This document shows positions 1 to 64,000 of a DNA stretch of 64,000 nucleotides, one piece after another. Source of the stretch: a virus. Under the pieces are notes generated by a model. The model ran no database searches, had not been told where the DNA came from, and worked only from the letters and a program-made list of their open reading frames with translations. The position numbers were made by a program, and so were the translations under genes. Within the stretch, counting starts at the first letter, position 1. Every line of letters starts with the position of its first letter. Location of the stretch: IMG/VR virus record IMGVR_UViG_3300044716_000122, positions 31,046 to 95,045 of that record, one strand, 5' to 3'.

Positions 1-3000
1 ATCTTTAAGAGTAAGTTCAGATTGTGAAATAGTAGTAAGATCTATTATATTCTTTCTAGACAAGTTGTAGTCTTTGTAATAGTTTAAAGTAACAGGAATA
101 TTTTTACTACCATATAACTCTGGATGATTTTCCTTAAAGCGAGCTGTAAAAGAATCCATAAACTCTGAAGTACCTTCTTCTAACTGTGCTTCGTAACTTG
201 AGATAAAGTTAGTAATTACAGAAGACATAGGGAAAGTATAGATAGACTCAGGAATCAAAGGCAAGTAAGAGTCAAACTTTTTATTAAGTTGTGTACCCAA
301 AATACCTGCATAAGCAAACGCTTTAAAGAATCCTTGCATATCTGCTATCAACTGCGCATCAGATAGATTAGTAGGATCTAAAGAAGGATGAGACCAGTTA
401 AAGCCTTTTTCAAACTCCTCTTTGTAGATATCTACAGAGAACTCTAGCTCAGTCTGTTTTAATCCTGTTCTTACAAATGTAGAGTTGATATCAGAGTTAA
501 TAGACACTAAGCCAAAGATATCGTTCTCAGCAGTGATTCCTCGTTGAATAAGTCTAGACTTAAGATTCGTATACAAAGAACCTATGTTTCCAGGATTCTT
601 CTTGTCCAAGAACTGTTCAAACATACCTGCTTGAGGTACGTTATTTAAGAACAAAGCATACAACAAGTCATTCTTAAACACTCTAGAGTAACGATCATAG
701 TCAAGTTTACGATTAGTTTCCTTAGCAACAGCAAACTGTCTTAAAATTCTATTTGTAATCTTAGGGTTAGCAGAGATAGGGAATACCTCAACAAACTTAT
801 CCAATACACCTTGTTGTACTTGGAAAGGAGACACTACAGTATTTCCTATTACATCTAGCAAACCTTGTCTGTTAAATATTGTACTCTTCTCTCCACCTTC
901 TTTTAAGTAAGGAATAAGTTCTAAAGAAGCAGAACGGAAAGACTCAAAGTTCTGTGGTGAGAATGTATCGTAGTCTACAGCCAAAGAAATTGTAGCTAAG
1001 TCTCTTGTTTGATCTTCTAACTCCAAGAATACAGCCAAACGTCTTACATCAAACAAAGGCTCTTCTTTATTGAATAGTTCTTCACGAGCTGTCTCTTGAG
1101 TTGTCTTAGCATACATCTGTGAGTAAACGTTAGAGATAAACTTGTTACGACTAATTGCACCGTACTTATTCCTAGAGTTATTAATTAAAGTAGCCTCTAA
1201 GCTATTCTCAGGAACTCTTTCTAGTATAGTCTCAAGAATATCTTCAAGCGACTTACCCTTAGAGTAATCTAAAATAGAAGAACGGAACTTTTTACCATCA
1301 ATTACACTAGGCTTATTTATTAAGTTTACAATGTCATTAAATCTTGTACCAGCCATCAAAACATAATTTACTACAGGAGTAATCAAGTTGTTTAGACCAA
1401 TCGAAGCAATACCATCATTCTTTTCAATATCTACGTGTGCACTAATTGTCTCTCCAGACATCTTAGAGATACGTGTACCATCTACGTTGTTGACTCTACT
1501 GAAGTCAATATATCCGTCAGTAGTACGATTTGACTCTAACAAATATCTTCTAACTGATTTCTCGTCTTCTCTGTAGAAGGTAGTCTTCTGAAGCAAAGAA
1601 TGGAATACGTTATTCTTAGCGTCAGTACCCAAAGCAGTCTTATAAGTATTCAAAGAGAATACATATAACTGATAGATAGGACTAATCAAGTTAGTAAGAC
1701 TTGCAGTAGTAGAATCTGATTTAGTTCCGAACTCTTTAACTGCTTTGTCAATTGTTTCAATAGTGTTGGGAGTAATCAAAGCTTCAAAGATCTCTGGTTG
1801 ACTCAAACGATTAGAGATGTTCAAAAGCAAAGCGTTAGCATATCCGTTTCTAAGATTCTTAAGGTCTTGCAATAAAGATTTTTCTTCCTTTACTAAGTCA
1901 CCTACCCACTCATTCAAGTCTGCTAGGCTATTAGACAATTCTTTTTCAGAAGTAGTACGTAAAACGTTCTTAATTCTTCTTATCTTATCAATGGTTTCTG
2001 CAGATTTTTGCTGCTTTTCAGGAACAAGTTCTCCAGAGAATTTTTTACGAAGTGTTTCCAAGTCACCTTCTGTTACACCTGCATCCATCAACTCTCCTTC
2101 TGATACTCCTTTAAGAGACTTAAGTTCTTGGTAAAGATTACCTAAACGACTGCTAGCATCAAAACCGTTAGTAGTAAGGATATTTCCTAACTCATCTAGA
2201 AGTTCTTTTTTCTCTTCAGTGTACTGTCTCTTAAGCTCTCTAGTTTCTTTTAAGTCAGCAAGCAACTCTTTCTTTCTAACTATTAAGTCTTCTGGAGTAC
2301 TTACTCTGTCTATTAGCATGCTTCCATCATTATTTATAGATGGATCGTAACAGAATAGTTTATCAATATCGTAATCCGATCCAGACTTAATTACCATCTC
2401 ATCGGGAACTAAGATAATCTCTCCACTCTCTTCAGGTAGAAACTCAACTATTTCAAAGTTTTCCATAGTGTTATATCCTTGACCAGGAATACGGATAGCA
2501 ACCATAGACAACTGAGAAGCATAAGTATTTCTAAACTGAGCATCTTTGAGTGCTTCGTTAAGTCTTGTAAGAGCTGTGTAAGGATTTACAGGAATACCAT
2601 TTGCATCAAGTTCCCCAATAGGTTGATTGTCTATAGGAGATAAGAGATTTAACAAAGGATAGTATCCTTTAGAGAAAGATATAATAGCTTCTGCTTTAGA
2701 AATTTTACCGTCTACAATATCATAGTACTTAAGTTTTCTGCTGGGTCTAATTAAAGATACAGGATACTGTACTCGCTGTGCTCCAGGAATCTTTTGACGT
2801 ATGATTTGATTTTTAACACTAGCAACAATTGCACTCTCCATAATAGTACGATCAATCATACTATCTAGGGTATACATAAGAGTATTATCAGTCTTTAACT
2901 GTAGTAAGTCTTTTGTAGACTCAGCTGCATTCTTCTTAGAGATTTCTTTTATCAAGAATTCAACTAACTTCTCTTTATCTTGTAGTTGTTCTAAGAAGTT

Positions 3001-6000
3001 AAGTTTATCAAAGTTAGTCAAGTTTTCAATAATTGACTTATACTCTTGATATCCAGCCAATTCAGACTCTGTAGTAGCATCCTTATAAACAAGTTTACGG
3101 AACTGAGTACTAAAGATACTGTTAAAGTCTTCTTTATTCTCAATCAATACTTGTTCTTTAAGATACTTAAGATCTACTACTCCTGTAGGAACAGCTTGTG
3201 ACTTAACTTTACCTTTACCATCAAACAAACTTACTGGTGCTATTGTCTCAGAAATCTTAGTACCTGAACTAAATACTGCATAGTCTGCAGAAGAAGTATG
3301 TAACTTTTGTAGAATAGAAGCAAGTTCTGGATTATCTACCATTTCAGAAGGTAAGATAGGTTTCATAGAGTACTTGTGGAATACAGGTACTGACTCTCCG
3401 CTTTCTATTTTATTGTGTCCAGAGTACTGAAGTTTCTTAATAGTAAATTTATAAGTAGATTTCTTGTTAAGTAAAGCCTCTAGTTCTTCTCTGACAGTAT
3501 CTTCTGCATAATCAGGAGCAGTCTGTAACTCTAAGTATTTTTTATAGATGTCATCCTGTCTCTTAAACTCTTCCATCATTTCTGGAGTAACTCCAGTAGA
3601 GATAGAATAGAACTTACGGAAGAAATCTATAGTACAGAAAGCCGCAGCATCTTGCTTAGCAGAGCTTTTATCGTTTGTGTAAGCGTCTTTATTTTCTCCG
3701 TATGACTTACTCTTAGAAGCAGTAGTAGACTTAACAGCTTCATCCTTAAGAACTATATAAGATATTTGATCAATATTAGCTCTGTTTGGATTTACTTTAA
3801 TGTTATTTTGTTGAGCGTAGGTGTGAAGTGCATCTCTTCCAGAGTTAACACTTAAGCCAGACTGACCTGATTCTAAATACTCTAAGTTCTGTGGATCAAT
3901 AATAGCATAAGAACCAAATGCATTCCAAGCACTTAAACGCTTTTCAATATCTTTAACATTCTTGTAGTAATAAGGATGTCCAAAGAAAAGTTTATGTTGC
4001 TCTATTCTTCCAATAGCAGAGAAGAAGTGATACTTCATAAGTTCTGAGTCAGGAAGGTTATAAGTCTCCCCTAAGATAATCTTAGATTTGTTAGCCTGAG
4101 AATTAATGTACTGTCCAAATCTAGTGTAGATATCTTTGTTTCCATTAATAGATTCAAATATCTTGTCTAAAGACATATTAGATGCAGGACTCTTGAATGC
4201 ACTAAATAAAGCAGTCCTTTGTTCTGGAGTGAAAATCTTGTGGAAGTAAGTAAGCTTTGGACTTCCATCAGTATCGTAAGCGTCAATCTTAAACTTATTA
4301 GAACCCTTAGCAGTAACCTGAACCTCAGCTTCAATCAAAGGGACAATTCTTTTTATAAATAAATCATAAGGAACTTGATCAGCACCACTCAAGATAAATG
4401 GATCAGCTTGGTTATTAGCTGGCAATAATCCTAAGTAGTCTCTAAGCTTTCTATCAAATACTAAACCTCTTGTAGTTGACTTACCACTTAAGCGATTAAT
4501 CTCTTCAATTCCTGCTTTAGTTAATCCGATAATATCTGAGTAGTGTTTCTGTGATTCGTTAGAGTCAATAGTCTTTTCACCTTCAATATCTTTGATACCA
4601 AGTAGGTTACCTAACTCTACTTTACGAGGTACTTCAATACCTTGATATTTGTCTTTTCTTCTTTTACCTCCTTCGTTAAACAAGTAAGATAAAACAAAAG
4701 AAGACTTAGCGTTAGGATTGTTTTGTGGATTTAAGTGAGGTAACTCAGCATAAACTTCATCAAGTGTAGGATACAAATTACCATCATTCAAGACATTTAA
4801 AGTCTTACTCATAAATGTATGTTGATTGATAGACCAAATCTGTTTGTTAACAGCATTGTATCTCATGTCATTTACATACTGAGGATTAGCTTCTACTTCA
4901 TATTGAATAACAGAACTTACGTTACCACTTTCTCCTGCTACCTTAACATCTTCTTCATTTACGTGATCAGAAGAAAGATCACTCAATGGTTCCATAATGT
5001 AAGCCTGAGTCTGAGACAAAGACTTAAGTTTATTATAAATTAATTTAACTAATCTTTCCTGTACATCAGCATTCTCTTTGACAAATAACTCTTCTGCATT
5101 AGGACTCAAGTTAAAACCTAAAGGCTTCAACATTTCCAAAAGACTTAAGTTATATTCAGCAAAGTCCTCTTCATCTTTTGGAGCAGTAGGAACACCTGGG
5201 AAAGTAGCAAAGTATTTATCTGTATCTAAATAGAAAGTTCCTGTAGTGTTATTTCTTTTAGAGTAAGCACTAGGATTTAAAGAGAAGTCTGTATCAAACT
5301 TACTGCGAAGGTTAATAGCATCTAAAGACTGTGCTTGGAATATTTTTGTCTCTTTAATATTTCCCTCTTCGTCTCTTGTAATTTCTGTAGTATATCCTTC
5401 AATGTAAGGCATACTAAAAATTTTATAGAACTCATTCTTAAAGTTAAGCGAACTTCTCTTATCAATACTCTCAGTGGGAGAAGGGAGATAACTTATAAAT
5501 TGTTGGAACTGAGGGTACTCCTCTTTTAATTCTTGTAATCTAGAATAAAGATCTTCATAAGAATTACTGCCTGACAACCTACGTTGTAAGATGTTCCAGT
5601 TTATATTAAAGTCACTGAGTCTAGGTACACTGTATACAGGATGCAATACAATCTCTCCGTTTTCGTATCTAGGAAGCGTTTTAAGAGCATTAATTAAAGT
5701 CTGTGAAGCAATCTGCTTCTGAGACATTTCATTCACGCTAGCCTCAAAAGTAGCAAACTCTACATTAGCTTGTTCTATAGAAACAATCTGTTCAGAAACC
5801 AACTGCTTTCTAATGTTATCACTAAATAAAGTAGAGTTAGTTTTATGAAACTGTGTAACGTTATTAAAGTCTTCCAGGATCTTTCTTAAGTTCTCGATAG
5901 TAGGAAGAAGAGACTCATCATTGTTTTTATTATATTGTTCTACTAGAGAGTCATGATCGTCTAGTAAACTCTTAGCTAAGTAACTATAAGTTTTGTTTGC

Positions 6001-9000
6001 TGCTACAGGGCTAGAAAGTACGTTGATAAGCGTAGCATTTTGATTAGCAAACATGTTGTTAGCCAAGTAAACATAAATACTATCTAGGTCATCCAAGAAA
6101 GCCTTAGAGTCTTTGTAAGACAAAGAAGTTATGTTTCCTGCCTCATCCTCGTATACGTACTTACCAGAGAACAATTGAATAAAGTACTGGTTAGCTTCTT
6201 TACGTTTGAATTGAGTCAAGTTACCCCTATACAAGCGAGAGAAGTAATGATCAACTGTCTTCTTATCAGAGAGCAGGTTAGAGATAAAGTCCCAAATTTG
6301 TTTAAAGATAGATTTAGATTCTTTTGCTTCTGCAATAGATACTGGAAGAACTTTACCTTCACTTAAAGCATAAGCTCTAAAGTCTTCTGCAAGTTTTTCT
6401 TCTAGTTCTACAAAAGACAAATCTCCATAGATGCTTCTTGCTTCTGCATACAAAGCTGCCTTCTGCTCAGGAGTTAAATACAACTGAGAGAATTCATGCC
6501 ATGCTTCGTGGTAAGCTTCTGCATAGTTAGCTCCCTCAAACAAGAAGATACCTGCTTTAGACCATACAGCATAAGCTTCAGGATGACTGATAGTGTTATC
6601 AAAGATAAAAGGAGTGTTCTTGAAGATAGGATGATTAGCTACCCAGTTCTTAGCAGCTTCATTTTGTTTCTTGGTAATGTTATTTCTTAAGGTCTTGTTC
6701 CTATTAAATTTTACAGGACCTTCACCCGTATTAAGATTGTTTAACGTACTACGTAAACGATCAATCTTAGAAGTTGTAGGTGCAACAGGTTGTTCTAAAG
6801 CAGCTATTTCTAAATCGTATCTAAAATTAATCTCATCTCTTTTTTCTTGCCTAGTTTTCTGATCTTGCTCGTTTTTAGCAAGACGTTCTTTCTGTTCTCT
6901 TGTTGGGAATTCTTCAAGTATTAAGGGGTATAGAAGTTCTACATTCTCTTCTCGACTCAACTCCTCTTGTCTTCTTTTTTCTATACCCGCTTTAGCATCT
7001 ATAGGTTGTGTAGCAGCAGGTTGAACAGGAAGATTATCGTTAGTAGCATCAACTACATCAGATACATTAGGTTCAATAACTCTGTAGTCTGGACTAAATG
7101 ATAGAGTTCTGTTTTCTTCTCTAATAAAAGTAGCACCGAACTCAGGGCTCTTAACAAAGTCTGAGTATGTGTTGTAGTTTTTAGTAACTACTTCTCCAGA
7201 CTCTTTAACAACTAATGCTGTGTAAGGAGCATTCTGTTCTACTAATCTAGCACTAACTAGCTTATAGGAAGACTCTCCTAGTTTAAGCAAGTCTTCTTGT
7301 TGATTCTTAGAAGGTTTGATATATTTCTTCTTGTCCTTACCTTCTACTGGATATTCAACAACTATTTTATTTCCAGAAGTTGCAGTAAGATAAAGGTTAG
7401 CTTTCTTAAAGAAACGCATACCACTCTTAGCACCCCCCTCTTTAGTTTTTACAAAAGTAGAGTTAACCTGCTGACTCATGTAATCTAGGAAGATAGCAGC
7501 ATCTGTTCTGATAGACTCGCTTAGAGTCTGAGGTAAAGTACCATTGTTAAAAGCATTTATAAGAGTCTGTACAGTATTACCATTAGTAGGAATACTAACA
7601 CCTGTGTAAGGGTTACGTGCTCCTTCTTTTACGATGTGTACACTTCCAGGATTTAACACATAATTCTTTTGTGCTCCTGTAAGAGTTCTAGAGATAGGAT
7701 CTGTGTGCACGTAGATGTTTTCTCCTACAGCTTTTGCTAGAGGACGAGCATCTTGAGCACCCCAACCATATCCAGATACTACTCCGTTTATAGATGATAC
7801 TATAATCTTACCTTCTGTTGCTTGCTTGCGTACAGAAGCCATCTCTGGACTTACGTTTTTATTAGGAAGAACAGGAACAGAAATTAAAGAAGTCTTAGCC
7901 TTAGATGGCTTACCTAACTTAGTAAACCTAACTAACTCTCCGTCTGAATTAACAAATACACTAGAGATACCAGAACCAATCTTTGAAGGATTCTCTTTAA
8001 CATACTCCATGAAAGGTTGATTGTGAATAGGTACTCCGTTAACAGTTAAGAGAGAAACCAACTCAGTCTTTTCTTCTTCAGTCAAAGAAGACTTTTCCTT
8101 AAATGCTTTAAGTCTTTCTACCTTGGGAGCATCAAAGATAAATTCATAGATACCCATTACAGATTGTATACGAAGATCCAAATCTGTTACTTTGTTTGCA
8201 CGAGTATCTTCAGAGTAAACAGTAACTATATTATCTATTAAAAGAGCTGCAGGATCTTGAACAGTTTGATTCTCTTTATTAGTTGTGATTGTAGCTATGT
8301 GTAAGCCACGTTCTCCCTTAATAGTAAATTCTTTATCTTCTTTAGCTTTAGTTTCCTGAGCTGACTCGTAGTTGTCTGATTCGATTACACTATCCGTAAT
8401 TAACTCAGGCGCTTCTTCTATTACCTCATCTGTTGTAGGTACGTTTACTATATCTTCTGGAGTAGCTGTTTGAGATACTTGAGTTTGAGAAACTAACTTA
8501 GCAATTACGCCTTGTACAAATTCTTTTCTTTTACCTGTAACAAAAGTAAGTCCGCTTACATCAACAATACCTTCAGATGCTTTTGCAAATGTATCTTCAA
8601 TACTCTGAGCATCATCAGGATAAAGACCTAAGAGAGCACTTCTAACTTGATTTAAGTTTTCTAGATTGTCTAGATTTCTAAGAGCATTCTTAATTAATTC
8701 AGATACTTGTCCTTTAACTTCATCAATGTCTGCATCTGGATTAGATACTAGATCATTGAGGTCAGATAAAAGCAAAGCGTACTCATCAAATACATCTTGA
8801 TCTACATCTAGTACTTTTCCAGGAGTAGGTTTTTGAGTAGGTGTAGGTACTTCTTGGGGTTGAGGACTAAAGTTATTAACTATAGGAGCATTTAGTCTAG
8901 CTTCCATAGCAGCCTTATTCATTTCAAGGATTTTAGCTCTAGTATTATTAGCATCTAATCCTAAAACAGCTTTACCATAATCATTGTAAATGATTGTATT

Positions 9001-12000
9001 TAGTTGATTCTCTAAAGCAGTAAGTTCGTCAGGATTCTGTTCCTTAAGTATCTTATGCAATTCTAATTGTTGAGCTAAGTCGAATCTTTGACTACTAGTT
9101 AAGTGATCATGAACACCTTCTTCTAATTCTCCCGACTCTAATTCTTCAGGAGATAACTCAGCAATTGCAAGTAGTTTTTCTTGCAAAGCTTTAGTCTCTG
9201 GATTTTGTAAGTTACGAGTTGCTTCAAACTGAAACTCTCCTTCATTTAAAATCTGTCTTGTAGAAAGTTCGTCTAAGATATTTTGAATTAACTCAGGAGC
9301 ATTAGGTCCAGGTTCTGTAGGTTGTATTAAAGGAGAGTTTTCTAAAGTATACTGTGCATCAATTGCATTCATCCTATCAACTGCAGGATAAAAAGTATGT
9401 GCTGCAAGTTGTAACTCTAACCTTGTAAGGTTTTGTGGATTAGTATCAAGTGTTTGACTAAATCTTCCAAGTCTTTCTTGAATGCTAGCATCTATCTTGT
9501 CTTGGAATTTTTTATACTCCTCACTTACAAAAGTATATCTGTCATCGTTAACAGGAACACTTAAAAGAGATTGTCTTGTTTGTTCTGCTATTCCTATAAG
9601 AGTAGATAGATTAGTATCTGCATTTGTTGCAGCATTTGCTTGTGTTTCAAACAATTTACTAATGATAGATTTCTTTTCTGTTTCATCTAGTCCTACATAC
9701 TTGTCTGCAAGTTTAACAGTACTTAAGATAGAGTTACTAGTATTGGCTAATAGATCTTCATAACTCTTTACTTGTTCAGGAGATAATTCAGTAGTATCTA
9801 CGTTTAATAAATCTTCTTGAAACAAACGATTATTAAAGTGTGCAAACTGAAGTTCTTTGTCATCTAGTAGATTGGTTAGACTTTTAACATTGTTAAGTTC
9901 AGTCATACTATCTAATCTTCTAGCAATGTTATCAATGGCCGCAGTCTTCTTTAAACCTTCTTCTTTAGTTATCTGTTGATTAGATACTCTATTTGCAATT
10001 AGTTGTTTGTATTGTTCAGGATTGTTTGCAATGTTCCATCTAGCTTGACTTAAACGTTCCTGCCTCATTGCATTCCTAGAACTCAAGTTAGTTGCGCCTG
10101 ATATAAACAAAGACGGGATAAACCCTTCTATGAAAGTATCTAAGGTAGAACTTAAGTTAAACTTATTAGTCTCTTCTACTTCAAAGTTTTGTTGAGTAGA
10201 GTATTTATCTACAAGATAGTTACCAGCTAAAGCTGCAACTTCTTCAAATGCTTCTTGAGTAGCACCCGATACAAGTCTTCTAGTTGCAGTAGGAGCCATT
10301 AACAATGCTGCGTTAAACTTAGACAAAGAATTTTTTGGAACTAATCCTAATAGTATATCTCTACGTCTAGTAAGATTACTTAATGCAGTAGGATCTAGCT
10401 TACCTAGTTTTGCAAACACATCATCTAAAGCACCATAAGCAATTCCTCCATCAAATAATTTCACATCTGGAGTAATACTCTCTGTAAGTCCTTCTACAAT
10501 TGCTCTGAGACCTGCTACTCTAAAAGCAGTACTTCCATCTTTAAAGTTTGAACGTTCTTCTGCATAGAATCTAGGAAAGGTAGTTGCCGTAACAGTACCC
10601 ATAGTAGAAATTCTAGGAGCTACACTCTTTAAAAAAGTAGCTGTATTAGCTTCAGATAAGCCTGCGGCACCTGCTACTCTAGCCCAACCGAAACCTGCAG
10701 TTCTTGCTCCCATACCTATTCCCTTAGAAAGAAAAACAGTATTAAGCACATCCATAGAAATTGGAAGAATCTGTTCAGCAGGAGACCAAAAGTTCCAAGT
10801 CGTATTACCTTTTTTATCTGTCCAGCTTACTTGACTAAAAGTAACTTTGTTATCATGAATATCACGAGTTATCTCAGAGTCATCAATCTTGTTATTCTTA
10901 TTTAAATCTTTACCAACAAAAAATGTTGGAGGAGCAATATAATCAGCCTTAGATCTTAGTCTATAAGCTCCTGAAGGATCATCAAGTAATGAATGTATTC
11001 CCGATAACTGTTTAGCTACATTAGAACGGTAGTATCCTACGTTTCTACTAAGTGTTTCAGCCCAAGAACCTTGATCTCCTTCTGCAAGTCTTTCGTTTTT
11101 AAAAACTTCTTGTTTTTGTTTTGCTTTTTTACGACTATACTCTTCTGGATAAAAACTTTTTAAATAAGTATCTTCTACAGTCAAGGGTTTTAGTTTTTCA
11201 CTTAACTTCTTAACATAGGATAGTTCTTGATTTAAAGATGTTTTTTGTATTGCAAGTAGATTCTTTTGTTCTTGATTATAAGTATCTTTTATCTTATTAT
11301 CAATATCAGAAATTTGTTTTTCATAGTCATAGATCTTATTATCCGCAGCATTCTTAATAGCATAGTTATACTGCATCTCCATACCAGCATTTAAGTCTTG
11401 ATCTGTAGAAAAGTAAGAAGCTTTATAAGCAGCTAGATCCTCAGGATTATAAAGTCTAGACCCTACCCTATTAGATTCTAAATCAGCTAGTTGATTAATA
11501 ATATCTTCATTTTTTGTTTGCTTAGACTTTAAAGCAAAGCTTAATCTTTTATTTGTAGCATCAAAAGTACTTAAGAACTTTTCTCGATCTTGTAATGTAT
11601 TTTCTGAAAGGTAGGCATCAAAGTTTTTGCTAGCTCGTTTAGAACGATTAATTCCATTGACTTGTTCAACCATATCAGAATATGATTTTCTTAATGATTC
11701 TTTATCGACAAAACTAAGAGTTGAATTAGCAATTTTATTATACTTATCTCTTAACTCTCCCAAAGCTTTTTGACTTTCTTCAATTGTACCTTCAGTTAAG
11801 GTCTTTTTAAAGATAGAAGCGGCAGAGTTAATATTTTTCTTTGTTTCTGCATCCGCATCTACCATCTTAGCAGTAAGATCCCCAAAAGCCAAATCACCTG
11901 CTTGTTTCAAAAAGGACTGACCTTCAACAGATTGTTTTGCTTTATCTAGAGATAAGTCACTTGTTAAAATACTACTAACACCTGACTCAATCTGTTTATC

Positions 12001-12165
12001 TTGATCTATCTTATATTGAGTATAAGCACTAGGACCAGAAATTGCATTAATAGTATTTATTTCCTGTTCGTTACGTAATAGATCAGAATGTATTTGTTCA
12101 GAAGTTTTACCTGTTTTTGCAAGGTGTATCTTATCAATCTCGTTTCTTAGAGGATTAAAGGGCAT
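1..12165 (-). CDS. Giant virion protein, partial at left edge (zincin and RNA-polymerase-like DxDxD motif)
   Basis: The frame is open from an ATG at 12165 to the window edge without a stop, giving at least 4055 residues; the C-terminus is missing. The N-terminal third is rich in charged helices. Around residue 1886 there is a zincin motif HEAWH (6496-6510), followed by an acidic helix (EEKLAEDFRAY), the arrangement seen in metallopeptidase domains of phage polyvalent proteins. Around residue 3264 the segment KSGSDYDIDKLF (2362-2376 codes DYDID) resembles the metal-binding DxDGD loop of two-barrel RNA polymerases, including the virion polymerase of crAss-like phages, but has Ile in place of Gly. 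By position, downstream of the cargo-like genes and last in the block, it matches the giant RNA-polymerase-bearing proteins injected by crAss-like phages. That it is an active polymerase is inference; it could instead be a polyvalent protein without polymerase activity. Confidence 0.85.
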   Translation of the reverse strand, partial: MPFNPLRNEIDKIHLAKTGKTSEQIHSDLLRNEQEINTINAISGPSAYTQYKIDQDKQIESGVSSILTSDLSLDKAKQSVEGQSFLKQAGDLAFGDLTAKMVDADAETKKNINSAASIFKKTLTEGTIEESQKALGELRDKYNKIANSTLSFVDKESLRKSYSDMVEQVNGINRSKRASKNFDAYLSENTLQDREKFLSTFDATNKRLSFALKSKQTKNEDIINQLADLESNRVGSRLYNPEDLAAYKASYFSTDQDLNAGMEMQYNYAIKNAADNKIYDYEKQISDIDNKIKDTYNQEQKNLLAIQKTSLNQELSYVKKLSEKLKPLTVEDTYLKSFYPEEYSRKKAKQKQEVFKNERLAEGDQGSWAETLSRNVGYYRSNVAKQLSGIHSLLDDPSGAYRLRSKADYIAPPTFFVGKDLNKNNKIDDSEITRDIHDNKVTFSQVSWTDKKGNTTWNFWSPAEQILPISMDVLNTVFLSKGIGMGARTAGFGWARVAGAAGLSEANTATFLKSVAPRISTMGTVTATTFPRFYAEERSNFKDGSTAFRVAGLRAIVEGLTESITPDVKLFDGGIAYGALDDVFAKLGKLDPTALSNLTRRRDILLGLVPKNSLSKFNAALLMAPTATRRLVSGATQEAFEEVAALAGNYLVDKYSTQQNFEVEETNKFNLSSTLDTFIEGFIPSLFISGATNLSSRNAMRQERLSQARWNIANNPEQYKQLIANRVSNQQITKEEGLKKTAAIDNIARRLDSMTELNNVKSLTNLLDDKELQFAHFNNRLFQEDLLNVDTTELSPEQVKSYEDLLANTSNSILSTVKLADKYVGLDETEKKSIISKLFETQANAATNADTNLSTLIGIAEQTRQSLLSVPVNDDRYTFVSEEYKKFQDKIDASIQERLGRFSQTLDTNPQNLTRLELQLAAHTFYPAVDRMNAIDAQYTLENSPLIQPTEPGPNAPELIQNILDELSTRQILNEGEFQFEATRNLQNPETKALQEKLLAIAELSPEELESGELEEGVHDHLTSSQRFDLAQQLELHKILKEQNPDELTALENQLNTIIYNDYGKAVLGLDANNTRAKILEMNKAAMEARLNAPIVNNFSPQPQEVPTPTQKPTPGKVLDVDQDVFDEYALLLSDLNDLVSNPDADIDEVKGQVSELIKNALRNLDNLENLNQVRSALLGLYPDDAQSIEDTFAKASEGIVDVSGLTFVTGKRKEFVQGVIAKLVSQTQVSQTATPEDIVNVPTTDEVIEEAPELITDSVIESDNYESAQETKAKEDKEFTIKGERGLHIATITTNKENQTVQDPAALLIDNIVTVYSEDTRANKVTDLDLRIQSVMGIYEFIFDAPKVERLKAFKEKSSLTEEEKTELVSLLTVNGVPIHNQPFMEYVKENPSKIGSGISSVFVNSDGELVRFTKLGKPSKAKTSLISVPVLPNKNVSPEMASVRKQATEGKIIVSSINGVVSGYGWGAQDARPLAKAVGENIYVHTDPISRTLTGAQKNYVLNPGSVHIVKEGARNPYTGVSIPTNGNTVQTLINAFNNGTLPQTLSESIRTDAAIFLDYMSQQVNSTFVKTKEGGAKSGMRFFKKANLYLTATSGNKIVVEYPVEGKDKKKYIKPSKNQQEDLLKLGESSYKLVSARLVEQNAPYTALVVKESGEVVTKNYNTYSDFVKSPEFGATFIREENRTLSFSPDYRVIEPNVSDVVDATNDNLPVQPAATQPIDAKAGIEKRRQEELSREENVELLYPLILEEFPTREQKERLAKNEQDQKTRQEKRDEINFRYDLEIAALEQPVAPTTSKIDRLRSTLNNLNTGEGPVKFNRNKTLRNNITKKQNEAAKNWVANHPIFKNTPFIFDNTISHPEAYAVWSKAGIFLFEGANYAEAYHEAWHEFSQLYLTPEQKAALYAEARSIYGDLSFVELEEKLAEDFRAYALSEGKVLPVSIAEAKESKSIFKQIWDFISNLLSDKKTVDHYFSRLYRGNLTQFKRKEANQYFIQLFSGKYVYEDEAGNITSLSYKDSKAFLDDLDSIYVYLANNMFANQNATLINVLSSPVAANKTYSYLAKSLLDDHDSLVEQYNKNNDESLLPTIENLRKILEDFNNVTQFHKTNSTLFSDNIRKQLVSEQIVSIEQANVEFATFEASVNEMSQKQIASQTLINALKTLPRYENGEIVLHPVYSVPRLSDFNINWNILQRRLSGSNSYEDLYSRLQELKEEYPQFQQFISYLPSPTESIDKRSSLNFKNEFYKIFSMPYIEGYTTEITRDEEGNIKETKIFQAQSLDAINLRSKFDTDFSLNPSAYSKRNNTTGTFYLDTDKYFATFPGVPTAPKDEEDFAEYNLSLLEMLKPLGFNLSPNAEELFVKENADVQERLVKLIYNKLKSLSQTQAYIMEPLSDLSSDHVNEEDVKVAGESGNVSSVIQYEVEANPQYVNDMRYNAVNKQIWSINQHTFMSKTLNVLNDGNLYPTLDEVYAELPHLNPQNNPNAKSSFVLSYLFNEGGKRRKDKYQGIEVPRKVELGNLLGIKDIEGEKTIDSNESQKHYSDIIGLTKAGIEEINRLSGKSTTRGLVFDRKLRDYLGLLPANNQADPFILSGADQVPYDLFIKRIVPLIEAEVQVTAKGSNKFKIDAYDTDGSPKLTYFHKIFTPEQRTALFSAFKSPASNMSLDKIFESINGNKDIYTRFGQYINSQANKSKIILGETYNLPDSELMKYHFFSAIGRIEQHKLFFGHPYYYKNVKDIEKRLSAWNAFGSYAIIDPQNLEYLESGQSGLSVNSGRDALHTYAQQNNIKVNPNRANIDQISYIVLKDEAVKSTTASKSKSYGENKDAYTNDKSSAKQDAAAFCTIDFFRKFYSISTGVTPEMMEEFKRQDDIYKKYLELQTAPDYAEDTVREELEALLNKKSTYKFTIKKLQYSGHNKIESGESVPVFHKYSMKPILPSEMVDNPELASILQKLHTSSADYAVFSSGTKISETIAPVSLFDGKGKVKSQAVPTGVVDLKYLKEQVLIENKEDFNSIFSTQFRKLVYKDATTESELAGYQEYKSIIENLTNFDKLNFLEQLQDKEKLVEFLIKEISKKNAAESTKDLLQLKTDNTLMYTLDSMIDRTIMESAIVASVKNQIIRQKIPGAQRVQYPVSLIRPSRKLKYYDIVDGKISKAEAIISFSKGYYPLLNLLSPIDNQPIGELDANGIPVNPYTALTRLNEALKDAQFRNTYASQLSMVAIRIPGQGYNTMENFEIVEFLPEESGEIILVPDEMVIKSGSDYDIDKLFCYDPSINNDGSMLIDRVSTPEDLIVRKKELLADLKETRELKRQYTEEKKELLDELGNILTTNGFDASSRLGNLYQELKSLKGVSEGELMDAGVTEGDLETLRKKFSGELVPEKQQKSAETIDKIRRIKNVLRTTSEKELSNSLADLNEWVGDLVKEEKSLLQDLKNLRNGYANALLLNISNRLSQPEIFEALITPNTIETIDKAVKEFGTKSDSTTASLTNLISPIYQLYVFSLNTYKTALGTDAKNNVFHSLLQKTTFYREDEKSVRRYLLESNRTTDGYIDFSRVNNVDGTRISKMSGETISAHVDIEKNDGIASIGLNNLITPVVNYVLMAGTRFNDIVNLINKPSVIDGKKFRSSILDYSKGKSLEDILETILERVPENSLEATLINNSRNKYGAISRNKFISNVYSQMYAKTTQETAREELFNKEEPLFDVRRLAVFLELEDQTRDLATISLAVDYDTFSPQNFESFRSASLELIPYLKEGGEKSTIFNRQGLLDVIGNTVVSPFQVQQGVLDKFVEVFPISANPKITNRILRQFAVAKETNRKLDYDRYSRVFKNDLLYALFLNNVPQAGMFEQFLDKKNPGNIGSLYTNLKSRLIQRGITAENDIFGLVSINSDINSTFVRTGLKQTELEFSVDIYKEEFEKGFNWSHPSLDPTNLSDAQLIADMQGFFKAFAYAGILGTQLNKKFDSYLPLIPESIYTFPMSSVITNFISSYEAQLEEGTSEFMDSFTARFKENHPELYGSKNIPVTLNYYKDYNLSRKNIIDLTTISQSELTLKD

Positions 12166-12207
12166 AGTTAAGTAAGTTTAATATTTAATATTTATTGATA
12201 GATAAAT

Positions 12208-13809
12208 TTATTCTTCGTCCTCTACAACATCCGTTAGAGGATTAACCTGTTGAGCAGCAGTAAGGAAAGGATTGGCTTTACGTCTACCTGAATAAGTTTC
12301 TACTGTATTGCTTCTAGCCATACTTTTTATAATATCTAAGTCAGAAACATATAAGTCTTTAATGTTTTCTCCAGTAACTAGCATAGTCTGACCCTCCTTT
12401 AACTCCACAACATAAGAATCAGTATCTTTAACATTTTTTAAATAAGTTAAGAAAGATTCTACAATAGCCTTCTGTGGGCCCGAAGGAGTAACATTAAGTA
12501 CTTTAGATGGGTCACTAAGTATCTCAGAGACACGTAGTTTATCTATATCAAGGTTAGTAGTATTCATATCAAACATCATTGGAACATTATAAAAGTCCTG
12601 CTGGTCAACTTTTGCCATACTCATAAGTTCTTTTTTCTGCTTAAGAAGATTTTCTGGTTTTTGTCTTTCAAGTTTTTGTTTATACTCCTCTTTAATTAAA
12701 TCGTTTTGAAAAGCCCTAGTTTGTCTAGCATCTGCTCTAGCTTCTTTCCAATATTCATTACTAATAAGATCTCTGCTTACTTTTTTAGTAGCATACATGT
12801 TACCCATGTTTGTAGCAAACATATCTTCATAGATTTCCATATATTCTCCTAAGTCAAAATCCTCTAAAGTAGTAGCAGCCTTCTGTTCAGCTAGTAACCT
12901 AGACTGCTCATAGTAAACTGCTCTTTGTTTGGTCTGTTCTAGTTGTGCTTTAACTGTAGCTGAACCTGTAGTATTGTAAACTTGTTGGAGTCGATCTGTC
13001 TCTGCCCTAAACAATTCAGCATTTTTAGCAGCTGTAGTAGCTTTAGCTTGCATATCTTCTACGTAACCTTGGTGAGCACTTTCTGTTCCGACTTGCTCTA
13101 GACTATAGCCAGCATCCATTTGAAACTGACGTACTTTATTAGGATCACTAGCAATAAATGATTTAAATTTATTAGCTAAATCTGTAGTGTTATATCCTTC
13201 TTCTGTTACCTTTTCTATATAAGCAGGTCCAAATCCAGAATTCATATTAAAAGATTCTTCTTGATCAGGTTTTTGAGTTTTCATAAACTCCATCCAATCT
13301 TTAGAAAGATCTACATAAGGAGTATACTCTTTACCATAGCCAATCTTTTGACCTAATTTACCACTCTTCATGTAGTCTTGAACATCCTTCATATAAAAAT
13401 AATCATTAACTACACTACGTTCTCCTGGCTTCATCTTAGTTAACTGATCTTGTCTACGAGCTACTTCTTTTCCATTAGAGATAGCAGTAGTTATATACTG
13501 ATCTCTCTCTAAAGGTTTACCTACGTTTAGTACTGCTTGTACATTTGCTTTGTTAGAGAAGTCTAATCCTGCACTATTACTAATAGACTTAACCAAGTTA
13601 CCCATAGACTTATCAAAATATTCTTTCTCTACATCTGTAAGGATAGAACTTCTAAGACTATTGTAAGTATCGAGATTCTGTTGTATTTTAAATACACCCT
13701 CATCATACATCTCTTGTTTCTTTTGAGCAAACTTAAGTAAGTCGTCTGCTGGTAAAGGCGAGATATAATCTGGATATACAAATTTAGTATGTTGTGCTGA
13801 AATTGGCAT
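12208..13809 (-). CDS. Cargo-like virion protein
   Basis: This gene encodes 533 residues, mostly predicted helix, with a long charged coiled-coil-like stretch around residues 250-400 and no transmembrane segment or enzyme motif. The N-terminus (KFVYPDYISPLPADDLLKFA) carries a short hydrophobic and proline-containing segment followed by helices. It lies 3 bases from the 788-residue gene upstream and 42 bases before the giant gene, so the three are probably one transcript. The same place in crAss-like genomes is occupied by internal cargo proteins that leave the particle with the DNA. The cargo role rests on order and architecture, not on a recognised domain. Confidence 0.7.
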   Translation of the reverse strand: MPISAQHTKFVYPDYISPLPADDLLKFAQKKQEMYDEGVFKIQQNLDTYNSLRSSILTDVEKEYFDKSMGNLVKSISNSAGLDFSNKANVQAVLNVGKPLERDQYITTAISNGKEVARRQDQLTKMKPGERSVVNDYFYMKDVQDYMKSGKLGQKIGYGKEYTPYVDLSKDWMEFMKTQKPDQEESFNMNSGFGPAYIEKVTEEGYNTTDLANKFKSFIASDPNKVRQFQMDAGYSLEQVGTESAHQGYVEDMQAKATTAAKNAELFRAETDRLQQVYNTTGSATVKAQLEQTKQRAVYYEQSRLLAEQKAATTLEDFDLGEYMEIYEDMFATNMGNMYATKKVSRDLISNEYWKEARADARQTRAFQNDLIKEEYKQKLERQKPENLLKQKKELMSMAKVDQQDFYNVPMMFDMNTTNLDIDKLRVSEILSDPSKVLNVTPSGPQKAIVESFLTYLKNVKDTDSYVVELKEGQTMLVTGENIKDLYVSDLDIIKSMARSNTVETYSGRRKANPFLTAAQQVNPLTDVVEDEE

Positions 13810-13812
13810 GGT

Positions 13813-16179
13813 TTAATATTTAGATTTTTTATACATTCCTTTTTTAGCCTTAGCAGCTACTGGAGGAGTTACTGCGGGTGTTACCGCAGGCTTTGCAGGA
13901 GTTACTGCTGCATTCTTGGCTTCTTGTTCTTTTATGTAGTTATACATATCAAACATATATTTTGCATCTTGGGGCATTGATGGATTTCCAGTAGAATTCC
14001 AGTTAAAGGTAGGGGATAAAATTGGAATACCCAAAGCTTTTAAACTTTCATCTTGTTCAAATTTAGCTTTATTAGTTACAAGACTTGCAACAGCTGCTTG
14101 TTTTTCTGCAGATTGTGCATCCCTAGCTTGAGCTATTTGATTATTATATACACGATCAAATGCTCCTGCATTAAATTGATCTGCTTGAAAACTCATTTGT
14201 GCATTAGCCATATCTGCCCTTGTTCTTCCCTCTGCATCATAATTCTGTTTGGTTTGGAAAGCCTTTTGTTTAGCATCTAATCCTGCAATGTAAGCCATGT
14301 TAGGATCTGCTCCTGCTCTCATTGCAGCTGTTCCCATGTTGTCTATATCTTGAAGTTCGCTTTGAATATTTAAAGTCTGGGGACGAAGATAAGGAGCATC
14401 TATCTCAGGAATAGCATAAGAATAAATTTCTTGTGCTTGAGCAAGTCCCATAGCTTGGGGAATTGCTTGATACAAAGGAAACTGCCCAGGAGTATATTTA
14501 CCTGTCTTTCCAGGAGTTACATCATTTATTTTTGTTCCATCAGGAGGAGTACCACTACTACCTTCTGGAGGAGTTACTGGCTTTTCTGGGGGAATAGGTT
14601 TTGCATCTAAGTGTTCAAATCCAAAAGCTTTATCATTTCCTTTCTTAGGTCTAAATTGTCCTTCAGGTAAATACTTTTGAAACTTAGGATAAAATACACT
14701 CTCCCTAAAGTAATCATCATTGTAGAGTTTGCTAGCGTCATTAATATCATAACTACTAGGATCTACTCCTAAAATTTCAAATGCTTTCTTACGAGTATCT
14801 AATTCGTTTAATTTTCCTGCTTCTTCTTTTCCTAAACGTTCTCTAACTATTTTTTGCTCAAAGTCTTGAGGAGAAAGTCCTGCATTAAATCCTTTAACCT
14901 GAGGTGCTCCTGCAATTCTTGAATTAGAACTTTGTACTAGGTTTGTAATACCATAAGCCTCTGCCGCTTTTGCTATGTTACTCTTAGCATCAAAGTCTAA
15001 GTTAGAAGGAATCTCTAATCTATATACTCCTAGACTTTTATCTGTTTTTTGGAAACCTGGATCCCATTTAGCATATTGCCTAAGTTCTGGCGGTAAAGTT
15101 GTAATATCTGGTTGAGGATTTTTCTTACCCCCACCATCCATTTGTAGAGTCTGTGCTTCTTGGACATTTCCTCCGTATTGCATTTCTGCAAGTATTTTAT
15201 CTTGCACACTTTGAGGAAGTGCTCTGAAGCCTGCATTGTTTATGCCTGCTCCATTCTTTGCTTCTAACTCTCCATTAGAATTACCATTAAGAGCTTGTTG
15301 ATCATTAAACAAACTATCAAGTATTTTCTGGTTACGTTGCATCATAATACCCGCAGTATCTTTATCTACCTGTTTAGCAAAAGGATTATCAAGAGTCTTC
15401 TTATATGATGTAAGGTCATAGTTCTTAGCCATTTGAGCAAAGGTTTTCTTAGAACCTTCTGGCTTTAGACTGTTAGAATATACACGAGTTTGATCAGGAA
15501 GGTTTGTAGGTATACCTCCATTAGAATGAGAAGGGCCTATTGCCATTTCTGTTTCAAAGTTTGGAAGTTGGATAAATTCTCCACCTTCGATCTCTACGTT
15601 ATTGTTTCCTCCAGAAGAATAACGTTTGTTTATTTTTGCACCCATTTCTGCTTTAATTGTAGGTTGATATTCTGTACCCCCACTTGTTGTACGACCATAC
15701 ATATAGTTGTAATCGTAAAGAGGTTTTGATTTTCTTTGTTGTATTGACTCGTTAAGTTTACGTTGATTTTCTAAATCTTGATTGTATCCAAGAGCAGAAT
15801 CTATTCCTAGTAGTCCTAAACCTACAAGTGCATCTTCCTGTCCTTTAAACTGATCAAAAAAGTTTTTATCTAAAGAACCTGAATCTACAGTCTTAGTTAA
15901 CTCATCTGACTTAGAAAACCTTTGATCTTCTGTAGGTACTTGCTCTTTCCCTAATGTAACAAAAGAAGATGAGTTTAAATTAGGTATTTTGATTTCTGGA
16001 TTAACCTTCTTCTGCCAATCATATTTCTCTAGCTCACTAGGAATAAACCCAGGAATATTAAGAAGTTCTCCTGCATTATCTGGATTATCTGTAAGTTGTG
16101 GATTAGACAAGTTAGTGGCTTTAGGATTAAGATCCTCTCCTCCATTACCAAATCTTTTAAATAAGCGATTTCTTAACAT
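13813..16179 (-). CDS. Large cargo-like virion protein with GGEF/GPSH motif
   Basis: This gene encodes 788 residues. A motif near residues 195-245 (VEIEGGEFIQLP, then GPSHSNGGIPTNLPDQTRVYSN) is one I associate with large structural proteins of Bacteroidota phages. A Pro/Thr/Gly-rich linker lies near residues 535-565. The C-terminal third is Gln/Ala-rich helix (residues about 620-710) and ends in a low-complexity Pro-Ala-Val and Lys tail. It is the first gene after the promoter at 16243-16272 and leads into the second cargo-like gene and the giant gene. The start ATG at 16179 sits about 64 bases after the promoter -7 box. The internal-virion role is inferred from neighbours. Confidence 0.72.
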   Translation of the reverse strand: MLRNRLFKRFGNGGEDLNPKATNLSNPQLTDNPDNAGELLNIPGFIPSELEKYDWQKKVNPEIKIPNLNSSSFVTLGKEQVPTEDQRFSKSDELTKTVDSGSLDKNFFDQFKGQEDALVGLGLLGIDSALGYNQDLENQRKLNESIQQRKSKPLYDYNYMYGRTTSGGTEYQPTIKAEMGAKINKRYSSGGNNNVEIEGGEFIQLPNFETEMAIGPSHSNGGIPTNLPDQTRVYSNSLKPEGSKKTFAQMAKNYDLTSYKKTLDNPFAKQVDKDTAGIMMQRNQKILDSLFNDQQALNGNSNGELEAKNGAGINNAGFRALPQSVQDKILAEMQYGGNVQEAQTLQMDGGGKKNPQPDITTLPPELRQYAKWDPGFQKTDKSLGVYRLEIPSNLDFDAKSNIAKAAEAYGITNLVQSSNSRIAGAPQVKGFNAGLSPQDFEQKIVRERLGKEEAGKLNELDTRKKAFEILGVDPSSYDINDASKLYNDDYFRESVFYPKFQKYLPEGQFRPKKGNDKAFGFEHLDAKPIPPEKPVTPPEGSSGTPPDGTKINDVTPGKTGKYTPGQFPLYQAIPQAMGLAQAQEIYSYAIPEIDAPYLRPQTLNIQSELQDIDNMGTAAMRAGADPNMAYIAGLDAKQKAFQTKQNYDAEGRTRADMANAQMSFQADQFNAGAFDRVYNNQIAQARDAQSAEKQAAVASLVTNKAKFEQDESLKALGIPILSPTFNWNSTGNPSMPQDAKYMFDMYNYIKEQEAKNAAVTPAKPAVTPAVTPPVAAKAKKGMYKKSKY

Positions 16180-16242
16180 GTTTTAATTATTTATGTTATT
16201 AACATAGAAGGTTAATAACTGCTTGAGTTTAAGCTAGTTATA

Positions 16243-16272
16243 CAAATATACAAGATTAAGATAAAAAAGCAA
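16243..16272 (-). promoter_or_regulatory. Bacteroidota-type promoter before the cargo/giant-protein operon
   Basis: On the minus strand, TTG (16270-16272) is followed after 19 bases by TATATTTG (16243-16250). This matches the TTG-N19-21-TAnnTTTG pattern of the Bacteroidota primary sigma factor. It lies between a terminator and the start at 16179. Confidence 0.75.
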
Positions 16273-16290
16273 GGGTTGATTTCTCAACCC
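16262..16290 (-). terminator. Rho-independent terminator
   Basis: A 7-base-pair stem GGGTTGA/TCAACCC (16273-16279 with 16284-16290) has a 4-base loop and is followed on the minus strand by TTGCTTTTTT. It overlaps the last codons of the 50-residue gene, and its T-tract overlaps the -33 region of the next promoter. Confidence 0.8.
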
Positions 16291-16436
16291 TGTCCTCTAC
16301 TTTTCTTGAGATAATTTTTGCTAGACTTTGACTTAGATGCCTTAGTCTTTGCTACAACTCCTTTTCTTCTTACCTTAGGTTTAACCTTGAACTTTGAAGA
16401 TGAAGATGTATTTGATTTAGATGCTTTAGCGGCCAT
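16284..16436 (-). CDS. 50-residue Lys/Ser-rich basic protein
   Basis: A short frame runs from ATG at 16436 to TGA at 16284-16286. The product begins MAAKASKSNTSSSS and is about 30 percent Lys plus Arg with many Ser, ending KKSRGQG. It starts 23 bases after the stop of the 190-residue basic protein and ends exactly at the terminator stem, so it looks like the last gene of the muzzle operon. The composition suggests a DNA-condensing or packaged virion peptide. No family was recognised. Confidence 0.65.
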   Translation of the reverse strand: MAAKASKSNTSSSSKFKVKPKVRRKGVVAKTKASKSKSSKNYLKKSRGQG

Positions 16437-16459
16437 GTATTTAGGTTTAGTTTTTTAGT

Positions 16460-17032
16460 TTAGCATTTCCAGCGTTTACGTGCTTGACGTATTCTGCTGT
16501 TAGGATCATTCTGTGTAGCCTGTGAAGACTGACGTAACTGACCTAATGAACGAGCACAGTAAGATTTTCTACGACCAGCTGCTTTACTTCCTGCTTTAAC
16601 CTTACCTGTAACTGCTGTACTTAGTTTAGATCCAGGGTTAGCTCTACGATAAGCCATAACTCCTTTTTGAGTCATACCTGCTCCTGACTTAGTAGGACGA
16701 TAGTTTGCTCCTGGTCCTTTAGTAGTCTTAGCAATAGTTCCCCCTTTAGCCATATAAGCTGCTTTAAGTCTACCACCAGCCATAAACTTGTATCCGTACT
16801 TAGAAGCATCTTGTCTAGCCTCAGATACATTTCCTTTATTAGCTGCTACGAATCTTGCCTTAGCAACTGCTGTAGGCATCTTACCACCATCAGCCATTTC
16901 ACGTTTAATCTTACGTTCTTGTTTAAGCATCTCTGGAGTAGGCTTCTTTCCAGAACCTCTCTTTGCACGGATGTTATCCCACAAACCTCGTTGTGAATAA
17001 GACCCATCTTTACGTTTTATCATCTGTTTCAT
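16460..17032 (-). CDS. Basic protein with C-terminal CARS...RIRQARKRWKC motif (DUF6321-like)
   Basis: This gene encodes 190 residues, strongly basic. The N-terminus (SQRGLWDNIRAKRGSGKKP) and the C-terminal block (MAYRRANPGSKLSTAVTGK, RRKSYCARSLGQL, then DPNSRIRQARKRWKC) match short conserved stretches that recur in many phage and giant-virus proteins; the C-terminal block resembles DUF6321. Glycine-rich repeats of the type MADGG/FMAGG/YMAKGG lie between them. The start overlaps the upstream stop by 4 bases (ATGA), implying coupled translation. The function is unknown; a virion or DNA-bound role is suggested by charge and neighbours. Confidence 0.75.
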   Translation of the reverse strand: MKQMIKRKDGSYSQRGLWDNIRAKRGSGKKPTPEMLKQERKIKREMADGGKMPTAVAKARFVAANKGNVSEARQDASKYGYKFMAGGRLKAAYMAKGGTIAKTTKGPGANYRPTKSGAGMTQKGVMAYRRANPGSKLSTAVTGKVKAGSKAAGRRKSYCARSLGQLRQSSQATQNDPNSRIRQARKRWKC

Positions 17033-18957
17033 TTTTTTACTTTTGATTTAGCTAGGAAAGAAGATAAGTCATACTTTACCTTTTCTCTATTGAATTGTTT
17101 AGATAGTTGGTTAGCCAACTTTAATCTATTTGATTTACTTTCTACTCTACGAAGGATACTAGCTATTCCGTCAACCATTTCTTTATCATCAGAGTGATCT
17201 ACTTTACCTCCATTCTTTTGTTTCATATAAACAGGTTTACCTGAAGCATCTTTCTTATAATAGAATCTATCATAAAAGTCGTAAGGTTTTCTATTGCTTC
17301 CGTAAACCACTTTATCCATTAAAGGCATATTAAAATCATAAGTGTCATACATAGACACATAATCACCTTTCTCATCAGTTCCTTGAGATAGTTTAAATTG
17401 TTGTACAGGATCAGTTTCACTAAAAGGTAAGTCCTCAGAGTTTAAAGCTGGATTAGAAACAAAAGGAGCCAAAGACTTCATTCGTACACTTTTTCCAGGT
17501 TTCCCTTTAGTTTTATCCATGTAAGCATTAATTAACTTCTGTGGATCATACACATTATTTAAAGAATAGTATTCTGTATTAGGATCTTCCGAGTTACTAG
17601 GTTTGTACTTAGAAGGAGTTAAGTACTTAGACTTAGTAGGTAAACCTAAAGCTGTTCTCCATGCTTCTTCTCCTATTGAATAATCTCCTTCTTGATCCCT
17701 ACTTGGAGAAGCACTGTTTCCGAATAAGCCACCTATTGCTTCAGGAATACTTGGATAAGATACTGGACGGTAGTTATTAAACATAGCTTCTTTACTAACG
17801 TCTCCTACTTTTTGAGCAACTCTATTTACTCCTTTTGCTGTAGTAGCTACACCTGCTGCAAGTTGGGGATTGTTTCCTACTATTTTAGAAAACATATTTC
17901 CAAAGAAGTTAGATACTTTAGAAGCAGAGTTTGCAAGAGTATTCATCTCTCTATCTGCAGTAGTACCTCTTTTGGTGTATTCTTTACTTCCTACTCTTGT
18001 GTTAGCCTTAATATATACAGGTTGCATCCTGTCAGGAGAACTAGGCGTAGAAGTTTCTGGACCAGATGTAACTCCTCCATTAGGCATCTGACGTTTTTGA
18101 GAGTTTACCATGCCATCCTTAGCTTTACGCAGTCTTCCACCATCTTTTAATTGATTAATATCTACACCTTGATATGGTATATCACTAACAGAGCCATACT
18201 TCTGCAAAGCCTTAGCTTTGTTTTCATTTGACATATAGTTAAACTGTTGAATAACAGGTTTATTATAGCCAATCTTTTTTACAGGGGGTTCTATTGGAGT
18301 AACTGGTAAAGGAGTTTGTACTACATCAGGAATAATTTCTGGTTTATTATAAATAGGTTGTGATACCTTAGTTAATATTGATTTTTTAGATGGTGTTGGT
18401 TTTGTGTTTACTTTATAATATATAGGTGCTACAGGTTTTTTAAATCTAGCATACCCAATAAACATATCATCTCCACTCCTGTTATTCAAATGACTTCCAG
18501 GAACTATTTCATTATTTTTAAAGTTTACTTTATAATCTTGTCTATCATTACCAAAAATTTTTTCTGTTAATGTTAATGGTTTTTGAATATAACTTTCATA
18601 AGAGTTTTGATAAGGATTCATCAAATAACCATTAGGGCCACGATAAGCATCCAACTTTGTAAGAGATACAGTGTCACTTTTTATATTATAATTTTTTCTA
18701 AAGTCTGCATTTTTAGGACTTCTAGCACTATCCATAATTTTTTTAATAGATCTATATCTATCTTCACCATAATTATAGGCACTCATACTATCATTAAATT
18801 TTAATAGTCTAGGATCTCTTGGATTTGATGTATATCTCGAAGGTAATGTTCCACCATTAGGCATCTTACGCTTCTTAGAATTCTTATACGCACCCTTAAG
18901 TCTTGAACCTGAGGGTGCATTAGAAATTATAGAACCATTTACTTCTGGAATAAACAT
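17029..18957 (-). CDS. Repeat-bearing virion-associated protein with MPNGG motifs
   Basis: This gene encodes 642 residues with a modular look. The segment KKRKMPNGG near residue 30 recurs as QKRQMPNGG near residue 290, each close to a basic GR/SRLKGAYKN or GGRLRKAKDGM segment; the latter DGMVNSQK string also occurs in the neighbouring 170-residue protein. The C-terminus (residues about 585-642) is charged helix. No enzyme motif, signal peptide or membrane segment is visible. It lies in the string of small basic genes after the muzzle. The repeats may be recognition or cleavage sites, which is a guess. Confidence 0.65.
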   Translation of the reverse strand: MFIPEVNGSIISNAPSGSRLKGAYKNSKKRKMPNGGTLPSRYTSNPRDPRLLKFNDSMSAYNYGEDRYRSIKKIMDSARSPKNADFRKNYNIKSDTVSLTKLDAYRGPNGYLMNPYQNSYESYIQKPLTLTEKIFGNDRQDYKVNFKNNEIVPGSHLNNRSGDDMFIGYARFKKPVAPIYYKVNTKPTPSKKSILTKVSQPIYNKPEIIPDVVQTPLPVTPIEPPVKKIGYNKPVIQQFNYMSNENKAKALQKYGSVSDIPYQGVDINQLKDGGRLRKAKDGMVNSQKRQMPNGGVTSGPETSTPSSPDRMQPVYIKANTRVGSKEYTKRGTTADREMNTLANSASKVSNFFGNMFSKIVGNNPQLAAGVATTAKGVNRVAQKVGDVSKEAMFNNYRPVSYPSIPEAIGGLFGNSASPSRDQEGDYSIGEEAWRTALGLPTKSKYLTPSKYKPSNSEDPNTEYYSLNNVYDPQKLINAYMDKTKGKPGKSVRMKSLAPFVSNPALNSEDLPFSETDPVQQFKLSQGTDEKGDYVSMYDTYDFNMPLMDKVVYGSNRKPYDFYDRFYYKKDASGKPVYMKQKNGGKVDHSDDKEMVDGIASILRRVESKSNRLKLANQLSKQFNREKVKYDLSSFLAKSKVKK

Positions 18958-18966
18958 TACTTTTTA

Positions 18967-19479
18967 TTATAATTTTTTTCTAACTATTTTTTTAGGATAT
19001 GCTACTGAATCTTTAGTAATATTATACCTTTGATTAAATTCTTCTTGAGTCACCATCTGCATGTCACGTTTACTAACATTATAGTTTGGTCCTTTTTTCT
19101 TATTAAAAGCAACCTCCGAAACAAATTCTTGGTTCTCAGGATTCTTTACATTATCCTTCCATCTTACTACAAGTGTAGGTTTAGGTTTAGGTTGAGAATT
19201 AGGACTAGGCTTTTGAGAATTTAACATACCATCTTCTCCCTTACGCATTCCTGAAAGAGTTTTAGCTAAGTTAGCTCTCTTAACAGTAGTAGAAGAGTAA
19301 GCACCTTTATTGCTAAGTACTTTATTACGGAATGCAGGTACAGACATACCAGCCTTCTTAGCTTGGGCAGTAAAAGATCCTGGCTTCTTGATAGCACCTT
19401 TGATCCAATTACCCCCTGATTTCATTTTCTTACCACCGCATTCCATGCAGCCCATGTAAGAGTCTTTTAGACGACCCAT
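18967..19479 (-). CDS. Basic protein with KPGSFTAQAKKAGM motif
   Basis: This gene encodes 170 residues. The N-terminus holds a CMECGG pair of cysteines, then KKPGSFTAQAKKAGMSVP and VKRANLAKTLSGMRKG, which together form a conserved motif found in many phage and large-virus proteins (GSFT...KKAGM...NK.YS..TVKRANLAK). The second half has the DGMLNSQK string shared with the next gene and a Lys-rich tail. The function is unknown. The motif, charge and position suggest a packaged or DNA-associated protein. Confidence 0.7.
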   Translation of the reverse strand: MGRLKDSYMGCMECGGKKMKSGGNWIKGAIKKPGSFTAQAKKAGMSVPAFRNKVLSNKGAYSSTTVKRANLAKTLSGMRKGEDGMLNSQKPSPNSQPKPKPTLVVRWKDNVKNPENQEFVSEVAFNKKKGPNYNVSKRDMQMVTQEEFNQRYNITKDSVAYPKKIVRKKL

Positions 19480-19489
19480 ATATTTTATT

Positions 19490-19885
19490 TTAAGTTAGTG
19501 TTAGTAAGTAAAGAGTCTCAGTAATAAGACCAATAATCTCATCAATGATATTTTGAATGTGAGTGTTCTCCATACCCAATACTCCTCTGTGTTTGAAGAC
19601 GTAATCTTTCATGTAGGTTAAGTGAGTCTTAGAGTTCATGTATTCAGATGCAGGGATCTTAATGTTAAGACGTTTTCCTACAGTACCAAAGTATGATTCA
19701 GTAAGAGAATCAATAAGGTCAAGAATTCCATCATAATAAGAATTCAAAGCTTTGTGTTCTGAAAACGAAGTACTTTGAAGGTGAGTCAAGTGCATTATAT
19801 CACGTGACTGAAACAATTGGCCGATAAAGATCTCAGGCTTAATTGTTGTGAATAATTCTTTTTCTTTCATGTTGAAGTTGCTCAT
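19490..19885 (-). CDS. Ferritin/Dps-like helical protein
   Basis: This gene encodes 131 residues, nearly all helical. The segment around residues 28-68 (HLTHLQSTSFSEHKAL, YYDGILDLIDSLTESYFG) has the H..H...S...H...YY......D...E pattern of Dps-like ferritin-fold proteins, as in the DUF5856 group of phage proteins. Its start overlaps the stop of the 1622-residue gene by 4 bases (ATGA), so it is translationally coupled to the muzzle. Metal binding is inferred from the His/Asp/Glu pattern only. Confidence 0.6.
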   Translation of the reverse strand: MSNFNMKEKELFTTIKPEIFIGQLFQSRDIMHLTHLQSTSFSEHKALNSYYDGILDLIDSLTESYFGTVGKRLNIKIPASEYMNSKTHLTYMKDYVFKHRGVLGMENTHIQNIIDEIIGLITETLYLLTLT

Positions 19886-22800
19886 GGATTGGTTTGGGTT
19901 ATTTGTATAGTATTGATAAACTTAAATCTAGAGTAAGCATCTTGTATAAGTCTTACTTTAGCAAAGTCTGATTTAATTTTATTCTTCTGATAGGAAACAG
20001 AAGTAGGTCTTACACTCTTAGTGTTTGGAACCTTATCAATTGGATACTGAGTTACTAGATCTCCCCACTGAGTAGACCAAAGTGGTTGTCCATTTCCTTG
20101 TGCTGCAACGTTCCAAAATCCATTAAAGGTATAAAGCTGTTCTCTGCGAGAGATAAGAGCTTCTATGCCCGTTGCTGTCATTCTAGGATAGGTTATCTTC
20201 TGTCTTGTGTTACCGAACTCTTCAGGAATCAATTTAATAATACCAGAAGACTGTTCTTTGTTATAGATAATCGCCTTAGTAAAGTTTGCTAAGTTCTTTT
20301 TATTTGCAGTAGACAAAGAGTAGTACTCGTAATCAGAGTAGTATTCTTGGATGTCTTGCATCAAAGTAACAGAGTTAACCGTAGATACCTGAGGGAATGA
20401 GTTTGCATTATATTCTAGTATGTAAGGATACAAAGTTCCGTAGTAAGTCTGGTAAGTAAATATAGACAAGTTATGATTCCAAGTAGTAGCACCTGCACTT
20501 GTATTAATAATAGTTTGGAAATGTCCTAACAAAGGAATAAAGAAGTTAGGAAGGAAAGAATAGAAAGAAATAAAGTTCTTAAGCTTAGGAGAGTATGCAA
20601 CTGTCCAAGACTTATTCTCGAAGTAAGTTGAATTAGTTAACTGAACTTCTGTAAAGATAGCCCCATCTTGGTAATAAAATTTACGATCCTCGAAAGTTAC
20701 TGTACCAGTAAGATCTTTTCTTACTCTGTAATCTAACTTAGTGATAAATACTCTTTCATATCTTTCATCCCAGCCCATTACAATACCTAATCCTGCTTGT
20801 GGAGTATCTATATCTACAGTAGGGAAGTCTTTAATTATTTGGAAAGGAAGATTGTTCTTAAACCAGTTAAAGTTATTCTCTGTTTTAATTTCATTAAATC
20901 CTTCTCCTGTGATCTGATAGATATGACCACGCTTAGCATCTACCCAGAATGTTCCATACTCACACTTAACATAAGCTCTGTGTTGAGTTCCTATGTAACC
21001 TAGATCTGTCTTAGAAAGATCTACAGGCTTTTGTTTAAACATCTCTGCATTACCAATCTCTAACTGATAAGGAGAAGTAGTGCTTAGAGTAATACGAGAG
21101 TTGTATACTTTAGTTGTATTCTCAAACCTAGCATATACTCTTTCGTTCTCTCCTGAGTTTAGATCTATTAAGCGACCTCCTTGCTTAGGAAAGTCATAGA
21201 AGTTTCCTGGACGGAATACTCTCCAAGCATCTGAAAGATAGTTAGAAGCATTGGCAGGGTCTGAATAGATTACTCTGTTTTGATGATAAGCCAAACATCC
21301 TAGTTCAGGATACTTTAATCTATAAGGAAGGTTAGGACTTAAGTTCTGTGCAGAGTAAGTAGCGTTGTAACTATAGAAATTGTCATACTTAATAGGTACG
21401 TTTACTTCATGCAACCAATCATCTGGAATACCTTCTCCTACATTAGGATAGAAGTTTTCTTCTAAGTCGTTTCTTCCATGACGTAAGTCTACATTAATAT
21501 CAGACTCTACATAGAATATAGGTATACCGTAAGAAGCTGTATAGAAATAACCTTCATGGGTAAGAGCTAGGTTAGGATTTCTTGCATCTAAATTTGTCTT
21601 AGGCAGGAAGTCATTAAATACAGAAGCAATGGTAGCAGCTAAAGCCTGATCTGCCAATATATCAAGAGCGATAGCAGGTACTGTAGCTCCAGGAATTAAT
21701 TTACCAAGTGCAGCTAAAAGTTTAGGAGCAAATGCTACTACTAAAGCTCCTGTTAAAGTGCCAACTATATCTCCTGTAGTAATAGGTTCAGAACTGTTTC
21801 CTACATAGTAAGTAGGATATCCAAGATTCGGGAATAACCAATAGTCAAAAGGAACATTATCTACCTTAGCAGGAAGATTAGCCAAGTTACGGGTGAAGAA
21901 AGAATGTTTACGCTTTAGTGCAAACTTATTAATGTAAGTATCTCCTCCAAATGCAGGATAATACTTTCTTTCAAGAGTATATACCCCACTAGAGTTTAAA
22001 TAAAACTTAGCTGAGTACCCAGTAGAAACATATTTAATGTTTTCTATAGCACCATATTGATTAGGAAAGTTTCTTTTAATAGAAGCATAGTACGCTCGTG
22101 TATTAGACTCTACTTCTTGTAAAGGATTGTCTTCCAGGTTTGCTTGCTTTATTGTAAAACGAGTAGTATCTTTAGATAAAGTAGGATTATGAATTGGAAA
22201 AGATCCACTTGTTTTTAAATAAACAGAAGTCTCCCTTAGTCTATTGTGAAGGGGAGCATCATCATTTAACTCTACAATTTTATCATTAGCGTAAAGTCCT
22301 ATATCTAAGAATCTTCTTTTATTGCCTGCATTAGGAATAGATTCGTACCGACTATATTTACCTACTGAATTGTATTGGTAAGCCATGTTTTTATTAGGAA
22401 CAATCTTTTCTAAAAGATCTCTCATAATACTCATATTACTGAGCATGCTTGTAATATCACTACGAGAAGTAACTGTGTTTCCTCCATCTAATAATGTAAC
22501 TTTTGTTTGAGATTCAATTACAGTAGCTAATGCTCCTGCTATAATTCCAATTAAACTATTTGCTGTACTATCTAAAAGCCTATACTGAGGATGATCTAGT
22601 ACAGGAACAAAGTGGCCCTTTACTTTACCATACTCTAAAGTTTCTAGTTTAAGTTCTGTTCCAATCTTAGGAAGTTGGAAGTGTGTATCAGGAGAATGAA
22701 ATATATACCTAGATCCAATAGTGTTGAATCCCTCATGCAACTGCATTCCAAAATCAGAATCATCAATTCCTCTATCTCCTTTATTATACCAGTCTGGAGT

Positions 22801-24750
22801 AGATTTAATATAAGCATCAGGACCTAAATCATTGTAAGGATAGTTAGGATAGTAAAACTTTTTATTTGATTTAACATCTTTAAAAGTTCCTACATCATAA
22901 ACAAGCCCCTTAGCTATGACTGATTTATTGTTTACACGATTACCTCTTACTAGCTCATAGCCACAGATTAATCCTTTAACAGGAATTAAGTTATTGCCTT
23001 GGGTGTTTAAAGGATCTTGAATAGAAGCAGTTTGTAATAATGCTTCTAGTTGAGTTTCATTAATACGTACTCCTATAGGATAGATTAAATCTTTATCATC
23101 TGCATGAATGTGATTTACAGCACTATCAGGAAACTTGTGGAATCTAATAGGCAGTCCTGCTAAGCTTCCCCATACTGATTCGTAACAAGGATAAGTTTCT
23201 GTAGACTCCCAATAAGCAAACTTTCCAGATTTACTTGATACAATCTTACAACTATACTGTTCTTCTTGTTTAGTAGGCGTATTAGTAGGGGGAACATATC
23301 CACTATCTGCTGTATTATATACTTCCCACTTAAAAGGATCTCTTCCAATAATGCAATCATTTTCTATTACAAACGAATCATTGTTTGTTGATTTCGGAAT
23401 AGTACTATTTTCTCCTGCAGCAGGATCAATTATTCTTCCAGGTATATGAAATACATCTGTATACTTTCCGTTCTGTAGTCTAAACTTAATACCAAAAGGA
23501 TAAACTTCATCTCTTTGGTATGTACGGAAGAAATAAGCAATCTCTGGGTTAGAGTAATCAAACTTATTATCTACAGGCATCTCTACAGTTTCCCACCTTA
23601 ACTCAATCTCATTGGCTAGGAGTTGGAAGTTATACTTAGGAGTCTCTGTAAGATCTGCAAGCATTAGAATATCAGTTTGCTTCTCAATGATTCCTGCATT
23701 ACTATAATGAGGGCTTCTAATTAAGGGAACAATAGATGAGAATGTAGAAGAGTAGTCTCCTGAGTAAGTTAAAGAATCTTTGTTTGTAGAAAGATTTACT
23801 CTATACGTACCTACCAGATGGTATGTAGTTACTTCATTTATGTTTTCAGCTACTACTAAGTTAAAGTAATCAAACAAAGTAGTACTATGTTCTATAGCAA
23901 CTCTGATAGATTTAGAAGTCTCGTATTCAGTTTGCTCTGTAATAGCACGTTCAAAGATTGGAAGAGGGTTACAGAAATCAATATAGTCTGTAAGTTCTTT
24001 TCCATTCTCATCTGAATAAGCAATTGAAAAAGAGTATACACCTCCCTTGAGTCTTCCTCCTGAATCTACTGAAGTCGGATAAATAACTGCTTGGCAAAAG
24101 TCTGGAAATAATTTTAGTCTGTCACAAGCTGTAGCCAAGTCAGGAATAGGAACCCCACACTGATCATTACCAAAAGGTTCTTCTAACCAGAAGTACTTAG
24201 GAGTAATGTTCTTACCAATAAAGTAAACTTTAGTTTTACAATCATCAATACGATACTCTGCAAATACAGGATAGTCTGGACTAAGTCCTAAACAACACTT
24301 ACCATTAGGGCAAGTATCATTCATAATAATATTAAAGCTACAACAATTTACACTATCTCCTGCTCCTTCTCCGTAGTATGCTTCTACAGTACTTGATACA
24401 ACTGTTCCAGAAATACAACCACAATCTGTTTCTGATTTAACTAATTGATTACAATCTTTGCTGAGGTTTATAACCTCACCTATCATAGACCTCCCATCAG
24501 GATGAGCTAGGAATACAAGTAACTTAGATTGTTCTGTAATATTTAAAACTCCGACAATCTTAAACCCAGGGAATGTAGAAGTAAAGTCAACACAGACTTG
24601 ATTGGAGGGCTCATTAGTATATGTAGTTGAATTACCATCGTGAGATTGAATGTTTGCGTTTAAAGCAAACGTAATCATATTCTCCTTTATCTGGTAGTTA
24701 ACTGAATCTAAATTTAACCCAGCAATGTTCTGATTGATTTTATTCTCCAT
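19882..24750 (-). CDS. Tail muzzle-like protein
   Basis: This gene encodes 1622 residues, the largest complete tail gene in the block. It is beta-rich throughout, with many aromatic and Asn residues, a Cys-rich segment near residues 105-160 (DCGCISG, CCSFNI, CPNGKCCLGL) and a short Gly/Ala-rich hydrophobic stretch near residues 1000-1040. There are no enzyme motifs. It follows the ring/connector genes and precedes the cargo genes, exactly where crAss-like phages encode the large muzzle protein that closes the tail tip. The assignment is by size, composition and order. Confidence 0.7.
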   Translation of the reverse strand: MENKINQNIAGLNLDSVNYQIKENMITFALNANIQSHDGNSTTYTNEPSNQVCVDFTSTFPGFKIVGVLNITEQSKLLVFLAHPDGRSMIGEVINLSKDCNQLVKSETDCGCISGTVVSSTVEAYYGEGAGDSVNCCSFNIIMNDTCPNGKCCLGLSPDYPVFAEYRIDDCKTKVYFIGKNITPKYFWLEEPFGNDQCGVPIPDLATACDRLKLFPDFCQAVIYPTSVDSGGRLKGGVYSFSIAYSDENGKELTDYIDFCNPLPIFERAITEQTEYETSKSIRVAIEHSTTLFDYFNLVVAENINEVTTYHLVGTYRVNLSTNKDSLTYSGDYSSTFSSIVPLIRSPHYSNAGIIEKQTDILMLADLTETPKYNFQLLANEIELRWETVEMPVDNKFDYSNPEIAYFFRTYQRDEVYPFGIKFRLQNGKYTDVFHIPGRIIDPAAGENSTIPKSTNNDSFVIENDCIIGRDPFKWEVYNTADSGYVPPTNTPTKQEEQYSCKIVSSKSGKFAYWESTETYPCYESVWGSLAGLPIRFHKFPDSAVNHIHADDKDLIYPIGVRINETQLEALLQTASIQDPLNTQGNNLIPVKGLICGYELVRGNRVNNKSVIAKGLVYDVGTFKDVKSNKKFYYPNYPYNDLGPDAYIKSTPDWYNKGDRGIDDSDFGMQLHEGFNTIGSRYIFHSPDTHFQLPKIGTELKLETLEYGKVKGHFVPVLDHPQYRLLDSTANSLIGIIAGALATVIESQTKVTLLDGGNTVTSRSDITSMLSNMSIMRDLLEKIVPNKNMAYQYNSVGKYSRYESIPNAGNKRRFLDIGLYANDKIVELNDDAPLHNRLRETSVYLKTSGSFPIHNPTLSKDTTRFTIKQANLEDNPLQEVESNTRAYYASIKRNFPNQYGAIENIKYVSTGYSAKFYLNSSGVYTLERKYYPAFGGDTYINKFALKRKHSFFTRNLANLPAKVDNVPFDYWLFPNLGYPTYYVGNSSEPITTGDIVGTLTGALVVAFAPKLLAALGKLIPGATVPAIALDILADQALAATIASVFNDFLPKTNLDARNPNLALTHEGYFYTASYGIPIFYVESDINVDLRHGRNDLEENFYPNVGEGIPDDWLHEVNVPIKYDNFYSYNATYSAQNLSPNLPYRLKYPELGCLAYHQNRVIYSDPANASNYLSDAWRVFRPGNFYDFPKQGGRLIDLNSGENERVYARFENTTKVYNSRITLSTTSPYQLEIGNAEMFKQKPVDLSKTDLGYIGTQHRAYVKCEYGTFWVDAKRGHIYQITGEGFNEIKTENNFNWFKNNLPFQIIKDFPTVDIDTPQAGLGIVMGWDERYERVFITKLDYRVRKDLTGTVTFEDRKFYYQDGAIFTEVQLTNSTYFENKSWTVAYSPKLKNFISFYSFLPNFFIPLLGHFQTIINTSAGATTWNHNLSIFTYQTYYGTLYPYILEYNANSFPQVSTVNSVTLMQDIQEYYSDYEYYSLSTANKKNLANFTKAIIYNKEQSSGIIKLIPEEFGNTRQKITYPRMTATGIEALISRREQLYTFNGFWNVAAQGNGQPLWSTQWGDLVTQYPIDKVPNTKSVRPTSVSYQKNKIKSDFAKVRLIQDAYSRFKFINTIQITQTNP

Positions 24751-24755
24751 TAAGT

Positions 24756-25592
24756 TTATTGGATATGAAATTTAATAAAGCGATTACGCATCTTAGCTAC
24801 GTTATCTGCCATCTGTTGTTTGGTGTAAGTTAACAAATAACCATTAGCTGCTTGCAATTTATTAAGTTGATCTTGTCTATAGTACTGAAACTTAGCCTCT
24901 ACCTGACGTTGACTCTCGTCTACTACTGAATGCCAAAGTTGTTCAAAAAACTTAAACTTAAGATAAGACTTGATATACTCTTCCACTTCAAGAATTTCTG
25001 GAACCATAGGTAAGTTATCATCGTCCATTGGACGTGAGAAATATCTAACGTATATGCAACCAGTTTCAAACGTAGATGTGACAGTTTTATTAGGATGAAT
25101 TTGAATAACATCATTTGAAGAAGTACTAAGGTTAGGACAGTCCTCTACACAAAGTGCTTTAGATCCATAGTAAACTTTAATCCAAGTAGGTTGCTTCATT
25201 GTGATTTTAAAGCCAGGAGTAGAAACAGATACTGTTTCATACATCTCTTCTTTAAGTCCGCAGTCTGTACAACCGTTAGTACATTGAATAGACTTATACC
25301 AACTACCTCTAACAGAGTTTACTCCTTGAGACCAGAAGATCTCAGAGTCATAGTGTATAGCATAGTCTAGTAGTCCAAAGTCGCAAGGAAGTTCTGACTT
25401 GTAGTTGTGAAAAGACAAAACCAATTCTTCTGGTTTCAAGACCATTACCCTAAGCTTACGAAGTGACTGATCTATGTAAGTAGGAATCATCACTTCACTT
25501 ATTGCACCTGCCTCAAAGTACGACTTTAACTCTTGCTTTACTTCCGCAATTAAAGGCTCTGATGAAATAAAGTTAGTGTTATCGTAATTCAT
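24756..25592 (-). CDS. Tail ring / tail stabilisation protein
   Basis: This gene encodes 278 residues. The N-terminal helices (residues about 10-50) are followed by a beta-rich middle containing Cys pairs (CTNGCTDCG, CVEDCP) and a helical C-terminus (EEYIKSYLKFKFFEQLWHS, then YRQDQLNKL). This helix-beta-helix plan and the place directly before the muzzle gene fit the crAss-like ring protein related to P22 gp4-type tail stabilisation proteins. It is 5 bases from the muzzle gene and in the same operon. Confidence 0.65.
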   Translation of the reverse strand: MNYDNTNFISSEPLIAEVKQELKSYFEAGAISEVMIPTYIDQSLRKLRVMVLKPEELVLSFHNYKSELPCDFGLLDYAIHYDSEIFWSQGVNSVRGSWYKSIQCTNGCTDCGLKEEMYETVSVSTPGFKITMKQPTWIKVYYGSKALCVEDCPNLSTSSNDVIQIHPNKTVTSTFETGCIYVRYFSRPMDDDNLPMVPEILEVEEYIKSYLKFKFFEQLWHSVVDESQRQVEAKFQYYRQDQLNKLQAANGYLLTYTKQQMADNVAKMRNRFIKFHIQ

Positions 25593-25603
25593 GTTTTTAT
25601 ATT

Positions 25604-26095
25604 TTAAGACTGTATGTCTATTTTGTTTTCTCTTATAGCTTGCGCTAGTACTGATTTGTGTTTGTTAGACACTCTTAAATCGTAGAAGCCAAACTGTACT
25701 ACCCTCTTATAGTAAGGATACAAGTGAAACTTATAGATGGCACCATTGGTATGTGTGTTTCTATAAGGCACTTTGACACCAGTTTCGTGGTAGAGTTTCC
25801 AGTTAATAATCGTATGTTTACCTTTTGCAATTGCATTTTCTGTTTTTACAACTTTAATGGAACCTAAGTTTGGAAATCTAATAGCGTATCTACCACGTAA
25901 CAATCTTTCCATAAGCTTTAAGTGAATCTTTTTAGGGATGCCACAGAATTCTCTATAGGTGATATCTTTACGTTTGGTTTCTTTTAAGAACATTTCGTAA
26001 GCAGCAAGAGCAGTGTAGTTAGTATCTGACGCTGTATCTTTCTCTTTTTGTCTTACTGTGGATTGCTGGTTTTTTCGTATGAAGTCTCTCGACAT
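25604..26095 (-). CDS. Divergent HU/IHF-like protein in the tail block
   Basis: This gene encodes 163 residues. The first 40 residues are polar; residues about 50-90 read IPKKIHLKLMERLLRGRYAIRFPNLGSIKVVK, here given only as the key pattern: a helix, then R..RFPNLG.I.V, which resembles the helix-strand junction of HU/IHF (GFGTF type). The C-terminal part is Tyr- and His-rich (KFHLYPYYKRVV). crAss-like phages carry two IHF-like genes among the structural genes, one near the tail proteins. The family assignment is tentative. Confidence 0.5.
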   Translation of the reverse strand: MSRDFIRKNQQSTVRQKEKDTASDTNYTALAAYEMFLKETKRKDITYREFCGIPKKIHLKLMERLLRGRYAIRFPNLGSIKVVKTENAIAKGKHTIINWKLYHETGVKVPYRNTHTNGAIYKFHLYPYYKRVVQFGFYDLRVSNKHKSVLAQAIRENKIDIQS

Positions 26096-26097
26096 AA

Positions 26098-26739
26098 TTA
26101 GTTGGGTTCATCTCGGTTGTTATCTTCTAGGTCTTGAGGAATTCTTTGATAGTTCATCAATGACTGAGTACACATTTCAATCAATGCGTCTGTTAGATAA
26201 CCTGGAAATTTAAATTGTTTATCGTACATACTTAAACATTCTGTACCATCTATGTCTTCTATAGACTCAGTAAAGTAAGCGTACATATTAACACACTCTA
26301 CATCAGGATCTAAAACATACAAATATCCATTACGAATGGTGTAGTATTTTTTAGGGGTCTTAAAGCGTAAGCGGGAGTGGTTGATAAAATCTCTAATAGT
26401 TGTAGGGAAAAGTTCTTCTGAGTTTGAAGTATTGAATACCCCCTGAATGAAATATGAATATAAACCTTCATCTATGCTTGGTAGTTTGTTTTTAGTTCTG
26501 CGTACAGGACAACCTAAATCACACTCTGATCCTTTAGCTTCAATTAAATGTACACACTCGTAAGCTTGATAAACATTATCTGAAGTAAGCAACCTTCTTA
26601 AGTTGATCTCTCTACGTAGTAAAGTAGATGCTTTAGTTTTTAATAAACCATAAATATAACGATCACTAATTAAGTCATCGTCACTAACAAACTTGTTAGC
26701 ACTCTTAACTCTACCGATCAATTCTGAATTTGTGTACAT
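26098..26739 (-). CDS. Ring/connector protein of the tail
   Basis: This gene encodes 213 residues with N-terminal helices (SELIGRVKSANKFVSDDDLISDRYIYGLLKT region), a Cys triplet (ECDLGCP near residue 75), and a long helix near the C-terminus (LTDALIEMCTQSLMNYQRIP). It is the first gene after the promoter at 26776-26806, opening the ring-muzzle operon, and ends 2 bases before the IHF-like gene. The position matches one of the stacked ring proteins of crAss-like tails. No catalytic motif is present. Confidence 0.6.
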   Translation of the reverse strand: MYTNSELIGRVKSANKFVSDDDLISDRYIYGLLKTKASTLLRREINLRRLLTSDNVYQAYECVHLIEAKGSECDLGCPVRRTKNKLPSIDEGLYSYFIQGVFNTSNSEELFPTTIRDFINHSRLRFKTPKKYYTIRNGYLYVLDPDVECVNMYAYFTESIEDIDGTECLSMYDKQFKFPGYLTDALIEMCTQSLMNYQRIPQDLEDNNRDEPN

Positions 26740-26775
26740 CTCAGGATATAGTTTGGGTTAATTTAAGGTTCATTA

Positions 26776-26806
26776 CAAATATAATTTAATTTTAAGTTTA
26801 AGTCAA
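26776..26806 (-). promoter_or_regulatory. Bacteroidota-type promoter before the ring-muzzle operon
   Basis: On the minus strand TTG (26804-26806) precedes TATATTTG (26776-26783) by 20 bases. It lies in the 160-base gap between the fibre/collar genes and the ring gene at 26739, downstream of a hairpin. Confidence 0.75.
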
Positions 26807-26825
26807 GGGTTAATTTGAAAACTAG

Positions 26826-26849
26826 AAGAGCCTACTTTCGCAGGCTCCT
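26826..26849 (-). terminator. Hairpin terminator with GAAA loop
   Basis: The minus strand reads a 10-base-pair stem (AGGAGCCTGC/GTAGGCTCTT, two G-U pairs) closed by a GAAA tetraloop, followed by CTAGTTTTC. It sits between the fibre/collar genes and the promoter at 26776. Confidence 0.65.
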
Positions 26850-26860
26850 ACTAGCAAGAT

Positions 26861-26889
26861 GACAGGAAAACCAACCAAAAAATCCTGCC
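26861..26889 (-). terminator. Second hairpin after the collar/fibre-like gene
   Basis: GGCAGGA and TCCTGTC pair across a loop that contains TTTTTT. It lies 11 bases beyond the stop at 26900 and may act together with the following hairpin. There is no T-tract after the stem, so it is weaker evidence. Confidence 0.35.
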
Positions 26890-26899
26890 AAGATTTTTA

Positions 26900-28807
26900 T
26901 TAAGGTAGAATTGTGTAAGACAATCCTCCTAAAACAATTTCAACATTAACACCTGCTGTACCGTATACTACAGTACTTGCAGGGTAAGTAGGATAAGCAA
27001 TCAATCTCAACACTCCTGAACTATCTAAAGATACCATAGCATCAAATGATCCAGTAGGCTCAATAAAAGGAGTAGTACCTTTAAGGTAAACTTTAGCTTG
27101 AAGATATATTGTACCTGCAGGTCTAATTGCTACAGGAGCAGTTGCTATGTCTACAGGAGTTCCCGAAGTTAAAGCAAGTGTACCAGTAGAAGTTATACGA
27201 ATGTTTCCATTCAAAGTAACCATTTGTCCATGCAATACACCCATCAAGTATCCTGAACCAGGAGTTGTAGGAAATGATAAAGAGTTTCCATTAATAGCAC
27301 CTGTTACAGTAACAGGAGTAAAGTTATATCTTACAGGAGTAGCTAAGGTAGCTTCTAAGTTGACAGTTATATCTGTAGCATTGTTTGCACGAGTTGCAGT
27401 AACTGTTCCTCCAGTAGAAGTAAAGATAAGTTCTTTGTTTACAAACTCAGAGCCATTCCAGAATAAGGTATGATAAATTGCAGGAGCAGAAGTAACTACA
27501 TCTGCTAAAGCATTTATAGAACAACTGTTAAGCTGTGAGCAAACAAAACGAACTCCTGAAGCTAATGATAGATTTAATCCATCAGCATCACTTGTAGATA
27601 CAAAGTCAGATCCGTTTATTTTAAGTTTAAGTCTACCTAGAGTATCTACTACACGACCTAACTGAGTAGCTAGAGTTGTGCTACTGTTAGTGTAACCAAA
27701 AGTGTATCCGTAGTAAGGAGTAGAACCAAAGTTTGTGGTCCAAGTCAAAGCAAAATTTGCAGGGGCAAGAGAAGCTACAGTACTATTTAAAGAAGCAATC
27801 TGACTTGTAAACAAGATAGCTGCTGCACTTAAAGTACTAGTAGAAGATCCTCCTGACAAAGCAGAAGTATTAATAGATGCAGGAACTGCACTACCTCCTG
27901 AGATATAAGTTTTAAGAGCATTAGCTGCAGCTGTTGCAGTACCAATACTATAACTTTGTGATACGTACATGCCACACACATTAGTAGTAATCCAGTTAAT
28001 ATAATCTGATACTACGCTACTAGAAGGCTTAGTAGTCCATGAATAAGTAATACAAGGATCTGGAACCACCCCTGTCATATCTATACTTGTAGTAGTAGTA
28101 CAAAGTTTAGTTCCGTATGCAGTTAACACTTGACCTAAGGTAGAACTACCAGAAGTAATTCCTGTAACACATCCAGGTACTGTAAAAGTAGGAGTCTCTA
28201 CTGAAATTACTCTAGTGTTTAAAGAACATAAAGCAGCAGCACTAGCCTCAATAAATTGTTGAGCACTTGTAATAGAACTACCTACACTACTTAAGTTTCC
28301 TCCTACACGCAAACATCCGTAAGTAAATACAGAATAATCCAATCCTGAAGGAGTAGCTAAACAGATTCTTGCGTTAAGACTAGCAATAACTGTATCTAAG
28401 TTATTAGGAGAAGAAATCAAAGGGACTAAACTTAAAACTGCAATAGTTAAGTTATTAGCAGTAGTAGCTCCTCCGATAGTTGCACCTGCTACAGTCAAGA
28501 CATCATTAATTGTATATCCTGTACCAGGAGCTATAAGAGTAACTTTATATACAAGAGACCCTACAGTACGAGTTACCTTAACACTAAGACCACTACCAGT
28601 TCCTCCCGTAGGACTTACGGTGTAATCAGTAGTAGTTCCAGGGTTTACTGCAACTCCTGTAAAGTTAAAAGTTTTTACTCCTCCTGTTGCACAGAACAAG
28701 TCTGGACCAGAATAAGTAATACACTTGGCATAATTAGTTGAAATACAACCCACAGTAGCACAAGGGTCAATAGAATTAGTTCCGTAGCAATCAATACAAG
28801 TAGACAT
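26900..28807 (-). CDS. Cys-rich fibre/collar-like virion protein with inserted beta module
   Basis: The product has 635 residues from the ATG at 28807, which begins MSTCIDCYG and lies just after the upstream stop; an in-frame ATG at 28822 would overlap that gene. The N-terminal 45 residues are Cys-rich (CIDCYG, DPCATVGC, KCITYSGPDLFC). Residues about 58-126 form a Gly/Thr-rich beta module (GTGYTINDVLTVAG) that also occurs in the 531-residue protein at 30405-32000. The rest is Ser/Thr/Ala-rich beta structure with helical spacers, as in trimeric fibres, and the C-terminus looks like a compact beta domain. It is probably a head or collar fibre; the exact site is unknown. Confidence 0.6.
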   Translation of the reverse strand: MSTCIDCYGTNSIDPCATVGCISTNYAKCITYSGPDLFCATGGVKTFNFTGVAVNPGTTTDYTVSPTGGTGSGLSVKVTRTVGSLVYKVTLIAPGTGYTINDVLTVAGATIGGATTANNLTIAVLSLVPLISSPNNLDTVIASLNARICLATPSGLDYSVFTYGCLRVGGNLSSVGSSITSAQQFIEASAAALCSLNTRVISVETPTFTVPGCVTGITSGSSTLGQVLTAYGTKLCTTTTSIDMTGVVPDPCITYSWTTKPSSSVVSDYINWITTNVCGMYVSQSYSIGTATAAANALKTYISGGSAVPASINTSALSGGSSTSTLSAAAILFTSQIASLNSTVASLAPANFALTWTTNFGSTPYYGYTFGYTNSSTTLATQLGRVVDTLGRLKLKINGSDFVSTSDADGLNLSLASGVRFVCSQLNSCSINALADVVTSAPAIYHTLFWNGSEFVNKELIFTSTGGTVTATRANNATDITVNLEATLATPVRYNFTPVTVTGAINGNSLSFPTTPGSGYLMGVLHGQMVTLNGNIRITSTGTLALTSGTPVDIATAPVAIRPAGTIYLQAKVYLKGTTPFIEPTGSFDAMVSLDSSGVLRLIAYPTYPASTVVYGTAGVNVEIVLGGLSYTILP

Positions 28808-28809
28808 AG

Positions 28810-29340
28810 TTATGGGCAACAATCACAAAGTTTAACAATAATAGCTTGAAGTAATCCTCTAAGCGTAAGAATCTCATCACCAGAACAAGGATCATCTCCT
28901 AAACAACCATTAGCAGCTAACCAAGTTTTGAAAGAAGTATCTAAAGGAAGATCCATCCAAAATATATTACCTGAGTTAGTATTAATATTTCCTGCAGACA
29001 AGTAGTTTAAGCGAGAACGCAACTCACAAATAACTGCTACAAGTTTAAGTACAACTTCAGCAGAATAATATTTATCATCTGTTACTGTAAGACCTACTGT
29101 AGAAATTACCGAAGTAGTTCCACATGCTGTGTTAGCATTATCAAATGCAGTTTTATTTAATCCTACACGAGTGTCTATGTTAACTACTTTATCATCTAAC
29201 AACTTAAGCAAGTCGTTTAAGTAAGGGTCACAAGAATCAAAAGAATCTATAAGTCCTCCTGGAGTAGGAGTACCAGTGTATTTGACGCACCCAGAAGGAA
29301 CGATCTCGACACAGTTATTGGTAGGGCAGCATTTAGTCAT
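28810..29340 (-). CDS. Cys-rich fibre/collar-associated protein
   Basis: This gene encodes 176 residues, starting MTKCCPTNNC and ending CDCCP. The segment near residues 15-50 (GCVKYTGTPTPGGLIDSFDS then YLNDLLKLLDDKV) parallels the CITYSGPDLFC segment of the next gene, so the two share an N-terminal fibre-type motif followed by a helix. It lies 4 bases from its upstream neighbour and 2 bases before the preferred start of the next gene. It is probably a partner of the 635-residue protein. Confidence 0.55.
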   Translation of the reverse strand: MTKCCPTNNCVEIVPSGCVKYTGTPTPGGLIDSFDSCDPYLNDLLKLLDDKVVNIDTRVGLNKTAFDNANTACGTTSVISTVGLTVTDDKYYSAEVVLKLVAVICELRSRLNYLSAGNINTNSGNIFWMDLPLDTSFKTWLAANGCLGDDPCSGDEILTLRGLLQAIIVKLCDCCP

Positions 29341-29344
29341 TTTC

Positions 29345-29533
29345 TTACAATTTAATTTTTAGGGTTGCATTTGTATCGCAGTCTAAACAATCAGCATACT
29401 TAAGGAAGCGTGCTAATGCTCTAGACTTTTTGTAATAGGGTTTTGTTAAGTACTTGATATGCTGTAGTTCCTTGTAGGCAGCCATAGCTAGTTTTTTCTT
29501 AACAGTCAAGCTCAAATCTTCTGAGTAGGTCAT
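29345..29533 (-). CDS. Small basic protein
   Basis: The product has 62 residues from the ATG at 29533 (MTYSEDLSLTVKKKLAMAAY) and is Lys/Tyr-rich, with a CLDC pair near the C-terminus. The frame stays open to an ATG at 29614, but that start would overlap the previous gene by 116 bases; the later start cuts the overlap to 35. It is located between virion genes. The function is not recognised. Confidence 0.5.
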   Translation of the reverse strand: MTYSEDLSLTVKKKLAMAAYKELQHIKYLTKPYYKKSRALARFLKYADCLDCDTNATLKIKL

Positions 29534-30005
29534 CGGCTTTCTTATATAATTCAGTAGCTTTTGCAGGATTGCAAAGGTCAGCATGTGCCTCAGCTCCCTT
29601 AAGCAAAAACTCAATTTTGTCTAAGTAATATAACATCTTCTCATCATCACAGCAGTCTACATGTTTAGCCCACTGAACTCCAAGACGACAATCAATTTTG
29701 CAGGTACGCAAATGGTACCTAGTACATACTCCTACATTAGGGCAAGGAGCAAATTCCAATTTGTACACACCATCAGGAAGTGGAGTAAAGCTATCTGTCT
29801 CCTCTACTGTTAGTCCAAAAGAATAAGCAGTAAATATGTTTACCTCACTTACTACAAACTCAAAGTTAAAAGGGTCATCAAACCCAGGTAGAGTAATACT
29901 AATTTCTGCACTAGTGGGAACTACTGGATAAAATGATGTATCCAAGATAGATAAGAAAGCGCAGTCTTTGGCTTTTAATGCTTCGATGTTTAGTTGTACA
30001 TTCAT
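29499..30005 (-). CDS. Virion-associated protein of unknown function
   Basis: This gene encodes 168 residues. The first 110 residues are beta-rich (PTSAEISITLPGFDDPFNFEF, VYKLEFAPCPNVGVCTRYHL), followed by a Cys pair region (KIDCRLGV, HVDCCDDEK) and a helical C-terminus with an ALYKKADDLLRR-like repeat (ATELYKKADDLLRRF). The ATG at 30005 lies 9 bases after a perfect GC-rich hairpin. It is placed among collar and fibre genes. Confidence 0.55.
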   Translation of the reverse strand: MNVQLNIEALKAKDCAFLSILDTSFYPVVPTSAEISITLPGFDDPFNFEFVVSEVNIFTAYSFGLTVEETDSFTPLPDGVYKLEFAPCPNVGVCTRYHLRTCKIDCRLGVQWAKHVDCCDDEKMLYYLDKIEFLLKGAEAHADLCNPAKATELYKKADDLLRRFELDC

Positions 30006-30007
30006 GT

Positions 30008-30034
30008 TTAAAAAAGGGGAGTGTTACCTCCCCT
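30008..30034 (-). terminator. Rho-independent terminator or processing hairpin
   Basis: AGGGGAG (minus) pairs with CTCCCCT across a 6-base loop (stem halves at 30015-30021 and 30028-30034), followed by TTTTT. It lies between the 98-residue gene and the next ATG at 30005. Confidence 0.7.
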
Positions 30035-30049
30035 ATTTATTTTAAAAAA

Positions 30050-30346
30050 TTAGTGAAGGGCTACCCAAGCTGAAGCAGCATAAGCCTCAATTTTTGTAGT
30101 TGTAGAATTGTAAATAATAGTGCCATTTACTACACCAGTCAAAGCATTACGCTCAGTTGTAGTATATGTTTTTAGAGTTACAGTAGAGTTACTAACTTGA
30201 CCCCCTGCAAGATTCTTTACACAGCAAGTAGGATTAGCCAAAACACTTATTACAAAATTCTCCAAAGATTCTCCAGGGATAGAGTTTGTATGTGATGTCT
30301 TAGTCTCCTTAAGGTATGTACCTGATTTTAGAATAATATCTTTCAT
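30050..30346 (-). CDS. Small fibre-like virion protein between two terminators
   Basis: This gene encodes 98 residues, beta-rich. The C-terminal half (TTTERNALTGVVNGTIIYNS, then KIEAYAASAWVAL) is the short repeat type found at the ends of phage fibre and decoration proteins. The gene is isolated between two nearly identical hairpin terminators (30370-30397 upstream, 30008-30034 downstream). No promoter of the common type is visible, so expression probably depends on read-through. Confidence 0.6.
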   Translation of the reverse strand: MKDIILKSGTYLKETKTSHTNSIPGESLENFVISVLANPTCCVKNLAGGQVSNSTVTLKTYTTTERNALTGVVNGTIIYNSTTTKIEAYAASAWVALH

Positions 30347-30369
30347 TTTTGTTTTATTTAATTAAGGTT

Positions 30370-30397
30370 AAAAAAGGGGAGAGTATTAATCTCCCCT
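30370..30397 (-). terminator. Rho-independent terminator
   Basis: An 8-base-pair stem AGGGGAGA/TCTCCCCT (30390-30397 with 30375-30382) has a 7-base loop and is followed on the minus strand by TTTTTT. It is located just after the stop of the 531-residue virion gene and almost identical to the hairpin at 30008-30034. Confidence 0.75.
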
Positions 30398-30404
30398 ATT
30401 TAGA

Positions 30405-32000
30405 TTAGACGTGAAGACTAGTTGGCAATACGTTATTCAACGCAGTAGCAACCGCAGCAGTTACACCTGACGCAGCCAAGATGATAACAGAGTGAGTGTT
30501 CTCAGACTTCTTCTCAAATCCTACTGGAGAAGCGTCAAGATAAGTGATCTCATACATATCGTAAGTTGTAGCACTATTTACGTACAAGAAATTGTTTGAA
30601 TCTTCGTTGTAAATAGGATTCCAATACCTACGAGCATCAGAAGTTGCAGGCAAGTTGTTACCAAAGTAATGACGTTCCATTTCAGCCATAGCCTTACCTT
30701 CACCCAAAGGATACTTAATATCTTGAGTAGTAGTTACAGGAATAGCAGCACAGAAGTTTTCGATATCGAAATCTTGAGTATTGTAAGGACCTTCGTGGAT
30801 GCTTACTTTGAAACGTACCAAGTTGAATACATAAGGAACTGCATCAGGAACACAAGCGTTTCCGAATTCATCCATAGCATTACCAACAAGTTTAACACCA
30901 CAAGCAGTTACAGCAGCAGCAGTTACCAATACTTTCTCCCATGCAATGTTATTGTAAAGAGGCATCAAAGTGATGTCAGAAATCAAAGGAGTTGCAATTT
31001 CAAACATACTGTTACCCAAAGAATCTGCATCTGAATCTCCATCTGTATCAGCAGTAAAAGTGATTGCACCATAAGTTGCAGCAGGGTAGTATGCTTTCAA
31101 AGCATTTAACAAAGTACCTTCTGCTCCAGTAGTAGCAGTAACAGTGATAGTAAAGTCATCAGCAGTAGTAGTACCACCTGTGATTTTAGTACCAAGAAAA
31201 GTGATTACTTCTCCGATAGCGTACCCAGAACCTGCCGCATTAACTGTAACTGCAGTCAAAATTCCTCCTGCAACAGTAAAGTTAAAGGAAGCACTAGTAC
31301 CACTACCAGAAGTAGAACTTTGAGTAATAGCAGTATAACTACCATCAGTAAATCCAGTAGCAGCAGTAGTATTTAATACAACAGTTGATGCACCACCTAC
31401 GTTTGTACCTGGATCAGGAAGAGTCAAAGTATACTTGTAAGTAGGCAAAGTACCTTTATAAACATAACTAGCAGTTACATACTTGCTCAACAAAGGAGAA
31501 GCGTTAATCTTACCAGCAAGATCGCTCATGTAAGTAGAGCAACCCAAAGAGTCACATCCACCTGCACAATCAGCGCAACAAGCAGTCTTAATGCTTACTG
31601 ACTCTTGGATCATAGGTTGGAAAACACCTTTGCTCCAGTATTCGTCAATTTTCAAAGTAACAACATACTCTTCATCGCAAGAGAAAGAAGGAGACTTAGA
31701 GTCGTTAACTTCGTCAAAACCGATGTAAGAGATTTGTTGTTTAATGCTAGTATCAGCTACAGTCTTAACTGCAGAGATAATGTTAGAAACTTTAATAGCA
31801 GAAGTCTTGAAAGAACCGTATTTGCTACCAACTGCAGCAGATCCGATAGCTACCAAGAAATCAGCATCAGCAGTAGTACCACCGATGTTAGAAAAAGTAG
31901 TAGGGTTATAAATACCCAATACTTGCAGACCCAAAGCGTCAGTAGTCAATGAAGTACTAACTGAGCTAGGTACGAAAATTTGTGTGATTTTGTGATTCAT
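30405..32000 (-). CDS. Large virion protein (auxiliary capsid or decoration candidate) with inserted beta module
   Basis: This gene encodes 531 residues. The first 140 residues look like a compact beta/alpha domain; a Cys cluster follows (CCADCAGGCDSLGC, residues 141-154). Residues about 215-290 are an inserted Gly/Thr-rich beta module (GSGYAIGEVITFLG), shared with the protein at 26900-28807. The C-terminal 200 residues return to the main fold. Its own terminator follows directly. In crAss-like genomes an abundant auxiliary capsid protein lies in this interval after the major capsid gene, so that role is possible but unproven. Confidence 0.6.
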   Translation of the reverse strand: MNHKITQIFVPSSVSTSLTTDALGLQVLGIYNPTTFSNIGGTTADADFLVAIGSAAVGSKYGSFKTSAIKVSNIISAVKTVADTSIKQQISYIGFDEVNDSKSPSFSCDEEYVVTLKIDEYWSKGVFQPMIQESVSIKTACCADCAGGCDSLGCSTYMSDLAGKINASPLLSKYVTASYVYKGTLPTYKYTLTLPDPGTNVGGASTVVLNTTAATGFTDGSYTAITQSSTSGSGTSASFNFTVAGGILTAVTVNAAGSGYAIGEVITFLGTKITGGTTTADDFTITVTATTGAEGTLLNALKAYYPAATYGAITFTADTDGDSDADSLGNSMFEIATPLISDITLMPLYNNIAWEKVLVTAAAVTACGVKLVGNAMDEFGNACVPDAVPYVFNLVRFKVSIHEGPYNTQDFDIENFCAAIPVTTTQDIKYPLGEGKAMAEMERHYFGNNLPATSDARRYWNPIYNEDSNNFLYVNSATTYDMYEITYLDASPVGFEKKSENTHSVIILAASGVTAAVATALNNVLPTSLHV

Positions 32001-32011
32001 AATTTTATGTT

Positions 32012-32728
32012 TTATTCAGAGTTTTTGATTAGACGATCTTCAGCAAACACAGCTTGTGCTTGATTGTCATTTGATTGAGCAGCAAACTTAACAGCTAGGT
32101 CGACAATGTCAGACTTAGCATATTCAGGGAGTTCACAGTCTTGATTAACAGAACTACTTCCATCAAACTTTACGTAACCCTGGACATCTATGCTAAGGGG
32201 ATAACGTAAGTATGTAACGTAGACTTGGTCAACTGTAAACTTACCATCAGTATAGACTGTTAAATTATCATTCCCCAGTGTGGCTATCGTAGTTCTCCAC
32301 TTAAACGAAGGGTTATAATTATCATCTAGATACTTAGTAGTAAGTTCTCCGTGTCTAATTAGGTCTACTGTTAAGGGTTCAGAACATTTGTTCTGTGTAC
32401 CTATAGCGTAAGACGAAATATAGAACATATAGTTTACTGCATCTTCCAAAGGGCAGTCATAGCCAATGTGAAAGAGATCGTTTGTTTTATTTGGTTTTAA
32501 AAGAACGTTAGATTGTTTTAACACTTGTAGGTCATCAATCCGTTTTCTGATAGAATCGTATCCTACTTTATAAACGTTGTTAGGATTAAGTTTAGTCTTA
32601 ACCCAACTAACTTGAGCCTTGTTGAGGTAAACCATAATGTCTTCAATCGGGATATCAATATTATCCTGACGGTTGACTTTGTTTAGGGTTAACTTAAACT
32701 CATAGATGAGTTCCTCAACTGGGATCAT
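32012..32728 (-). CDS. Head-tail connector / ring protein
   Basis: This gene encodes 238 residues. The N-terminus (VEELIYEFKLTLNKVNRQDN, then IEDIMVYLNKAQVSWVKTKL) is the helical opening typical of crAss-like connector proteins, followed by a beta-rich middle (NDNLTVYTDGKFTVDQVYVTYLRYP, given as key strands) and an acidic C-terminal helix. It lies 15 bases after the 312-residue gene and 11 before the 531-residue gene. The role is inferred from order and fold pattern. Confidence 0.6.
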   Translation of the reverse strand: MIPVEELIYEFKLTLNKVNRQDNIDIPIEDIMVYLNKAQVSWVKTKLNPNNVYKVGYDSIRKRIDDLQVLKQSNVLLKPNKTNDLFHIGYDCPLEDAVNYMFYISSYAIGTQNKCSEPLTVDLIRHGELTTKYLDDNYNPSFKWRTTIATLGNDNLTVYTDGKFTVDQVYVTYLRYPLSIDVQGYVKFDGSSSVNQDCELPEYAKSDIVDLAVKFAAQSNDNQAQAVFAEDRLIKNSE

Positions 32729-32743
32729 AGTTTGTGTTTATTT

Positions 32744-33682
32744 TTAGAGAGCGTCAATTCTAGCTTTATTCTTTAACTTGTCCTTAAAGGAATCGTATTC
32801 TTCAGTGTGCTTAGGGTCAGTTAAGAAAAGTTCAAACTCTTCAATTGACTTAGCCCATACATGTTCACCTTCGTATACAATAGAACCTTTAATTCTTACT
32901 ATGTTTTTATCTACTAGGTCTTTAACAAGAGCCTTAACATCAAGCAAGTCATCACTATAAGAAGTGATCTTTGCAAACTGTTCAATAGGATCTCTGTCCA
33001 TTGCACTAGCAGGTGTACGTAAGAATTCATCTATAGCATTATAAACTTCTTCTTCTGTACTATCCATTGGCAATCCTAAGCCGATAAGTTTTTGAATCTT
33101 CTTACGCTTAACTGCAGTCATCTTATCAAGAGATGCAATAGCGCTGTTGATCTTCTTCTTACGTTCAAAGGTTACCTTTGTTTCAACTTCTCCATTGTAA
33201 ACATAAAACTTTACAATTGAGGTGTCTACTTTTCCACTTTCAATGTCATCTAATGAATTGGCTACCATATCGGTTTCCATAATCCAATAGAAATTTACAG
33301 CTTCACGGGGGTTCTCCATGTTAAAGATGTTTTCACCATCTTCTAGGGTAACTCCGTTTTCTTTCATTTCGTCATAGAACGTACTATTAGGTTCTAAAGA
33401 TTCGTCAAGGATCGACTCATAGTAATCTTTCAATTGCTTGATTCGTTGTACCTCAGCTTCCTTTACTTTAGGATCAAAGATGGCTCTGATTTTTGGAGAG
33501 TTCTCATCTAATCCTGTCCTAATAACTCCACGTGAATCTACACGAGGATAAAACTTTCTTGTTGTTCCTGGAATGAATGAGTATCCATTCTGGTACAATG
33601 ATCCTTCTAACGTACGCATGTTAGATGGTTCTCTTTTGTAAGGGCGAATAATGCGCATACCCTTAAGGTTGTTGTTACTCAT
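32744..33682 (-). CDS. Conserved head-region protein of unknown function
   Basis: This gene encodes 312 residues. The N-terminus is basic with a conserved-looking stretch (FIPGTTRKFYPRVDSRGVIRTGLDEN, here key residues R-K-F-Y-P and R-G-V-I-R-T-G-L-D). The rest is charged helix with a basic KKKINSAIASLDKMTAVKRKKIQKL segment around residues 180-210. It is the gene immediately after the major capsid gene. No enzymatic motif was seen. It could be an internal head or connector protein. Confidence 0.55.
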   Translation of the reverse strand: MSNNNLKGMRIIRPYKREPSNMRTLEGSLYQNGYSFIPGTTRKFYPRVDSRGVIRTGLDENSPKIRAIFDPKVKEAEVQRIKQLKDYYESILDESLEPNSTFYDEMKENGVTLEDGENIFNMENPREAVNFYWIMETDMVANSLDDIESGKVDTSIVKFYVYNGEVETKVTFERKKKINSAIASLDKMTAVKRKKIQKLIGLGLPMDSTEEEVYNAIDEFLRTPASAMDRDPIEQFAKITSYSDDLLDVKALVKDLVDKNIVRIKGSIVYEGEHVWAKSIEEFELFLTDPKHTEEYDSFKDKLKNKARIDAL

Positions 33683-33725
33683 TTGGTTTGGTTTTTGGTT
33701 TAGGGGTTCTAATCTTTATCTATTT

Positions 33726-33749
33726 GGGAGGAGTGATTAAACCCCTCCC
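33726..33749 (-). terminator. GC-rich hairpin after the major capsid gene
   Basis: The minus strand forms an 8-base-pair stem GGGAGGGG/CTCCTCCC with an 8-base loop. It is not followed by a T-run, so it may be a partial terminator or an mRNA 3'-end stabiliser for the capsid message. Confidence 0.5.
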
Positions 33750-33764
33750 TTATAGAATCGTTAA

Positions 33765-35294
33765 TTAGATACGAGGGAATTCTTTAATGATTACTGACTT
33801 AGTAGGATCTTCCAAGAAGATACCGCAGAAGTCTTTCATCATGTAGGTGGAGTAAGGATCTTTGCTAGCAACAACAGTTTGTTGGCTTCCGAATCCTACT
33901 GAACCTGGGATATACTGATAGTACATGTTAGGACGAGTAGACAATTTTACTTCACGGATTCCAGCGTCATCTTGACCACTGATATCCAAAATGATGAAGA
34001 TTGGAGGAGTCTTCTTGTTAGGACCCAATTCCAAGAAAGTTGCATGCTCATTCAATTGCTCTAGTTCTACGAACTCAACTGGACCAGTTTCAGTAGTCAT
34101 GAAGTGATCAAATTGGAAAGCATAACCTTGCTTCAAACGATCTTTACCATCCATGAACTTACCTGCATCTACCATGAAGTTCTGACCGTTGAAATCTTTA
34201 CGGATAGCAGTAGCTGCTAATTCCATACCAGAACGGTTAGTGTAGATTTTAACGCTACGATCTTTGATCAACACACGGTTGTAGAACAAATCTCCAACAG
34301 CAGCACGAATCAAGTTCAAAGAGAACTGACCACGATCATAATAGATAACGTTACCCAAGTGAAGTTGTTGCCACAAACCTTGCTTAGCACGAGTTGGACG
34401 ACCTTTCTCATCTTTAGCGTTACCTTGACGACCCCACATCAATGTGTTGGCCTTCATACGCATCATCTCCATACGAAGCAAACGAGATACTGTAGGCTCC
34501 CAACCAACGATTTTGGTTTTTTCGCCAATAGCATTAACATCAGTTACAGAGTAGTAAGTAATATCTAAAGGATTACCTGTAGCGTCTGTCTGCATACCCA
34601 ACTTGGTTGCATCAGCCCAGTCAGTGATAGTGTGTTCAACACCATACTGTTGCAATACATCAGCCATAACTTCTAAGTTACCATCAAACACTCCCAAGCT
34701 AGAGAATGAAGTGGTGTACTCACCCAAGATGTTACCAATCTTGAAGTACTCAGTACCTACTTGTAAGAAACGTTGGTTAACGAAATCAGAACTAGAAGCA
34801 CCAATTGCACGAGCACGGTACTTAAAACCATTCTGATACTTTTCACCTTCAGCTACAACTTGGATCTGAGTTTCTTGCTCATAACGATGTGCAGTGATGA
34901 TATCGTTTACAACGAATACATTTTTGTCAAACACAATCTCGAACTCTTGTCCATCAATACCAGGTTTAGCAATGCTAGAAGCCAAGTTAACAATAACTTT
35001 AGGCAATTCAGCACGCTTCTTGATTTTGTAGGTGAACACACCATTAGGATCGTTAACCATGAAAGGCTTACCGCTTTTCATAACTAGGTCGATCAAATCG
35101 TTAGAATACAATTTAGTGTCAGTGAATAGACGGATCATCATTTTGTCATACTGGTCAGGCTTAGTGCGCAACATAGTTTCAACAAAATTCTTGTCAGTCA
35201 ATTTACCCAAACCATTCTTAGAATAGAATGAGCTGGTCATGTGGGCGTTAGCTATAACTCTCCCGTTAACCCTTGGAATACTTTGATTAGGCAT
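33765..35294 (-). CDS. Major capsid protein
   Basis: This gene encodes 509 residues with mixed alpha/beta composition, no signal peptide and no low-complexity region. It fits the size of crAss-like major capsid proteins of the HK97 fold. Typical features include an extended-loop-like basic segment (WGRQGNAKDEKGRPTRAKQGLW around residues 285-310), a spine-helix-like region with RLLRMEMMRMKANTLMW, and a beta-rich C-terminus (PNMYYQYIPGSVGFGSQQTVV). It follows an acidic scaffold-like gene and has its own hairpin downstream. Assembly produces the icosahedral shell. Confidence 0.82.
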   Translation of the reverse strand: MPNQSIPRVNGRVIANAHMTSSFYSKNGLGKLTDKNFVETMLRTKPDQYDKMMIRLFTDTKLYSNDLIDLVMKSGKPFMVNDPNGVFTYKIKKRAELPKVIVNLASSIAKPGIDGQEFEIVFDKNVFVVNDIITAHRYEQETQIQVVAEGEKYQNGFKYRARAIGASSSDFVNQRFLQVGTEYFKIGNILGEYTTSFSSLGVFDGNLEVMADVLQQYGVEHTITDWADATKLGMQTDATGNPLDITYYSVTDVNAIGEKTKIVGWEPTVSRLLRMEMMRMKANTLMWGRQGNAKDEKGRPTRAKQGLWQQLHLGNVIYYDRGQFSLNLIRAAVGDLFYNRVLIKDRSVKIYTNRSGMELAATAIRKDFNGQNFMVDAGKFMDGKDRLKQGYAFQFDHFMTTETGPVEFVELEQLNEHATFLELGPNKKTPPIFIILDISGQDDAGIREVKLSTRPNMYYQYIPGSVGFGSQQTVVASKDPYSTYMMKDFCGIFLEDPTKSVIIKEFPRI

Positions 35295-35323
35295 AGTAGT
35301 AATTTATTTTTGTTTTGTTTTGT

Positions 35324-36475
35324 TTATTTGAAATACTTTGAGAATACATCTTCGTTTCCTTTATTAGAAGGTGAAGACTTCTTGCTCTTAGTTTTAAGAT
35401 TATTGAACAGAGAATTGGTTTCTTCTGTTACTGCTTTTCTTTTTACAGGAGACAAGTCCAAATTGCTTTGAACTAGTTTTGCTACAGCTAAGAACTTACT
35501 AGGATCCTCTTGACGCATACGAGCTAGTTTATATTCAAAGTCACTAATACGTTGTCCGTTTGGAAGAACGTGAGGCTTAGATAAAACGAAATCAAATAGT
35601 TCGTTTGCAGCTTGTTCGTTTAAAGGATAACCTTCAATAGTACCAGAAGCAATTGCTTTATCTAGTACGTCTGCATATAACTGTTCTCTTTCTTCTTCTT
35701 TTTGCTTCATTACTTGAACCCTTGCTTCACTCTCTTGAGCAAGTACTGCTCTTTCCTGTTGCATCTTCTCTACAAGTTTACCGTGGTATTTTTGAGAGTA
35801 GGCTTCTAAGCGATCATTGTCCCTAGCGTAGTTAAGTTGATCTTGGATTTCATCTTCGTCCATTCCTGTCTTAGCTAGATACAAACGGAAAACTCTTTCC
35901 TGATTTGCTTCTACACCCAAGTCTACATTTTCTACAATCTGTTCGTTAGAGAACATCTGTAGGTATTCTTGTACTGGAACTTTATTGATGAAGATATCTT
36001 CGATCATCTGTACTCCTGCTTCTCCGTAAGTCTCTGTTGCAAGTTGCTCTAGTTGATTCCAAGCCTTGTCTTCGATGGTATCATTCATCTTAGCTAAGAA
36101 GGTTTGTTCATTCCATTCGATCTCTTCGCCTTCTTCTACATTAAGCATTCCTGCTTGTATAAGACCATTGGCAAAAATCTCAAATTGATTTTCATCTCCT
36201 TCTTCATCTTCGTCATCTTCTAGGTTTACTTCTTCCTCTTCTTCTTCTGCAGGTGCAGGAGGAGTTTTCTTTTTAGGAAGTGGCAACTCTTCATCTTCTA
36301 AAGGATCTTGAGAACCTTCTGGTTCTGTTTCCTCAGCTAGGGGATCGTAATCTTCCCCATTTAAGATGTCTGGTTTGACGTTGGCATTGGGATCTTCTGC
36401 GGCATCCTCAAAAGGATCATCCACGGAAAAACTGTCAAAGAACTCTAAGTTCTCTAATGGATTATCATTAGTCAT
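35324..36475 (-). CDS. Acidic scaffold-like head protein
   Basis: This gene encodes 383 residues. Residues about 1-110 are extremely acidic and low in complexity (long Glu/Asp runs around KKKTPPAPAEEEEEE and DDEDEEGDEN), then long charged helices (residues 150-280, including VEKMQQERAVLAQESEARVQVMKQ as coiled coil) and a basic C-terminal tail. An acidic, coiled-coil protein placed between portal and major capsid genes is the usual signature of a scaffolding protein. It is the first gene after the promoter at 36497-36526. Confidence 0.65.
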   Translation of the reverse strand: MTNDNPLENLEFFDSFSVDDPFEDAAEDPNANVKPDILNGEDYDPLAEETEPEGSQDPLEDEELPLPKKKTPPAPAEEEEEEVNLEDDEDEEGDENQFEIFANGLIQAGMLNVEEGEEIEWNEQTFLAKMNDTIEDKAWNQLEQLATETYGEAGVQMIEDIFINKVPVQEYLQMFSNEQIVENVDLGVEANQERVFRLYLAKTGMDEDEIQDQLNYARDNDRLEAYSQKYHGKLVEKMQQERAVLAQESEARVQVMKQKEEEREQLYADVLDKAIASGTIEGYPLNEQAANELFDFVLSKPHVLPNGQRISDFEYKLARMRQEDPSKFLAVAKLVQSNLDLSPVKRKAVTEETNSLFNNLKTKSKKSSPSNKGNEDVFSKYFK

Positions 36476-36496
36476 AATGGTTAGTTTGGTTTAATT

Positions 36497-36526
36497 CAAA
36501 AATAGTATTTTAAAAAATTAACACAA
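36497..36526 (-). promoter_or_regulatory. Bacteroidota-type promoter before the capsid operon
   Basis: On the minus strand TTG (36524-36526) precedes TATTTTTG (36497-36504) by 19 bases. It lies in the 136-base gap between the portal and scaffold-like genes. Confidence 0.75.
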
Positions 36527-36564
36527 GAGATTAATTATTTATGATACGTTATATACAATATGTT

Positions 36565-36603
36565 GAAATGGGAGATTTTCTGGCTCACAAACCTCCCAAT
36601 TTC
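36565..36603 (-). terminator. Stem-loop after the portal gene
   Basis: GAAAT(T)GGGAG pairs with CTCCCATTTC (10 base pairs, one bulge; 36593-36603 with 36565-36574) around an 18-base loop. No T-run follows, so it is a weak or Rho-assisted terminator, or an mRNA end signal, just before the capsid promoter. Confidence 0.5.
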
Positions 36604-36611
36604 AGTTCATT

Positions 36612-39065
36612 CTATTTCTTTTTTGAGCCAGAATCGTATTTGTTTTTATTTGTTTGAGCTATTTTTAGCTTGGTATCTATGTCTTTCTCCTTGAGTGCTA
36701 GCTCTTTCTCTTTCAAACTGAGCTCTTTATTCTTAGTTACTTTCTCGAAAGTTTGCTTAGAAATATCTTGAGCTATTTTAGTTTGTTCAATTAAGAGTCC
36801 AGTAGTATCTACGTCAGGATTGTAAGAACCTTCGTTAGCAATACCTTGAAGTTGTACAATCTGAAGTTTGTTCTCACGATCAAGTTGTTTGTTCATGTCA
36901 TCACGTTGAGCTTCTTTCTCATCTTGGGCAGCTTCCATTTGCATCTTCTGCTGGAACTGTTCTTGTTGTTGTTGCAACTCTTGTTGTTTAAGTGCTTGGT
37001 CTTGTTGACGAATAGCTTCTTTACGTTTCTGTACATCACCTAAAGTCTTACGAAGACTTCTTTCAGAGTTAGCAGTAAACAAGTCTACCATCTCAGAAAG
37101 CTCTGCTCCATTCTGCATAGCAGGCTGAGCCAATTGCTTTAACTGTTCTAGAGTTACTTTGTCTTCTGCGTACGAGGATACAAACACAAACAACTCATGA
37201 AGTAGTTCGTTCTTACTTACTCTTAAGAATACATTCTCTAGTTCAGAGTTAAGATAGTTAAGCGTAGAAGTAGGTTTCTGCAATTCAATGTACTGAGCCA
37301 TATCTAGAATAGTCTGATATACTCTCTGAAGTACGTTGTCATGCCAAGCAAACCAAGTCTCTGTTTGAGCAAAAGATTGAATCAAAGCATTGTTAGCAGC
37401 TGTTGCTGTATCTGATGCCTGTGAGTTACCTAAACGTTGACGAGTAATACCTACCAACTCATAAGCTTCTAGACGAAGTTGTTGAGCCAACTGAATACGT
37501 GCTTGGATTTCTTGAGAACGTGTAAGGTCAATACGAGAGAACTGGTTAAACTGTACAGCTCCTCCTGTATTCTCGATTGAAGTATCAATCAAAAGAGTAC
37601 CTCTGTTCTTAGCATTCCACAACATTGTCTCAATAGGATCCTGAGAGTCTTTCTTAGGAACAACTTTAAGGTCACCTAAGAACACTACTCCAATCTCTTT
37701 CTCTAGTAGTTCCCATAACTGGTTCATACAAATGTTATAAAGAACTTGGTAAGGCTTAAGAAGATCTAATAAAGATTTACCTTGAGTGTTACGAGAAGTA
37801 TTAATGATTCCTACTAGGGGACAATCTTGAATAAATTCTAAAGGTTCTATGTTTACGTAGATGTTAGCTCCAATCTTGATTCCTCTCCACCACTCGTTGA
37901 TCCAAAGTTCTTCAACAGAAATATCTCCTAGAGTTTTATCCATCTTATACTCTTCAGATACAAACATCTCTTGCTGGTATCCTTCTTCATCTAGGAAAGT
38001 TCTTTTAAAGATCTTTTTCTTAGACTGCCAGTAACAGGTAATTACCGTATAGGCATGCTGAGAGTTAAATGAGAATACGTTATGGTCAATACCTCCGTTA
38101 GCAAAGTCACCTACGTTCTCAAATGTCAACTGCCACAAAGGATCGTTAGGATCTGGAAGAGCAGGAGCCATAGGAGAGTATTCGTTGTTTCTTAAGTTCT
38201 GAAGAGAACGATCTCTTAAATGTTCTACTTCTTCTCCTGTTAAAGTATAGCGATCTACAATCTCAGTCATTGAAAGAACTTCAATAAGTCCTAGTGCCCA
38301 ACAGTCTGTTGTATACTGAGCATTACGGTTACCTAAGTACCATACGTTAGAAGGGTTCTCTACTTTATAATTAAATCCTAAACGAGAGTTATCAGGGTAG
38401 AAGTGGTGAAACTCTTTACCTGTTACCAAGAAGTCTAGGAATGATTGTTGAGATTTATCTCTAAAGTTAAAATGATATTTAAGAGCATTAAGAGTTTTGT
38501 TACCCCACTCTTCAGCAACTGAAGTATAATCCAAGATTTTATTCTGGATTTCTTGCTCCATCTGTGCTCTCTGTTCAGGGTCAATCTCTTGTCCTTCTAG
38601 TTGAGCCTCAAGGTTTTTTAAGAAGTGTTCTTTAATCAACTCAGTTCTAAAGTCAATAGTTTCGTTAATTGCTTCATCATCTACAGCTTTTACTTTGTAT
38701 TTGTGAGGACGGTTAATCAACTCTCCCTTTAACTGATTGATAGGAGGGTTTACTATTGGATAATGTTTTAAGTGCTGAGGAACTTCTGGATCTTGGTTAG
38801 GAGCATCTTCCAAGTAACTGATTAGCTCTTGATAATCTGCAACGTTTGTATAGTCAGCAAAGTTAAATTCTCCGTTAAGTAAGCGGTAGTTCTTTCTAAA
38901 TTCTACATTCTGCTTGTATTGTGCAAATGCAATATTTGCAAAATAGTCCATAGTAGACTTTATCCAATGTTCAGACTGCTTCTCTTTTAAGCTTACAAAT
39001 TGCTCGGGGTAGAAGTAGGCATGATTGACAGGGTCAGTATGCTCTTTAAATGCTTCAATAATCAT
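36612..39065 (-). CDS. Portal protein
   Basis: This gene encodes 817 residues. The N-terminal 550 residues show the conserved crAss-like portal pattern (helical wing, QLKGELINRPHKYKV region near 110-130, NPSNVWYLGNRNAQY near 240, LVGITRQRLGNSQASDTATA near 520). The C-terminal 200 residues are a Gln/Glu/Lys-rich coiled coil (EALKQQELQQQQEQFQQKMQ-type segment) ending in a Lys-rich tail. It lies directly downstream of terminase. The dodecameric portal is the DNA gate at one vertex. The gene ends in a stem-loop. Confidence 0.85.
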   Translation of the reverse strand: MIIEAFKEHTDPVNHAYFYPEQFVSLKEKQSEHWIKSTMDYFANIAFAQYKQNVEFRKNYRLLNGEFNFADYTNVADYQELISYLEDAPNQDPEVPQHLKHYPIVNPPINQLKGELINRPHKYKVKAVDDEAINETIDFRTELIKEHFLKNLEAQLEGQEIDPEQRAQMEQEIQNKILDYTSVAEEWGNKTLNALKYHFNFRDKSQQSFLDFLVTGKEFHHFYPDNSRLGFNYKVENPSNVWYLGNRNAQYTTDCWALGLIEVLSMTEIVDRYTLTGEEVEHLRDRSLQNLRNNEYSPMAPALPDPNDPLWQLTFENVGDFANGGIDHNVFSFNSQHAYTVITCYWQSKKKIFKRTFLDEEGYQQEMFVSEEYKMDKTLGDISVEELWINEWWRGIKIGANIYVNIEPLEFIQDCPLVGIINTSRNTQGKSLLDLLKPYQVLYNICMNQLWELLEKEIGVVFLGDLKVVPKKDSQDPIETMLWNAKNRGTLLIDTSIENTGGAVQFNQFSRIDLTRSQEIQARIQLAQQLRLEAYELVGITRQRLGNSQASDTATAANNALIQSFAQTETWFAWHDNVLQRVYQTILDMAQYIELQKPTSTLNYLNSELENVFLRVSKNELLHELFVFVSSYAEDKVTLEQLKQLAQPAMQNGAELSEMVDLFTANSERSLRKTLGDVQKRKEAIRQQDQALKQQELQQQQEQFQQKMQMEAAQDEKEAQRDDMNKQLDRENKLQIVQLQGIANEGSYNPDVDTTGLLIEQTKIAQDISKQTFEKVTKNKELSLKEKELALKEKDIDTKLKIAQTNKNKYDSGSKKK

Positions 39066-39094
39066 TTTAGTATATTTGTTTTAGTTTAGTAGTA

Positions 39095-41104
39095 TTAGTA
39101 TCGGAAGGGGGATGAGGTTGTACGGAACAAAGAGTTCCCTTTCTTTTCTCGGAAGTAAGCCTGGATTCTATTATCATCGTTTGAGTTAGAAATAATAACC
39201 TGAGTAGTAAGAGTCTTAGCCATAGCTAGAGTTAATCCAAATGAAATAACTCGGTCAACGTTTAACTTAGGGGTAAACTTAATTAACTCCTTAATCAAAA
39301 GAGGATCTAACATTCTGGTTACTCCTAGTCTTTCTTTTACAATAGCTCCATCTTCGTCTCTCTCTACTTCTATTACCTCGGTTATGTATTCGATAATAAG
39401 AGACATCAAATAGTTTTTAATGTCTTTAGTCATGTGAATACCATAGTCACGATTAACTGTAGAGTTAGGGTGAATGTCATTTAGGAACTTAGGCGTCTTC
39501 TCTAGAACCTTGGGAGATTCATTCTTGTCTACACAGTGCTGGATAAAACCATAGTCCATGTTTTCACAAAGAGTTTTAGCATTGTAATACTTAAGAAGCA
39601 TCTTAGTTATCTCATACCAAGTCTCAATCTTCTTAGGACGACCTGTGTAACAAGCTACAACTATATTCTGCCAACCTTCTCCGCTTAGATTGTGGACCCT
39701 CTTATAAATATAAGTAGAACCCAAAGAAGTTGAGTAGTGTGCCTGCGACTGTTTGTATGGATCCGTTCCTGCTGTATAAAGTCCATAGGGGGCTTCTGAC
39801 AGAGGATATTCCCAAATCTGAACACAACCCTCAATGGGATCTGTGGACTTAACAGGGAAGTTAATAACGGGCTTCTTGTCTGTAAACTTGTGTCTTATCT
39901 TTCCATCAGAGTTAATGTAGAGTTCTACATTGTCTGCTTGGATTTCTTGAGCACTTAATTTCTGTAGTTGTTCTTGAAGTAAGTCTACAGGAAATATGTT
40001 CTGAGATAGTTCTAAGAAACACTCTTCGTGATTCAAAGGATAGTACATTACTTCTTTTAAGTAAGCTTCTAAACCGTTTGATTTCTTAGTCTGTTCTCTA
40101 GACTTTAAGATAAGTTCTTTTCCTTTCTCTTCGTCTGCTACCCAAATCTTAATTATGTCTAACTCAGAAGGATCTTCTTTACCTAAGTAAAGTCCTAGGG
40201 GAGTTTCTTGCTTTGGAACTTTCAAAGAACGTGTACCTGGAATAAAGAGTCCATAAGACTTTCCTGTTTCATTAGACTCTACAGGAAGAAAGTTATAAGC
40301 TTCAGGATTGTTAAATAACTCTTCTAGGTCTGCTGCCTTAGTCATATCTCCAGAAGTTCCAATTACAAAAGGAGAACAACGCCAGCCATAAGGACTGTCA
40401 AAACAAGGAGTAGTTGCCGCTAAGCAAGAAAGGATCTTTCCTTTTCCTCCTTCTTCTAAAAGAAACGAAGATAGAGTAAGACCTGCCGCTGCTTCCGTAT
40501 TGTTGCCTTCATCAAAGTTTCTTACGTGGAACTTAGACCACTCATTACGAGAGTTAGTTCTCTTATCTTTAAATCCTAAAGTTACCTGTCTCTTCCAGTC
40601 ATCCTCAATACGAGGGAACCTAAAGTAGTCAGGAAGATTTCTAATACCTAAGTCTACGTAGTCTGTGATTACTTTTAAGTCAGGTTGGTTAAGCGCAGAT
40701 ATCAAGTTGTCAGAACCTTTCTGTGTAATGGCTTTGTGAGCCATATAAGAAGAAGTTAGAACTGACTTAGAGATACGTCTAGATCCTACCATCACAACTC
40801 CTTTCTTTCCGTCTATATGATTCTCTGCTTTATGGATAGTTTCATCTACTGCTAAGTAGGTATCCCAAAGCTGAGGTTTGTCTAGCTTTCTAATTTGACG
40901 CTTACCTACCATTGTATCTACATAAATAGACCAGTAGTTTAAATGCCAATAAATAAAAGGCGAGAAATAAAATCCATTAATAGTTACACCTTCTGTAATC
41001 TTTTTGTCTTCGTTCTCCCAAAATGCATCATACTCCTCTGAGCCAATCTCAGGGAAGGACTTAACATTAATAAAGAATTCTGGACTTTCTAGATTAGCGT
41101 GCAT
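39095..41104 (-). CDS. terL: Terminase large subunit
   Basis: This gene encodes 669 residues. The N-terminal ATPase has a Walker A-like loop VGSRRISKS (residues 106-114), lacking the classic GKT/S spacing but keeping K/S, and a Walker B SFLLEEGGK (213-221) with a catalytic Glu. The C-terminal nuclease (RNase H fold) has AGTDPY with Asp448 and a second acidic site near CENMDYGF (about 510-520). Two-metal cleavage of concatemeric DNA and ATP-driven packaging are known for this family. It lies between a candidate small subunit upstream and the portal downstream. Confidence 0.88.
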   Translation of the reverse strand: MHANLESPEFFINVKSFPEIGSEEYDAFWENEDKKITEGVTINGFYFSPFIYWHLNYWSIYVDTMVGKRQIRKLDKPQLWDTYLAVDETIHKAENHIDGKKGVVMVGSRRISKSVLTSSYMAHKAITQKGSDNLISALNQPDLKVITDYVDLGIRNLPDYFRFPRIEDDWKRQVTLGFKDKRTNSRNEWSKFHVRNFDEGNNTEAAAGLTLSSFLLEEGGKGKILSCLAATTPCFDSPYGWRCSPFVIGTSGDMTKAADLEELFNNPEAYNFLPVESNETGKSYGLFIPGTRSLKVPKQETPLGLYLGKEDPSELDIIKIWVADEEKGKELILKSREQTKKSNGLEAYLKEVMYYPLNHEECFLELSQNIFPVDLLQEQLQKLSAQEIQADNVELYINSDGKIRHKFTDKKPVINFPVKSTDPIEGCVQIWEYPLSEAPYGLYTAGTDPYKQSQAHYSTSLGSTYIYKRVHNLSGEGWQNIVVACYTGRPKKIETWYEITKMLLKYYNAKTLCENMDYGFIQHCVDKNESPKVLEKTPKFLNDIHPNSTVNRDYGIHMTKDIKNYLMSLIIEYITEVIEVERDEDGAIVKERLGVTRMLDPLLIKELIKFTPKLNVDRVISFGLTLAMAKTLTTQVIISNSNDDNRIQAYFREKKGNSLFRTTSSPFRY

Positions 41105-41105
41105 A

Positions 41106-41423
41106 TTAACTGAATTGTTTCATCTTACCATTAATTTCTTGAGAACCTCTAGCTTCTGCTTTCTGTTCTTCTTTCTCTCTCAACCTATCTACTACTTCTA
41201 GAAGAGCTAAATACTCTTTCATAGTATCTCTTAAAGATTTGATTTGAGATTCTTGGCTAGCAATAACCATAGGCATAGTTCCGCCTTTAGCTGTTGGCTT
41301 CCACTCAATTCTATCTTTCAAAGAGTTGATAGGGTTGTTATCTATATAAGCTCTCCATTCAGTTAGGCGTTGTTCTGCCCACTCTAGTTCTGCTGATATG
41401 TATGATAATTTCTTAACGGCCAT
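41106..41423 (-). CDS. Small coiled-coil protein before terminase (small-terminase candidate)
   Basis: This gene encodes 105 residues: a helix (SYISAELEWAEQRLTEWRAY), a short loop with WKPTAKGGTMP, then a coiled coil (SQIKSLRDTMKEYLALLEVVDRLREKEEQ). It ends 2 bases before the terminase start and overlaps the upstream gene by 11 bases. Small terminase subunits are often helical proteins encoded just before the large subunit; no DNA-binding helix-turn-helix is clear here, so that role is only a possibility. Confidence 0.6.
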   Translation of the reverse strand: MAVKKLSYISAELEWAEQRLTEWRAYIDNNPINSLKDRIEWKPTAKGGTMPMVIASQESQIKSLRDTMKEYLALLEVVDRLREKEEQKAEARGSQEINGKMKQFS

Positions 41424-41616
41424 TTGAGTATTTCTTTAAAAATTCTTCTTGAGACATGTTCATGATGTCCTCTAGCACACGTGCATAGAAGTCTTCATCT
41501 CTGCCTGTTTTACTGTACGAAAACCCTGCTTTCCAAAATATCTTAAATGTCTCAAATAAGTTATCTTGTAAAGTAAAGTTTACGTATGGCTGGGGGTTTG
41601 GTTGGTTGTCTATCAT
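41413..41616 (-). CDS. Small protein of unknown function
   Basis: This gene encodes 67 residues with a proline-rich N-terminus and two amphipathic helices (LQDNLFETFKIFWKAGF, DFYARVLEDIMNMSQEEFLKKY). It lies one base after the 42-residue gene and overlaps the next gene by 11 bases, so it belongs to the terminase operon. No family was recognised. Confidence 0.55.
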   Translation of the reverse strand: MIDNQPNPQPYVNFTLQDNLFETFKIFWKAGFSYSKTGRDEDFYARVLEDIMNMSQEEFLKKYSNGR

Positions 41617-41617
41617 C

Positions 41618-41746
41618 TTACTTTGCTTTAGAAGAAACCTTTACTAAAGGTTTGTCGGCAGGCAAGAAGTAGATCTGAACTCCACACTTGCTACCTGGTT
41701 TTTTGTCGCAACCATTCTTGATGGTTACTGTTCTGTGCTTTTCCAT
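41618..41746 (-). CDS. 42-residue basic protein
   Basis: A short frame runs from ATG at 41746 to TAA at 41618-41620. The product begins MEKHRTVTIKNGCDKKPGSK and is basic, with two cysteines and a hydrophobic VQIYFLPA segment. It overlaps the upstream stop by 22 bases and ends one base before the next start, filling an otherwise empty 108-base gap in a tightly packed operon. That packing is the main support. Confidence 0.55.
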   Translation of the reverse strand: MEKHRTVTIKNGCDKKPGSKCGVQIYFLPADKPLVKVSSKAK

Positions 41747-42102
41747 TTTAATTCTATTTTATGTAAAGGGTGTTCTGCGTTCCAATCTGCTATTCCACAA
41801 TCTGAAGATAGAGATGCCGTTTTGTAGGTAGCGATGCAGCCACAAAATGAACAGTGAAGTTCGTTTCTGTCAGTGCTGTAGTGCTTGCCTGTGAGTTGTA
41901 CATACTCGGGAGAAGTGACTGCGTTTCTTGAATTGTAGGGACAATTAATACAAATGTCCATTCTGTCTGCGATAATGTTCTGTTTTTCATGGCTTAGTAG
42001 TTTAAATTGATTCGCTGTCTTCGTTGCTACTCCCTCCAATACTTTGTTCAAATTCTTTAGCCCCTTCAGGCTCAGGGCCATGTACTCTTTGTAAGGATTC
42101 AT
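41725..42102 (-). CDS. Zinc-binding-like protein of the terminase operon
   Basis: This gene encodes 125 residues: an N-terminal helix (LKGLKNLNKVLEGVATKTANQF), then a Cys pattern (CINCPY near residue 51, CSFCGC near residue 84, DCGIADW near residue 101) like the four-cysteine modules of small phage proteins. The first third overlaps the acidic tail of the IHF-like gene by 101 bases, which is unusual, but the overlapped part reads as an ordinary helix. Zinc binding is inferred. Confidence 0.65.
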   Translation of the reverse strand: MNPYKEYMALSLKGLKNLNKVLEGVATKTANQFKLLSHEKQNIIADRMDICINCPYNSRNAVTSPEYVQLTGKHYSTDRNELHCSFCGCIATYKTASLSSDCGIADWNAEHPLHKIELKWKSTEQ

Positions 42103-42547
42103 ATAATTTCTGGTGGTTTAATATTTGTGTCTGATATGTTCTATCCATATACTCTATGGTTTGTTGGTTATAGAGTTTTTTAGATTGTCCTCTTTCGTAT
42201 CTTTCTTTAAATAGTCTAAGCCAATCTTCTAACATGTAGTAGTTAGCATAACCTCTGATTGCTGTGAGTCCTTGTCTTTCTGTCTCATAAGTTAATAGAT
42301 ACTCGGACTTAAGTTTCTTAGCTATTAGTTTGATTGCTCTAGAAGGATTAAAAACTAAAACTCCTAAGCCAGACAATCTAACTTTAACTGTAGGTAGCTC
42401 TACTATTTCCTCAATGGTTTTCTTTAAGTACCATTCGTATACAGTACTTACCTTATCAATAGTAAGACCCATTTCTTTTGCTACATCTGAATAGGCAGCA
42501 TAGGTCTTTATCTCAATGGTTTCGTATGTATCCTTTATTGAGGTCAT
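42002..42547 (-). CDS. HU/IHF-like DNA-binding protein
   Basis: This gene encodes 181 residues. Residues about 15-75 follow the HU/IHF plan: helix (AYSDVAKEMGLTIDKVSTVYEWYLKKTIEEIVE, given as key helices) then VRLSGLGVLVFNPSRA (56-71), matching the conserved GFGTF turn and start of the DNA-binding arm. The C-terminal part is a helical extension with an acidic Ser-rich tail. crAss-like phages encode IHF-like proteins near the terminase. The start overlaps the upstream stop as ATGA. Likely roles are DNA bending for packaging or transcription. Confidence 0.65.
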   Translation of the reverse strand: MTSIKDTYETIEIKTYAAYSDVAKEMGLTIDKVSTVYEWYLKKTIEEIVELPTVKVRLSGLGVLVFNPSRAIKLIAKKLKSEYLLTYETERQGLTAIRGYANYYMLEDWLRLFKERYERGQSKKLYNQQTIEYMDRTYQTQILNHQKLYESLQRVHGPEPEGAKEFEQSIGGSSNEDSESI

Positions 42548-42897
42548 GCAGTTGCTAAAGCTTCTTGCTTAAGAACAGGTTGATCTAAAGTAGAAAGAAC
42601 CAAAGTAAGTGTGACACCTTGCTTGCTAGTAGGACACAGTCTTGGGTTGACTGCATTCTTTTCTAAGATGCCCATCTTTCTTAACTTAGTTATTCCATTA
42701 GAAATAACTTGGATTGATGTGTCAAACTCACTGGCGATTCTTTCTTTTACTACTTTGTCTAAAGTACCGTAAAATGAACTATGGGCTAATATACTGGTGT
42801 ACAGGTCTGATAACCTATACCCCGCAAGTCTAAGTAATACATCAATGTATGCCTGATGCAACTTAACTCCTTCTTCGTATTTACGTGCTACTTTCAT
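42544..42897 (-). CDS. Winged helix-turn-helix protein
   Basis: The product has 117 residues from the ATG at 42897 (MKVARKYEEG). The frame extends to an ATG at 42951, but the promoter at 42922-42951 lies inside that extension, so the later start is preferred. Residues about 20-85 contain two helices and a recognition-type segment (ASEFDTSIQVISNGITKLRKMGILE), then a wing-like beta segment (GVTLTLVLS). It is the first gene of the terminase operon and lies beside a cluster of TTAAC repeats, so autoregulation is plausible. Confidence 0.65.
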   Translation of the reverse strand: MKVARKYEEGVKLHQAYIDVLLRLAGYRLSDLYTSILAHSSFYGTLDKVVKERIASEFDTSIQVISNGITKLRKMGILEKNAVNPRLCPTSKQGVTLTLVLSTLDQPVLKQEALATA

Positions 42898-42911
42898 TGG
42901 TTGGTTTTGTT

Positions 42912-43016
42912 TTAACGTAAACAAATATACTATCTTAACAAAAAAAGTCAAGTTATATGTTAACTCAAAGAATACTTTTAACTTAAGATATTAACCGTGT
43001 TAACCCAACTCTTAAC
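42912..43016. promoter_or_regulatory. Cluster of seven TTAAC repeats (operator-like)
   Basis: TTAAC occurs at 42912, 42935, 42960, 42978, 42991, 43000 and 43012, seven copies in 105 bases between the divergent genes; two are parts of GTTAAC palindromes. One copy lies between the -33 and -7 boxes of the minus-strand promoter and one near its expected start site. A repressor site is inferred. Confidence 0.5.
42922..42951 (-). promoter_or_regulatory. Bacteroidota-type promoter before the terminase operon
   Basis: On the minus strand TTG (42949-42951) precedes TATATTTG (42922-42929) by 19 bases. It fixes the start of the winged-helix gene at 42897. Confidence 0.75.
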
Positions 43017-43069
43017 ACCTATGGTTATTTTAGTGAAAAACTATGTCTAGACAAAAAATAATTAAAGAT

Positions 43070-43087
43070 TATATTTGTACAAGGAGG
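43070..43087 (+). promoter_or_regulatory. Promoter -7 box and strong ribosome binding site of the plus-strand gene
   Basis: TATATTTG (43070-43077) matches the -7 consensus, but no TTG is found 19-21 bases upstream. AAGGAGG (43081-43087) ends 7 bases before the ATG at 43095; such a full Shine-Dalgarno is rare in this window. If transcription starts about 7 bases after the box, the leader would be very short, so the -7 call is uncertain. Confidence 0.5.
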
Positions 43088-43094
43088 ATTTGTT

Positions 43095-43367
43095 ATGTCG
43101 ATGGATAAAATTAAAAAACCAAATGCCCAGGAAGTATTTGATATTTTCTTACTAGCACTCCAAGATGAGCAGGTAAAGCTAGAAGGAGATATAGGAGGAT
43201 TTAAATTAGCTCTCTATGATGGCTTTAAAGCATTCACTTATCGTAAAAAGTATAACGAAGAAATGCTTTTTGACTACATTGAAGAAGCATTAACAGAACT
43301 TTTAGATGAAGACCAACCTATGCAACAGACTGACTACATGCATGCTCAGAAGTCAGCAGGAATTTAA
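43095..43367 (+). CDS. 90-residue acidic protein, the only clear plus-strand gene
   Basis: This gene encodes 90 residues, mainly helical (NAQEVFDIFLLALQDEQVKL, FKLALYDGFKAFTYRKKYNEEMLF, then an acidic helix with TELLDEDQ). It has no signal peptide or membrane segment. The first ATG is used because AAGGAGG lies 7 bases upstream; a second in-frame ATG is 6 bases later. It is transcribed away from the terminase operon and toward the envelope operon. The function is unknown; an early or regulatory gene would fit its isolated position. Confidence 0.75.
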   Translation: MSMDKIKKPNAQEVFDIFLLALQDEQVKLEGDIGGFKLALYDGFKAFTYRKKYNEEMLFDYIEEALTELLDEDQPMQQTDYMHAQKSAGI

Positions 43368-43704
43368 TCCCACAATTTATCCACAGAGCAAACAGTTGAC
43401 TACAAAATGTAGTTACCTTCGTAGTGACATCACATCTTTGTGTTCGCAGACGAGGATTTAAAAGTAATCTGCTAGAAGTTGGATTGTATGAGTAGCCCTC
43501 AGAGGTGAAAAGAGGTTTCTCCGATAGTGTCAAAATGTTCTAATAAAGTTTACAGTGCTCTAACCTACAACCAATAGACCGTAGGCAATAAGTGGACAGA
43601 ATAGAGACTTAGCTCTGAGGAGCTATTTGGTTAAAAACTGCTGTAATATAAGTTAGAATAGAAAGTCAAAATAGACTACTTCTCGGAGAGAGAAGGAACC
43701 TATC
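43368..43704. other. 337-base non-coding gap between convergent genes
   Basis: No convincing frame was found on either strand. It holds a perfect DnaA-box sequence TTATCCACA (43377-43385), several short hairpins (for example ACTACA/TGTAGT around 43400 and CTTCTC/GAGAAG at 43679-43695) and related CTCTGAGG and CCTCAGAGG strings. No tRNA T-arm was recognised. A structured RNA or replication element is possible. Confidence 0.4.
43679..43695 (-). terminator. Hairpin after the envelope operon
   Basis: CTTCTC and GAGAAG pair around a 5-base loop. On the minus strand TAGTCTATTTTGAC follows, a weak T-rich tail. It lies 10 bases past the stop at 43705 and may end the long envelope operon. Confidence 0.4.
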
Positions 43705-44151
43705 CTATTTTAAACTCTCAAACCCACTCTTAAACGACTTCTCTAAAGCTTTAGAATAAGCTTTTCTGTTATGAGGAATACCTTCTACAGAAACAAACAT
43801 AGCATTAACGTAAACTACTTTACTAGCTTCTCCTTGAAGAAGAATTCCATTTACGTTAATTTCTGTACTTACAATGTATTCTCGTTTAAGAAACTGTAAG
43901 CCTACAATATTTACAAGTTGTTCTGGCATTGCAATGGATTTGATTTTTCCTGAAATAGGACTGCCCTCATTACATAATTGGTACTTGGCTGAAGCAATCT
44001 CTTCTAGAGTAGTTTGTGCTCCAAAGATTATAGGTCTTCCTCCTATCTCTGTTACAGTAGCAATTGAGGTTACAGTGTCAATCTTATAGCATTGAGCACT
44101 CAGAGAAGTCATCATAGTGACTAAAGCGGAAAGTATAAATAGTTTTTTCAT
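43705..44151 (-). CDS. Small secreted protein
   Basis: This gene encodes 148 residues with a clear N-terminal signal peptide (MKKLFILSALVTMMTSLSAQ, cleavage after SLSA). The mature part is beta-rich with two Cys (C22 and CNEG) and ends in a basic helix (KALEKSFKSGFESLK). It is the last gene of the envelope operon and lies 10 bases after the lectin gene. No family was recognised. It would be exported to the periplasm or beyond. Confidence 0.65.
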   Translation of the reverse strand: MKKLFILSALVTMMTSLSAQCYKIDTVTSIATVTEIGGRPIIFGAQTTLEEIASAKYQLCNEGSPISGKIKSIAMPEQLVNIVGLQFLKREYIVSTEINVNGILLQGEASKVVYVNAMFVSVEGIPHNRKAYSKALEKSFKSGFESLK

Positions 44152-44161
44152 AATTTAATAG

Positions 44162-45145
44162 TTAGTAGGTTACTGCTCCAGCATAACCAGGAGCTATTAT
44201 GTAGAGATTTAAAGTTCCTCCACTAGTTAAAGTAGAAGTTGTATGAGTGGAAACTCCAGGATAAGTTGCACGTACATTTGTAGTAGCCGCTTTAATTGCA
44301 TTGTATTGAGAAGTAGTAAAGATTCTTACGTCAGGAGCTGTTCTCCACTTAGAAAACCTTCCTGCTTTTCTTGCAGCCACATAATACTTGTCTGCTACTG
44401 AAAGTAATCCATCTTCATTTACATCATACATGTGAAAAGACAAACCATTTCTTGTAGTTTTTCCTAGTATAGTATTAGATACTCCTTGGATATCTGAGGT
44501 TGCATAAGCCTGGACTCTAGTAGGGGCAGCTATCTCTATGTAGTACTCCTTAGAAGGATCATAAGTCTCAGAAATAGAATAGTAACCCGAAGAGTTAGTA
44601 TAAATAGTTTTATAAAGGGTCCAAGAAGAAGTTGTTACTATGTAATCAAATTCTATAACATAAGCCAGACTACTACTATTGTTTAAATCATTCCACTTAC
44701 CGCTACCTACAAATTGAATGTAGTCTTCATTACCTGAGTTATTGGGTTCTCCTGAGTTCCAGTTTGTGTAAGAAAAAGTTTCTCCTGTTACCCATTTCCA
44801 AGTCCCCTCTGTTACTTCATCTGTTAGTCCTATCCAACCAGAAGGCCAAAGATTAAATAAGAAACTATTTTCACCTGAACTTGTAACTGTTACTAAATAA
44901 CCACCCATAGCAACACAGTTAGCTTTAGCTGTAGTCCAGTTAGCTGTTCCTGTAGAACGATAGTAAGAGTGCCCATTATAATTACTCTGAGAAGTAAATC
45001 CTGTTATAGTAGAATTTGTCCTTCTATATAGCTTTACAGCCACGTTGTTTGCACCAGATCCATTTGCATTATACAAGTATCCAGAATAAGTGAATTGTGC
45101 ACTCAGTGCGTTCACAAAGAAGAATAGAACAATAACCCACCTCAT
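44162..45145 (-). CDS. Secreted C-type lectin with dockerin-like module
   Basis: This gene encodes 327 residues with a signal peptide (residues 1-16, ending LSAQ). A short beta region is followed by a C-type lectin domain (about 59-168) with WIGL (104-107), EPN (133-135) and WND (151-153), the calcium and mannose-type sugar-binding residues; the usual disulfide cysteines are mostly absent (C77 only). After a second beta region comes a dockerin-like calcium loop DVNEDGLLSVAD (241-252) followed by ARKAGRFSKW, shared with the T9SS protein at 50144-52045. The start overlaps the previous stop by 4 bases. Sugar binding at the cell surface is inferred. Confidence 0.75.
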   Translation of the reverse strand: MRWVIVLFFFVNALSAQFTYSGYLYNANGSGANNVAVKLYRRTNSTITGFTSQSNYNGHSYYRSTGTANWTTAKANCVAMGGYLVTVTSSGENSFLFNLWPSGWIGLTDEVTEGTWKWVTGETFSYTNWNSGEPNNSGNEDYIQFVGSGKWNDLNNSSSLAYVIEFDYIVTTSSWTLYKTIYTNSSGYYSISETYDPSKEYYIEIAAPTRVQAYATSDIQGVSNTILGKTTRNGLSFHMYDVNEDGLLSVADKYYVAARKAGRFSKWRTAPDVRIFTTSQYNAIKAATTNVRATYPGVSTHTTSTLTSGGTLNLYIIAPGYAGAVTY

Positions 45146-46605
45146 ATCAATAACTTTGCTCCCATTAAGATTTGAAAGTTGAGAATGTCCTGACCTGCTA
45201 CATAAGTTCCTCCTCCTGTAATACCTAGACCAAATGTCTTAGTCATCTTCCAGGTAAGGTTTACAAAAGGAATTACAATAGGCTTAGCTTTAAATAAAGA
45301 CTCTGTATAATACTTAGAGTAGGGAGAATAGATACCTGCCATAATAATTGTAGCATCTATATGTTTAGTAAGTTTTCCCTTATACATAAATCCCCCTATA
45401 ACAATAGTAGAGATCATTTGTTCTCCGTAGAGTTTACCATAAGTTCCAGCAGCTCCGTAGAGTGCTGTAAAGTTCTTGACTGAATTTACTCTAACAAACA
45501 GAGCTGTGTTAGAGAAGGCTTTAGGCATCAGACTCATTCCATCTGATACTACACTAATGTGTTTATGCCCTTTTTTGTTTGCTCCTATCCATGAACGGAC
45601 ACAGGAGATATTACCGATCTTAGCATTAAGCATATAATCGGCTGAAAACCCAAGAGAAGAAGTACCATCTCCTTTTACTCTTGTAAAGGAAGCAGTACCT
45701 CTTGCATCTTGTGCTCCATCAGACTTAGTCTGAATACCAACTAAATCACCCGTTACTATGATCGCAGGCTTAGCAACTTCGGCTTTAGCTTTATTGGCTG
45801 CTTTCACAGTACCACCAGACTGAGACTTTTGTTGCTCAGTCTTAGTTTCTTCTACTTTTTGTTCTGAGGGTTTCTCGGTTTGTACTTCCGTTTTTTCTTC
45901 GGTTTTACCACTGGAGGAGCCACTACTTCCTGAGCCACTTCCACTTCCACTGCTACCACTGGAGCTTCCGCTACTACTTCCACTACTTCCACTACTGGAG
46001 TTGTCACCACTGCTTCCTGCATTACCGTCTCCGCTGCTTCCACTACTGGATTGGTTACTGCCTGAGGTTTCTGAGGAGTTACCTCCACCGTTTGATTGTC
46101 CGTTTTCTCCTGACGAGCTGCCAGAATTACCAGAACCACTAGAGCTACTGCTAGTACGATTCCGAGAGTTAGTTCGATTGTCATTGCTATTGGTTTTATT
46201 GTTAGTTCCTACGTTAGTTCCTGAAGAAGTACTCCCACCTACATCTACGTTAACACTTCCTACATTTGATATGGCCCCTAGATTCATAACATTACTTACA
46301 ATGTTTAAGGTCGCATTTGTAGTCGTTGTTGTTGTAGTAGTTACTCCAACTCCTTGACAGGGTGATGTATTTTTATACTTCAAATATACACTATTTATCC
46401 AATTATCAAATGTTCCATCTGTTAATTCTGTATAAGAGAAAGTTTGTACCTGTCCATAGTAAGCAATTACTATAGGACTAGACATATTTGCGTTAATAAA
46501 TTTTAACTCTTGTGTACACGGATCTGTGTAAGAATACATAAAGCTCTGGCCTTTGAGGGACAGAGCTATCATGAATAGGATTAATATCTTAGTTTTTAAA
46601 TACAC
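45142..46605 (-). CDS. Outer-membrane-barrel-like protein with Ser/Gly linker
   Basis: This gene encodes 487 residues with a signal peptide (residues 1-19). An N-terminal domain (20-90) contains two Cys and precedes a Thr run (VTTTTTTTT). Residues about 125-235 are Ser/Gly-rich, followed by a Glu/Lys/Gln-rich stretch (EEKTEVQTEKPSEQKVEE). Residues about 290-487 have alternating hydrophobic strands typical of outer-membrane beta-barrels (LGFSADYMLNAKIG, FGLGITGGGTYVAG, QILMGAKLLI at the end). It overlaps the CsgG-like gene start region by 17 bases and probably works with that lipoprotein at the outer membrane. The barrel is inferred from strand pattern. Confidence 0.65.
   Translation of the reverse strand: MYLKTKILILFMIALSLKGQSFMYSYTDPCTQELKFINANMSSPIVIAYYGQVQTFSYTELTDGTFDNWINSVYLKYKNTSPCQGVGVTTTTTTTTNATLNIVSNVMNLGAISNVGSVNVDVGGSTSSGTNVGTNNKTNSNDNRTNSRNRTSSSSSGSGNSGSSSGENGQSNGGGNSSETSGSNQSSSGSSGDGNAGSSGDNSSSGSSGSSSGSSSGSSGSGSGSGSSGSSSGKTEEKTEVQTEKPSEQKVEETKTEQQKSQSGGTVKAANKAKAEVAKPAIIVTGDLVGIQTKSDGAQDARGTASFTRVKGDGTSSLGFSADYMLNAKIGNISCVRSWIGANKKGHKHISVVSDGMSLMPKAFSNTALFVRVNSVKNFTALYGAAGTYGKLYGEQMISTIVIGGFMYKGKLTKHIDATIIMAGIYSPYSKYYTESLFKAKPIVIPFVNLTWKMTKTFGLGITGGGTYVAGQDILNFQILMGAKLLI
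45852..46184 (-). CDS. Overlapping ORF: membrane-anchored Val/Glu/Pro-rich protein with basic tail (candidate)
   Basis: A 110-residue frame, shifted by one base, lies fully inside the Ser/Gly linker of the barrel gene. It starts MTIELTLGIVLAVALVVLVI, a single membrane segment, continues with a Val/Glu/Pro/Ala-rich arm (TPVVEVVEVVAEAPVVAVEV) and ends in a strongly basic tail (PPVVKPKKKRKYKPRNPQ). This TonB-arm-like plan looks protein-like, but frame-shifted Ser/Gly codons (AGT, GGT) automatically read as Val and Ala, so the hydrophobic and repetitive parts may be an artefact. No strong ribosome binding site is visible. Confidence 0.35.
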   Translation of the reverse strand: MTIELTLGIVLAVALVVLVILAARQEKTDNQTVEVTPQKPQAVTNPVVEAAETVMQEAVVTTPVVEVVEVVAEAPVVAVEVEVAQEVVAPPVVKPKKKRKYKPRNPQNKK

Positions 46606-47278
46606 CTGCCTTAATGAGATTTTGAATCACATTAGTACAAGCAGTTTCTAAAGACTTTCTGGTAGCTTTACCGACAGTACTTTGAGAAAACTTCATATCG
46701 TCTAGAGACTTTAAGAAAGATTCGCCTACCTTTTGTGATTCGCCTTCTCCAGATCCAATGTATATCTGACCTGTCTTTGCGTCAACAAAACGCACTTGTA
46801 AGCGAATAAAGGTAGTAACAGCAACCTTCGACTTAAGACCATCAACTTGCTCATCTTCATCAACAGCAAAATCGGCCACAGTAACATAAACAAAGTAGTG
46901 AGCAGGTTTAATCTTACCTTTTCCATCAATGGGTTCATCAAATACACCTTTCTTTGAAGCTTTAAACTGAGTTACCATCCTCTCCTTGATCTCACTCTTC
47001 TCCTCAGTAAATATAAAACGATTCGTTTCATCTAAATAATCTAATACGGATTCAGCAAAACCTAAGCCTACGTTCTTCTCCTGTAATGCAGGATACAAAC
47101 TTAAGACTTTTGTCATGTCTACACTAACTACTTGAACTGTTTTTTTAATAGAATCTGTGTAACCAGAAACACTTGAGATGTCCTTAGATACTACAGGCTC
47201 ATCATCTGTGGTTGTTTTCATACTACCACAAGCAAACAATACAACAGTCAACAATAGACTACCAAGGATCTTCTTCAT
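46589..47278 (-). CDS. CsgG-like outer-membrane lipoprotein
   Basis: The product has 229 residues from the ATG at 47278 (MKKILGSLLLTVVLFACGS); an upstream ATG at 47362 would add a Leu-run from overlapping sequence and is rejected. It has a lipobox LFAC with Cys17. The mature part has the alternating helix/strand layout of CsgG-family lipoproteins: VLDYLDETNRFIFTEE, AHYFVYVTVADFAV, VRFVDAKTGQIYIGSGEGE and a C-terminal helix (ETACTNVIQNLIKAG). CsgG forms secretion pores for curli; other members are lipoproteins of unknown role. It overlaps the previous gene by 20 bases and precedes the barrel gene. Confidence 0.65.
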   Translation of the reverse strand: MKKILGSLLLTVVLFACGSMKTTTDDEPVVSKDISSVSGYTDSIKKTVQVVSVDMTKVLSLYPALQEKNVGLGFAESVLDYLDETNRFIFTEEKSEIKERMVTQFKASKKGVFDEPIDGKGKIKPAHYFVYVTVADFAVDEDEQVDGLKSKVAVTTFIRLQVRFVDAKTGQIYIGSGEGESQKVGESFLKSLDDMKFSQSTVGKATRKSLETACTNVIQNLIKAGVFKN

Positions 47279-47576
47279 CTGGTTGAGGTTTAGTAGCAGG
47301 AGCAGGAGTAGCAGCAGGCTTTGAAACCTCTTTCTCTCTGATGATGGTAGTAGTACCTCCACCTGATTGCTTTTGCTGGTTAGTGTTGTTGTTCTCTAAG
47401 TTAACGTTAATAACAGGCTGAGCAGATTGTTCTGTCTTAGCATCTTCTTTAGGTTCTTCGCCTCCTCCTAGATGAGTAGCAAACCAAGCACCACCTGCTG
47501 TAACAGCAGTAGTAATTGCTCCAATGATAGTTTTTTTGATAGCGGACATACCGCTTTCTTCTTTTTCTTCTGACAT
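47259..47576 (-). CDS. Small membrane protein with Pro-rich tail
   Basis: This gene encodes 105 residues: a charged N-terminus (MSEEKEESGMSAIKKT), one membrane segment (IIGAITTAVTAGGAWFATHLGG), then Asn/Gln-rich and Pro/Ala-rich stretches (NLENNNTNQQKQ, AATPAPATKPQPDEED). It overlaps the CsgG-like gene and lies 4 bases from the coiled-coil membrane gene. It could be an outer spanin-like or adaptor protein, but lacks a lipobox. Confidence 0.6.
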   Translation of the reverse strand: MSEEKEESGMSAIKKTIIGAITTAVTAGGAWFATHLGGGEEPKEDAKTEQSAQPVINVNLENNNTNQQKQSGGGTTTIIREKEVSKPAATPAPATKPQPDEEDPW

Positions 47577-47580
47577 GATA

Positions 47581-47841
47581 TTAATTTTTATTTATAAGTT
47601 CTTCTACGTATTTATCTCTTTGCTCCATTAGGTACTGATTACGCTCAATCATTCTAGCTCTTTCATCATCAGTAAGTTTAAGGATTAAAGTTTCTTTATC
47701 AGTTATCATCTTTTTATACTCTTCTAACTGAATTTTAAAGTTCATGTTCTGGTAGTACAGGATACCCACTAATAATATAATAGTGAAAGATTGCTCTTTC
47801 AGCTTCTCAAAAAATGTTTTACCCATAGATCCTTCTTCCAT
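47581..47841 (-). CDS. Membrane-anchored coiled-coil protein (i-spanin-like layout)
   Basis: This gene encodes 86 residues: one N-terminal membrane segment (FTIILLVGILYYQNM) followed by a long charged coiled coil (QLEEYKKMITDKETLILKLTDDERARMIERN region). An ATG at 47826 is an alternative start with GAAGGA just before it. The layout is that of inner-membrane spanins (Rz type), but it sits next to DUF2589 and CsgG-like genes rather than the endolysin, so the function stays open. Confidence 0.55.
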   Translation of the reverse strand: MEEGSMGKTFFEKLKEQSFTIILLVGILYYQNMNFKIQLEEYKKMITDKETLILKLTDDERARMIERNQYLMEQRDKYVEELINKN

Positions 47842-47842
47842 A

Positions 47843-48313
47843 TTAGTTTGTTTGTCCTAATGCTTGTATATAAGAGTCAATGATTCTAGACACGGCTTCA
47901 GGCTTTTCATCGGCTTTAAATTTAACTTTAATCTTAGCCATCCCTGAAGAACTTGGATTGATTCCTGAGTCTACTTCAATTCCTTTTATATTGTGTTCGT
48001 ACCCCTTCTTCTTAAATAGTCCCAGTAGAGACTTCTTAAGACTGGATACTTCCTTCTCCTCATCCCCAAAAATTAATCTAGCTTCAAACTCTATATCTAA
48101 CTCATCTAGTCCAATAGAAGAGTGATCTGCTAGAATATAAAGAGGCACTAGTAACTCCTTGTCCCCAATCATAAAGTTTGTAACCTTTGGAGTACCATCC
48201 TCATTAAAGTAATTTCGTAGAGCATTAATGTGTTGTCTTTCACTAATACTCTGAGAAACCATGGCGGCCTCTAATAGACCGCCTACAAGTTCCTCAATGT
48301 TTAATCTTGCCAT
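47843..48313 (-). CDS. DUF2589-related protein, short paralogue
   Basis: This gene encodes 156 residues. The N-terminus (IEELVGGLLEAAMVSQSISERQHINAL) resembles the LPIEDLI...A....A opening of DUF2589, followed by a beta-rich part (LLVPLYILADHSSIGLDELDIEFEARL) matching the PLLAIVPIPNL...I.F..E pattern, and a C-terminal half with KIKVKFKADEKPEAVSRIIDSYIQ. It lies directly downstream of the clear DUF2589 gene, so the pair probably acts together. The function of the family is unknown. Confidence 0.65.
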   Translation of the reverse strand: MARLNIEELVGGLLEAAMVSQSISERQHINALRNYFNEDGTPKVTNFMIGDKELLVPLYILADHSSIGLDELDIEFEARLIFGDEEKEVSSLKKSLLGLFKKKGYEHNIKGIEVDSGINPSSSGMAKIKVKFKADEKPEAVSRIIDSYIQALGQTN

Positions 48314-48339
48314 ACAGCAAAGTTAGTTAAATTTTCTGA

Positions 48340-48930
48340 TTAAGATTCTTTACTCAACGGAACCAAAGAAGGCTCTAACATTGCAGTAAGGAAGTCAGAT
48401 AATTTAAGCATGCCTTCTGTTGGAGGCAACTGTTCTGCATGTACTTTTACTTCGTACTTAGCTGAGTTATCAGTCTGCCTAGTGTTCTCTTTGTGAGCAC
48501 TTACGCTACCAGATACCTTAGCATTGAAACTCATACCCCACCATTTGCCACCTGCAGTTACTTCATAAGCTGTCTCAGAATCGTTAGATTCTTTAGACAT
48601 GTCTGAAGTTTTTACTTCCATAGTGAAATTGATGTCAGCAGAAGTAATTGCCAAAGAAGGCAACGGAACCAAAGGAAGCATAGGAACTTTACTGTAAACA
48701 GTCTTAAGTTCTTGAACTCCTGTGTCTCCGTCTGTGAATACACGTTGCATCTCTACATCAAGTGAGCGTGCAACATTAGCATCACCTTTTTTCTCAAAAG
48801 CTACCTCAGAGATGTATCTCCAAGTTACTTCATTTAATTTAGCTTGTCCTTTTGCCATTCCGACAATAGGGCTTACAATAAGGTCTTCGATAGGAAGTCC
48901 TCTGAACTGATCTGCAATTGAATCTGCCAT
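48340..48930 (-). CDS. DUF2589 family protein
   Basis: This gene encodes 196 residues. It follows the DUF2589 pattern closely: LPIEDLIVSPIVGMAKGQAKL (residues 11-31), VPMLPLVPLPSLAITSADINFTMEVK (given as key strands, about 83-108), and a C-terminal AHKENTRQTDNSAKYEV segment (about 152-168). It begins after a short gap from the zinc-ribbon gene and is followed by a shorter paralogue. The biochemical role of DUF2589 is not known to me. It has no signal peptide or membrane span. Confidence 0.82.
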   Translation of the reverse strand: MADSIADQFRGLPIEDLIVSPIVGMAKGQAKLNEVTWRYISEVAFEKKGDANVARSLDVEMQRVFTDGDTGVQELKTVYSKVPMLPLVPLPSLAITSADINFTMEVKTSDMSKESNDSETAYEVTAGGKWWGMSFNAKVSGSVSAHKENTRQTDNSAKYEVKVHAEQLPPTEGMLKLSDFLTAMLEPSLVPLSKES

Positions 48931-48957
48931 AATTTATATATTAGTTTGTGTTGTTTT

Positions 48958-49161
48958 TTATTTAAATTTAACTGTACCCTGGTACGATTTCTTGACACTT
49001 TCTATTTCCTTAATTGCAGAGTAGAAGGATGTTTTTATTTCTTCATTTATTGTGAAGTTAAAGATAGTACTGCAGTGTGGACACCCAGACTTAGGATTCT
49101 TTAAGATAAACTTTAAGTCTAAGCCTAGGGGTTCTTTACACATCGGACAGGGTATAGCCAT
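48958..49161 (-). CDS. Small zinc-ribbon protein
   Basis: This gene encodes 67 residues. CPMC (5-8) and CPHC (32-35) form a two-knuckle zinc ribbon, followed by a short strand and a charged helix (EEIKTSFYSAIKEIESVKKSY). It lies 2 bases after the homing endonuclease and 27 bases before the DUF2589 gene, so it is probably a partner of the DUF2589 pair. Confidence 0.65.
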   Translation of the reverse strand: MAIPCPMCKEPLGLDLKFILKNPKSGCPHCSTIFNFTINEEIKTSFYSAIKEIESVKKSYQGTVKFK

Positions 49162-49163
49162 GA

Positions 49164-49766
49164 TTAAGGATTACTTGTATTAGATAAAGACTTTTTACAA
49201 TTTGTATTATGCCATCTTGAGATTGCAGCAGGTTGTGCCATAAAGCCACAAACCTCACATGATACTTTTGATTTTGGGTATTTATAATTTGCAGTATTTT
49301 CTCTAGGCTTACGCATCTTCTCTATAGCTTCAGGAGTATGTTTAATTCCTCGTATTGTATTTGCAAGTTTATCTTTTGATTCTTGCGTCCATACTCTACC
49401 TGGTTTTCCTTTTTTATCTAAACTGATTTGGAATTGTCTTATCTTCTCTCGTGTTTCTTGTTTTACAATTACACCAGTACCACCATCACCTCCATCTGTT
49501 TGATTTGCTAGAAAACCTTCAGACTTATCTTTTCTCCCGTATAATTTAATGAGTTCCTTTTCCTTTTCACAAGCCTCTTCCCAACTTAAGTCATTCATAA
49601 TAATATCTACTCTATAGTTTGTTTTGGCTATAATATTATGCCAATACTCATTACGATGCTCTTTTGCTTTAGACCTCTTAAATTTTCCTTCATTATCATC
49701 TACGCCTACTCCAATATAAAATGGAATATTCGTATCTAATCTAATATGTCTATACACGTAAGCCAT
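49164..49766 (-). CDS. GIY-YIG homing endonuclease with NUMOD3-like and zinc motifs
   Basis: This gene encodes 200 residues. The nuclease domain starts with YVYRHI (3-8) and FYIGVG (16-21), the GIY-YIG pair, with catalytic-type Arg/Glu in the following helices (KAKEHRNEYW, WEEACEKEKELIKLYGR). Residues about 140-155 hold a NUMOD3-like SxKHTPEAIEKM element (IKHTPEAIEKMRKPR). The C-terminus has a CxxC...HxxxC zinc-type motif (CEVCGF, RWHNTNC). It is a free-standing mobile gene inserted in the operon between the holin-like and zinc-ribbon genes; no intron is visible. Confidence 0.85.
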   Translation of the reverse strand: MAYVYRHIRLDTNIPFYIGVGVDDNEGKFKRSKAKEHRNEYWHNIIAKTNYRVDIIMNDLSWEEACEKEKELIKLYGRKDKSEGFLANQTDGGDGGTGVIVKQETREKIRQFQISLDKKGKPGRVWTQESKDKLANTIRGIKHTPEAIEKMRKPRENTANYKYPKSKVSCEVCGFMAQPAAISRWHNTNCKKSLSNTSNP

Positions 49767-49778
49767 AAGTAAATATAC

Positions 49779-50147
49779 TTAATTTTCTTCTCTTTTACTA
49801 TATTTAGCAGCTATGATTTCTGGGGTATCGTCTTCCTCATCTACTTTAGAGATTAACATTTTATCTCTATCTTCAGAATTGAACCAGTAGTCAACTACTT
49901 TGTTTAAGTTACCTACAAAGGCACCCAACAAAATAAGTAACATTTCTTTCCAATCTTCTCCAATAGATGCTCCTAAAAATACTGCTGCATTAATACCAAC
50001 AATAATTAAAGTAAACAAACCTAATACAATTGCTGTAATTCTCCAACGATTAGCTTGCATTTGTTGTAGCATATAGTAGAACCTGTTCTTAGGATCTACT
50101 GCTACTGGCTCTGCTTGGGTAAAACCAAGTGTTTTTTTAATGTTCAT
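49779..50147 (-). CDS. Holin-like membrane protein
   Basis: This gene encodes 122 residues with a soluble N-terminus and two membrane segments (ITAIVLGLFTLIIVGINAAVFLG and LLILLGAFVGNLNKVVDYWF), then a charged cytoplasmic tail (DRDKMLISKVDEEDDTPE). The second segment ending in VVDYWFNS is typical of holins I know from Bacteroidota phages. It overlaps the T9SS-protein gene by 4 bases, and a second holin-like gene lies 3 kb upstream. Confidence 0.6.
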   Translation of the reverse strand: MNIKKTLGFTQAEPVAVDPKNRFYYMLQQMQANRWRITAIVLGLFTLIIVGINAAVFLGASIGEDWKEMLLILLGAFVGNLNKVVDYWFNSEDRDKMLISKVDEEDDTPEIIAAKYSKREEN

Positions 50148-52045
50148 TTTTGTACAATTATTTTTGAATGTAATACTTCTGTCTCAGTTGTTACAGAAAG
50201 GATATAGAGGCCATTAGAAAGACGATCTAGGTTTGCACTATACTTGTACTTACCTGCGGGCATACGTTGTTTTAAAATAGTCTGTATGCGTCTTCCTACC
50301 TCATCAGAGATAGCCATGTCTACGTTAGAGTCTTCTTTAATCTTGAATTGAATCTGAATATCTCCTTCTGTAGGATTAGGAAATACTATAATAGAGTTTA
50401 AATCATTAAGCGAAACAGTTCCTTTGTTAACTCTACGTACTTCAATAATACCCATAGCAGGAGTGATGTTCATATCCTTAGAGTTTTTGTCTCCTACGTA
50501 TTTAGCACCTGTCCATAAAGCTGCACTTGCCCAACTATCTTGAGGCTTCTTAGCAATGAACTGAACATTGAAAGCCTGTTCTCCGTCATTAAGCATGTTC
50601 TCGTTAGTTAAGTCAGCACCTCCCCAAGATACTATACCATTAGAAGGGTTCATATAAGTAGTCCACTTCATCATCTTCTCAGAGTTCTCAATACCTTTAA
50701 ACTCTAAGTAAGCTGTGTCGTACTTAAGATCTAACTGTAATGCACCTAAGTTCTTTCCGTTAGTTAAAACTTTAACAGGAATGTTAACTAGGTTTCCTTC
50801 TTCTACACTTACTTTGGGCATGTTTACCTCAATAGTTTCTGCAGGGAAATCATAACTTACAGTTTCGTCAATAATGTAACGCTTTGCATTAGCAGAGTTA
50901 ACAATCTTAATAGGAGTTAAACGAGCCATCTTAAATCCTGTAGAGTTTGCATCTCCTTTAACAGCTACATAGTAAGTAATAGAATCTCTTCCATCTACAG
51001 AGTAAGTAAAGTTATTTACAGTAGAGTAAGTAGCAGTTAAGTTAGAAGCAGATCCGTTGATTGAATTATATTCAGCAACTGTGAAGAACATTACATCTTT
51101 CTTTGAGTTAGGCCAAGCAGAGAATCTACCTGCCAAACGTCCGTATACAGAGTATACATCAGCAATAGAAATATCACCAGTAGTACCGTTTACATCCATT
51201 GTGTAGTAATCAAATCCTGCGGGAGTGTATTGACCTAAGATAGCTTGGTTAACCTTCTGTGCATCTGCAGTAGAGAATACGTTACCTGGAGTCATTGTAT
51301 CACCTTTAACTGCAATACGTACATCCCAATAAGTAGTATCTAAGAACTTACGGAATACAGTAACCCCGTTAGAGTTAGTTTTCTGTGCAGCAACTTCAGT
51401 CCAGGTAGAAGAACCTTTAGCTCTTTTCTCTAAGCTAACTGTTAAGTTCTTAGCATCTGTACCTGTAACGTTCTTAAACTTAGTAGCAAATCTTAATACC
51501 TTTTGGTTGAAACGTCCACCATAAGAGTAAACTACCAAAGTAGTGTCGTTACCCCAGTTAGTAGCAGCTCTATTAGAGAATGACTTAACACCTGCAACTT
51601 TTAAAGTCTTGATAGAATCTAAACTGTTCCATACAGACTCAGCAGCGTGAGTGAAAGTCAAATCAAATGTAGCTCCGTTAGAATAGTTGTAAGTAGAACT
51701 AGTACCTGTGTAAGCCAAGGTAACTGTTAAGAATCCTTGTGTGTTACTATCTACGTACTGAAGATATTGATCTGTAGTAGAAATCTTAAGAGAAGGAACG
51801 ACTGCAGTAAAAGCTGTTTTGTCGTAGAACACACGGAATTGCATACCTGTGATCTTCTCTGAAGTAGAAGTGTTATAGAAATGTAGAGGAGCAACTGTCT
51901 GACCTACAGTGTTAGTAGCTACTTGATAGCCTGAGTCAATGACTACCCAGTGACCTGTACCTGGAGAGGTAGCAGAACTTTGTGCTGATACATTGCCAAC
52001 CAACAATGTAAGCACCCCGATGAAGACTTTAATTAATTTGTTCAT
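50144..52045 (-). CDS. Exported cohesin/dockerin-like protein with T9SS C-terminal sorting domain
   Basis: This gene encodes 633 residues with a signal peptide (residues 1-21). The order is a cohesin-like beta domain (about 35-172), a beta domain (175-250), a dockerin-like calcium loop region (DVNGTTGDISIAD, 284-296) followed by YGRLAGRFSAW, a second cohesin-like domain (about 405-535), and a C-terminal domain (551-633) with VFPNPTEGDIQIQF, DEVGRRIQ and DRLSNGLYILSVTT...KIIVQK, the signature of type A T9SS sorting domains. The protein would pass the inner membrane by Sec and be displayed or released by the host T9SS. The start overlaps the upstream stop as ATGA. Such a domain is very unusual on a phage. 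Confidence 0.78.
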   Translation of the reverse strand: MNKLIKVFIGVLTLLVGNVSAQSSATSPGTGHWVVIDSGYQVATNTVGQTVAPLHFYNTSTSEKITGMQFRVFYDKTAFTAVVPSLKISTTDQYLQYVDSNTQGFLTVTLAYTGTSSTYNYSNGATFDLTFTHAAESVWNSLDSIKTLKVAGVKSFSNRAATNWGNDTTLVVYSYGGRFNQKVLRFATKFKNVTGTDAKNLTVSLEKRAKGSSTWTEVAAQKTNSNGVTVFRKFLDTTYWDVRIAVKGDTMTPGNVFSTADAQKVNQAILGQYTPAGFDYYTMDVNGTTGDISIADVYSVYGRLAGRFSAWPNSKKDVMFFTVAEYNSINGSASNLTATYSTVNNFTYSVDGRDSITYYVAVKGDANSTGFKMARLTPIKIVNSANAKRYIIDETVSYDFPAETIEVNMPKVSVEEGNLVNIPVKVLTNGKNLGALQLDLKYDTAYLEFKGIENSEKMMKWTTYMNPSNGIVSWGGADLTNENMLNDGEQAFNVQFIAKKPQDSWASAALWTGAKYVGDKNSKDMNITPAMGIIEVRRVNKGTVSLNDLNSIIVFPNPTEGDIQIQFKIKEDSNVDMAISDEVGRRIQTILKQRMPAGKYKYSANLDRLSNGLYILSVTTETEVLHSKIIVQK

Positions 52046-52512
52046 TTTGTTTTTATTTTACTTAGTTTGTGTATTTGTTCTACAGCGTTTGCCTGTAACC
52101 AAGGCTCTGGGGTTGGTAGTTTATTTATAAAACTTAGTTCGTATATGTAACACTTAAGTTCTTCTTCATCTAGACTCTGTACTACTGGATGTAGCAAGTA
52201 GCTTAGGTGAAGACTTTCATGTACAAGAACGCAAGCTAAGTTAGCAATTGAGTTCATCTTTGCATCTCCTACGGCTATGTAAATAGTGTTTCCGTCTTGA
52301 GATATGTTGTTAGAAGAATAGGGACTAATCCAAAAGTCTACTATGTCGCAGACATCTATCAATCTAGTGTATATGTTGACATCTGTTTGAGCAATTAATG
52401 CTAAGGCTGAGTCTACCTTTAAATCCCAACCATCCCCTGCCTTCATCACTTTAATCTGAGAAGAACAGGGGATAGAGAGAATCAGAAAAAGACTTACTAG
52501 AAGTCCTTTCAT
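52042..52512 (-). CDS. Exported HExxH metalloprotease-like protein
   Basis: This gene encodes 156 residues. A signal peptide (MKGLLVSLFLILSIPCSS) is present; the Cys16 context (LSIPC) is an imperfect lipobox. HESLH (98-102) is a zincin motif within an LVHESLHLSYLLHP helix, preceded by IYIAVGDAKMNSIANL. It lies between the endolysin candidate and the T9SS protein with tight overlaps. It may cut envelope proteins during lysis or process the secreted proteins; neither is shown. Confidence 0.65.
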   Translation of the reverse strand: MKGLLVSLFLILSIPCSSQIKVMKAGDGWDLKVDSALALIAQTDVNIYTRLIDVCDIVDFWISPYSSNNISQDGNTIYIAVGDAKMNSIANLACVLVHESLHLSYLLHPVVQSLDEEELKCYIYELSFINKLPTPEPWLQANAVEQIHKLSKIKTK

Positions 52513-53100
52513 TTATTTAATATCTTTAGACTCGATAAGAGTGTACGTAAAAGAATTACCACCCAATGTTGCAGCCTTCTTACAGATAGCCAAGAATGCA
52601 TCAAAGTCGGCAGACTTCTTAAACACTTGGCAACCTTCTGACCAGTTCTCAACGTAGGTAGAGTCTGCACCAGCTTTATGAATGTTAATACCGAAGATCC
52701 CTTCTTGTATCTTGGACTCATCATAGTTCATGTCTTTGTTAGCATCACGGTAAACTTTAACGTTAGCCTTTTGCTTAAGGGCTTCGTATTTACCTTGGTG
52801 TAATGCAATGTGGTGTGAACCTGAGTATTGACCAGGTACTAAACGTGCAACACCTGCAGCGTTATGGAATTCTTTAACTCCCTTAGTTCCTGGATCTGTA
52901 GTAGCAGGCCAGATTTTAAATTTCCACTCTCCACCTTCTTTGTAAGAAAGAGTCAAGTGATCGTCAAATACGTTAGTTACTTTAGTACCAGTAGCAGAGT
53001 TTCTAACACCAATGATATTGATATTAAAGTCTCCGTTTTCAAAGTACTTGTAACCTTTAGCTTTCATAGCCGCTTCGATTTGTTCTCTTGTGTAGCTCAT
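52513..53100 (-). CDS. Endolysin candidate, YkuD-like (L,D-transpeptidase-type) fold
   Basis: This gene encodes 195 residues without signal peptide. The C-terminal half has INIHKAG (His141) and WSEGCQVF (Ser154, Cys157), matching the HxxG...SxGC catalytic pattern of YkuD-type L,D-transpeptidases/peptidases. The N-terminal half is beta-rich (VFDDHLTLSYKEGGEWKFKIWPATTDPG, key strands only). It lies directly after the holin-like gene, which supports a role in peptidoglycan cleavage. Whether it transfers or hydrolyses cannot be told. Confidence 0.7.
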   Translation of the reverse strand: MSYTREQIEAAMKAKGYKYFENGDFNINIIGVRNSATGTKVTNVFDDHLTLSYKEGGEWKFKIWPATTDPGTKGVKEFHNAAGVARLVPGQYSGSHHIALHQGKYEALKQKANVKVYRDANKDMNYDESKIQEGIFGINIHKAGADSTYVENWSEGCQVFKKSADFDAFLAICKKAATLGGNSFTYTLIESKDIK

Positions 53101-53128
53101 AGTTTATAGTTTATAGTTTATAATTTAT
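53101..53128. repeat. Four tandem copies of AGTTTAT
   Basis: Three perfect 7-base copies and one copy with a single change lie in the short gap before the endolysin start. It could tune translation spacing. No other copy of the array was seen. Confidence 0.7.
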
Positions 53129-53134
53129 AGTAAA

Positions 53135-53383
53135 TTAGTCTTCGCTAGGTGCTTCTGGCTTCTTCATGATTTTCTCAACAGAAGTCAAACCTAAACAACC
53201 AAAAGCCAACAAAGCAACTGCATCCACCAAAGGAACAGAAGGAGCAAAGTGAGCTTCAGTAAAAGAGTTAGCGTACAATGTAGCGCATAGTGTAATTGTG
53301 CATGCTAATCCGCACAATCGTTTCATGGAGACAGAACCCTTCTCATCTTTGAAGAGTCCGCCAATAAAGTTTAATAGTTTCAT
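53135..53383 (-). CDS. Holin-like protein
   Basis: This gene encodes 82 residues. A short amphipathic start (MKLLNFIGGLFKDEKGS) is followed by two membrane segments (MKRLCGLACTITLCATLYANS and VDAVALLAFGCLGLTSVEKIM) and a charged end. This is a class of small holin typical of Bacteroidota phages, and it lies directly before the endolysin candidate. It is the first gene after the promoter at 53557-53586. Confidence 0.7.
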   Translation of the reverse strand: MKLLNFIGGLFKDEKGSVSMKRLCGLACTITLCATLYANSFTEAHFAPSVPLVDAVALLAFGCLGLTSVEKIMKKPEAPSED

Positions 53384-53416
53384 ATGTTACCTTTTTTATT
53401 CTTTAAGAATTTAATA

Positions 53417-53581
53417 ATGTCTTCTATAACCCACTTAGAAAGTAGAGCAGTGAGAAAAACAGTTAAACTCACCAGCACAGTGGTATCTGAAAGGATGTTC
53501 AAAGCAACTTCGGACTTTCATAAACGGTACTTAGGTGAGAAAAGGTTGGTTATGGGCAAAGATAAACCTTTAAAAAAATAA
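53417..53581 (+). CDS. 54-residue basic plus-strand ORF (uncertain)
   Basis: An ATG at 53417 opens MSSITHLESRAVRKTVKLTS and ends KDKPLKK; the composition is basic and protein-like. It is followed by a hairpin at 53608-53631 that could terminate either strand. Against it, no Shine-Dalgarno is seen, and a good minus-strand promoter (53557-53586) lies across its 3' end, making it antisense to a leader of the lysis operon. Either a small convergent gene or chance. Confidence 0.35.
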   Translation: MSSITHLESRAVRKTVKLTSTVVSERMFKATSDFHKRYLGEKRLVMGKDKPLKK

Positions 53582-53586
53582 GTCAA
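53557..53586 (-). promoter_or_regulatory. Bacteroidota-type promoter before the lysis/envelope operon
   Basis: On the minus strand TTG (53584-53586) precedes TATCTTTG (53557-53564) by 19 bases, directly after a strong terminator. The leader to the first start (53383) is about 165 bases. Confidence 0.65.
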
Positions 53587-53602
53587 CTACTTGTAGATTA
53601 AA

Positions 53603-53631
53603 CAAAAAACCCCCAGATTTCTCTGAGGGTT
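53603..53631 (-). terminator. Strong rho-independent terminator with GAAA loop
   Basis: A 10-base-pair stem AACCCTCAGA/TCTGGGGGTT (one G-U pair) with GAAA loop is followed by TTTTG on the minus strand. It lies 29 bases past the stop at 53660. On the plus strand TTTCTTT follows, so it may act both ways. Confidence 0.85.
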
Positions 53632-53659
53632 TCTTTAAACTAATAGTTTAATAAATTAC

Positions 53660-53959
53660 TTAAATTACTTCTGCCTGAGTAAAGGGAACTACAGGAGTTT
53701 CTTCAGCAGGTACTTCAGCAGGGATGTGCTCAAATGAATCCAAGTTGATTTGACCTTTACCATAGTTAGCTTCAATAGATTGGAAGAACTCATTCTGTTC
53801 TTTTACTACTTCTGCCATTGCTTCTTTTACTTTCTCTTTTACAGAAAGCAAGTCATTCATCTGGAGTTCAATCTTACCCAAATCCATAATTACGTTTTGA
53901 GTCTTCTGCTGGAAGCCTTTGATTGCTTCAATTTCTTGTTCGTTTAATTTAGTTGCCAT
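53660..53959 (-). CDS. Coiled-coil protein of unknown function
   Basis: This gene encodes 99 residues, mostly one long coiled coil (EQEIEAIKGFQQKTQNVIMDLGKIELQMNDLLSVKEK region), with an acidic, Pro-rich C-terminus (HIPAEVPAEETPVVPF). It has its own promoter (53985-54016) and terminator (53603-53631), so it is a single-gene unit. Similar small helical proteins occur near fibre and lysis genes in Bacteroidota phages. The function is unknown. Confidence 0.65.
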   Translation of the reverse strand: MATKLNEQEIEAIKGFQQKTQNVIMDLGKIELQMNDLLSVKEKVKEAMAEVVKEQNEFFQSIEANYGKGQINLDSFEHIPAEVPAEETPVVPFTQAEVI

Positions 53960-53984
53960 GATTTATATGTTTAGTTGGTTTATG

Positions 53985-54016
53985 CAAATATAATGCTTTT
54001 TTATAAATCCTGCCAA
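53985..54016 (-). promoter_or_regulatory. Bacteroidota-type promoter before the coiled-coil gene
   Basis: On the minus strand TTTGG (TTG at 54014-54016) precedes TATATTTG (53985-53992) by 21 bases, starting immediately after the stop of the 168-residue gene. Confidence 0.7.
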
Positions 54017-54017
54017 A

Positions 54018-54524
54018 TTAGCAGTCTTCTACCTTAGCAGCAGTGAATAAGCTGACAAGTTTTGCTTTCAAGTGGCTGTAGCCAAATGCAAAAATGTCAA
54101 CACCTTCAGCTGAAGATAAATCAGGAACTGTGTTAGTTACTGTGTATTCCTCGGTAACTTCTTCAGTAGTGTACTCTTTTACAGTGTACTCTTCTGATAC
54201 CTCTTCACCTTCTGCGTTAGTGATAGTACGAGTCTTAACTACGTCCTTCTCTACTGGTTGCATCATAGTGCGAGTCTTTACCTCTTCTACTTGCTTAGTC
54301 AAAGGAACAGATAAGTACTCACCAATTGCTTGGTTACGTGCTTGATCTCCACCCATAGGGCCCATAGAAGCGTTACTAGGAGTAGCATCAGCTTCACTTA
54401 AGTAAAGTTGGATGCGGAAGTTAGCGTTACCAGATTTAGAAATTTGGTAGTCAGCAATACGGACATAGGCTTCAGAAGTTATCCCCTTATCCGTCCCGAT
54501 GTTTTTTGTGATTTTAAGTGCCAT
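54018..54524 (-). CDS. Fibre-region protein with Glu/Thr/Val repeat arm
   Basis: This gene encodes 168 residues. The ends are folded (ITSEAYVRIADYQISKSGNANFRIQLYLS; GVDIFAFGYSHLKAKLVSLFTAAKVEDC as key segments). The middle (about 85-135) is a repetitive beta arm (TRTITNAEGEEVSEEYTV, KEYTTEEVTEEYTVTN). It is the first gene after the long fibre gene and has its own promoter. It may be a fibre-associated or tail-tip protein; no family was recognised with confidence. Confidence 0.6.
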   Translation of the reverse strand: MALKITKNIGTDKGITSEAYVRIADYQISKSGNANFRIQLYLSEADATPSNASMGPMGGDQARNQAIGEYLSVPLTKQVEEVKTRTMMQPVEKDVVKTRTITNAEGEEVSEEYTVKEYTTEEVTEEYTVTNTVPDLSSAEGVDIFAFGYSHLKAKLVSLFTAAKVEDC

Positions 54525-54560
54525 TGTTTTATAATTATAATTTTAGATTTGTATACATAA

Positions 54561-54591
54561 CAAATATACTCAATAAAGTTTATTTTGTCAA
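54561..54591 (-). promoter_or_regulatory. Bacteroidota-type promoter before the 168-residue gene
   Basis: On the minus strand TTG (54589-54591) precedes TATATTTG (54561-54568) by 20 bases, beginning two bases after the stop of the 2436-residue fibre gene. Confidence 0.75.
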
Positions 54592-54592
54592 G

Positions 54593-57500
54593 TTACTTGT
54601 TTTTTAATAGTTCTATCTCAGCCCTTAAAGCCTCGATCATTGTTTGTTGTTCTTTCATTGCTTCTACCAATAGAGGGATAACTTTAGTGTAAGCCAAGTT
54701 CTTGTATCCATCTTCTTGAGTAGTAACCGCTTCTGGAAGTACTGCCTCAACATCTTGAGCAATAAGACCTACATCATGTGTGCCTACGTGCTCACCTGAG
54801 TTCCAATCAAACTCTACACCACGTAGAGATTTAATCTTTTCTACAGGAGTAGTAATAGGAGTGAGGTTATCCTTAAGTCTAGAATCTGAAGGCTGAACAA
54901 CTGTGTAGTCAAAAATTACTTGGTTTAAGCCTCTTGGAACGTAGAACATTCTTGAGTCTGTACTGTTCTCTGCAATACGTCTGAATTCAATGTCTTGACC
55001 TCCTGCATCTCCAGTAAGAAGTATCTTAAATGTTTTCCAACTAGAATCTGCTTGACCTCTCAATAAGAAGTAAGTCAAAGGATCTTGGTTATACCCTACG
55101 TTAGAGTGAACTTGTAAACCTGTTCCATTACTTCCAGCAACAGTACAAGTATTACCTACTTGGTTTACTACAGTTTTCCAAGCACTCCAGCTACCATTAT
55201 ATCCAGATCTATAAGCCAAAGCTCTGTATGCACCTCCAGTATTAGCAACATCTTCAGGGAAGTACATTTGCATCAAAGGACCTCCAGTTTCACCATAAGA
55301 TAAAACAGTACCATAACCATAAGAATCACTAGGTCTATTAGCTCCAGTGTGACCTAATGCATTAGATACAATTAACTTAGCAGTAATAAAATAGCTATTC
55401 CAATCTTGACCATAGATATCTCCAAACTTAGTAAGCTGTTGTGATATTGTAGCGTAACTTACAGATTGGCTAGCGATGTTTCCTGTATTAATTGCTCCAG
55501 ATACAGTTTGATAAGTACCACTAGATTCATAGGCCATAGACCCTAATCCTAATTGAGACTTAACGTGAGCAACACTAGACTTCCTTAACCATCCATCTCC
55601 ATTACTTGTATAGAATGAGTTGATAGTTGGGTTCTCTGTTTCAGATACGTTTGAGTTAATGTAATGAGCATAGATGTAGTTGTTAGCATCTCTAATAACC
55701 ACTGTGTTTGCACCTACACTACCAGAAGGAGCATATCCACCTACAGTGGCAGCGCTACCCGTAGTATTCTGATTCCAAGTAGGAACTGTTCCAGTTAATC
55801 CTGAATAAGCCACGTTGGTGGCTGTTGCTGCATTACCTGATACCGAAATACTCCATGTACCACTTGCCCCAGTACCCGTTAGTGTAGGAGAATAACTTGT
55901 GTAATTAACTGAAGTTAAAATATCACAAAAAGCTCCCCAAGTACTATCAATACCTTTTCTTAATCTTAAGCCAGGATTTCCAGAACCATTAACACCTGTT
56001 TGATTAACAAATGCTAACTGATAAGAAGAATCTCCTGTAGAGGAAGTTGTGCCATCCCAAGGATTAAATTGTAATAAACCTGCATAGTTACCTACAGCAC
56101 CTACACTTCCTGCTCCTACAAATGAAAATCTAAATGATCTAGCTGATGTTGTAGGATAGTGATTTGCACTACCTGGATTTCTGTCGTCATCATTATAAGA
56201 GTACCAACCTCCTGTATTAGCTAAGCCAGCAAAAGTAGGAGAGTTACCTGTACCTACACTCTGGTTAATGGTGTATGCTGTAATGTTACTAGCTGTTCCT
56301 GAGATACTAGCACTTGATGTAATATAACCACTTGGGTTTGTAGCATTGTACGGAGTAAAGCCTAATGCTGTGGTTACGTTACCTGAGTTAATTCCTGTAA
56401 TATAACCAGAGTTATTCGTAAACTGAGAAATGTTCATGCTAGTTAAAACACCTGCTTCATCAGCATATCCAGCAGCTGCTTTTGTCCAACTTCCCCAACT
56501 ACCACCTTCTTGTGTTCTATAATAAGTATACTTACGAGCATGATCTCTTGCTACAGCAGTCATTAATCCATAAGTACCATATGCATAATCATTGCCTAGA
56601 CCTTGTGTCTGTACATAGTATTGAGAACCTGATTGTGGAGTATCGTTAGCAGTAGAGCCTTGCATAAACCAAACACCAAAGTTTGGAATTGCTCCAAATG
56701 TTTGATACGTGCTATGTCCTTGTCCACTGTTATTCCAAAGTTGTATTTTGCTCAAGCCATTAAGCTGAGCTGAATTAGTTACTGATTGGCTTCCAATGTT
56801 AGCAGTTGTAATTGCATCTGTAATTCCATAACCACTAATTGTAGTTGGCTTAGATGAAACGTTTGCAAATGAAATACCTGTAATATACCCACTAGGATTT
56901 GTACTATTGTATGGGGTAAATCCAAGAGAAGCCTGCTTACTATCAAGAGCTGTTTGTAATCCTGTTACATCTGATATAGCGTGAGTATGTGCAGTAATAG
57001 AAGTTAAAAATCCTCCATAGTTACCTAGATCGTTTGTAAATTGAGACAAGGCAGTAGGACGAGAACTTACGTTAGTCCATGCTACTGATCCAGCAGATCC
57101 AGTAACACTAATGCTCCAAGTTCCTGAAGCACCTGTTCCTGCAAGAGACGGAGAGTAAGCTGTATAGTTTGCATCGTTAAGTAGTACTCTCCAAGGGTTA
57201 AATGAACCAGCATCGCCATTTCTTGTTCTAAAGGCAATACCTGTTCCACTACCACTATAGGCAGCGTTAAGTTGTAATGAGTATCCTGGTTCACTAAATC
57301 TAGCAATAGGTCCTGTATATGGAGCATTTACTGAATATGTAAATCCTGTAGAGTTAGCGTCCATTGTATTAGCATCAAGAGTAAATCCTTGATAATACAT
57401 TACATAAGACGGTTTACTTGATACATTACCCCATGCTACTGCATTTGCTGTACCTGCTGTTGTTGCGTAAGACACGGATTGACTTCCAATATTAGAAGTA

Positions 57501-60500
57501 GTAATTAATCCTAAATTAGAAATAAAAGTAGCAGGTGTTTGAAATCTTACATAGTCATCATCCGAACAATATATCTTGGTTATAGCAGAAGAGAATACTC
57601 CAGAAGGAGTATTAATCCATCCTGCTTGAATATATCCATTTGCATCAGTTCTAACAATTTTATTTGCTTCGTTATTTCTACTACTATGAACAGCTAATCC
57701 TCCTGCTGTGGATGCATTACTTACTGACTGAGACCCAATGTTACCTGTATTAATTGCAGATGCAATTGGTTGAGCCCAAGAAGAATAGTTAGATGAGTCT
57801 AGTACAGTTGCTTGAGCTCCAGCGCCATATGCATTTTTGTGACAATATAATGTACCACTTTCCCAATAGAACTGCCATCCATAGGCGTTGTTGTGAAATC
57901 CAGTTGTGTTAGAGGTTGGATTTACCATCAATGATACGTTTCCATTTGATGCATTAAACTCAATTCCGTTCCATCCATTTCTAGTGCCAGTAACTAGCCA
58001 GGGACCATAACTTCCATCATTAGGTCTTAAATGAGCACCATTTGTTGGAGAGTATAATCCATAAATACCATTAAGTTGAATCCAACTTTCAGGAATTAAA
58101 TAACCACTTCCATTTCTAGTAGGAATAGTATTAGCACTAGCTCCTACAGATACACTATATCCTCCTACAGTAGAGGAGTTACCTCCATTAGCTGGAGCAG
58201 AACCTGCTGTAGTGGCATAAGTAGCAGTAGCAGCATTACCGCTAATATTTGTCTGGTCACCTGTATTTGTACCACTTAAATTTGATGCAGACAATGTTCC
58301 TGCAAAATATCCATTACCTGTGCTAAGACCAATATATGCTCGTAATCCATTTGCTCCACCTCCAATAAAACCAATTGAATTACCTTCCATACCACCAACA
58401 GCAGAATCAATTTGCCTATGGTAAATACCCCAGTTTGAACCAGTGTCTGCACTATCTAGATAAATCCAAGAGTCTCTATCGTTTGGTTGACTGTATAAAA
58501 ATACGTTTGAAGAAGGGTTAACTGTTGTAAAACTATTAAGAATTAAACTGTTATTACCTCTATATCTTTCTGCAGTAATAGAAGAACTTGTAGTAGATCC
58601 TCTTCCAGTAACAGTAGCCAATGTATCTGTTTCTGTATATCCTGTAATATAACCAGAGTTATTTGTGAATTGAGAGATGTTCATTGAAGTTAACGCACCC
58701 GATGTAGTAGCATAACTTACAGATTGTGAACCTATATTACTTGTAGTAATTGCAGTTGAAGCAGCTTGATAGCCAGCACTTGCATGATTTCCCCACCCAT
58801 AAGCTGTATTCCATTGTGTGGAATCTCCATAACCAGAAGAGTAAATTACAGCTGCTATAAAGTTTTCATACGATCCCCCTGGGTTATTTCTAATAGCCAT
58901 TCTACCACTAGATTCCATCATGATACTAGAAGCAACAACACCCCCCCAATGGAATGCTAACTGAGGTGCATATATTTCGTTTGTATTTCCACTTCCTCCA
59001 CTATTCTCTCTTACTTGATAATTCGTTGTATAAGATGTTCCTGTTGAAGTACTTTGGATAGTACCAAGCCCAGAAAGATTTGTAGCATTACCAGCACTTC
59101 CTGAACTGCCAGTTACATTAATACTCCAAGTACCACTGTTATAAACATAATCGGTATTATTTGAGTGTTTTAATCTTCCACCATATATGTAAACAGTTCC
59201 ACCACCATTGCCAAAGTACATATCCCCACTTGAGTAATGATTAAAATACATTTGATAAACATTACCTGCTCCACCTCTAGTGTCTATATGTAGATTACCG
59301 TTAGAAGTTCTTATACGAGCATATGTTGTATCTGTTGACCAACCACCAAGATGTAAAGCCGCAGCAGCATTATATGAGCTAGCTCCATAAACTATTAATG
59401 CAGCAGCATCCCCATTTACAATTGTATTTGTAACATTTGTATAAACTCCATTAGTCACACTACCCGCACTACCACTAATACTTCCTGATGATGTAATATA
59501 TCCACTAGGATTACTAGAGTTATAAGGAGTATATCCTAAAGCACCTGTTACTTGTCCTGATGTTATTCCTGTTAAGTATCCTGCACTAGCGTGGTTACCC
59601 CAACCAAATGCGGTATTCCAGTTAGAGGATGTTCCATAAGAAGTTGTAGTAATAAGTCCTGAAGTCCAGATACCTGAACCAATAGCTGTTTGGGTAACAC
59701 CATTATCCATGAATAAAGCCTGATGCCCTAAGCCAGATTTAGATTGTCCTCCTACATTTGTATGTGTCCATGCAATACCATAAAGATTTCCAGTAGTTGT
59801 ACCATTAGCAGCCAACTTATAAGAGTCCCCCATTGCAAATACACCTTGGTATCTCTCAGCAGAATAAAGACCTACAAGACCATTACCATAGTTTCCATCT
59901 GTGTAAACATTACTATAAGAACGTAGTGTGTCAGCATTAACAGTAACTAATCTAGAAGTACTATTAGGATCTAAATAATAATTTGTATCCTGTGAATCAT
60001 AAAAAATTGGCGCTCTCATTTGAGAGGCTGCATCTACACGATATAAATTACTAGTACTATTAGGATCTAAATAGTAACTAGTATTATTTGAATCATAAAA
60101 AATAGTACCATAAAAAGCACCACTCTTTTCTATTTTAGTATTTCCAATTGTTTTGTCATAAATAGGATAATCAGTATCTACTCCAACAAATAAATTTGCA
60201 AGAAAAATTGTATCACCACTAGCATTGTAATCGGTTAAGAATCCTAATTTAGCAGAAGCTGTACCTGGAGGAAACTTACCTCCAGCATTTGTACCACTAT
60301 AATCTACACCGTCCATTATACCTACATAGTTTGTCCATGTAGTTGGTACAATAGTGTATCCCAAAGCAATGTACTTATATGTACCACCTGCACTACCATT
60401 ACTTAACTTAGTACCAGAAGCAATAGAAGGACCATTCCAAGGACTAATCAGAGTAATAGTATTAGTGGCGTAGTTAACAGCTCCAGGATCCCATCTTCCT

Positions 60501-61903
60501 CCGTACCAGTTTTGAGAATAAGTTTCTGGGGGATAAGCATATCCAAATGAGTTAACATAGTTCCAGAATATAAATGATCTGATGTGGGTAGATACTCCTG
60601 CTGTTCCCCCATTTTCCCAGTTAGCAGCACTAGTTAAGTAAACAACTGTATCCCCAGGGTTAAGAGTTTGTGCCAACGTAGTAAGAGTGTTAGCATAATA
60701 CATATGAGTAACTGCAGTAATTGTATTACCATCTACATCAAAAAAGTTTAAATAAGCATAATATGCACCTTGTCCATTTGTAGTTCTTGCCCAAAAATCT
60801 AAACGATATCTTTTCTCTGGATTGACAGGCATTAACTCATCAGTATTTGGAGCTTGGTATTGTCCAGTATATCTAAATGATCCACTTGAGAAATACGCTT
60901 GACTACCATCAAATGTAAATGAAGTAAAGTTTGTGTTGTTACCCATCAAACCTGTTCCATTACTAAGTAAGTTTTCTCCTCTAGACCAGATATACTTCTT
61001 CATAGTATCTAGACTATAGCCTCCTAAAGCACCTGCACCCGTAGCATAATTTACACTTAATGAACTGGCTGTTCCTGTTAACCCTGCTCCTGATCCAATA
61101 AATTGAGATGCTGTATGTGTTCCTACAGAAGAGAAGTTTCCATTACCAAACATTGAATGTTTTATACTCCAATTAGATGAATCAACTCCATCTGAAGCAT
61201 AATAATGTTGTATGGTTCCACTTGCATCCATGTGTCTCAACCACATACTGTCAGAAACAGTATTTCTAAATTGCATTGAAGGATACTGTCCTCTAATGTT
61301 TATAGCTCCTTGGTTAATCCCAGCATTAGCCCAGTTATTATTTAGTCGAATATGACTAAGTACTGAAAGTCCATTAGGATCAAGGTAATATCCAGTATCA
61401 TTAGAATCGTAAAAAATAGGTGCTCTTAGAGATTCGTTATTTTGAAGATAACCACCATTGTCCATTAGAACATTAGCACCACTAAATCTCATCTGCCAAG
61501 TGTTATTACCACCAATATACAACTCATCACCAGCCCCAGCTTTTATCATAGAAGCATTTGTTCCAGCTGATGTAAGTGTTATAATAGAAGACGCATTTAC
61601 GTTAAATGTTGCGGTAGTTAATACACTATTACCATTGGGGTCAAGGTAATAACTAGTATCTGCGGAATCGTAAAAAATTGGAGCACGCATATCAGAGGTA
61701 CTCTGAATGCCAACATTAGAGTTTATACGAGCACCATCCCAGTTTAGATAATTGTTTCCGCCTCCAAAATATATTGCATTACCAATATTAATATTAGTAG
61801 GACCAATGGTTGCAGGTATACTTGTTAAAGCATAACTCCCAATGTTACTTGTTGTGATTACGGCATTTCCGCCTACTGTGGTATTTATTAATAAATTAGC
61901 CAT
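54593..61903 (-). CDS. Long tail fibre with C-terminal S74 chaperone domain
   Basis: This gene encodes 2436 residues, Gly/Ser/Asn/Tyr-rich and repetitive. Four copies of a PIFYDSxDTxYYLDPN unit lie in the first quarter, then many xNIGSQSVSYA units, three GFTPYNxxNPSGYIT units and WGNHASAGY units, all common in trimeric phage fibres. The end (about 2340-2436) is an S74 intramolecular chaperone: SDSRLKDN, then HDVGLIAQDVEAVLPEAV and a coiled-coil tail. In this family the Ser/Lys pair cleaves the chaperone after trimerisation. It probably binds the cell surface. The start overlaps the upstream stop by 8 bases. Confidence 0.85.
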   Translation of the reverse strand: MANLLINTTVGGNAVITTSNIGSYALTSIPATIGPTNINIGNAIYFGGGNNYLNWDGARINSNVGIQSTSDMRAPIFYDSADTSYYLDPNGNSVLTTATFNVNASSIITLTSAGTNASMIKAGAGDELYIGGNNTWQMRFSGANVLMDNGGYLQNNESLRAPIFYDSNDTGYYLDPNGLSVLSHIRLNNNWANAGINQGAINIRGQYPSMQFRNTVSDSMWLRHMDASGTIQHYYASDGVDSSNWSIKHSMFGNGNFSSVGTHTASQFIGSGAGLTGTASSLSVNYATGAGALGGYSLDTMKKYIWSRGENLLSNGTGLMGNNTNFTSFTFDGSQAYFSSGSFRYTGQYQAPNTDELMPVNPEKRYRLDFWARTTNGQGAYYAYLNFFDVDGNTITAVTHMYYANTLTTLAQTLNPGDTVVYLTSAANWENGGTAGVSTHIRSFIFWNYVNSFGYAYPPETYSQNWYGGRWDPGAVNYATNTITLISPWNGPSIASGTKLSNGSAGGTYKYIALGYTIVPTTWTNYVGIMDGVDYSGTNAGGKFPPGTASAKLGFLTDYNASGDTIFLANLFVGVDTDYPIYDKTIGNTKIEKSGAFYGTIFYDSNNTSYYLDPNSTSNLYRVDAASQMRAPIFYDSQDTNYYLDPNSTSRLVTVNADTLRSYSNVYTDGNYGNGLVGLYSAERYQGVFAMGDSYKLAANGTTTGNLYGIAWTHTNVGGQSKSGLGHQALFMDNGVTQTAIGSGIWTSGLITTTSYGTSSNWNTAFGWGNHASAGYLTGITSGQVTGALGYTPYNSSNPSGYITSSGSISGSAGSVTNGVYTNVTNTIVNGDAAALIVYGASSYNAAAALHLGGWSTDTTYARIRTSNGNLHIDTRGGAGNVYQMYFNHYSSGDMYFGNGGGTVYIYGGRLKHSNNTDYVYNSGTWSINVTGSSGSAGNATNLSGLGTIQSTSTGTSYTTNYQVRENSGGSGNTNEIYAPQLAFHWGGVVASSIMMESSGRMAIRNNPGGSYENFIAAVIYSSGYGDSTQWNTAYGWGNHASAGYQAASTAITTSNIGSQSVSYATTSGALTSMNISQFTNNSGYITGYTETDTLATVTGRGSTTSSSITAERYRGNNSLILNSFTTVNPSSNVFLYSQPNDRDSWIYLDSADTGSNWGIYHRQIDSAVGGMEGNSIGFIGGGANGLRAYIGLSTGNGYFAGTLSASNLSGTNTGDQTNISGNAATATYATTAGSAPANGGNSSTVGGYSVSVGASANTIPTRNGSGYLIPESWIQLNGIYGLYSPTNGAHLRPNDGSYGPWLVTGTRNGWNGIEFNASNGNVSLMVNPTSNTTGFHNNAYGWQFYWESGTLYCHKNAYGAGAQATVLDSSNYSSWAQPIASAINTGNIGSQSVSNASTAGGLAVHSSRNNEANKIVRTDANGYIQAGWINTPSGVFSSAITKIYCSDDDYVRFQTPATFISNLGLITTSNIGSQSVSYATTAGTANAVAWGNVSSKPSYVMYYQGFTLDANTMDANSTGFTYSVNAPYTGPIARFSEPGYSLQLNAAYSGSGTGIAFRTRNGDAGSFNPWRVLLNDANYTAYSPSLAGTGASGTWSISVTGSAGSVAWTNVSSRPTALSQFTNDLGNYGGFLTSITAHTHAISDVTGLQTALDSKQASLGFTPYNSTNPSGYITGISFANVSSKPTTISGYGITDAITTANIGSQSVTNSAQLNGLSKIQLWNNSGQGHSTYQTFGAIPNFGVWFMQGSTANDTPQSGSQYYVQTQGLGNDYAYGTYGLMTAVARDHARKYTYYRTQEGGSWGSWTKAAAGYADEAGVLTSMNISQFTNNSGYITGINSGNVTTALGFTPYNATNPSGYITSSASISGTASNITAYTINQSVGTGNSPTFAGLANTGGWYSYNDDDRNPGSANHYPTTSARSFRFSFVGAGSVGAVGNYAGLLQFNPWDGTTSSTGDSSYQLAFVNQTGVNGSGNPGLRLRKGIDSTWGAFCDILTSVNYTSYSPTLTGTGASGTWSISVSGNAATATNVAYSGLTGTVPTWNQNTTGSAATVGGYAPSGSVGANTVVIRDANNYIYAHYINSNVSETENPTINSFYTSNGDGWLRKSSVAHVKSQLGLGSMAYESSGTYQTVSGAINTGNIASQSVSYATISQQLTKFGDIYGQDWNSYFITAKLIVSNALGHTGANRPSDSYGYGTVLSYGETGGPLMQMYFPEDVANTGGAYRALAYRSGYNGSWSAWKTVVNQVGNTCTVAGSNGTGLQVHSNVGYNQDPLTYFLLRGQADSSWKTFKILLTGDAGGQDIEFRRIAENSTDSRMFYVPRGLNQVIFDYTVVQPSDSRLKDNLTPITTPVEKIKSLRGVEFDWNSGEHVGTHDVGLIAQDVEAVLPEAVTTQEDGYKNLAYTKVIPLLVEAMKEQQTMIEALRAEIELLKNK

Positions 61904-64000
61904 TGTTTTCTAGTGTTTCAATTCTTTGGGTTAATTCTTTTACTGCACCTATAAGAGCAGCAGTTAAGCGTGAGTAGTTGACCCCTACAGGTTCTCCACT
62001 CTCATCATATTGTACAAACTCTGGGTAGACTGTAGCAACTTCTTCTGCAATAAGTCCTAATTCTTTAGTCTGAGACCCAATCTTATTGTAAGTTACTGGT
62101 CTCAAATTTACTACCTTTTCTAAATTTCCCTCGCTTGTTTTTACATTTTCTTTTAGTTTAAGTGAAGATGATTCTGTAAGAAATCCTGCTATAGTTAAAT
62201 TACCTGCATCCATATCTAGAACTATACGATTAGCTCCAGCTCCTACAAATTCAAAATCATTATTATCTCCATTCCATCTAAGTCCCCATGCACTAGAAGG
62301 AGTTGGATGAGATGGATAGTAATCTCTAGAGATTCCCCAAATATCAAAATTTCCGTCACCTACATCTAAGCCTAAAATACCTCCTGGAAATTGAGGTCTA
62401 TTAGCTACGGCAGGAGGAAAGGTTATTTTACCTGTAATAGTATCACCAGCCTTAGATACCTTACCTGCAATACTATTAGTTACTGTAGTAGCAAATGAAG
62501 CATCATCTCCTAATGCAGCAGCCAATTCATCTAGTGTATCTAGTGCTCCTGGTGCTCCTGCAATTAAGTTATTGATTTGGGTGGTTACATAAGATGTAGT
62601 AGCGTAACTCTGAGACCCCACCCAAGATTGAGTAGCAATAGTTCCAGAAATAAGTCCTTGGTTAGAACTAGCCATAACAACATATCCCCAATCACTCCAA
62701 GAAGAGTTATCAGTTTTATTTCTAATTCTCCAACCGTTATTGGGTACACCATAATGAAACAATTGTTGAACTGTTCCTGTTGATCCACCCGCATTCCAAG
62801 ACAAAAGATGTTGGGAGTGCCCAGCAAAACTTACCGGCCTGATTCCATTGTCTGTATAACTATCTAAACTTGCTTCAGCACCTCCAGATAATAAACGTAA
62901 AAACTCAGTAGAATTTTGTCCATCAAGTAAATCAGCATCTAAACCACTTCCACTTCCATCGTTACCTGAGTGCCATACTGTACTTCCACTTACATTAAAT
63001 CCTCCATCAGCTCTCATTACTCCTGGAGTGTAAACGCCTGAAGCATAATGATTTTGATTATTTAATCTAAGCCAAGTATCGTAGTTACCTTCTATTGCAT
63101 TTTTCTCACCTAAATAAATTACAGCATTACCAGTAATTCTCGTAGTCCAACTAGTTCCATTATTTACAGCAATAGCATAGTTTGCAGAAGGAGACACTCT
63201 AGCGTACATACCATAGTCAAGAGCTGCGGCATTTACATATAATCCCCAGTCATTATTGTTTGACTTAGTTACATATAATACAGCATCTGTAGAAGAATCT
63301 CCTGATCCTCCGTCAAATATTCCTCTTCCTAATACATGAAATTTTTCCGAAGGAGATGTAGTCCCAATTCCAACATTGCCTCCATTTGTAACAGTTAGTA
63401 CATCTCCAGCTGTATTGTTTCCTAAAGAAAGATTTGCACCAAAGCCATATACTCTTACAGCATTTCCTGCATTAGGACCATAATCTAGATGCCCTCCAAC
63501 ATAAAAAATGCCATCACTTCTCCAACCAATACCGCCTACACCAGATCCATCATTTCTAATAAAATTAACATTGCTGTAATTACCAGAAGCACCAACAGTA
63601 ATATTTCCTGTAATATATTGATTACCAACTACATGAAGTTTCTCTGTTGGACTATTTGTACCAATACCAACGTTACCTGTGCCACCAGGCATCAAACTAA
63701 TATGTTGATTGGTTCCACTTACAATTCTATAAAAATATGAAGAAGTTATACCCCCAAAACTATAGTCAGCATATTGACTTAAATTTAGTGCCGTAGTTCT
63801 TATAGCTCCAGCTGCATCAGAATTCTCATTGCTAATAACGTGTAATTTAGAACCTGGAGTACTTGTTCCAATACCTACGTTATTTGTTGATAAATTAAAA
63901 GATAGTGCTGGTGTATCTGTATAAGCATTTGATGTAAATCCATATATATTTGATGCAAGTTCACCAAAAAACATATTAGATCCTGTACCATTATTGTATA
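61896..64000 (-). CDS. Tail fibre with S74 chaperone domain, partial at right edge
   Basis: The frame is open to the right edge (the residues YNNGTGSN precede the ATG at 63974 in frame), so the true start lies outside; at least 701 residues are present. Three NVGIGTxxPxxKLHV repeats lie in the first third of the visible part, then fibre-type repeats, an LDTLDELAAALGDDASF segment typical of phage fibres, and a C-terminal S74 domain (SSLKLKENVKTS, then KELGLIAEEVATVYPEFV and LEN tail). It is translationally coupled to the long fibre (ATGGCTAA). The two may form a two-part fibre or alternative receptor-binding proteins. Confidence 0.85.
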   Translation of the reverse strand, partial: YNNGTGSNMFFGELASNIYGFTSNAYTDTPALSFNLSTNNVGIGTSTPGSKLHVISNENSDAAGAIRTTALNLSQYADYSFGGITSSYFYRIVSGTNQHISLMPGGTGNVGIGTNSPTEKLHVVGNQYITGNITVGASGNYSNVNFIRNDGSGVGGIGWRSDGIFYVGGHLDYGPNAGNAVRVYGFGANLSLGNNTAGDVLTVTNGGNVGIGTTSPSEKFHVLGRGIFDGGSGDSSTDAVLYVTKSNNNDWGLYVNAAALDYGMYARVSPSANYAIAVNNGTSWTTRITGNAVIYLGEKNAIEGNYDTWLRLNNQNHYASGVYTPGVMRADGGFNVSGSTVWHSGNDGSGSGLDADLLDGQNSTEFLRLLSGGAEASLDSYTDNGIRPVSFAGHSQHLLSWNAGGSTGTVQQLFHYGVPNNGWRIRNKTDNSSWSDWGYVVMASSNQGLISGTIATQSWVGSQSYATTSYVTTQINNLIAGAPGALDTLDELAAALGDDASFATTVTNSIAGKVSKAGDTITGKITFPPAVANRPQFPGGILGLDVGDGNFDIWGISRDYYPSHPTPSSAWGLRWNGDNNDFEFVGAGANRIVLDMDAGNLTIAGFLTESSSLKLKENVKTSEGNLEKVVNLRPVTYNKIGSQTKELGLIAEEVATVYPEFVQYDESGEPVGVNYSRLTAALIGAVKELTQRIETLENNG

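Follow-up and report, generated by a model that had tools for sequence, protein, structure and literature searches.

What does a run of genes for exported proteins do in the genome of a phage? We studied a stretch of 64,000 nucleotides (the window) from a 95-kb virus record, IMGVR_UViG_3300044716_000122. Its terminase has relatives in crAss-like phages. The initial annotation described four consecutive genes at positions 43,705 to 47,278 as a tightly overlapping envelope gene set. All four open reading frames are present there, on the minus strand. The lectin and barrel genes overlap by 4 nt and the barrel and CsgG-like genes by 17 nt, but the gene for the small secreted protein does not overlap: it lies 10 nt from the lectin gene. 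The set is real but incomplete, as it missed two equally obligate members: a cohesin protein with a sorting tail for the type IX secretion system (T9SS), and TM105, which has one transmembrane (TM) helix. The module and its companions are:

53,135–53,383, minus strand: TM82, a small holin-like membrane protein; frequent companion (64/101 loci), with a holin role suggested by its size and position
52,513–53,100, minus strand: endolysin-like enzyme (phrog_33083 endolysin, E = 3.1e-13); companion in part of the set (45/101 loci)
52,042–52,512, minus strand: secreted protein with an HExxH-like motif (weak match to mod_HExxH, E = 0.0078); frequent companion (76/101 loci)
50,144–52,045, minus strand: cohesin protein with a T9SS type A sorting tail; core; 633 amino acids (aa), with a signal peptide, cohesin-like, dockerin-like, X, and cohesin domains, and a C-terminal T9SS signal
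49,779–50,147, minus strand: TM122, a small membrane protein; frequent companion (69/101 loci), in some phages between the CsgG-like and barrel genes
47,581–48,930, minus strand: a small TM protein and two DUF2589 proteins (E = 1.1e-13 and 1.2e-30); accessory insertion before TM105
47,259–47,576, minus strand: TM105; core; one N-terminal TM helix, an Asn/Gln/Pro-rich tail, and an invariant C-terminal Trp
46,589–47,278, minus strand: CsgG-related lipoprotein; core; 229 aa from the ATG, without TM hairpins of CsgG length
45,142–46,605, minus strand: predicted outer-membrane barrel; core; 487 aa, GTG start; N-terminal domain with a Cys pair, a disordered linker of ~165 aa, and a 12-stranded barrel
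44,162–45,145, minus strand: lectin slot; 327 aa, with a C-type lectin head on a constant dockerin-like + X tail
43,705–44,151, minus strand: small secreted protein; core; 148 aa, a distant short paralogue of the CsgG-like protein

To examine how strictly these genes are linked, we used the CsgG-like gene to find 101 viral loci with at least 4.5 kb of flanking sequence on each side. The five fixed genes (encoding the cohesin protein, TM105, the CsgG-like protein, the barrel, and the small protein) are all present in 101/101 of these loci. A profile for the lectin family matches 92% of the 101 loci, and in others, a related slot protein with a different head takes its place. To avoid anchor bias, we gathered a second set of loci via TM105. 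In 46/46 of these loci with flanks, all five core genes are present. Some of the contigs counted here, and in our other locus counts, are near-duplicates from the same populations.

To compare gene orders, we ran profiles of the window's genes over the open reading frames of all of the viral loci that we fetched. In the window's clade, the order is cohesin/T9SS protein, TM122 (if present), TM105, CsgG-like protein, barrel, lectin, and small secreted protein. In phages similar to Flavobacterium phage immuto, the core of cohesin, TM105, CsgG-like protein, barrel, and small protein is kept, and the lectin slot is at either end. The initial annotation proposed conservation of gene order in relatives as a check; the core order is mostly kept across the viral loci.

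The module also contains insertions. DUF2589 proteins are found in 13/216 loci, and the window encodes two adjacent ones at 47,843–48,930. At 49,164–49,766, inside the window's module, we recognized a GIY-YIG-like open reading frame by eye. Members of this family are found at different module junctions in relatives (in 7 loci, between the CsgG-like and barrel genes), which suggests a mobile homing endonuclease.

Single-sequence scans against Pfam, PHROG, and NCBIfam gave no confident name for the CsgG-like, barrel, or small proteins. In particular, the window's CsgG-like protein had no match in Pfam by itself, and 7 of 35 members of its family matched the CsgG family (PF03783; best E = 1.9e-4). 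Similarly, a single-sequence comparison to E. coli CsgG with hhalign was not significant, so a family alignment was needed to see the relationship. When the CsgG-like family was aligned by profile to ten CsgG proteins from cells, the match ran colinearly over 151 columns. With signal peptides removed, hhalign of the two families scored 34.2, whereas 60 column shuffles reached at most 22.7. Profile searches of the PDB with the CsgG-like family gave no match. The AlphaFold2 (AF2) model of the CsgG-like protein is poor (mean pLDDT of 49.8). The top Foldseek and VIA matches of this low-confidence model include CsgG chains (for 4uv2, Z = 8.1 and rmsd = 5.5 over 137 aligned positions); because the model is weak, we consider these structural matches to be supporting evidence only. 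Family-level comparison of sequences supports the view that the CsgG-like protein is a distant member of the CsgG/HfaB family (PF03783). The window's protein also has a lipobox (LFAC-GS). The lipobox is found throughout the window's clade and is missing from part of the immuto-like clade. Thus, the lipobox protein with a CsgG-type layout in the initial annotation was correctly recognized, with the CsgG relationship being at the level of the family or profile.

The initial annotation's suggestion that this protein is an export pore in the outer membrane fared less well. CsgG's own two TM hairpins are about 26 and about 40 aa long. In the CsgG-like family members that we parsed, the equivalent segments are 19–21 aa (24–42% charged) and 22–25 aa. 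Both are shortened and charged, in place of the two amphipathic TM hairpins that each CsgG subunit contributes. Also, seven phage genomes yielded no match to CsgE, CsgF, or curlin repeats, while the E. coli control was positive. Because of these hairpins and the missing curli components, a CsgG-type export pore is unsupported. Judging from its sequence, the CsgG-like protein probably does not form a pore itself, and a channel is more likely to be formed by the separate barrel.

The small secreted protein is related to the CsgG-like protein as well. With signal peptides removed, hhalign of these two gave a score of 33.0, versus a shuffled maximum of 22.3, and by this profile comparison we regard the two as distant paralogues. 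Its direct comparison to CsgG was not significant, and a profile search of the PDB gave only chance-level matches.

The AF2 model of the barrel has 12 antiparallel strands (pLDDT of about 70–87) that follow a small N-terminal domain and a long disordered linker. Its best matches in the PDB are outer-membrane barrels: CymA (Z = 16.6, rmsd = 3.4, 207 aligned positions) and also OmpG. Outer-membrane beta-barrel proteins are expected to begin with a signal peptide and to have an antiparallel barrel at the C-terminus, as here, and this prediction agrees with the barrel-like protein with a long linker in the initial annotation. In the N-terminal domain, Cys30 and Cys83 are invariant across 30 sequences.

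TM105 is conserved beside the CsgG-like gene in 110 loci. Its tail is Asn/Gln/Pro-rich by eye and ends in tryptophan in 188/188 open reading frames of the profile set, within the context DPW, ESW, DSW, EPW, or SPW (positions 47,259–47,261 in the window). TM105 had PHROG matches to Zot-like and hol-like families (best E = 6e-4), which we set aside as low-complexity matches.

The cohesin protein matches Cohesin in Pfam (PF00963; E = 1.2e-14, 55.1 bits versus a cut-off of 24.1). It ends in a Por_Secre_tail (E = 4.1e-11, 43.4 bits versus a cut-off of 27; TIGR04183, E = 4.1e-10), and this C-terminal match above the cut-off identifies it as a T9SS type A substrate. Cohesin and the sorting tail are found together in a single open reading frame in 178/193 loci. 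Some of the remainder are truncated, and in immuto, the cohesin/T9SS protein is split into two genes.

The window's lectin matches Lectin_C in Pfam (E = 2.7e-16). The initial annotation reported intact EPN and WND motifs, and these are almost invariant: EPN is found in 100/101 and WND in 101/101 of the homologues that we checked. More broadly, the proteins of the lectin slot have a constant N-terminus and a constant dockerin-like + X tail, while the head is exchanged. The heads are C-type lectin, PA14, GEVED, and one unnamed type, most of which are glycan-binding; the counts by class are CTL 77, H064 32, PA14 17, and GEVED 16. For instance, one locus (L003) encodes a CsgG-like protein that is 97% identical to the window's, yet the ends of its slot protein, which match, flank another head. 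On a tree of the CsgG-like proteins from 80 loci, there are at least 19 head changes, including changes between phages with identical CsgG-like proteins. None of the slot heads were found in the flanking tail-fibre open reading frames.

Several relatives have matches to dockerin type I (PF00404) in the tail of the slot protein, with E values of 0.0016–0.048, all below the Pfam cut-off. A D-x-N...D loop is present in 137/177 slot open reading frames (some truncated cohesin open reading frames are among those counted). Because the dockerin scores are below the cut-off, we infer, rather than observe, that the tail of the lectin docks onto the cohesin protein. The lectin has no recognized signal for export across the outer membrane, so its export route is a guess.

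The module is found in several kinds of phages: crAss-like phages, sheathed phages of ~160 kb (including an isolate, Flavobacterium phage immuto), and sheathed phages of ~300 kb. Both the ~160-kb and the ~300-kb contigs carry tail-sheath genes, which are not present in the crAss-like contigs that we tested. The sheathed phages that we tested yielded no match to the window's terminase. In a collection of annotated phages, the module is found only in the records for immuto, where it lies directly after the genes for DNA replication, with its products labelled as hypothetical, cohesin-domain, and lectin proteins. The isolated host of a module-carrying phage is a Flavobacterium.

Three contigs have terminases with 29% identity to that of the window; in these contigs, the CsgG-like protein is 91–93% identical, the barrel 77–83%, the cohesin protein 82–84%, and the endolysin-like enzyme 95–96%. 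In 166-kb sheathed phages, the identity of the CsgG-like protein is 80–83%. The contrast between CsgG-like proteins at 91–93% identity and terminases at only 29% identity implies that the module has moved between lineages. We also looked for cellular relatives by scanning genomes with only two conserved peptides. This found none: the sole contig returned (L195, from a metagenome-assembled genome of Sphingomonadaceae) shares the layout of the module and appears to be a phage contig that was binned in error. That contig has a large fibre-like open reading frame upstream of the module.

We made two other observations about the window. The closest named relative of its terminase (39,095–41,104) is from Leptolyngbya phage Lbo-JY46 (39.8% identity), which is recorded from a cyanobacterium. 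The other close matches are from Bacteroidota phages or gut crAss-like phages, so the host label of Lbo-JY46 may deserve a check. Also, positions 1–12,165 are an open reading frame of over 4,055 aa on the minus strand that runs off the left edge of the window, with no stops in the standard code.

Given the exported proteins, the T9SS tail, the cohesin and dockerin-like domains, and the exchange of glycan-binding heads, we tentatively propose that a phage-encoded trans-envelope complex and a T9SS-exported cohesin scaffold display glycan-binding heads on the infected cell. We put this surface-remodelling role, as read from sequences, at a little below an even bet. The hosts would be Bacteroidota with T9SS. 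On the inner side of the outer membrane, the CsgG-like lipoprotein would surround the barrel together with its small paralogue, much as PelC is placed on PelB, and TM105 would tie this complex to the inner membrane. The resulting channel would take the lectin-slot protein to the surface. The host's T9SS would export and anchor the cohesin protein, the dockerin-like tail of the lectin would dock onto it, and the displayed heads would bind glycans of the host or of neighbouring cells. Besides the obligate linkage, the several phage backgrounds, and the swappable heads, the conserved sugar site (EPN/WND), the confident barrel, the CsgG-like fold without its own hairpins, the Flavobacterium host of the isolate, and the location of immuto's module after replication genes instead of lysis genes all favour display. 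The sub-cut-off dockerin matches, the lectin's lack of a recognized export signal, the poor model of the CsgG-like protein, the immuto-like members without a lipobox, and the lysis-type neighbours in the window's clade count against it.

Those neighbours make an unorthodox lysis apparatus the main rival. The initial annotation considered the set to be separate from lysis. This holds for immuto, where the core occurs without the endolysin-like and holin-like genes; but in the window's clade, the module lies among lysis-type genes, and the endolysin-like and holin-like genes adjoin it and travel with it (at 84–99% identity in the near relatives that we compared). In a lysis apparatus, TM105 would be an inner-membrane spanin and the CsgG-like protein and barrel its outer-membrane partner, breaking or fusing the outer membrane late in infection with the cohesin and lectin proteins as helpers. 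The overlap between genes for a one-TM, long-tailed protein and an outer-membrane lipoprotein favours this reading. However, the CsgG-like protein is a folded protein of 229 aa rather than a short o-spanin, and some of its relatives lack a lipobox. Also, immuto's annotated endolysin is several kb from the module, and neither T9SS cohesins nor swappable lectin heads have a role in known lysis. We consider lysis to be an unlikely explanation, but one to take seriously.

Another idea is that the module exports a cargo that coats virions or debris: the lectin heads would be released, or carried on the progeny at exit, and would aid binding to new hosts or surfaces. The swapping of heads does resemble the exchange of receptor-binding domains. 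But the core proteins have signal peptides or N-terminal TM helices, unlike ordinary virion proteins, and we found none of the heads in the flanking tail-fibre genes; we consider virion coating to be improbable. Least probable of all, and by our estimate very unlikely, is curli-like secretion, with the CsgG-like protein as a pore for an amyloid or an adhesin. It would account for the profile-level homology to CsgG, but not for the short, charged hairpins, the lack of curli partners in the seven genomes, or the barrel that is always present.

If the heads are indeed displayed on the infected cell, the likeliest benefit would be to mask receptors, as exchangeable heads fit masking best. This might exclude superinfecting phages or spare the progeny from adsorbing to infected cells. 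Masking is the last and weaker step of our proposal, and we consider it a doubtful one.

How does the module compare to known systems? It shares related sequence and fold layout with the CsgG curli secretion channel (PF03783), and in the window's clade the CsgG-like protein is also an outer-membrane lipoprotein; unlike CsgG, it lacks long hairpins and detectable CsgE, CsgF, or curlin, and it is paired with a separate barrel. In the PelBC complex for exopolysaccharide export, lipoproteins form a ring that docks onto a beta-barrel (PMC12141448). A lipoprotein ring with a separate outer-membrane barrel is the arrangement that we propose, by analogy, for the module, and PelC (5t0z) is among the Foldseek matches of the CsgG-like model (E = 0.05). 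However, the module has no long TPR scaffold before its barrel, is encoded by phages, and is linked to a T9SS cohesin and lectins. The amyloid exporter FapF has a 12-stranded barrel after an N-terminal region, as does the module, and FapF is among the Foldseek matches; this likeness is one of structure, and we saw no amyloid gene. Cellulosomes also combine cohesins with dockerins, but the module has glycan-binding heads instead of cellulases, a T9SS tail as its anchor, dockerin matches below the cut-off, and a phage location. Finally, phage T5 encodes a superinfection-exclusion lipoprotein, Llp. The module's products would likewise be exported and act at the host's outer membrane, but as a six-gene complex with exchangeable lectin heads rather than as one small lipoprotein.

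All of the component families are known, but the combination is apparently undescribed, as the initial annotation had supposed: it turned up neither in the literature that we searched (which covered few subscription papers) nor in named phages other than immuto. The strict linkage, the spread across short-tailed and contractile-tailed phages, and the rapid exchange of heads imply a strong and general benefit to phages of aquatic Bacteroidota. In the fullest version of our proposal, this is a mobile module of unrelated Bacteroidota phages in which an envelope-spanning machine and the host's T9SS display interchangeable lectins that exclude competitors, and the head swapping reflects an arms race over receptors; we think that this is unlikely to be right in every part. 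The isolated carrier, Flavobacterium phage immuto, makes the module testable. If our proposal is true, phages use the T9SS of their hosts and cohesin-dockerin chemistry to rebuild the surface of the infected cell.

Follow-up and report, generated by a model that had tools for sequence, protein, structure and literature searches.

A phage gene cassette pairing a cohesin-bearing type IX secretion scaffold with a lectin-bearing, dockerin-like partner, and its possible role in display on the surface of Bacteroidota hosts

Phages are usually thought to alter host surfaces by means of single membrane proteins or sugar-modifying enzymes. A locus at which two phage proteins with signal peptides carry the same domain raises the question of whether the two are parts of one structure and, if so, what such a structure might do for the virus. 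We considered this question for a 64,000-nucleotide stretch, referred to here as the window, which is part of the 95,045-base virus record IMGVR_UViG_3300044716_000122. A first-pass annotation had noticed a dockerin-like module in a type IX secretion system (T9SS) protein, which we call A, and in a C-type lectin, which we call B, and had suggested that they might form a surface complex.

The shared module and its two carriers

Both genes lie on the minus strand, separated by 4,998 bases and nine or so open reading frames, in line with the 5 kb and many genes given by the first-pass annotation (Table 1). The claim that they share a module was put to the pairwise alignment proposed at the time and is borne out: residues 212-343 of A and 172-298 of B, about 130 residues in common, are 36% identical (BLASTP, E=5e-16), and the alignment scores 193 where 1,000 shuffles give a mean of 37.6 and a maximum of 72 (Z 23). 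The 60-residue segment originally named stands at Z 22 against shuffles and is thus part of the module, although it was drawn too short, since the second half of the upstream Ig/transthyretin-like domain (the X domain) belongs to it as well. The module common to A and B therefore comprises half of an Ig/transthyretin-like domain, a dockerin-like F-hand pair and a conserved tail. A search of the 95-kb record found no third copy beyond these two.

Table 1. Positions in the window of the genes and protein domains discussed in the text.
Feature	Position	Strand	Evidence and remarks
Gene A (P0001, 633 aa)	50144..52045	-	signal peptide, cohesin 1, X domain, dockerin-like, tail, cohesin 2, T9SS sorting domain
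A cohesin 1, residues 28-181	51503..51964	-	AlphaFold model; VIA Z 13.2 with cohesin 6kgd_A, rmsd 2.8, 137 aligned
A X (CnaB/transthyretin-like) domain, residues 183-247	51305..51499	-	AlphaFold strands 183-247; weak transthyretin-like matches
A dockerin-like F-hand pair, residues 248-307	51125..51304	-	hhalign 96%, E=3.5e-9; PDB dockerin 4uyp_B E=0.011
A conserved tail, V.FFT..EYN.I ... GDANSTG, residues 308-372	50930..51124	-	
A cohesin 2, residues 400-531	50453..50848	-	Pfam PF00963 best stretch 405-528; VIA Z about 12
A T9SS type A sorting domain, residues 554-631	50153..50386	-	Pfam PF18962 4e-11; TIGR04183
Gene B (P0002, 327 aa)	44162..45145	-	signal peptide, X domain with inserted C-type lectin, dockerin-like, tail
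B X domain, first half, residues 18-43	45017..45094	-	AlphaFold strands 17-26, 36-43, pLDDT about 95
B inserted C-type lectin head, residues 50-168	44642..44998	-	Pfam 2.7e-16; DC-SIGNR Z 13.6
B X domain, second half, residues 172-207	44525..44632	-	AlphaFold strands 176-206; BLASTP against A
B dockerin-like pair, residues 208-263	44357..44524	-	second loop D-x-N-x-D-G-x5-D; hhalign 94%, E=1.9e-7
B conserved C-terminal tail, residues 264-327	44165..44356	-	
CsgG-like exported protein	46589..47362	-	62/62; likely true start near 47278; lipobox
487-aa exported protein	45142..46605	-	N-terminal Cys-Cys domain, long Ser/Gly-rich linker; 62/62
148-aa exported protein, last cassette gene	43705..44151	-	62/62
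105-aa protein	47259..47576	-	one membrane segment, then Ala/Pro/Gln-rich stretch ending in W; 62/62
122-aa two-span membrane protein, frequent neighbour	49779..50147	-	
156-aa exported protein, HExxH-like HESLH, frequent neighbour	52042..52512	-	

The reading of A as a T9SS protein stands. It has the signal peptide and C-terminal sorting domain of type A cargo, for which export itself is predicted, and the sorting domain matches the structures of PorU (VIA Z 10.2) and of the NucA substrate 8glk (Z 9.8). Its cohesin-like domains can be called cohesins by both fold and family score, as they form jelly rolls and the whole protein reaches 55 bits against a Pfam PF00963 cut-off of 24.1 (E=1.2e-14, in two stretches). 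Residues 28-306 align in one piece with chain 4fl4_I (flexible VIA alignment, Z 13.2, 230 aligned), which we take to be the cohesin-X-dockerin fragment of CipA; the rmsd of 11 indicates that the order of the domains agrees and their angles do not. The series cohesin, Ig-like X domain, dockerin-like module thus recalls the C-terminus of this cellulosome scaffoldin.

Protein B lacks a T9SS sorting domain, and its X domain is interrupted by the lectin. With the lectin removed, this domain aligns without gaps to that of A (Z 10.7), and the AlphaFold strands that flank the insert have pLDDT values of about 84-96. The lectin itself is poorly modelled (pLDDT about 40-66) and still matches DC-SIGN-type lectins (VIA, Table 1), which together with the Pfam match upholds its first identification. 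It has the C-type lectin fold and the calcium/sugar site that define a sugar-binding member of the class, with EPN 133-135 and WND 151-153 invariant in 47 relatives; there is a single cysteine (C77), so that the usual disulphides are missing. Because the VIA lists for B are full of lectins, we relied on secondary structure and profile comparison for the fold of its base.

The name dockerin-like also holds in profile-profile comparison with an alignment of dockerins found in Bacteroidota genomes, in which both repeats are matched at 96% for A and 94% for B; control regions of A stay below 1%, and column shuffles reach at most 1.4% and 7.6%. Two tandem loop-helix (F-hand) repeats are present, with helices at residues 259-269 and 294-304 of A and 216-226 and 250-260 of B. 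Neither protein has the calcium ligands D1, N3, D5 and D12 in both loops. In B they are complete in loop 2 only, loop 1 being wholly degenerate, and in A loop 2 is nearly complete while loop 1 keeps only the first and last Asp. What is left is invariant: D249, D261, D284, N286 and D296 in 50 sequences of A, and D241, N243, D245 and D252 in 47 of B. No protein reaches the Pfam PF00404 dockerin cut-off (best 15.6 against 22.9 bits), and we therefore keep to the term dockerin-like.

The loss of the first calcium loop of B bears on whether the two proteins bind one another at all. The module might be a shared handling or folding unit that was copied from A to B, each protein then working alone, B for instance as a soluble lectin. 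Such a reading would account for the presence of the module in both proteins, A having its own, and dockerins are common in Bacteroidota (over the cut-off in 67 of 198 genomes). We nevertheless consider it rather unlikely, given that A possesses cohesins, that it occurs elsewhere in a two-gene form, and that A and B co-occur strictly, in 62 of 62 relatives.

A conserved cassette in different phage lineages

The first-pass annotation missed a larger conserved cassette, the nature of the lectin as a swappable insert and the division of A in other phages. Downstream of A, on the same strand, come the 105-aa membrane protein, the CsgG-like protein, the 487-aa exported protein, B and the 148-aa exported protein, and all five genes, along with both modules, are retained in each of the 62 distinct relatives that have 8 kb or more downstream of A. 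This comparison with related phages had likewise been proposed as a check, and its outcome does not refute the shared module. Since A, B or the module served to find these relatives, the figure supports the cassette and does not give its frequency among phages. Across them the distance from A to B ranges from 2.25 to 5.0 kb. In the window A is separated from the other cassette genes by a homing endonuclease, a 67-aa gene with paired Cys residues and two DUF2589 genes (47843-49766); these are absent from most relatives and so account for the 5-kb gap seen here. On a 254-kb contig (L162) an extra 273-aa exported barrel-like protein is encoded between B and the 148-aa gene (13631-14449 of that contig).

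The CsgG-like protein is a lipoprotein in most relatives. Profile comparison with bacterial CsgG gives 51% (hhalign, E=1.5e-4, 150 columns in order; controls below 2%, shuffles below 1%; one comparison), the protein falls below the Pfam PF03783 cut-off and a PDB sequence search gave nothing; with the cut-off unreached and the relation moderate, we use the term CsgG-like. The C-terminal region of the 487-aa protein reads by eye like a putative outer-membrane barrel. No family was matched by the 105-aa or the 148-aa protein, and a candidate identification of the latter as CsgE was rejected, being unsupported by searches and profile comparison. General Pfam scans of the cassette proteins gave no match to CsgF or to the curli-repeat proteins CsgA/B.

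Bacteroidota signal peptides with Gln at +1, the Q rule, have been described (PMC10653852). A simple version of this rule picks out signal peptides in 94 of 102 A proteins, 107 of 109 B proteins and 107 of 108 of the 487-aa putative barrel proteins, and in none of the terminase, endolysin, holin and tail fibre sequences; it also flagged the six DUF2589 sequences and so gives some false positives.

The phages that carry the cassette are of different kinds. The source phage is crAss-like by its terminase and capsid protein, and the cultured Flavobacterium phage immuto, in which the cassette spans 10.5-16.4 kb, is T4-like (gp20, gp23, tail sheath). There A is divided over two genes, gp014 (cohesin1-X-dockerin) and gp015 (cohesin2-T9SS), each with a signal peptide, and A is likewise divided in a second relative (L163); the immuto record labels gp013 as a lectin domain protein and gp015 as a cohesin domain protein, with no comment. 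Among isolated phages, A, B or the CsgG-like gene were found in the immuto group only. The cassette is also present in other large phages, and on the 254-kb contig, filed under a Bacteroidetes MAG, it sits among phage-type genes. A terminase related to that of the source phage was found in 6 of 22 records tested, and in one relative (L022) A is 84% identical while the terminase is just 29% identical.

Several features of the source phage outside the cassette may be recorded here. The cassette indicates a host among the Bacteroidota, yet the terminase (window 39095-41104) is nearest to that of Leptolyngbya phage Lbo-JY46 (40%), a cyanobacterial phage as reported, and the capsid protein agrees with this affinity (26%). 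The first 12 kb were considered for a recoded genetic code, an idea that was dropped on finding one giant open frame on the minus strand (1-12165), of at least 4,055 codons and running off the left end, with otherwise only chance ORFs. Giant virion proteins are usual in crAss-like phages. At the other end of the window a tail fibre of 2,436 aa (54593-61903) contains many internal repeats and ends in an S74 chaperone; a second S74 protein occupies 61896-63974.

Bacteroidota typically encode T9SS proteins that contain cohesin, PA14 and GEVED domains, and the locus might accordingly be read as ordinary host surface genes, recently acquired and without a special phage role. We regard this as very improbable. 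Among 395 Bacteroidota genomes the module hardly occurs: a phage-like contig in a MAG gives the single strong match, beside three weak ones in frames of 1,551-2,711 aa, and the idea of a common host domain was rejected. In 84,980 genomes, 128 pattern matches yielded 3 confirmed relatives, whose contigs also bear phage-type genes, whereas viral contigs contained 353 relatives. Purifying selection on the cassette (see below) also speaks against such an origin. A contig under a Sphingomonadaceae MAG (L161) has the phage cassette with 92% module identity and is probably a mis-binned phage contig.

The position of the cassette suggests another explanation, in which the CsgG-like pore, the barrel and the small membrane proteins would permeabilise the outer membrane late in infection, with A and B as passengers or release helpers. 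In the source phage it adjoins an endolysin-like gene and a small membrane protein, and a role in lysis was proposed for phage CsgGF by the authors of the Melnitz study (PMC9004378). In immuto, however, the cassette lies beside nucleotide metabolism genes, about 6 kb from an endolysin and far from a lysozyme at 146 kb, and a function in lysis leaves the T9SS anchor, the cohesins, the dockerin and the exchangeable heads unexplained. We consequently judge it quite unlikely.

Exchange of the heads of protein B

The head of B is a C-type lectin in 43 of 75 distinct A/B pairs, an unnamed 200-aa domain (U200) in 19, PA14 in 8, GEVED in 4 and another type in 1; the GEVED heads are N-terminal rather than inserted. 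The U200 head and that of L162 matched no Pfam family, and U200 has no match in isolated phages. On the tree of A the head type changes at least 18 times, compared with a mean of 29 when labels are shuffled. Individual pairs of relatives show what such changes look like. L003 and L005 differ in having a lectin and U200, respectively, with A 96%, the CsgG-like protein 93% and the 148-aa protein 97% identical, the 105-aa protein at 73%, the 122-aa protein at 89% and the remaining neighbours at 91-100%. The reverse pairing, U200 in L054 and a lectin in L082, is accompanied by identities of 98% for A, 99% for the 148-aa protein, 79% for the barrel gene and 91-100% for the remaining neighbours. Between L046 and L048 the entire B gene has been replaced among neighbours that are 94-96% identical. 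Conversely, heads of the same type can be 75-82% alike on bases that are just 32-37% alike, and mean identity is 80% for lectin heads and 58% for the base. The dN/dS ratio of about 0.12-0.13 indicates purifying selection. Taken together, the swaps and the selection indicate that the head is a cassette within the cassette, exchanged whole and not diversified by mutation.

C-type lectins of the same fold class occur on phage receptor-binding proteins and as targets of diversity-generating retroelements (DGRs). The head described here differs from these in being of the EPN/WND type, exported, and conserved instead of hypermutated. A diversity-generating retroelement was considered and rejected: the 95-kb record, possibly incomplete, has no RVT_1 match and thus no reverse transcriptase. 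The exchange of heads resembles that of tail-fibre tips, and B could attach to particles by cohesin-dockerin contacts. Progeny outside the cell might then pick up exported A and B as extra host-binding fibres, with head exchange serving to switch host range. We give this reading little credence: virion proteins rarely carry signal peptides, the T9SS domain indicates the cell surface, the heads are conserved relative to their base, unlike fast-evolving receptor-binding tips, and the phage has large tail-fibre genes of its own.

A proposed model for display on the infected cell

We lean towards the view that the cassette is a phage-encoded surface-display system for Bacteroidota hosts, and infer the surface location, A-B binding, export route and purpose from the nature of the parts. 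A more specific version, which we put forward tentatively and with rather less confidence, is that a T9SS-anchored cohesin-dockerin scaffold shows interchangeable glycan-binding heads on infected cells, in a cassette passed between unrelated phages, and thereby holds these cells near new hosts or excludes rivals. The infected host would export A via Sec and then its own T9SS, and the sorting domain would fix A on the outer face of the outer membrane. There A could act as a miniature scaffoldin, with cohesin 2 adjoining the anchor and the series from cohesin 1 through X to the dockerin-like module arranged as in the C-terminus of CipA. B would be an adhesin, in which the base of X and dockerin-like domains bears, on a loop of the X domain, a ligand-binding head that can be exchanged; in the source phage this would be a C-type lectin of mannose type, expected to bind glycans. 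A cohesin-dockerin contact would hold B on A, and copies of A may chain by the same contact. Since B and gp014 have no T9SS domain, they need another exit, a task that could fall to the CsgG-like protein; this protein and its partner probably carry B across the outer membrane. The two-gene A of immuto, in which each part has its own signal peptide (as also in L163), is as expected of an adaptor and an anchor, and would fit a chain of anchor, adaptor and tip. Display of this kind would let the infected cell adhere to glycans of other hosts, particles or matrix; alternatively, it might cover receptors against rival phages.

The proposed arrangement shares with cellulosomes not only the scaffoldin-like order of A but also the separate cohesin-bearing anchor of immuto, similar to adaptor and anchoring scaffoldins, and a partner that joins a dockerin to a carbohydrate-binding module. 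It differs from them in being phage-borne, in its T9SS anchor where cellulosomes have SLH or sortase, in the absence of enzymes, in its half-degenerate dockerin, and in that binding is predicted. Phage T9SS cargo and phage curli cassettes are already known. The latter (type VIII secretion) likewise place a CsgG-type protein in a conserved cassette of surface genes that moves between phage families; the host lacks these cassettes, and adhesion ('sibling capture'), superinfection or lysis has been proposed as their role (PMC7029224, PMC9599517, PMC9004378). For pelagiphage curli (PMC7029224, PMC9599517), as for the T9SS cargo of Cryophage (PMC7468147), the same options as here, host clumping, particle attachment and exclusion of rivals, were proposed. 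The curli cassettes belong to phages of SAR11 and OM43 and comprise CsgF and CsgG, together with curli-repeat fibres in the pelagiphages, whereas the cassette here has a T9SS scaffold and a lectin, with no curli repeats seen. Cryophage encodes T9SS-sorted proteins, including a PA14 protein, that vary between variants, for which superinfection exclusion or strain competition was suggested; in the parts of that report consulted we found no cohesin-dockerin pair, CsgG-like gene or lectin, and the T9SS proteins are what varies there, whereas here it is the partner without a sorting domain (PMC7468147). In the full-text literature searched, which included few subscription papers and no preprints, we found neither this cassette nor any cohesin-dockerin pair from a phage described.

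A cassette common to crAss-like and T4-like phages of Bacteroidota thus appears to build a multi-part adhesive structure outside the infected cell, which would use the type IX secretion of the host and be joined by the cohesin-dockerin contact familiar from cellulosomes. Seen alongside the curli of pelagiphages, it suggests that phages resort more generally to display on the surface of infected cells. With immuto in culture and an environmental Flavobacterium as its host, the reading can already be tested; should the display function as its parts suggest, the virus would be giving its host cell a new surface.

Follow-up and report, generated by a model that had tools for sequence, protein, structure and literature searches.

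A candidate surface-display cassette of Bacteroidota phages, built around a cohesin scaffold with a type IX secretion sorting domain

Why would a bacteriophage encode a protein that carries cohesin-like domains and ends in a sorting domain of its host's own type IX secretion system (T9SS)? The question is raised by one gene, at 50144–52045 of the window, by which we mean the whole 64,000-nucleotide stretch of viral DNA that was analyzed. On balance, we regard the product as probably the scaffold, at the cell surface, of a phage display cassette that is mobile and would use the host T9SS and a cellulosome-like mode of docking.

The viral record from which the window derives is that of a crAss-like phage (Crassvirales) of 95 kb, as judged by PHROG matches to the portal (2e-104), TerL (2e-98) and head protein (1e-25). 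An earlier note on this DNA had narrowed the host to T9SS-bearing Bacteroidota, and three lines of evidence point in the same direction. The relatives of TerL are mostly crAss-like phages of Bacteroides, Cellulophaga and Flavobacterium, with the gut crAss-like cr1_1 and cr55_1 among them, the closest relative, at 40%, being deposited as a Leptolyngbya phage. Flavobacterium sp. LMO8 is the host of the isolated Flavobacterium phage immuto, in which the cassette is also present. Finally, Bacteroidota-type promoter motifs are present: the looser -33/-7 form was found 11 times on the minus (coding) strand and once on the plus strand, where 5.2 were expected on both, and a scan for the strict TTTG-TANNTTTG form returned 4 against 2.3 expected, which is not above chance.

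Domain anatomy of the scaffold

The open reading frame is real and encodes 633 amino acids on the minus strand, a detail that was missing from the earlier note; its domains lie on the same strand. In order, these are a signal peptide, cohesin-like domain 1, a transthyretin-like plus dockerin-like module, cohesin domain 2 and a type A T9SS sorting domain. The signal peptide, which had been proposed before (residues 1–21; 51983–52045), is read from the N-terminus MNKLIKVFIGVLTLLVGNVSA↓Q, which conforms to the Sec type with an AxA-type site, and its form is kept in those homologues with an intact start. The two cohesin-like domains named in that note were both recovered by the Pfam Cohesin model, as two stretches with a whole-protein E of 1.2e-14 (55.1 bits against a cut-off of 24.1 for PF00963). 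The best stretch, at residues 405–528 (50462–50833), is cohesin domain 2, and the second marks domain 1, at about residues 31–180 (51506–51955, limits approximate); in one homologue, L170, it is residues 44–144 that match the Cohesin model best. When a structure model of moderate confidence, built from 24 homologues (mean pLDDT 61), was compared to the PDB with Foldseek, cohesins came out on top (TM to target ~0.7), domain 2 included, and many of these were from cohesin-dockerin complexes.

The module at residues 212–347 (51005–51412) calls for more careful wording. The dockerin-like calcium loop reported earlier is present as the motif DVNGTTGDISIADVY, but Pfam does not call Dockerin_1 in the scaffold. 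In related phage proteins this model reached E values of 0.0007–0.0067 only, all under the curated Pfam cut-off, the best score being that of L267 (E 0.0007, 20.2 bits versus 22.9). Of the two calcium loops only the second is canonical, a clear first loop is missing, and a dockerin profile run against the PDB gave no convincing match (best E 0.013). As the Dockerin_1 scores stay under the cut-off, 'dockerin-like' is the fitting term. In immuto-type phages the scaffold is encoded as two open reading frames, one with cohesin 1 and the dockerin-like part, the other with cohesin 2 and the sorting domain. A separate signal peptide is present on each, which argues that the halves act outside the cytoplasm and interact or belong together. 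By analogy, this split form looks like an anchor (cohesin 2 and sorting domain), an adaptor (cohesin 1 and dockerin-like part) and a cargo.

At the C-terminus, a profile search with TIGR04183 located the type A sorting domain, first noticed in the sequence itself, at residues 554–632 (50150–50386), that is, at the extreme end of the 633 residues, with an E of 4.1e-10 and 39.5 bits against the NCBIfam cut-off of 23. PF18962 (Por_Secre_tail) agrees, with residues 554–631, E 4.1e-11 and 43.4 bits against 27. In the moderate-confidence model, seven strands are predicted at 553–631; in strand count, this matches the seven-strand tail that had been anticipated, and seven is the usual number for type A sorting domains. 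The scaffold is the sole TIGR04183 match in all six frames of the 95,045-bp viral record. Among the homologues, the domain was above the cut-off in 28/28 records, and in 20/20 of another set, with exactly one sorting-domain protein above the cut-off in each phage record that was checked. Type A domains in general have been shown experimentally to be collected by PorV, leading to static anchoring or release, and RemA, a lectin adhesin of F. johnsoniae, is one such type A cargo (PMC12618676). The sorting domain and signal peptide of the scaffold thus back the suggestion that it may be exported by the host T9SS, with display on or release from the infected cell.

The six-gene cassette and its swapped adhesins

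A search for scaffold homologues gave 96 viral stretches, 80 of which were retained (58–100% identity), and wherever they were uncut by contig ends, the signal peptide and sorting domain were kept in nearly all. The sequence evidence supports the first interpretation of the gene, but the scaffold belongs to a conserved and mobile cassette of six genes that had gone unnoticed. This cassette is complete in 69/69 viral loci with enough flank. In 55 of the 69 the order is scaffold, the gene at 47259, lipoprotein, barrel-like protein, adhesin and 148-aa protein; the adhesin stands first in 13 immuto-type loci, and the last two genes are exchanged in one. Searching in reverse, from the lipoprotein, the cassette was present in 52/52 cases, and in 59/59 when distant lipoprotein relatives on contigs of up to 434 kb were used. 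Many of the cassette loci are metagenomic contigs, and they are not independent, several being near-duplicates, so that these counts should be considered as describing a rule and not a probability.

The five partners of the scaffold, each found in 69/69 cassettes, are likewise encoded on the minus strand. They comprise a small conserved protein of 105 aa with one hydrophobic segment (47259–47576); a conserved envelope lipoprotein with the lipobox LFA↓CGSM (46589–47278); a signal-peptide protein with a Ser/Gly linker and a C-terminus that, judged by eye from the sequence, may fold into a beta-barrel (45142–46605); an exported adhesin of 327 aa (44162–45145); and a small exported protein of 148 aa (15 kDa) with a signal peptide (43705–44151). 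Frequent accessories on the same strand are a small membrane protein (49779–50147) and an exported HExxH protein, a putative zinc hydrolase with the motif VLVHESLH (52042–52512), each in 50/69 loci, as well as an endolysin-like protein directly upstream (52513–53100; PHROG endolysin, 3e-13) in 36/69. The HExxH protein, which lies between the endolysin-like and scaffold genes, belongs to no Pfam family.

Two insertions were also seen. A homing-endonuclease-like gene (49164–49766; phrog_314, 1.5e-21) lies within the cassette of the window and of some relatives only. Two adjacent DUF2589 proteins (47843–48930), also inside the cassette of the window, recur in some phages only (L003, L020, L021, L063, L031 and L074), at 97–100% identity, though the adjoining genes are far less alike.

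The adhesin gene, about 5 kb from the scaffold, encodes a candidate partner that had been overlooked. It has a signal peptide, a C-type lectin domain (68–163; Lectin_C, 2.7e-16) and a transthyretin/dockerin-like C-terminus, and its C-terminal half is homologous to scaffold residues 212–347 (BLASTP E 3e-15). As the adhesin has no T9SS domain of its own, we infer that it docks onto the scaffold. The earlier note had offered capture of enzymes or adhesins through cohesin-dockerin pairs as examples of function. For adhesins, the sequence evidence is favorable, with cohesin and dockerin-like parts as the putative pair; for enzymes it is not, as no catalytic family was recognized in the ~20 partner proteins scanned.

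In relatives the adhesin is modular, with a constant N-terminal strip, a constant dockerin-like C-terminus and a middle part that varies. This middle is Lectin_C in the window and in immuto, and elsewhere GEVED (E 1e-11 to 1e-13), PA14 (E ~1e-5), a laminin-G/ConA-like lectin (Laminin_G_3; E down to 3e-27), Ig_7 or an unclassified module. For example, L007 and L011 share scaffolds that are 92% and lipoproteins that are 94% identical, while their adhesins barely align. L074, compared with the window through the near-identical record L002, has an adhesin of 97%, a tail fibre of 100% and a scaffold of 83% identity. Judging from such alignments, exchange of the adhesin module is rapid.

Relatives of the lipoprotein are encoded in 340 viral stretches, up to those of jumbo phages, and this conserved protein can thus serve as a marker for finding further cassettes. 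Its weak CsgG-like resemblance was pursued as well. With PF03783 (CsgG), 0/17 records were above the cut-off and 5 were sub-threshold, at E values of 3e-4 to 5e-3 per record. Comparison by hhalign to the CsgG of E. coli, HTVC008M and Melnitz was weak (P 0.0036 and 0.1), the E. coli query having a 99% match to annotated csgG genes. A search of solved structures with the lipoprotein profile gave no match, and its AlphaFold model was unusable (pLDDT 36). With every formal test having failed, we rejected CsgG as the identity of the lipoprotein; the faint likeness remains a lead.

Transfer between phages and selection

The cassette is carried by crAss phages of podovirus-like type, by contractile-tailed phages and by jumbo phages. 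In G008, G009 and G020 the scaffold is 82–84% identical to that of the window and the terminase only 29%. The contractile-tailed G010, G011 and G026 have scaffolds of 73–79% identity without any terminase or head-protein match, and a 252-kb phage carries a scaffold of 45–46% in the same cassette. By these comparisons, the cassette is horizontally transferred between unrelated phages. Since closely similar cassettes sit in phages with unlike terminases, a portable trait, and not a part of the virion, is the simplest reading.

Among ~85,000 bacterial and archaeal genomes, a pattern search, which would miss distant homologues, gave one match only. This is a 16.5-kb contig (L219; RFPL01000028.1) of a 'Sphingomonadaceae' MAG that holds most of the cassette, with the adhesin near the contig end, and its DNA probably comes from a phage and was assigned to the wrong bacterium in binning. 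A bacterial origin of the cassette was rejected, as by this pattern search it is near-absent from bacterial genomes and the sole contig carries the cassette itself. In plasmids, no cassette was found.

Median dN/dS was 0.07 for cohesin 1, 0.12 for the middle part, 0.11 for cohesin 2, 0.23 for the sorting domain and 0.49 for the signal peptide. The sorting domain is thus under purifying selection though more divergent than the cohesins. Type A sorting domains typically diverge faster.

A proposed display route, its alternatives and known systems

The anatomy of the cassette, the co-occurrence of its genes, their horizontal transfer, the swapping of modules and purifying selection are observed directly. 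How the parts would work together is proposed as follows. Sec would carry the scaffold, together with its partners, into the periplasm, as their signal peptides suggest. The host T9SS would then recognize the C-terminal sorting domain, and the scaffold would cross the outer membrane, to be anchored or released. The dockerin-like C-terminus of the adhesin would bind a scaffold cohesin, as the domain pairing and strict co-occurrence suggest, so that the infected cell would bear an exchangeable module that binds sugars, in this phage a C-type lectin. More speculatively, the lipoprotein, the barrel-like protein and the two small proteins might help the adhesin across or onto the outer membrane, perhaps by way of a CsgG-like pore. 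As the most likely benefit, also speculative, infected cells, or lysis debris and progeny, may stick to new hosts, kin or particles. We give about even chances to this being an undescribed mobile apparatus, in which a T9SS-exported cohesin scaffold with docked, exchangeable dockerin-like adhesins alters the stickiness of infected cells before lysis, in Bacteroidota phages of podovirus-like, contractile-tailed and jumbo type.

The same display apparatus could serve another end: by binding glycans on the surface of the host itself, the module would mask receptors and bring about superinfection exclusion. An exported adhesin, made early or late, would indeed coat the infected cell, the modules vary as host glycans would, and superinfection exclusion was suggested for phage T9SS cargo by the authors describing Cryophage (PMC7468147). 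On the other side, with scaffold divergence removed, adhesin type showed no significant tracking of tail-fibre identity (partial r 0.12, permutation p 0.065; a weak test), and tracking as a sign of a shared receptor was rejected. We consider masking possible, though less likely than not to be the function. A decoy role, in which the scaffold would occupy the host T9SS (PorV/SprA) to saturation and thereby strip the cell of adhesins, gliding proteins or phage receptors that the T9SS delivers, would fit the single sorting-domain protein per phage record and the purifying selection on that domain. Such a role is very improbable, as it leaves the conserved cohesins, fixed partners, separate adhesin and module swapping unexplained, and as F. 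johnsoniae apparently has an excess of PorV, the type A shuttle, or recycles it (PMC12618676). Equally doubtful is a scaffold that is an Ig-like decoration or tail-associated virion protein whose sorting domain is merely a similar beta sandwich: Ig-like domains are frequent on virions and in the window the gene has tail-fibre genes on one side and head genes on the other, but the scaffold and its partners have signal peptides, independently so in both immuto-type halves, the same cassette spans podovirus-like, contractile-tailed and jumbo phages, and the curated sorting-domain model is above its cut-off throughout.

The proposed surface display can be set beside several known systems. Phage-encoded T9SS cargo was described in Cryophage as three separate, variable proteins (endoglucanase, GH39 and PA14) and was called a unique occurrence (PMC7468147). 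In both cases, genes of Bacteroidota phages encode type A sorting domains, PA14 is represented, the cargo varies and a hijack of the host T9SS is proposed. Here, however, one conserved cohesin scaffold is accompanied by a separate, swappable adhesin and four envelope or small partners, and the set is common to unrelated lineages. Sorting domains have also been noted near crAss-BACON ORFs (PMC6949934). Clostridial cellulosomes, with their anchoring and adaptor scaffoldins and dockerin-bearing cargo, share the cohesin fold, dockerin-like modules on the cargo and a surface-anchored scaffold, which is predicted here. Unlike them, the cassette is phage-encoded, the host is Gram-negative, anchoring would be by the T9SS and not by SLH domains or sortase, the cargo consists of binding modules, with no enzymes among the scanned adhesins, and the dockerin is degenerate. 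Pelagimyophages and phage Melnitz carry curli (T8SS) genes (PMC7029224, PMC9004378), which likewise form a cassette for outer-membrane surface structures, with a proposed role in sibling capture or lysis and perhaps a CsgG-like protein in common. Those sets have clear CsgG and CsgF, whereas here the CsgG scores stay sub-threshold and neither CsgF nor curlin was identified; a T9SS, cohesin or adhesin is not reported for them (PMC7029224, PMC9004378).

Direct homologues of the scaffold are already in databases, as A0A6J5M064 of an uncultured Caudovirales phage (45%; automatic UniProt name 'Secretion system C-terminal sorting domain') and as gp14/gp15 of immuto (~28%), in records that describe no function, cassette or mechanism. 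Subscription papers and preprints aside, the literature yielded nothing on cohesin or dockerin in natural phages and no account of this cassette. Phage T9SS cargo has so far been noted only in passing; as cargo for a host secretion system it is already known, and there is a fair chance that the cassette is a new kind. Its conserved order across unrelated phages, together with the swappable module, points to strong selection for remodelling the surface of infected Bacteroidota, a group with a major part in breaking down polysaccharides in waters and guts. With the display reading, virology would gain a case of cohesin/dockerin-like assembly, and a defined isolated phage, immuto on Flavobacterium sp. 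LMO8, is at hand for separating receptor masking, clumping and attachment.

As for expression, a Bacteroidota-type promoter motif (TTG-N19-TATCTTTG; 53557–53586, minus strand) lies upstream of the lysis/scaffold block, preceded by a terminator-like hairpin (53604–53635). In the block that follows it, the holin-like, endolysin-like, HExxH and scaffold genes overlap at their ends, which makes late expression of the scaffold alongside the lysis genes plausible. Elsewhere in the window, two long tail-fibre genes (54593–63974) end in Peptidase_S74 chaperone domains. The first tail fibre of L074 is 100% identical to that of the window and its terminase 81%, indicating mosaic exchange. A minus-strand open frame at 1–12165, of at least 4055 aa, runs off the window start and presumably encodes one of the giant proteins of crAss-like phages, of virion or polymerase type.
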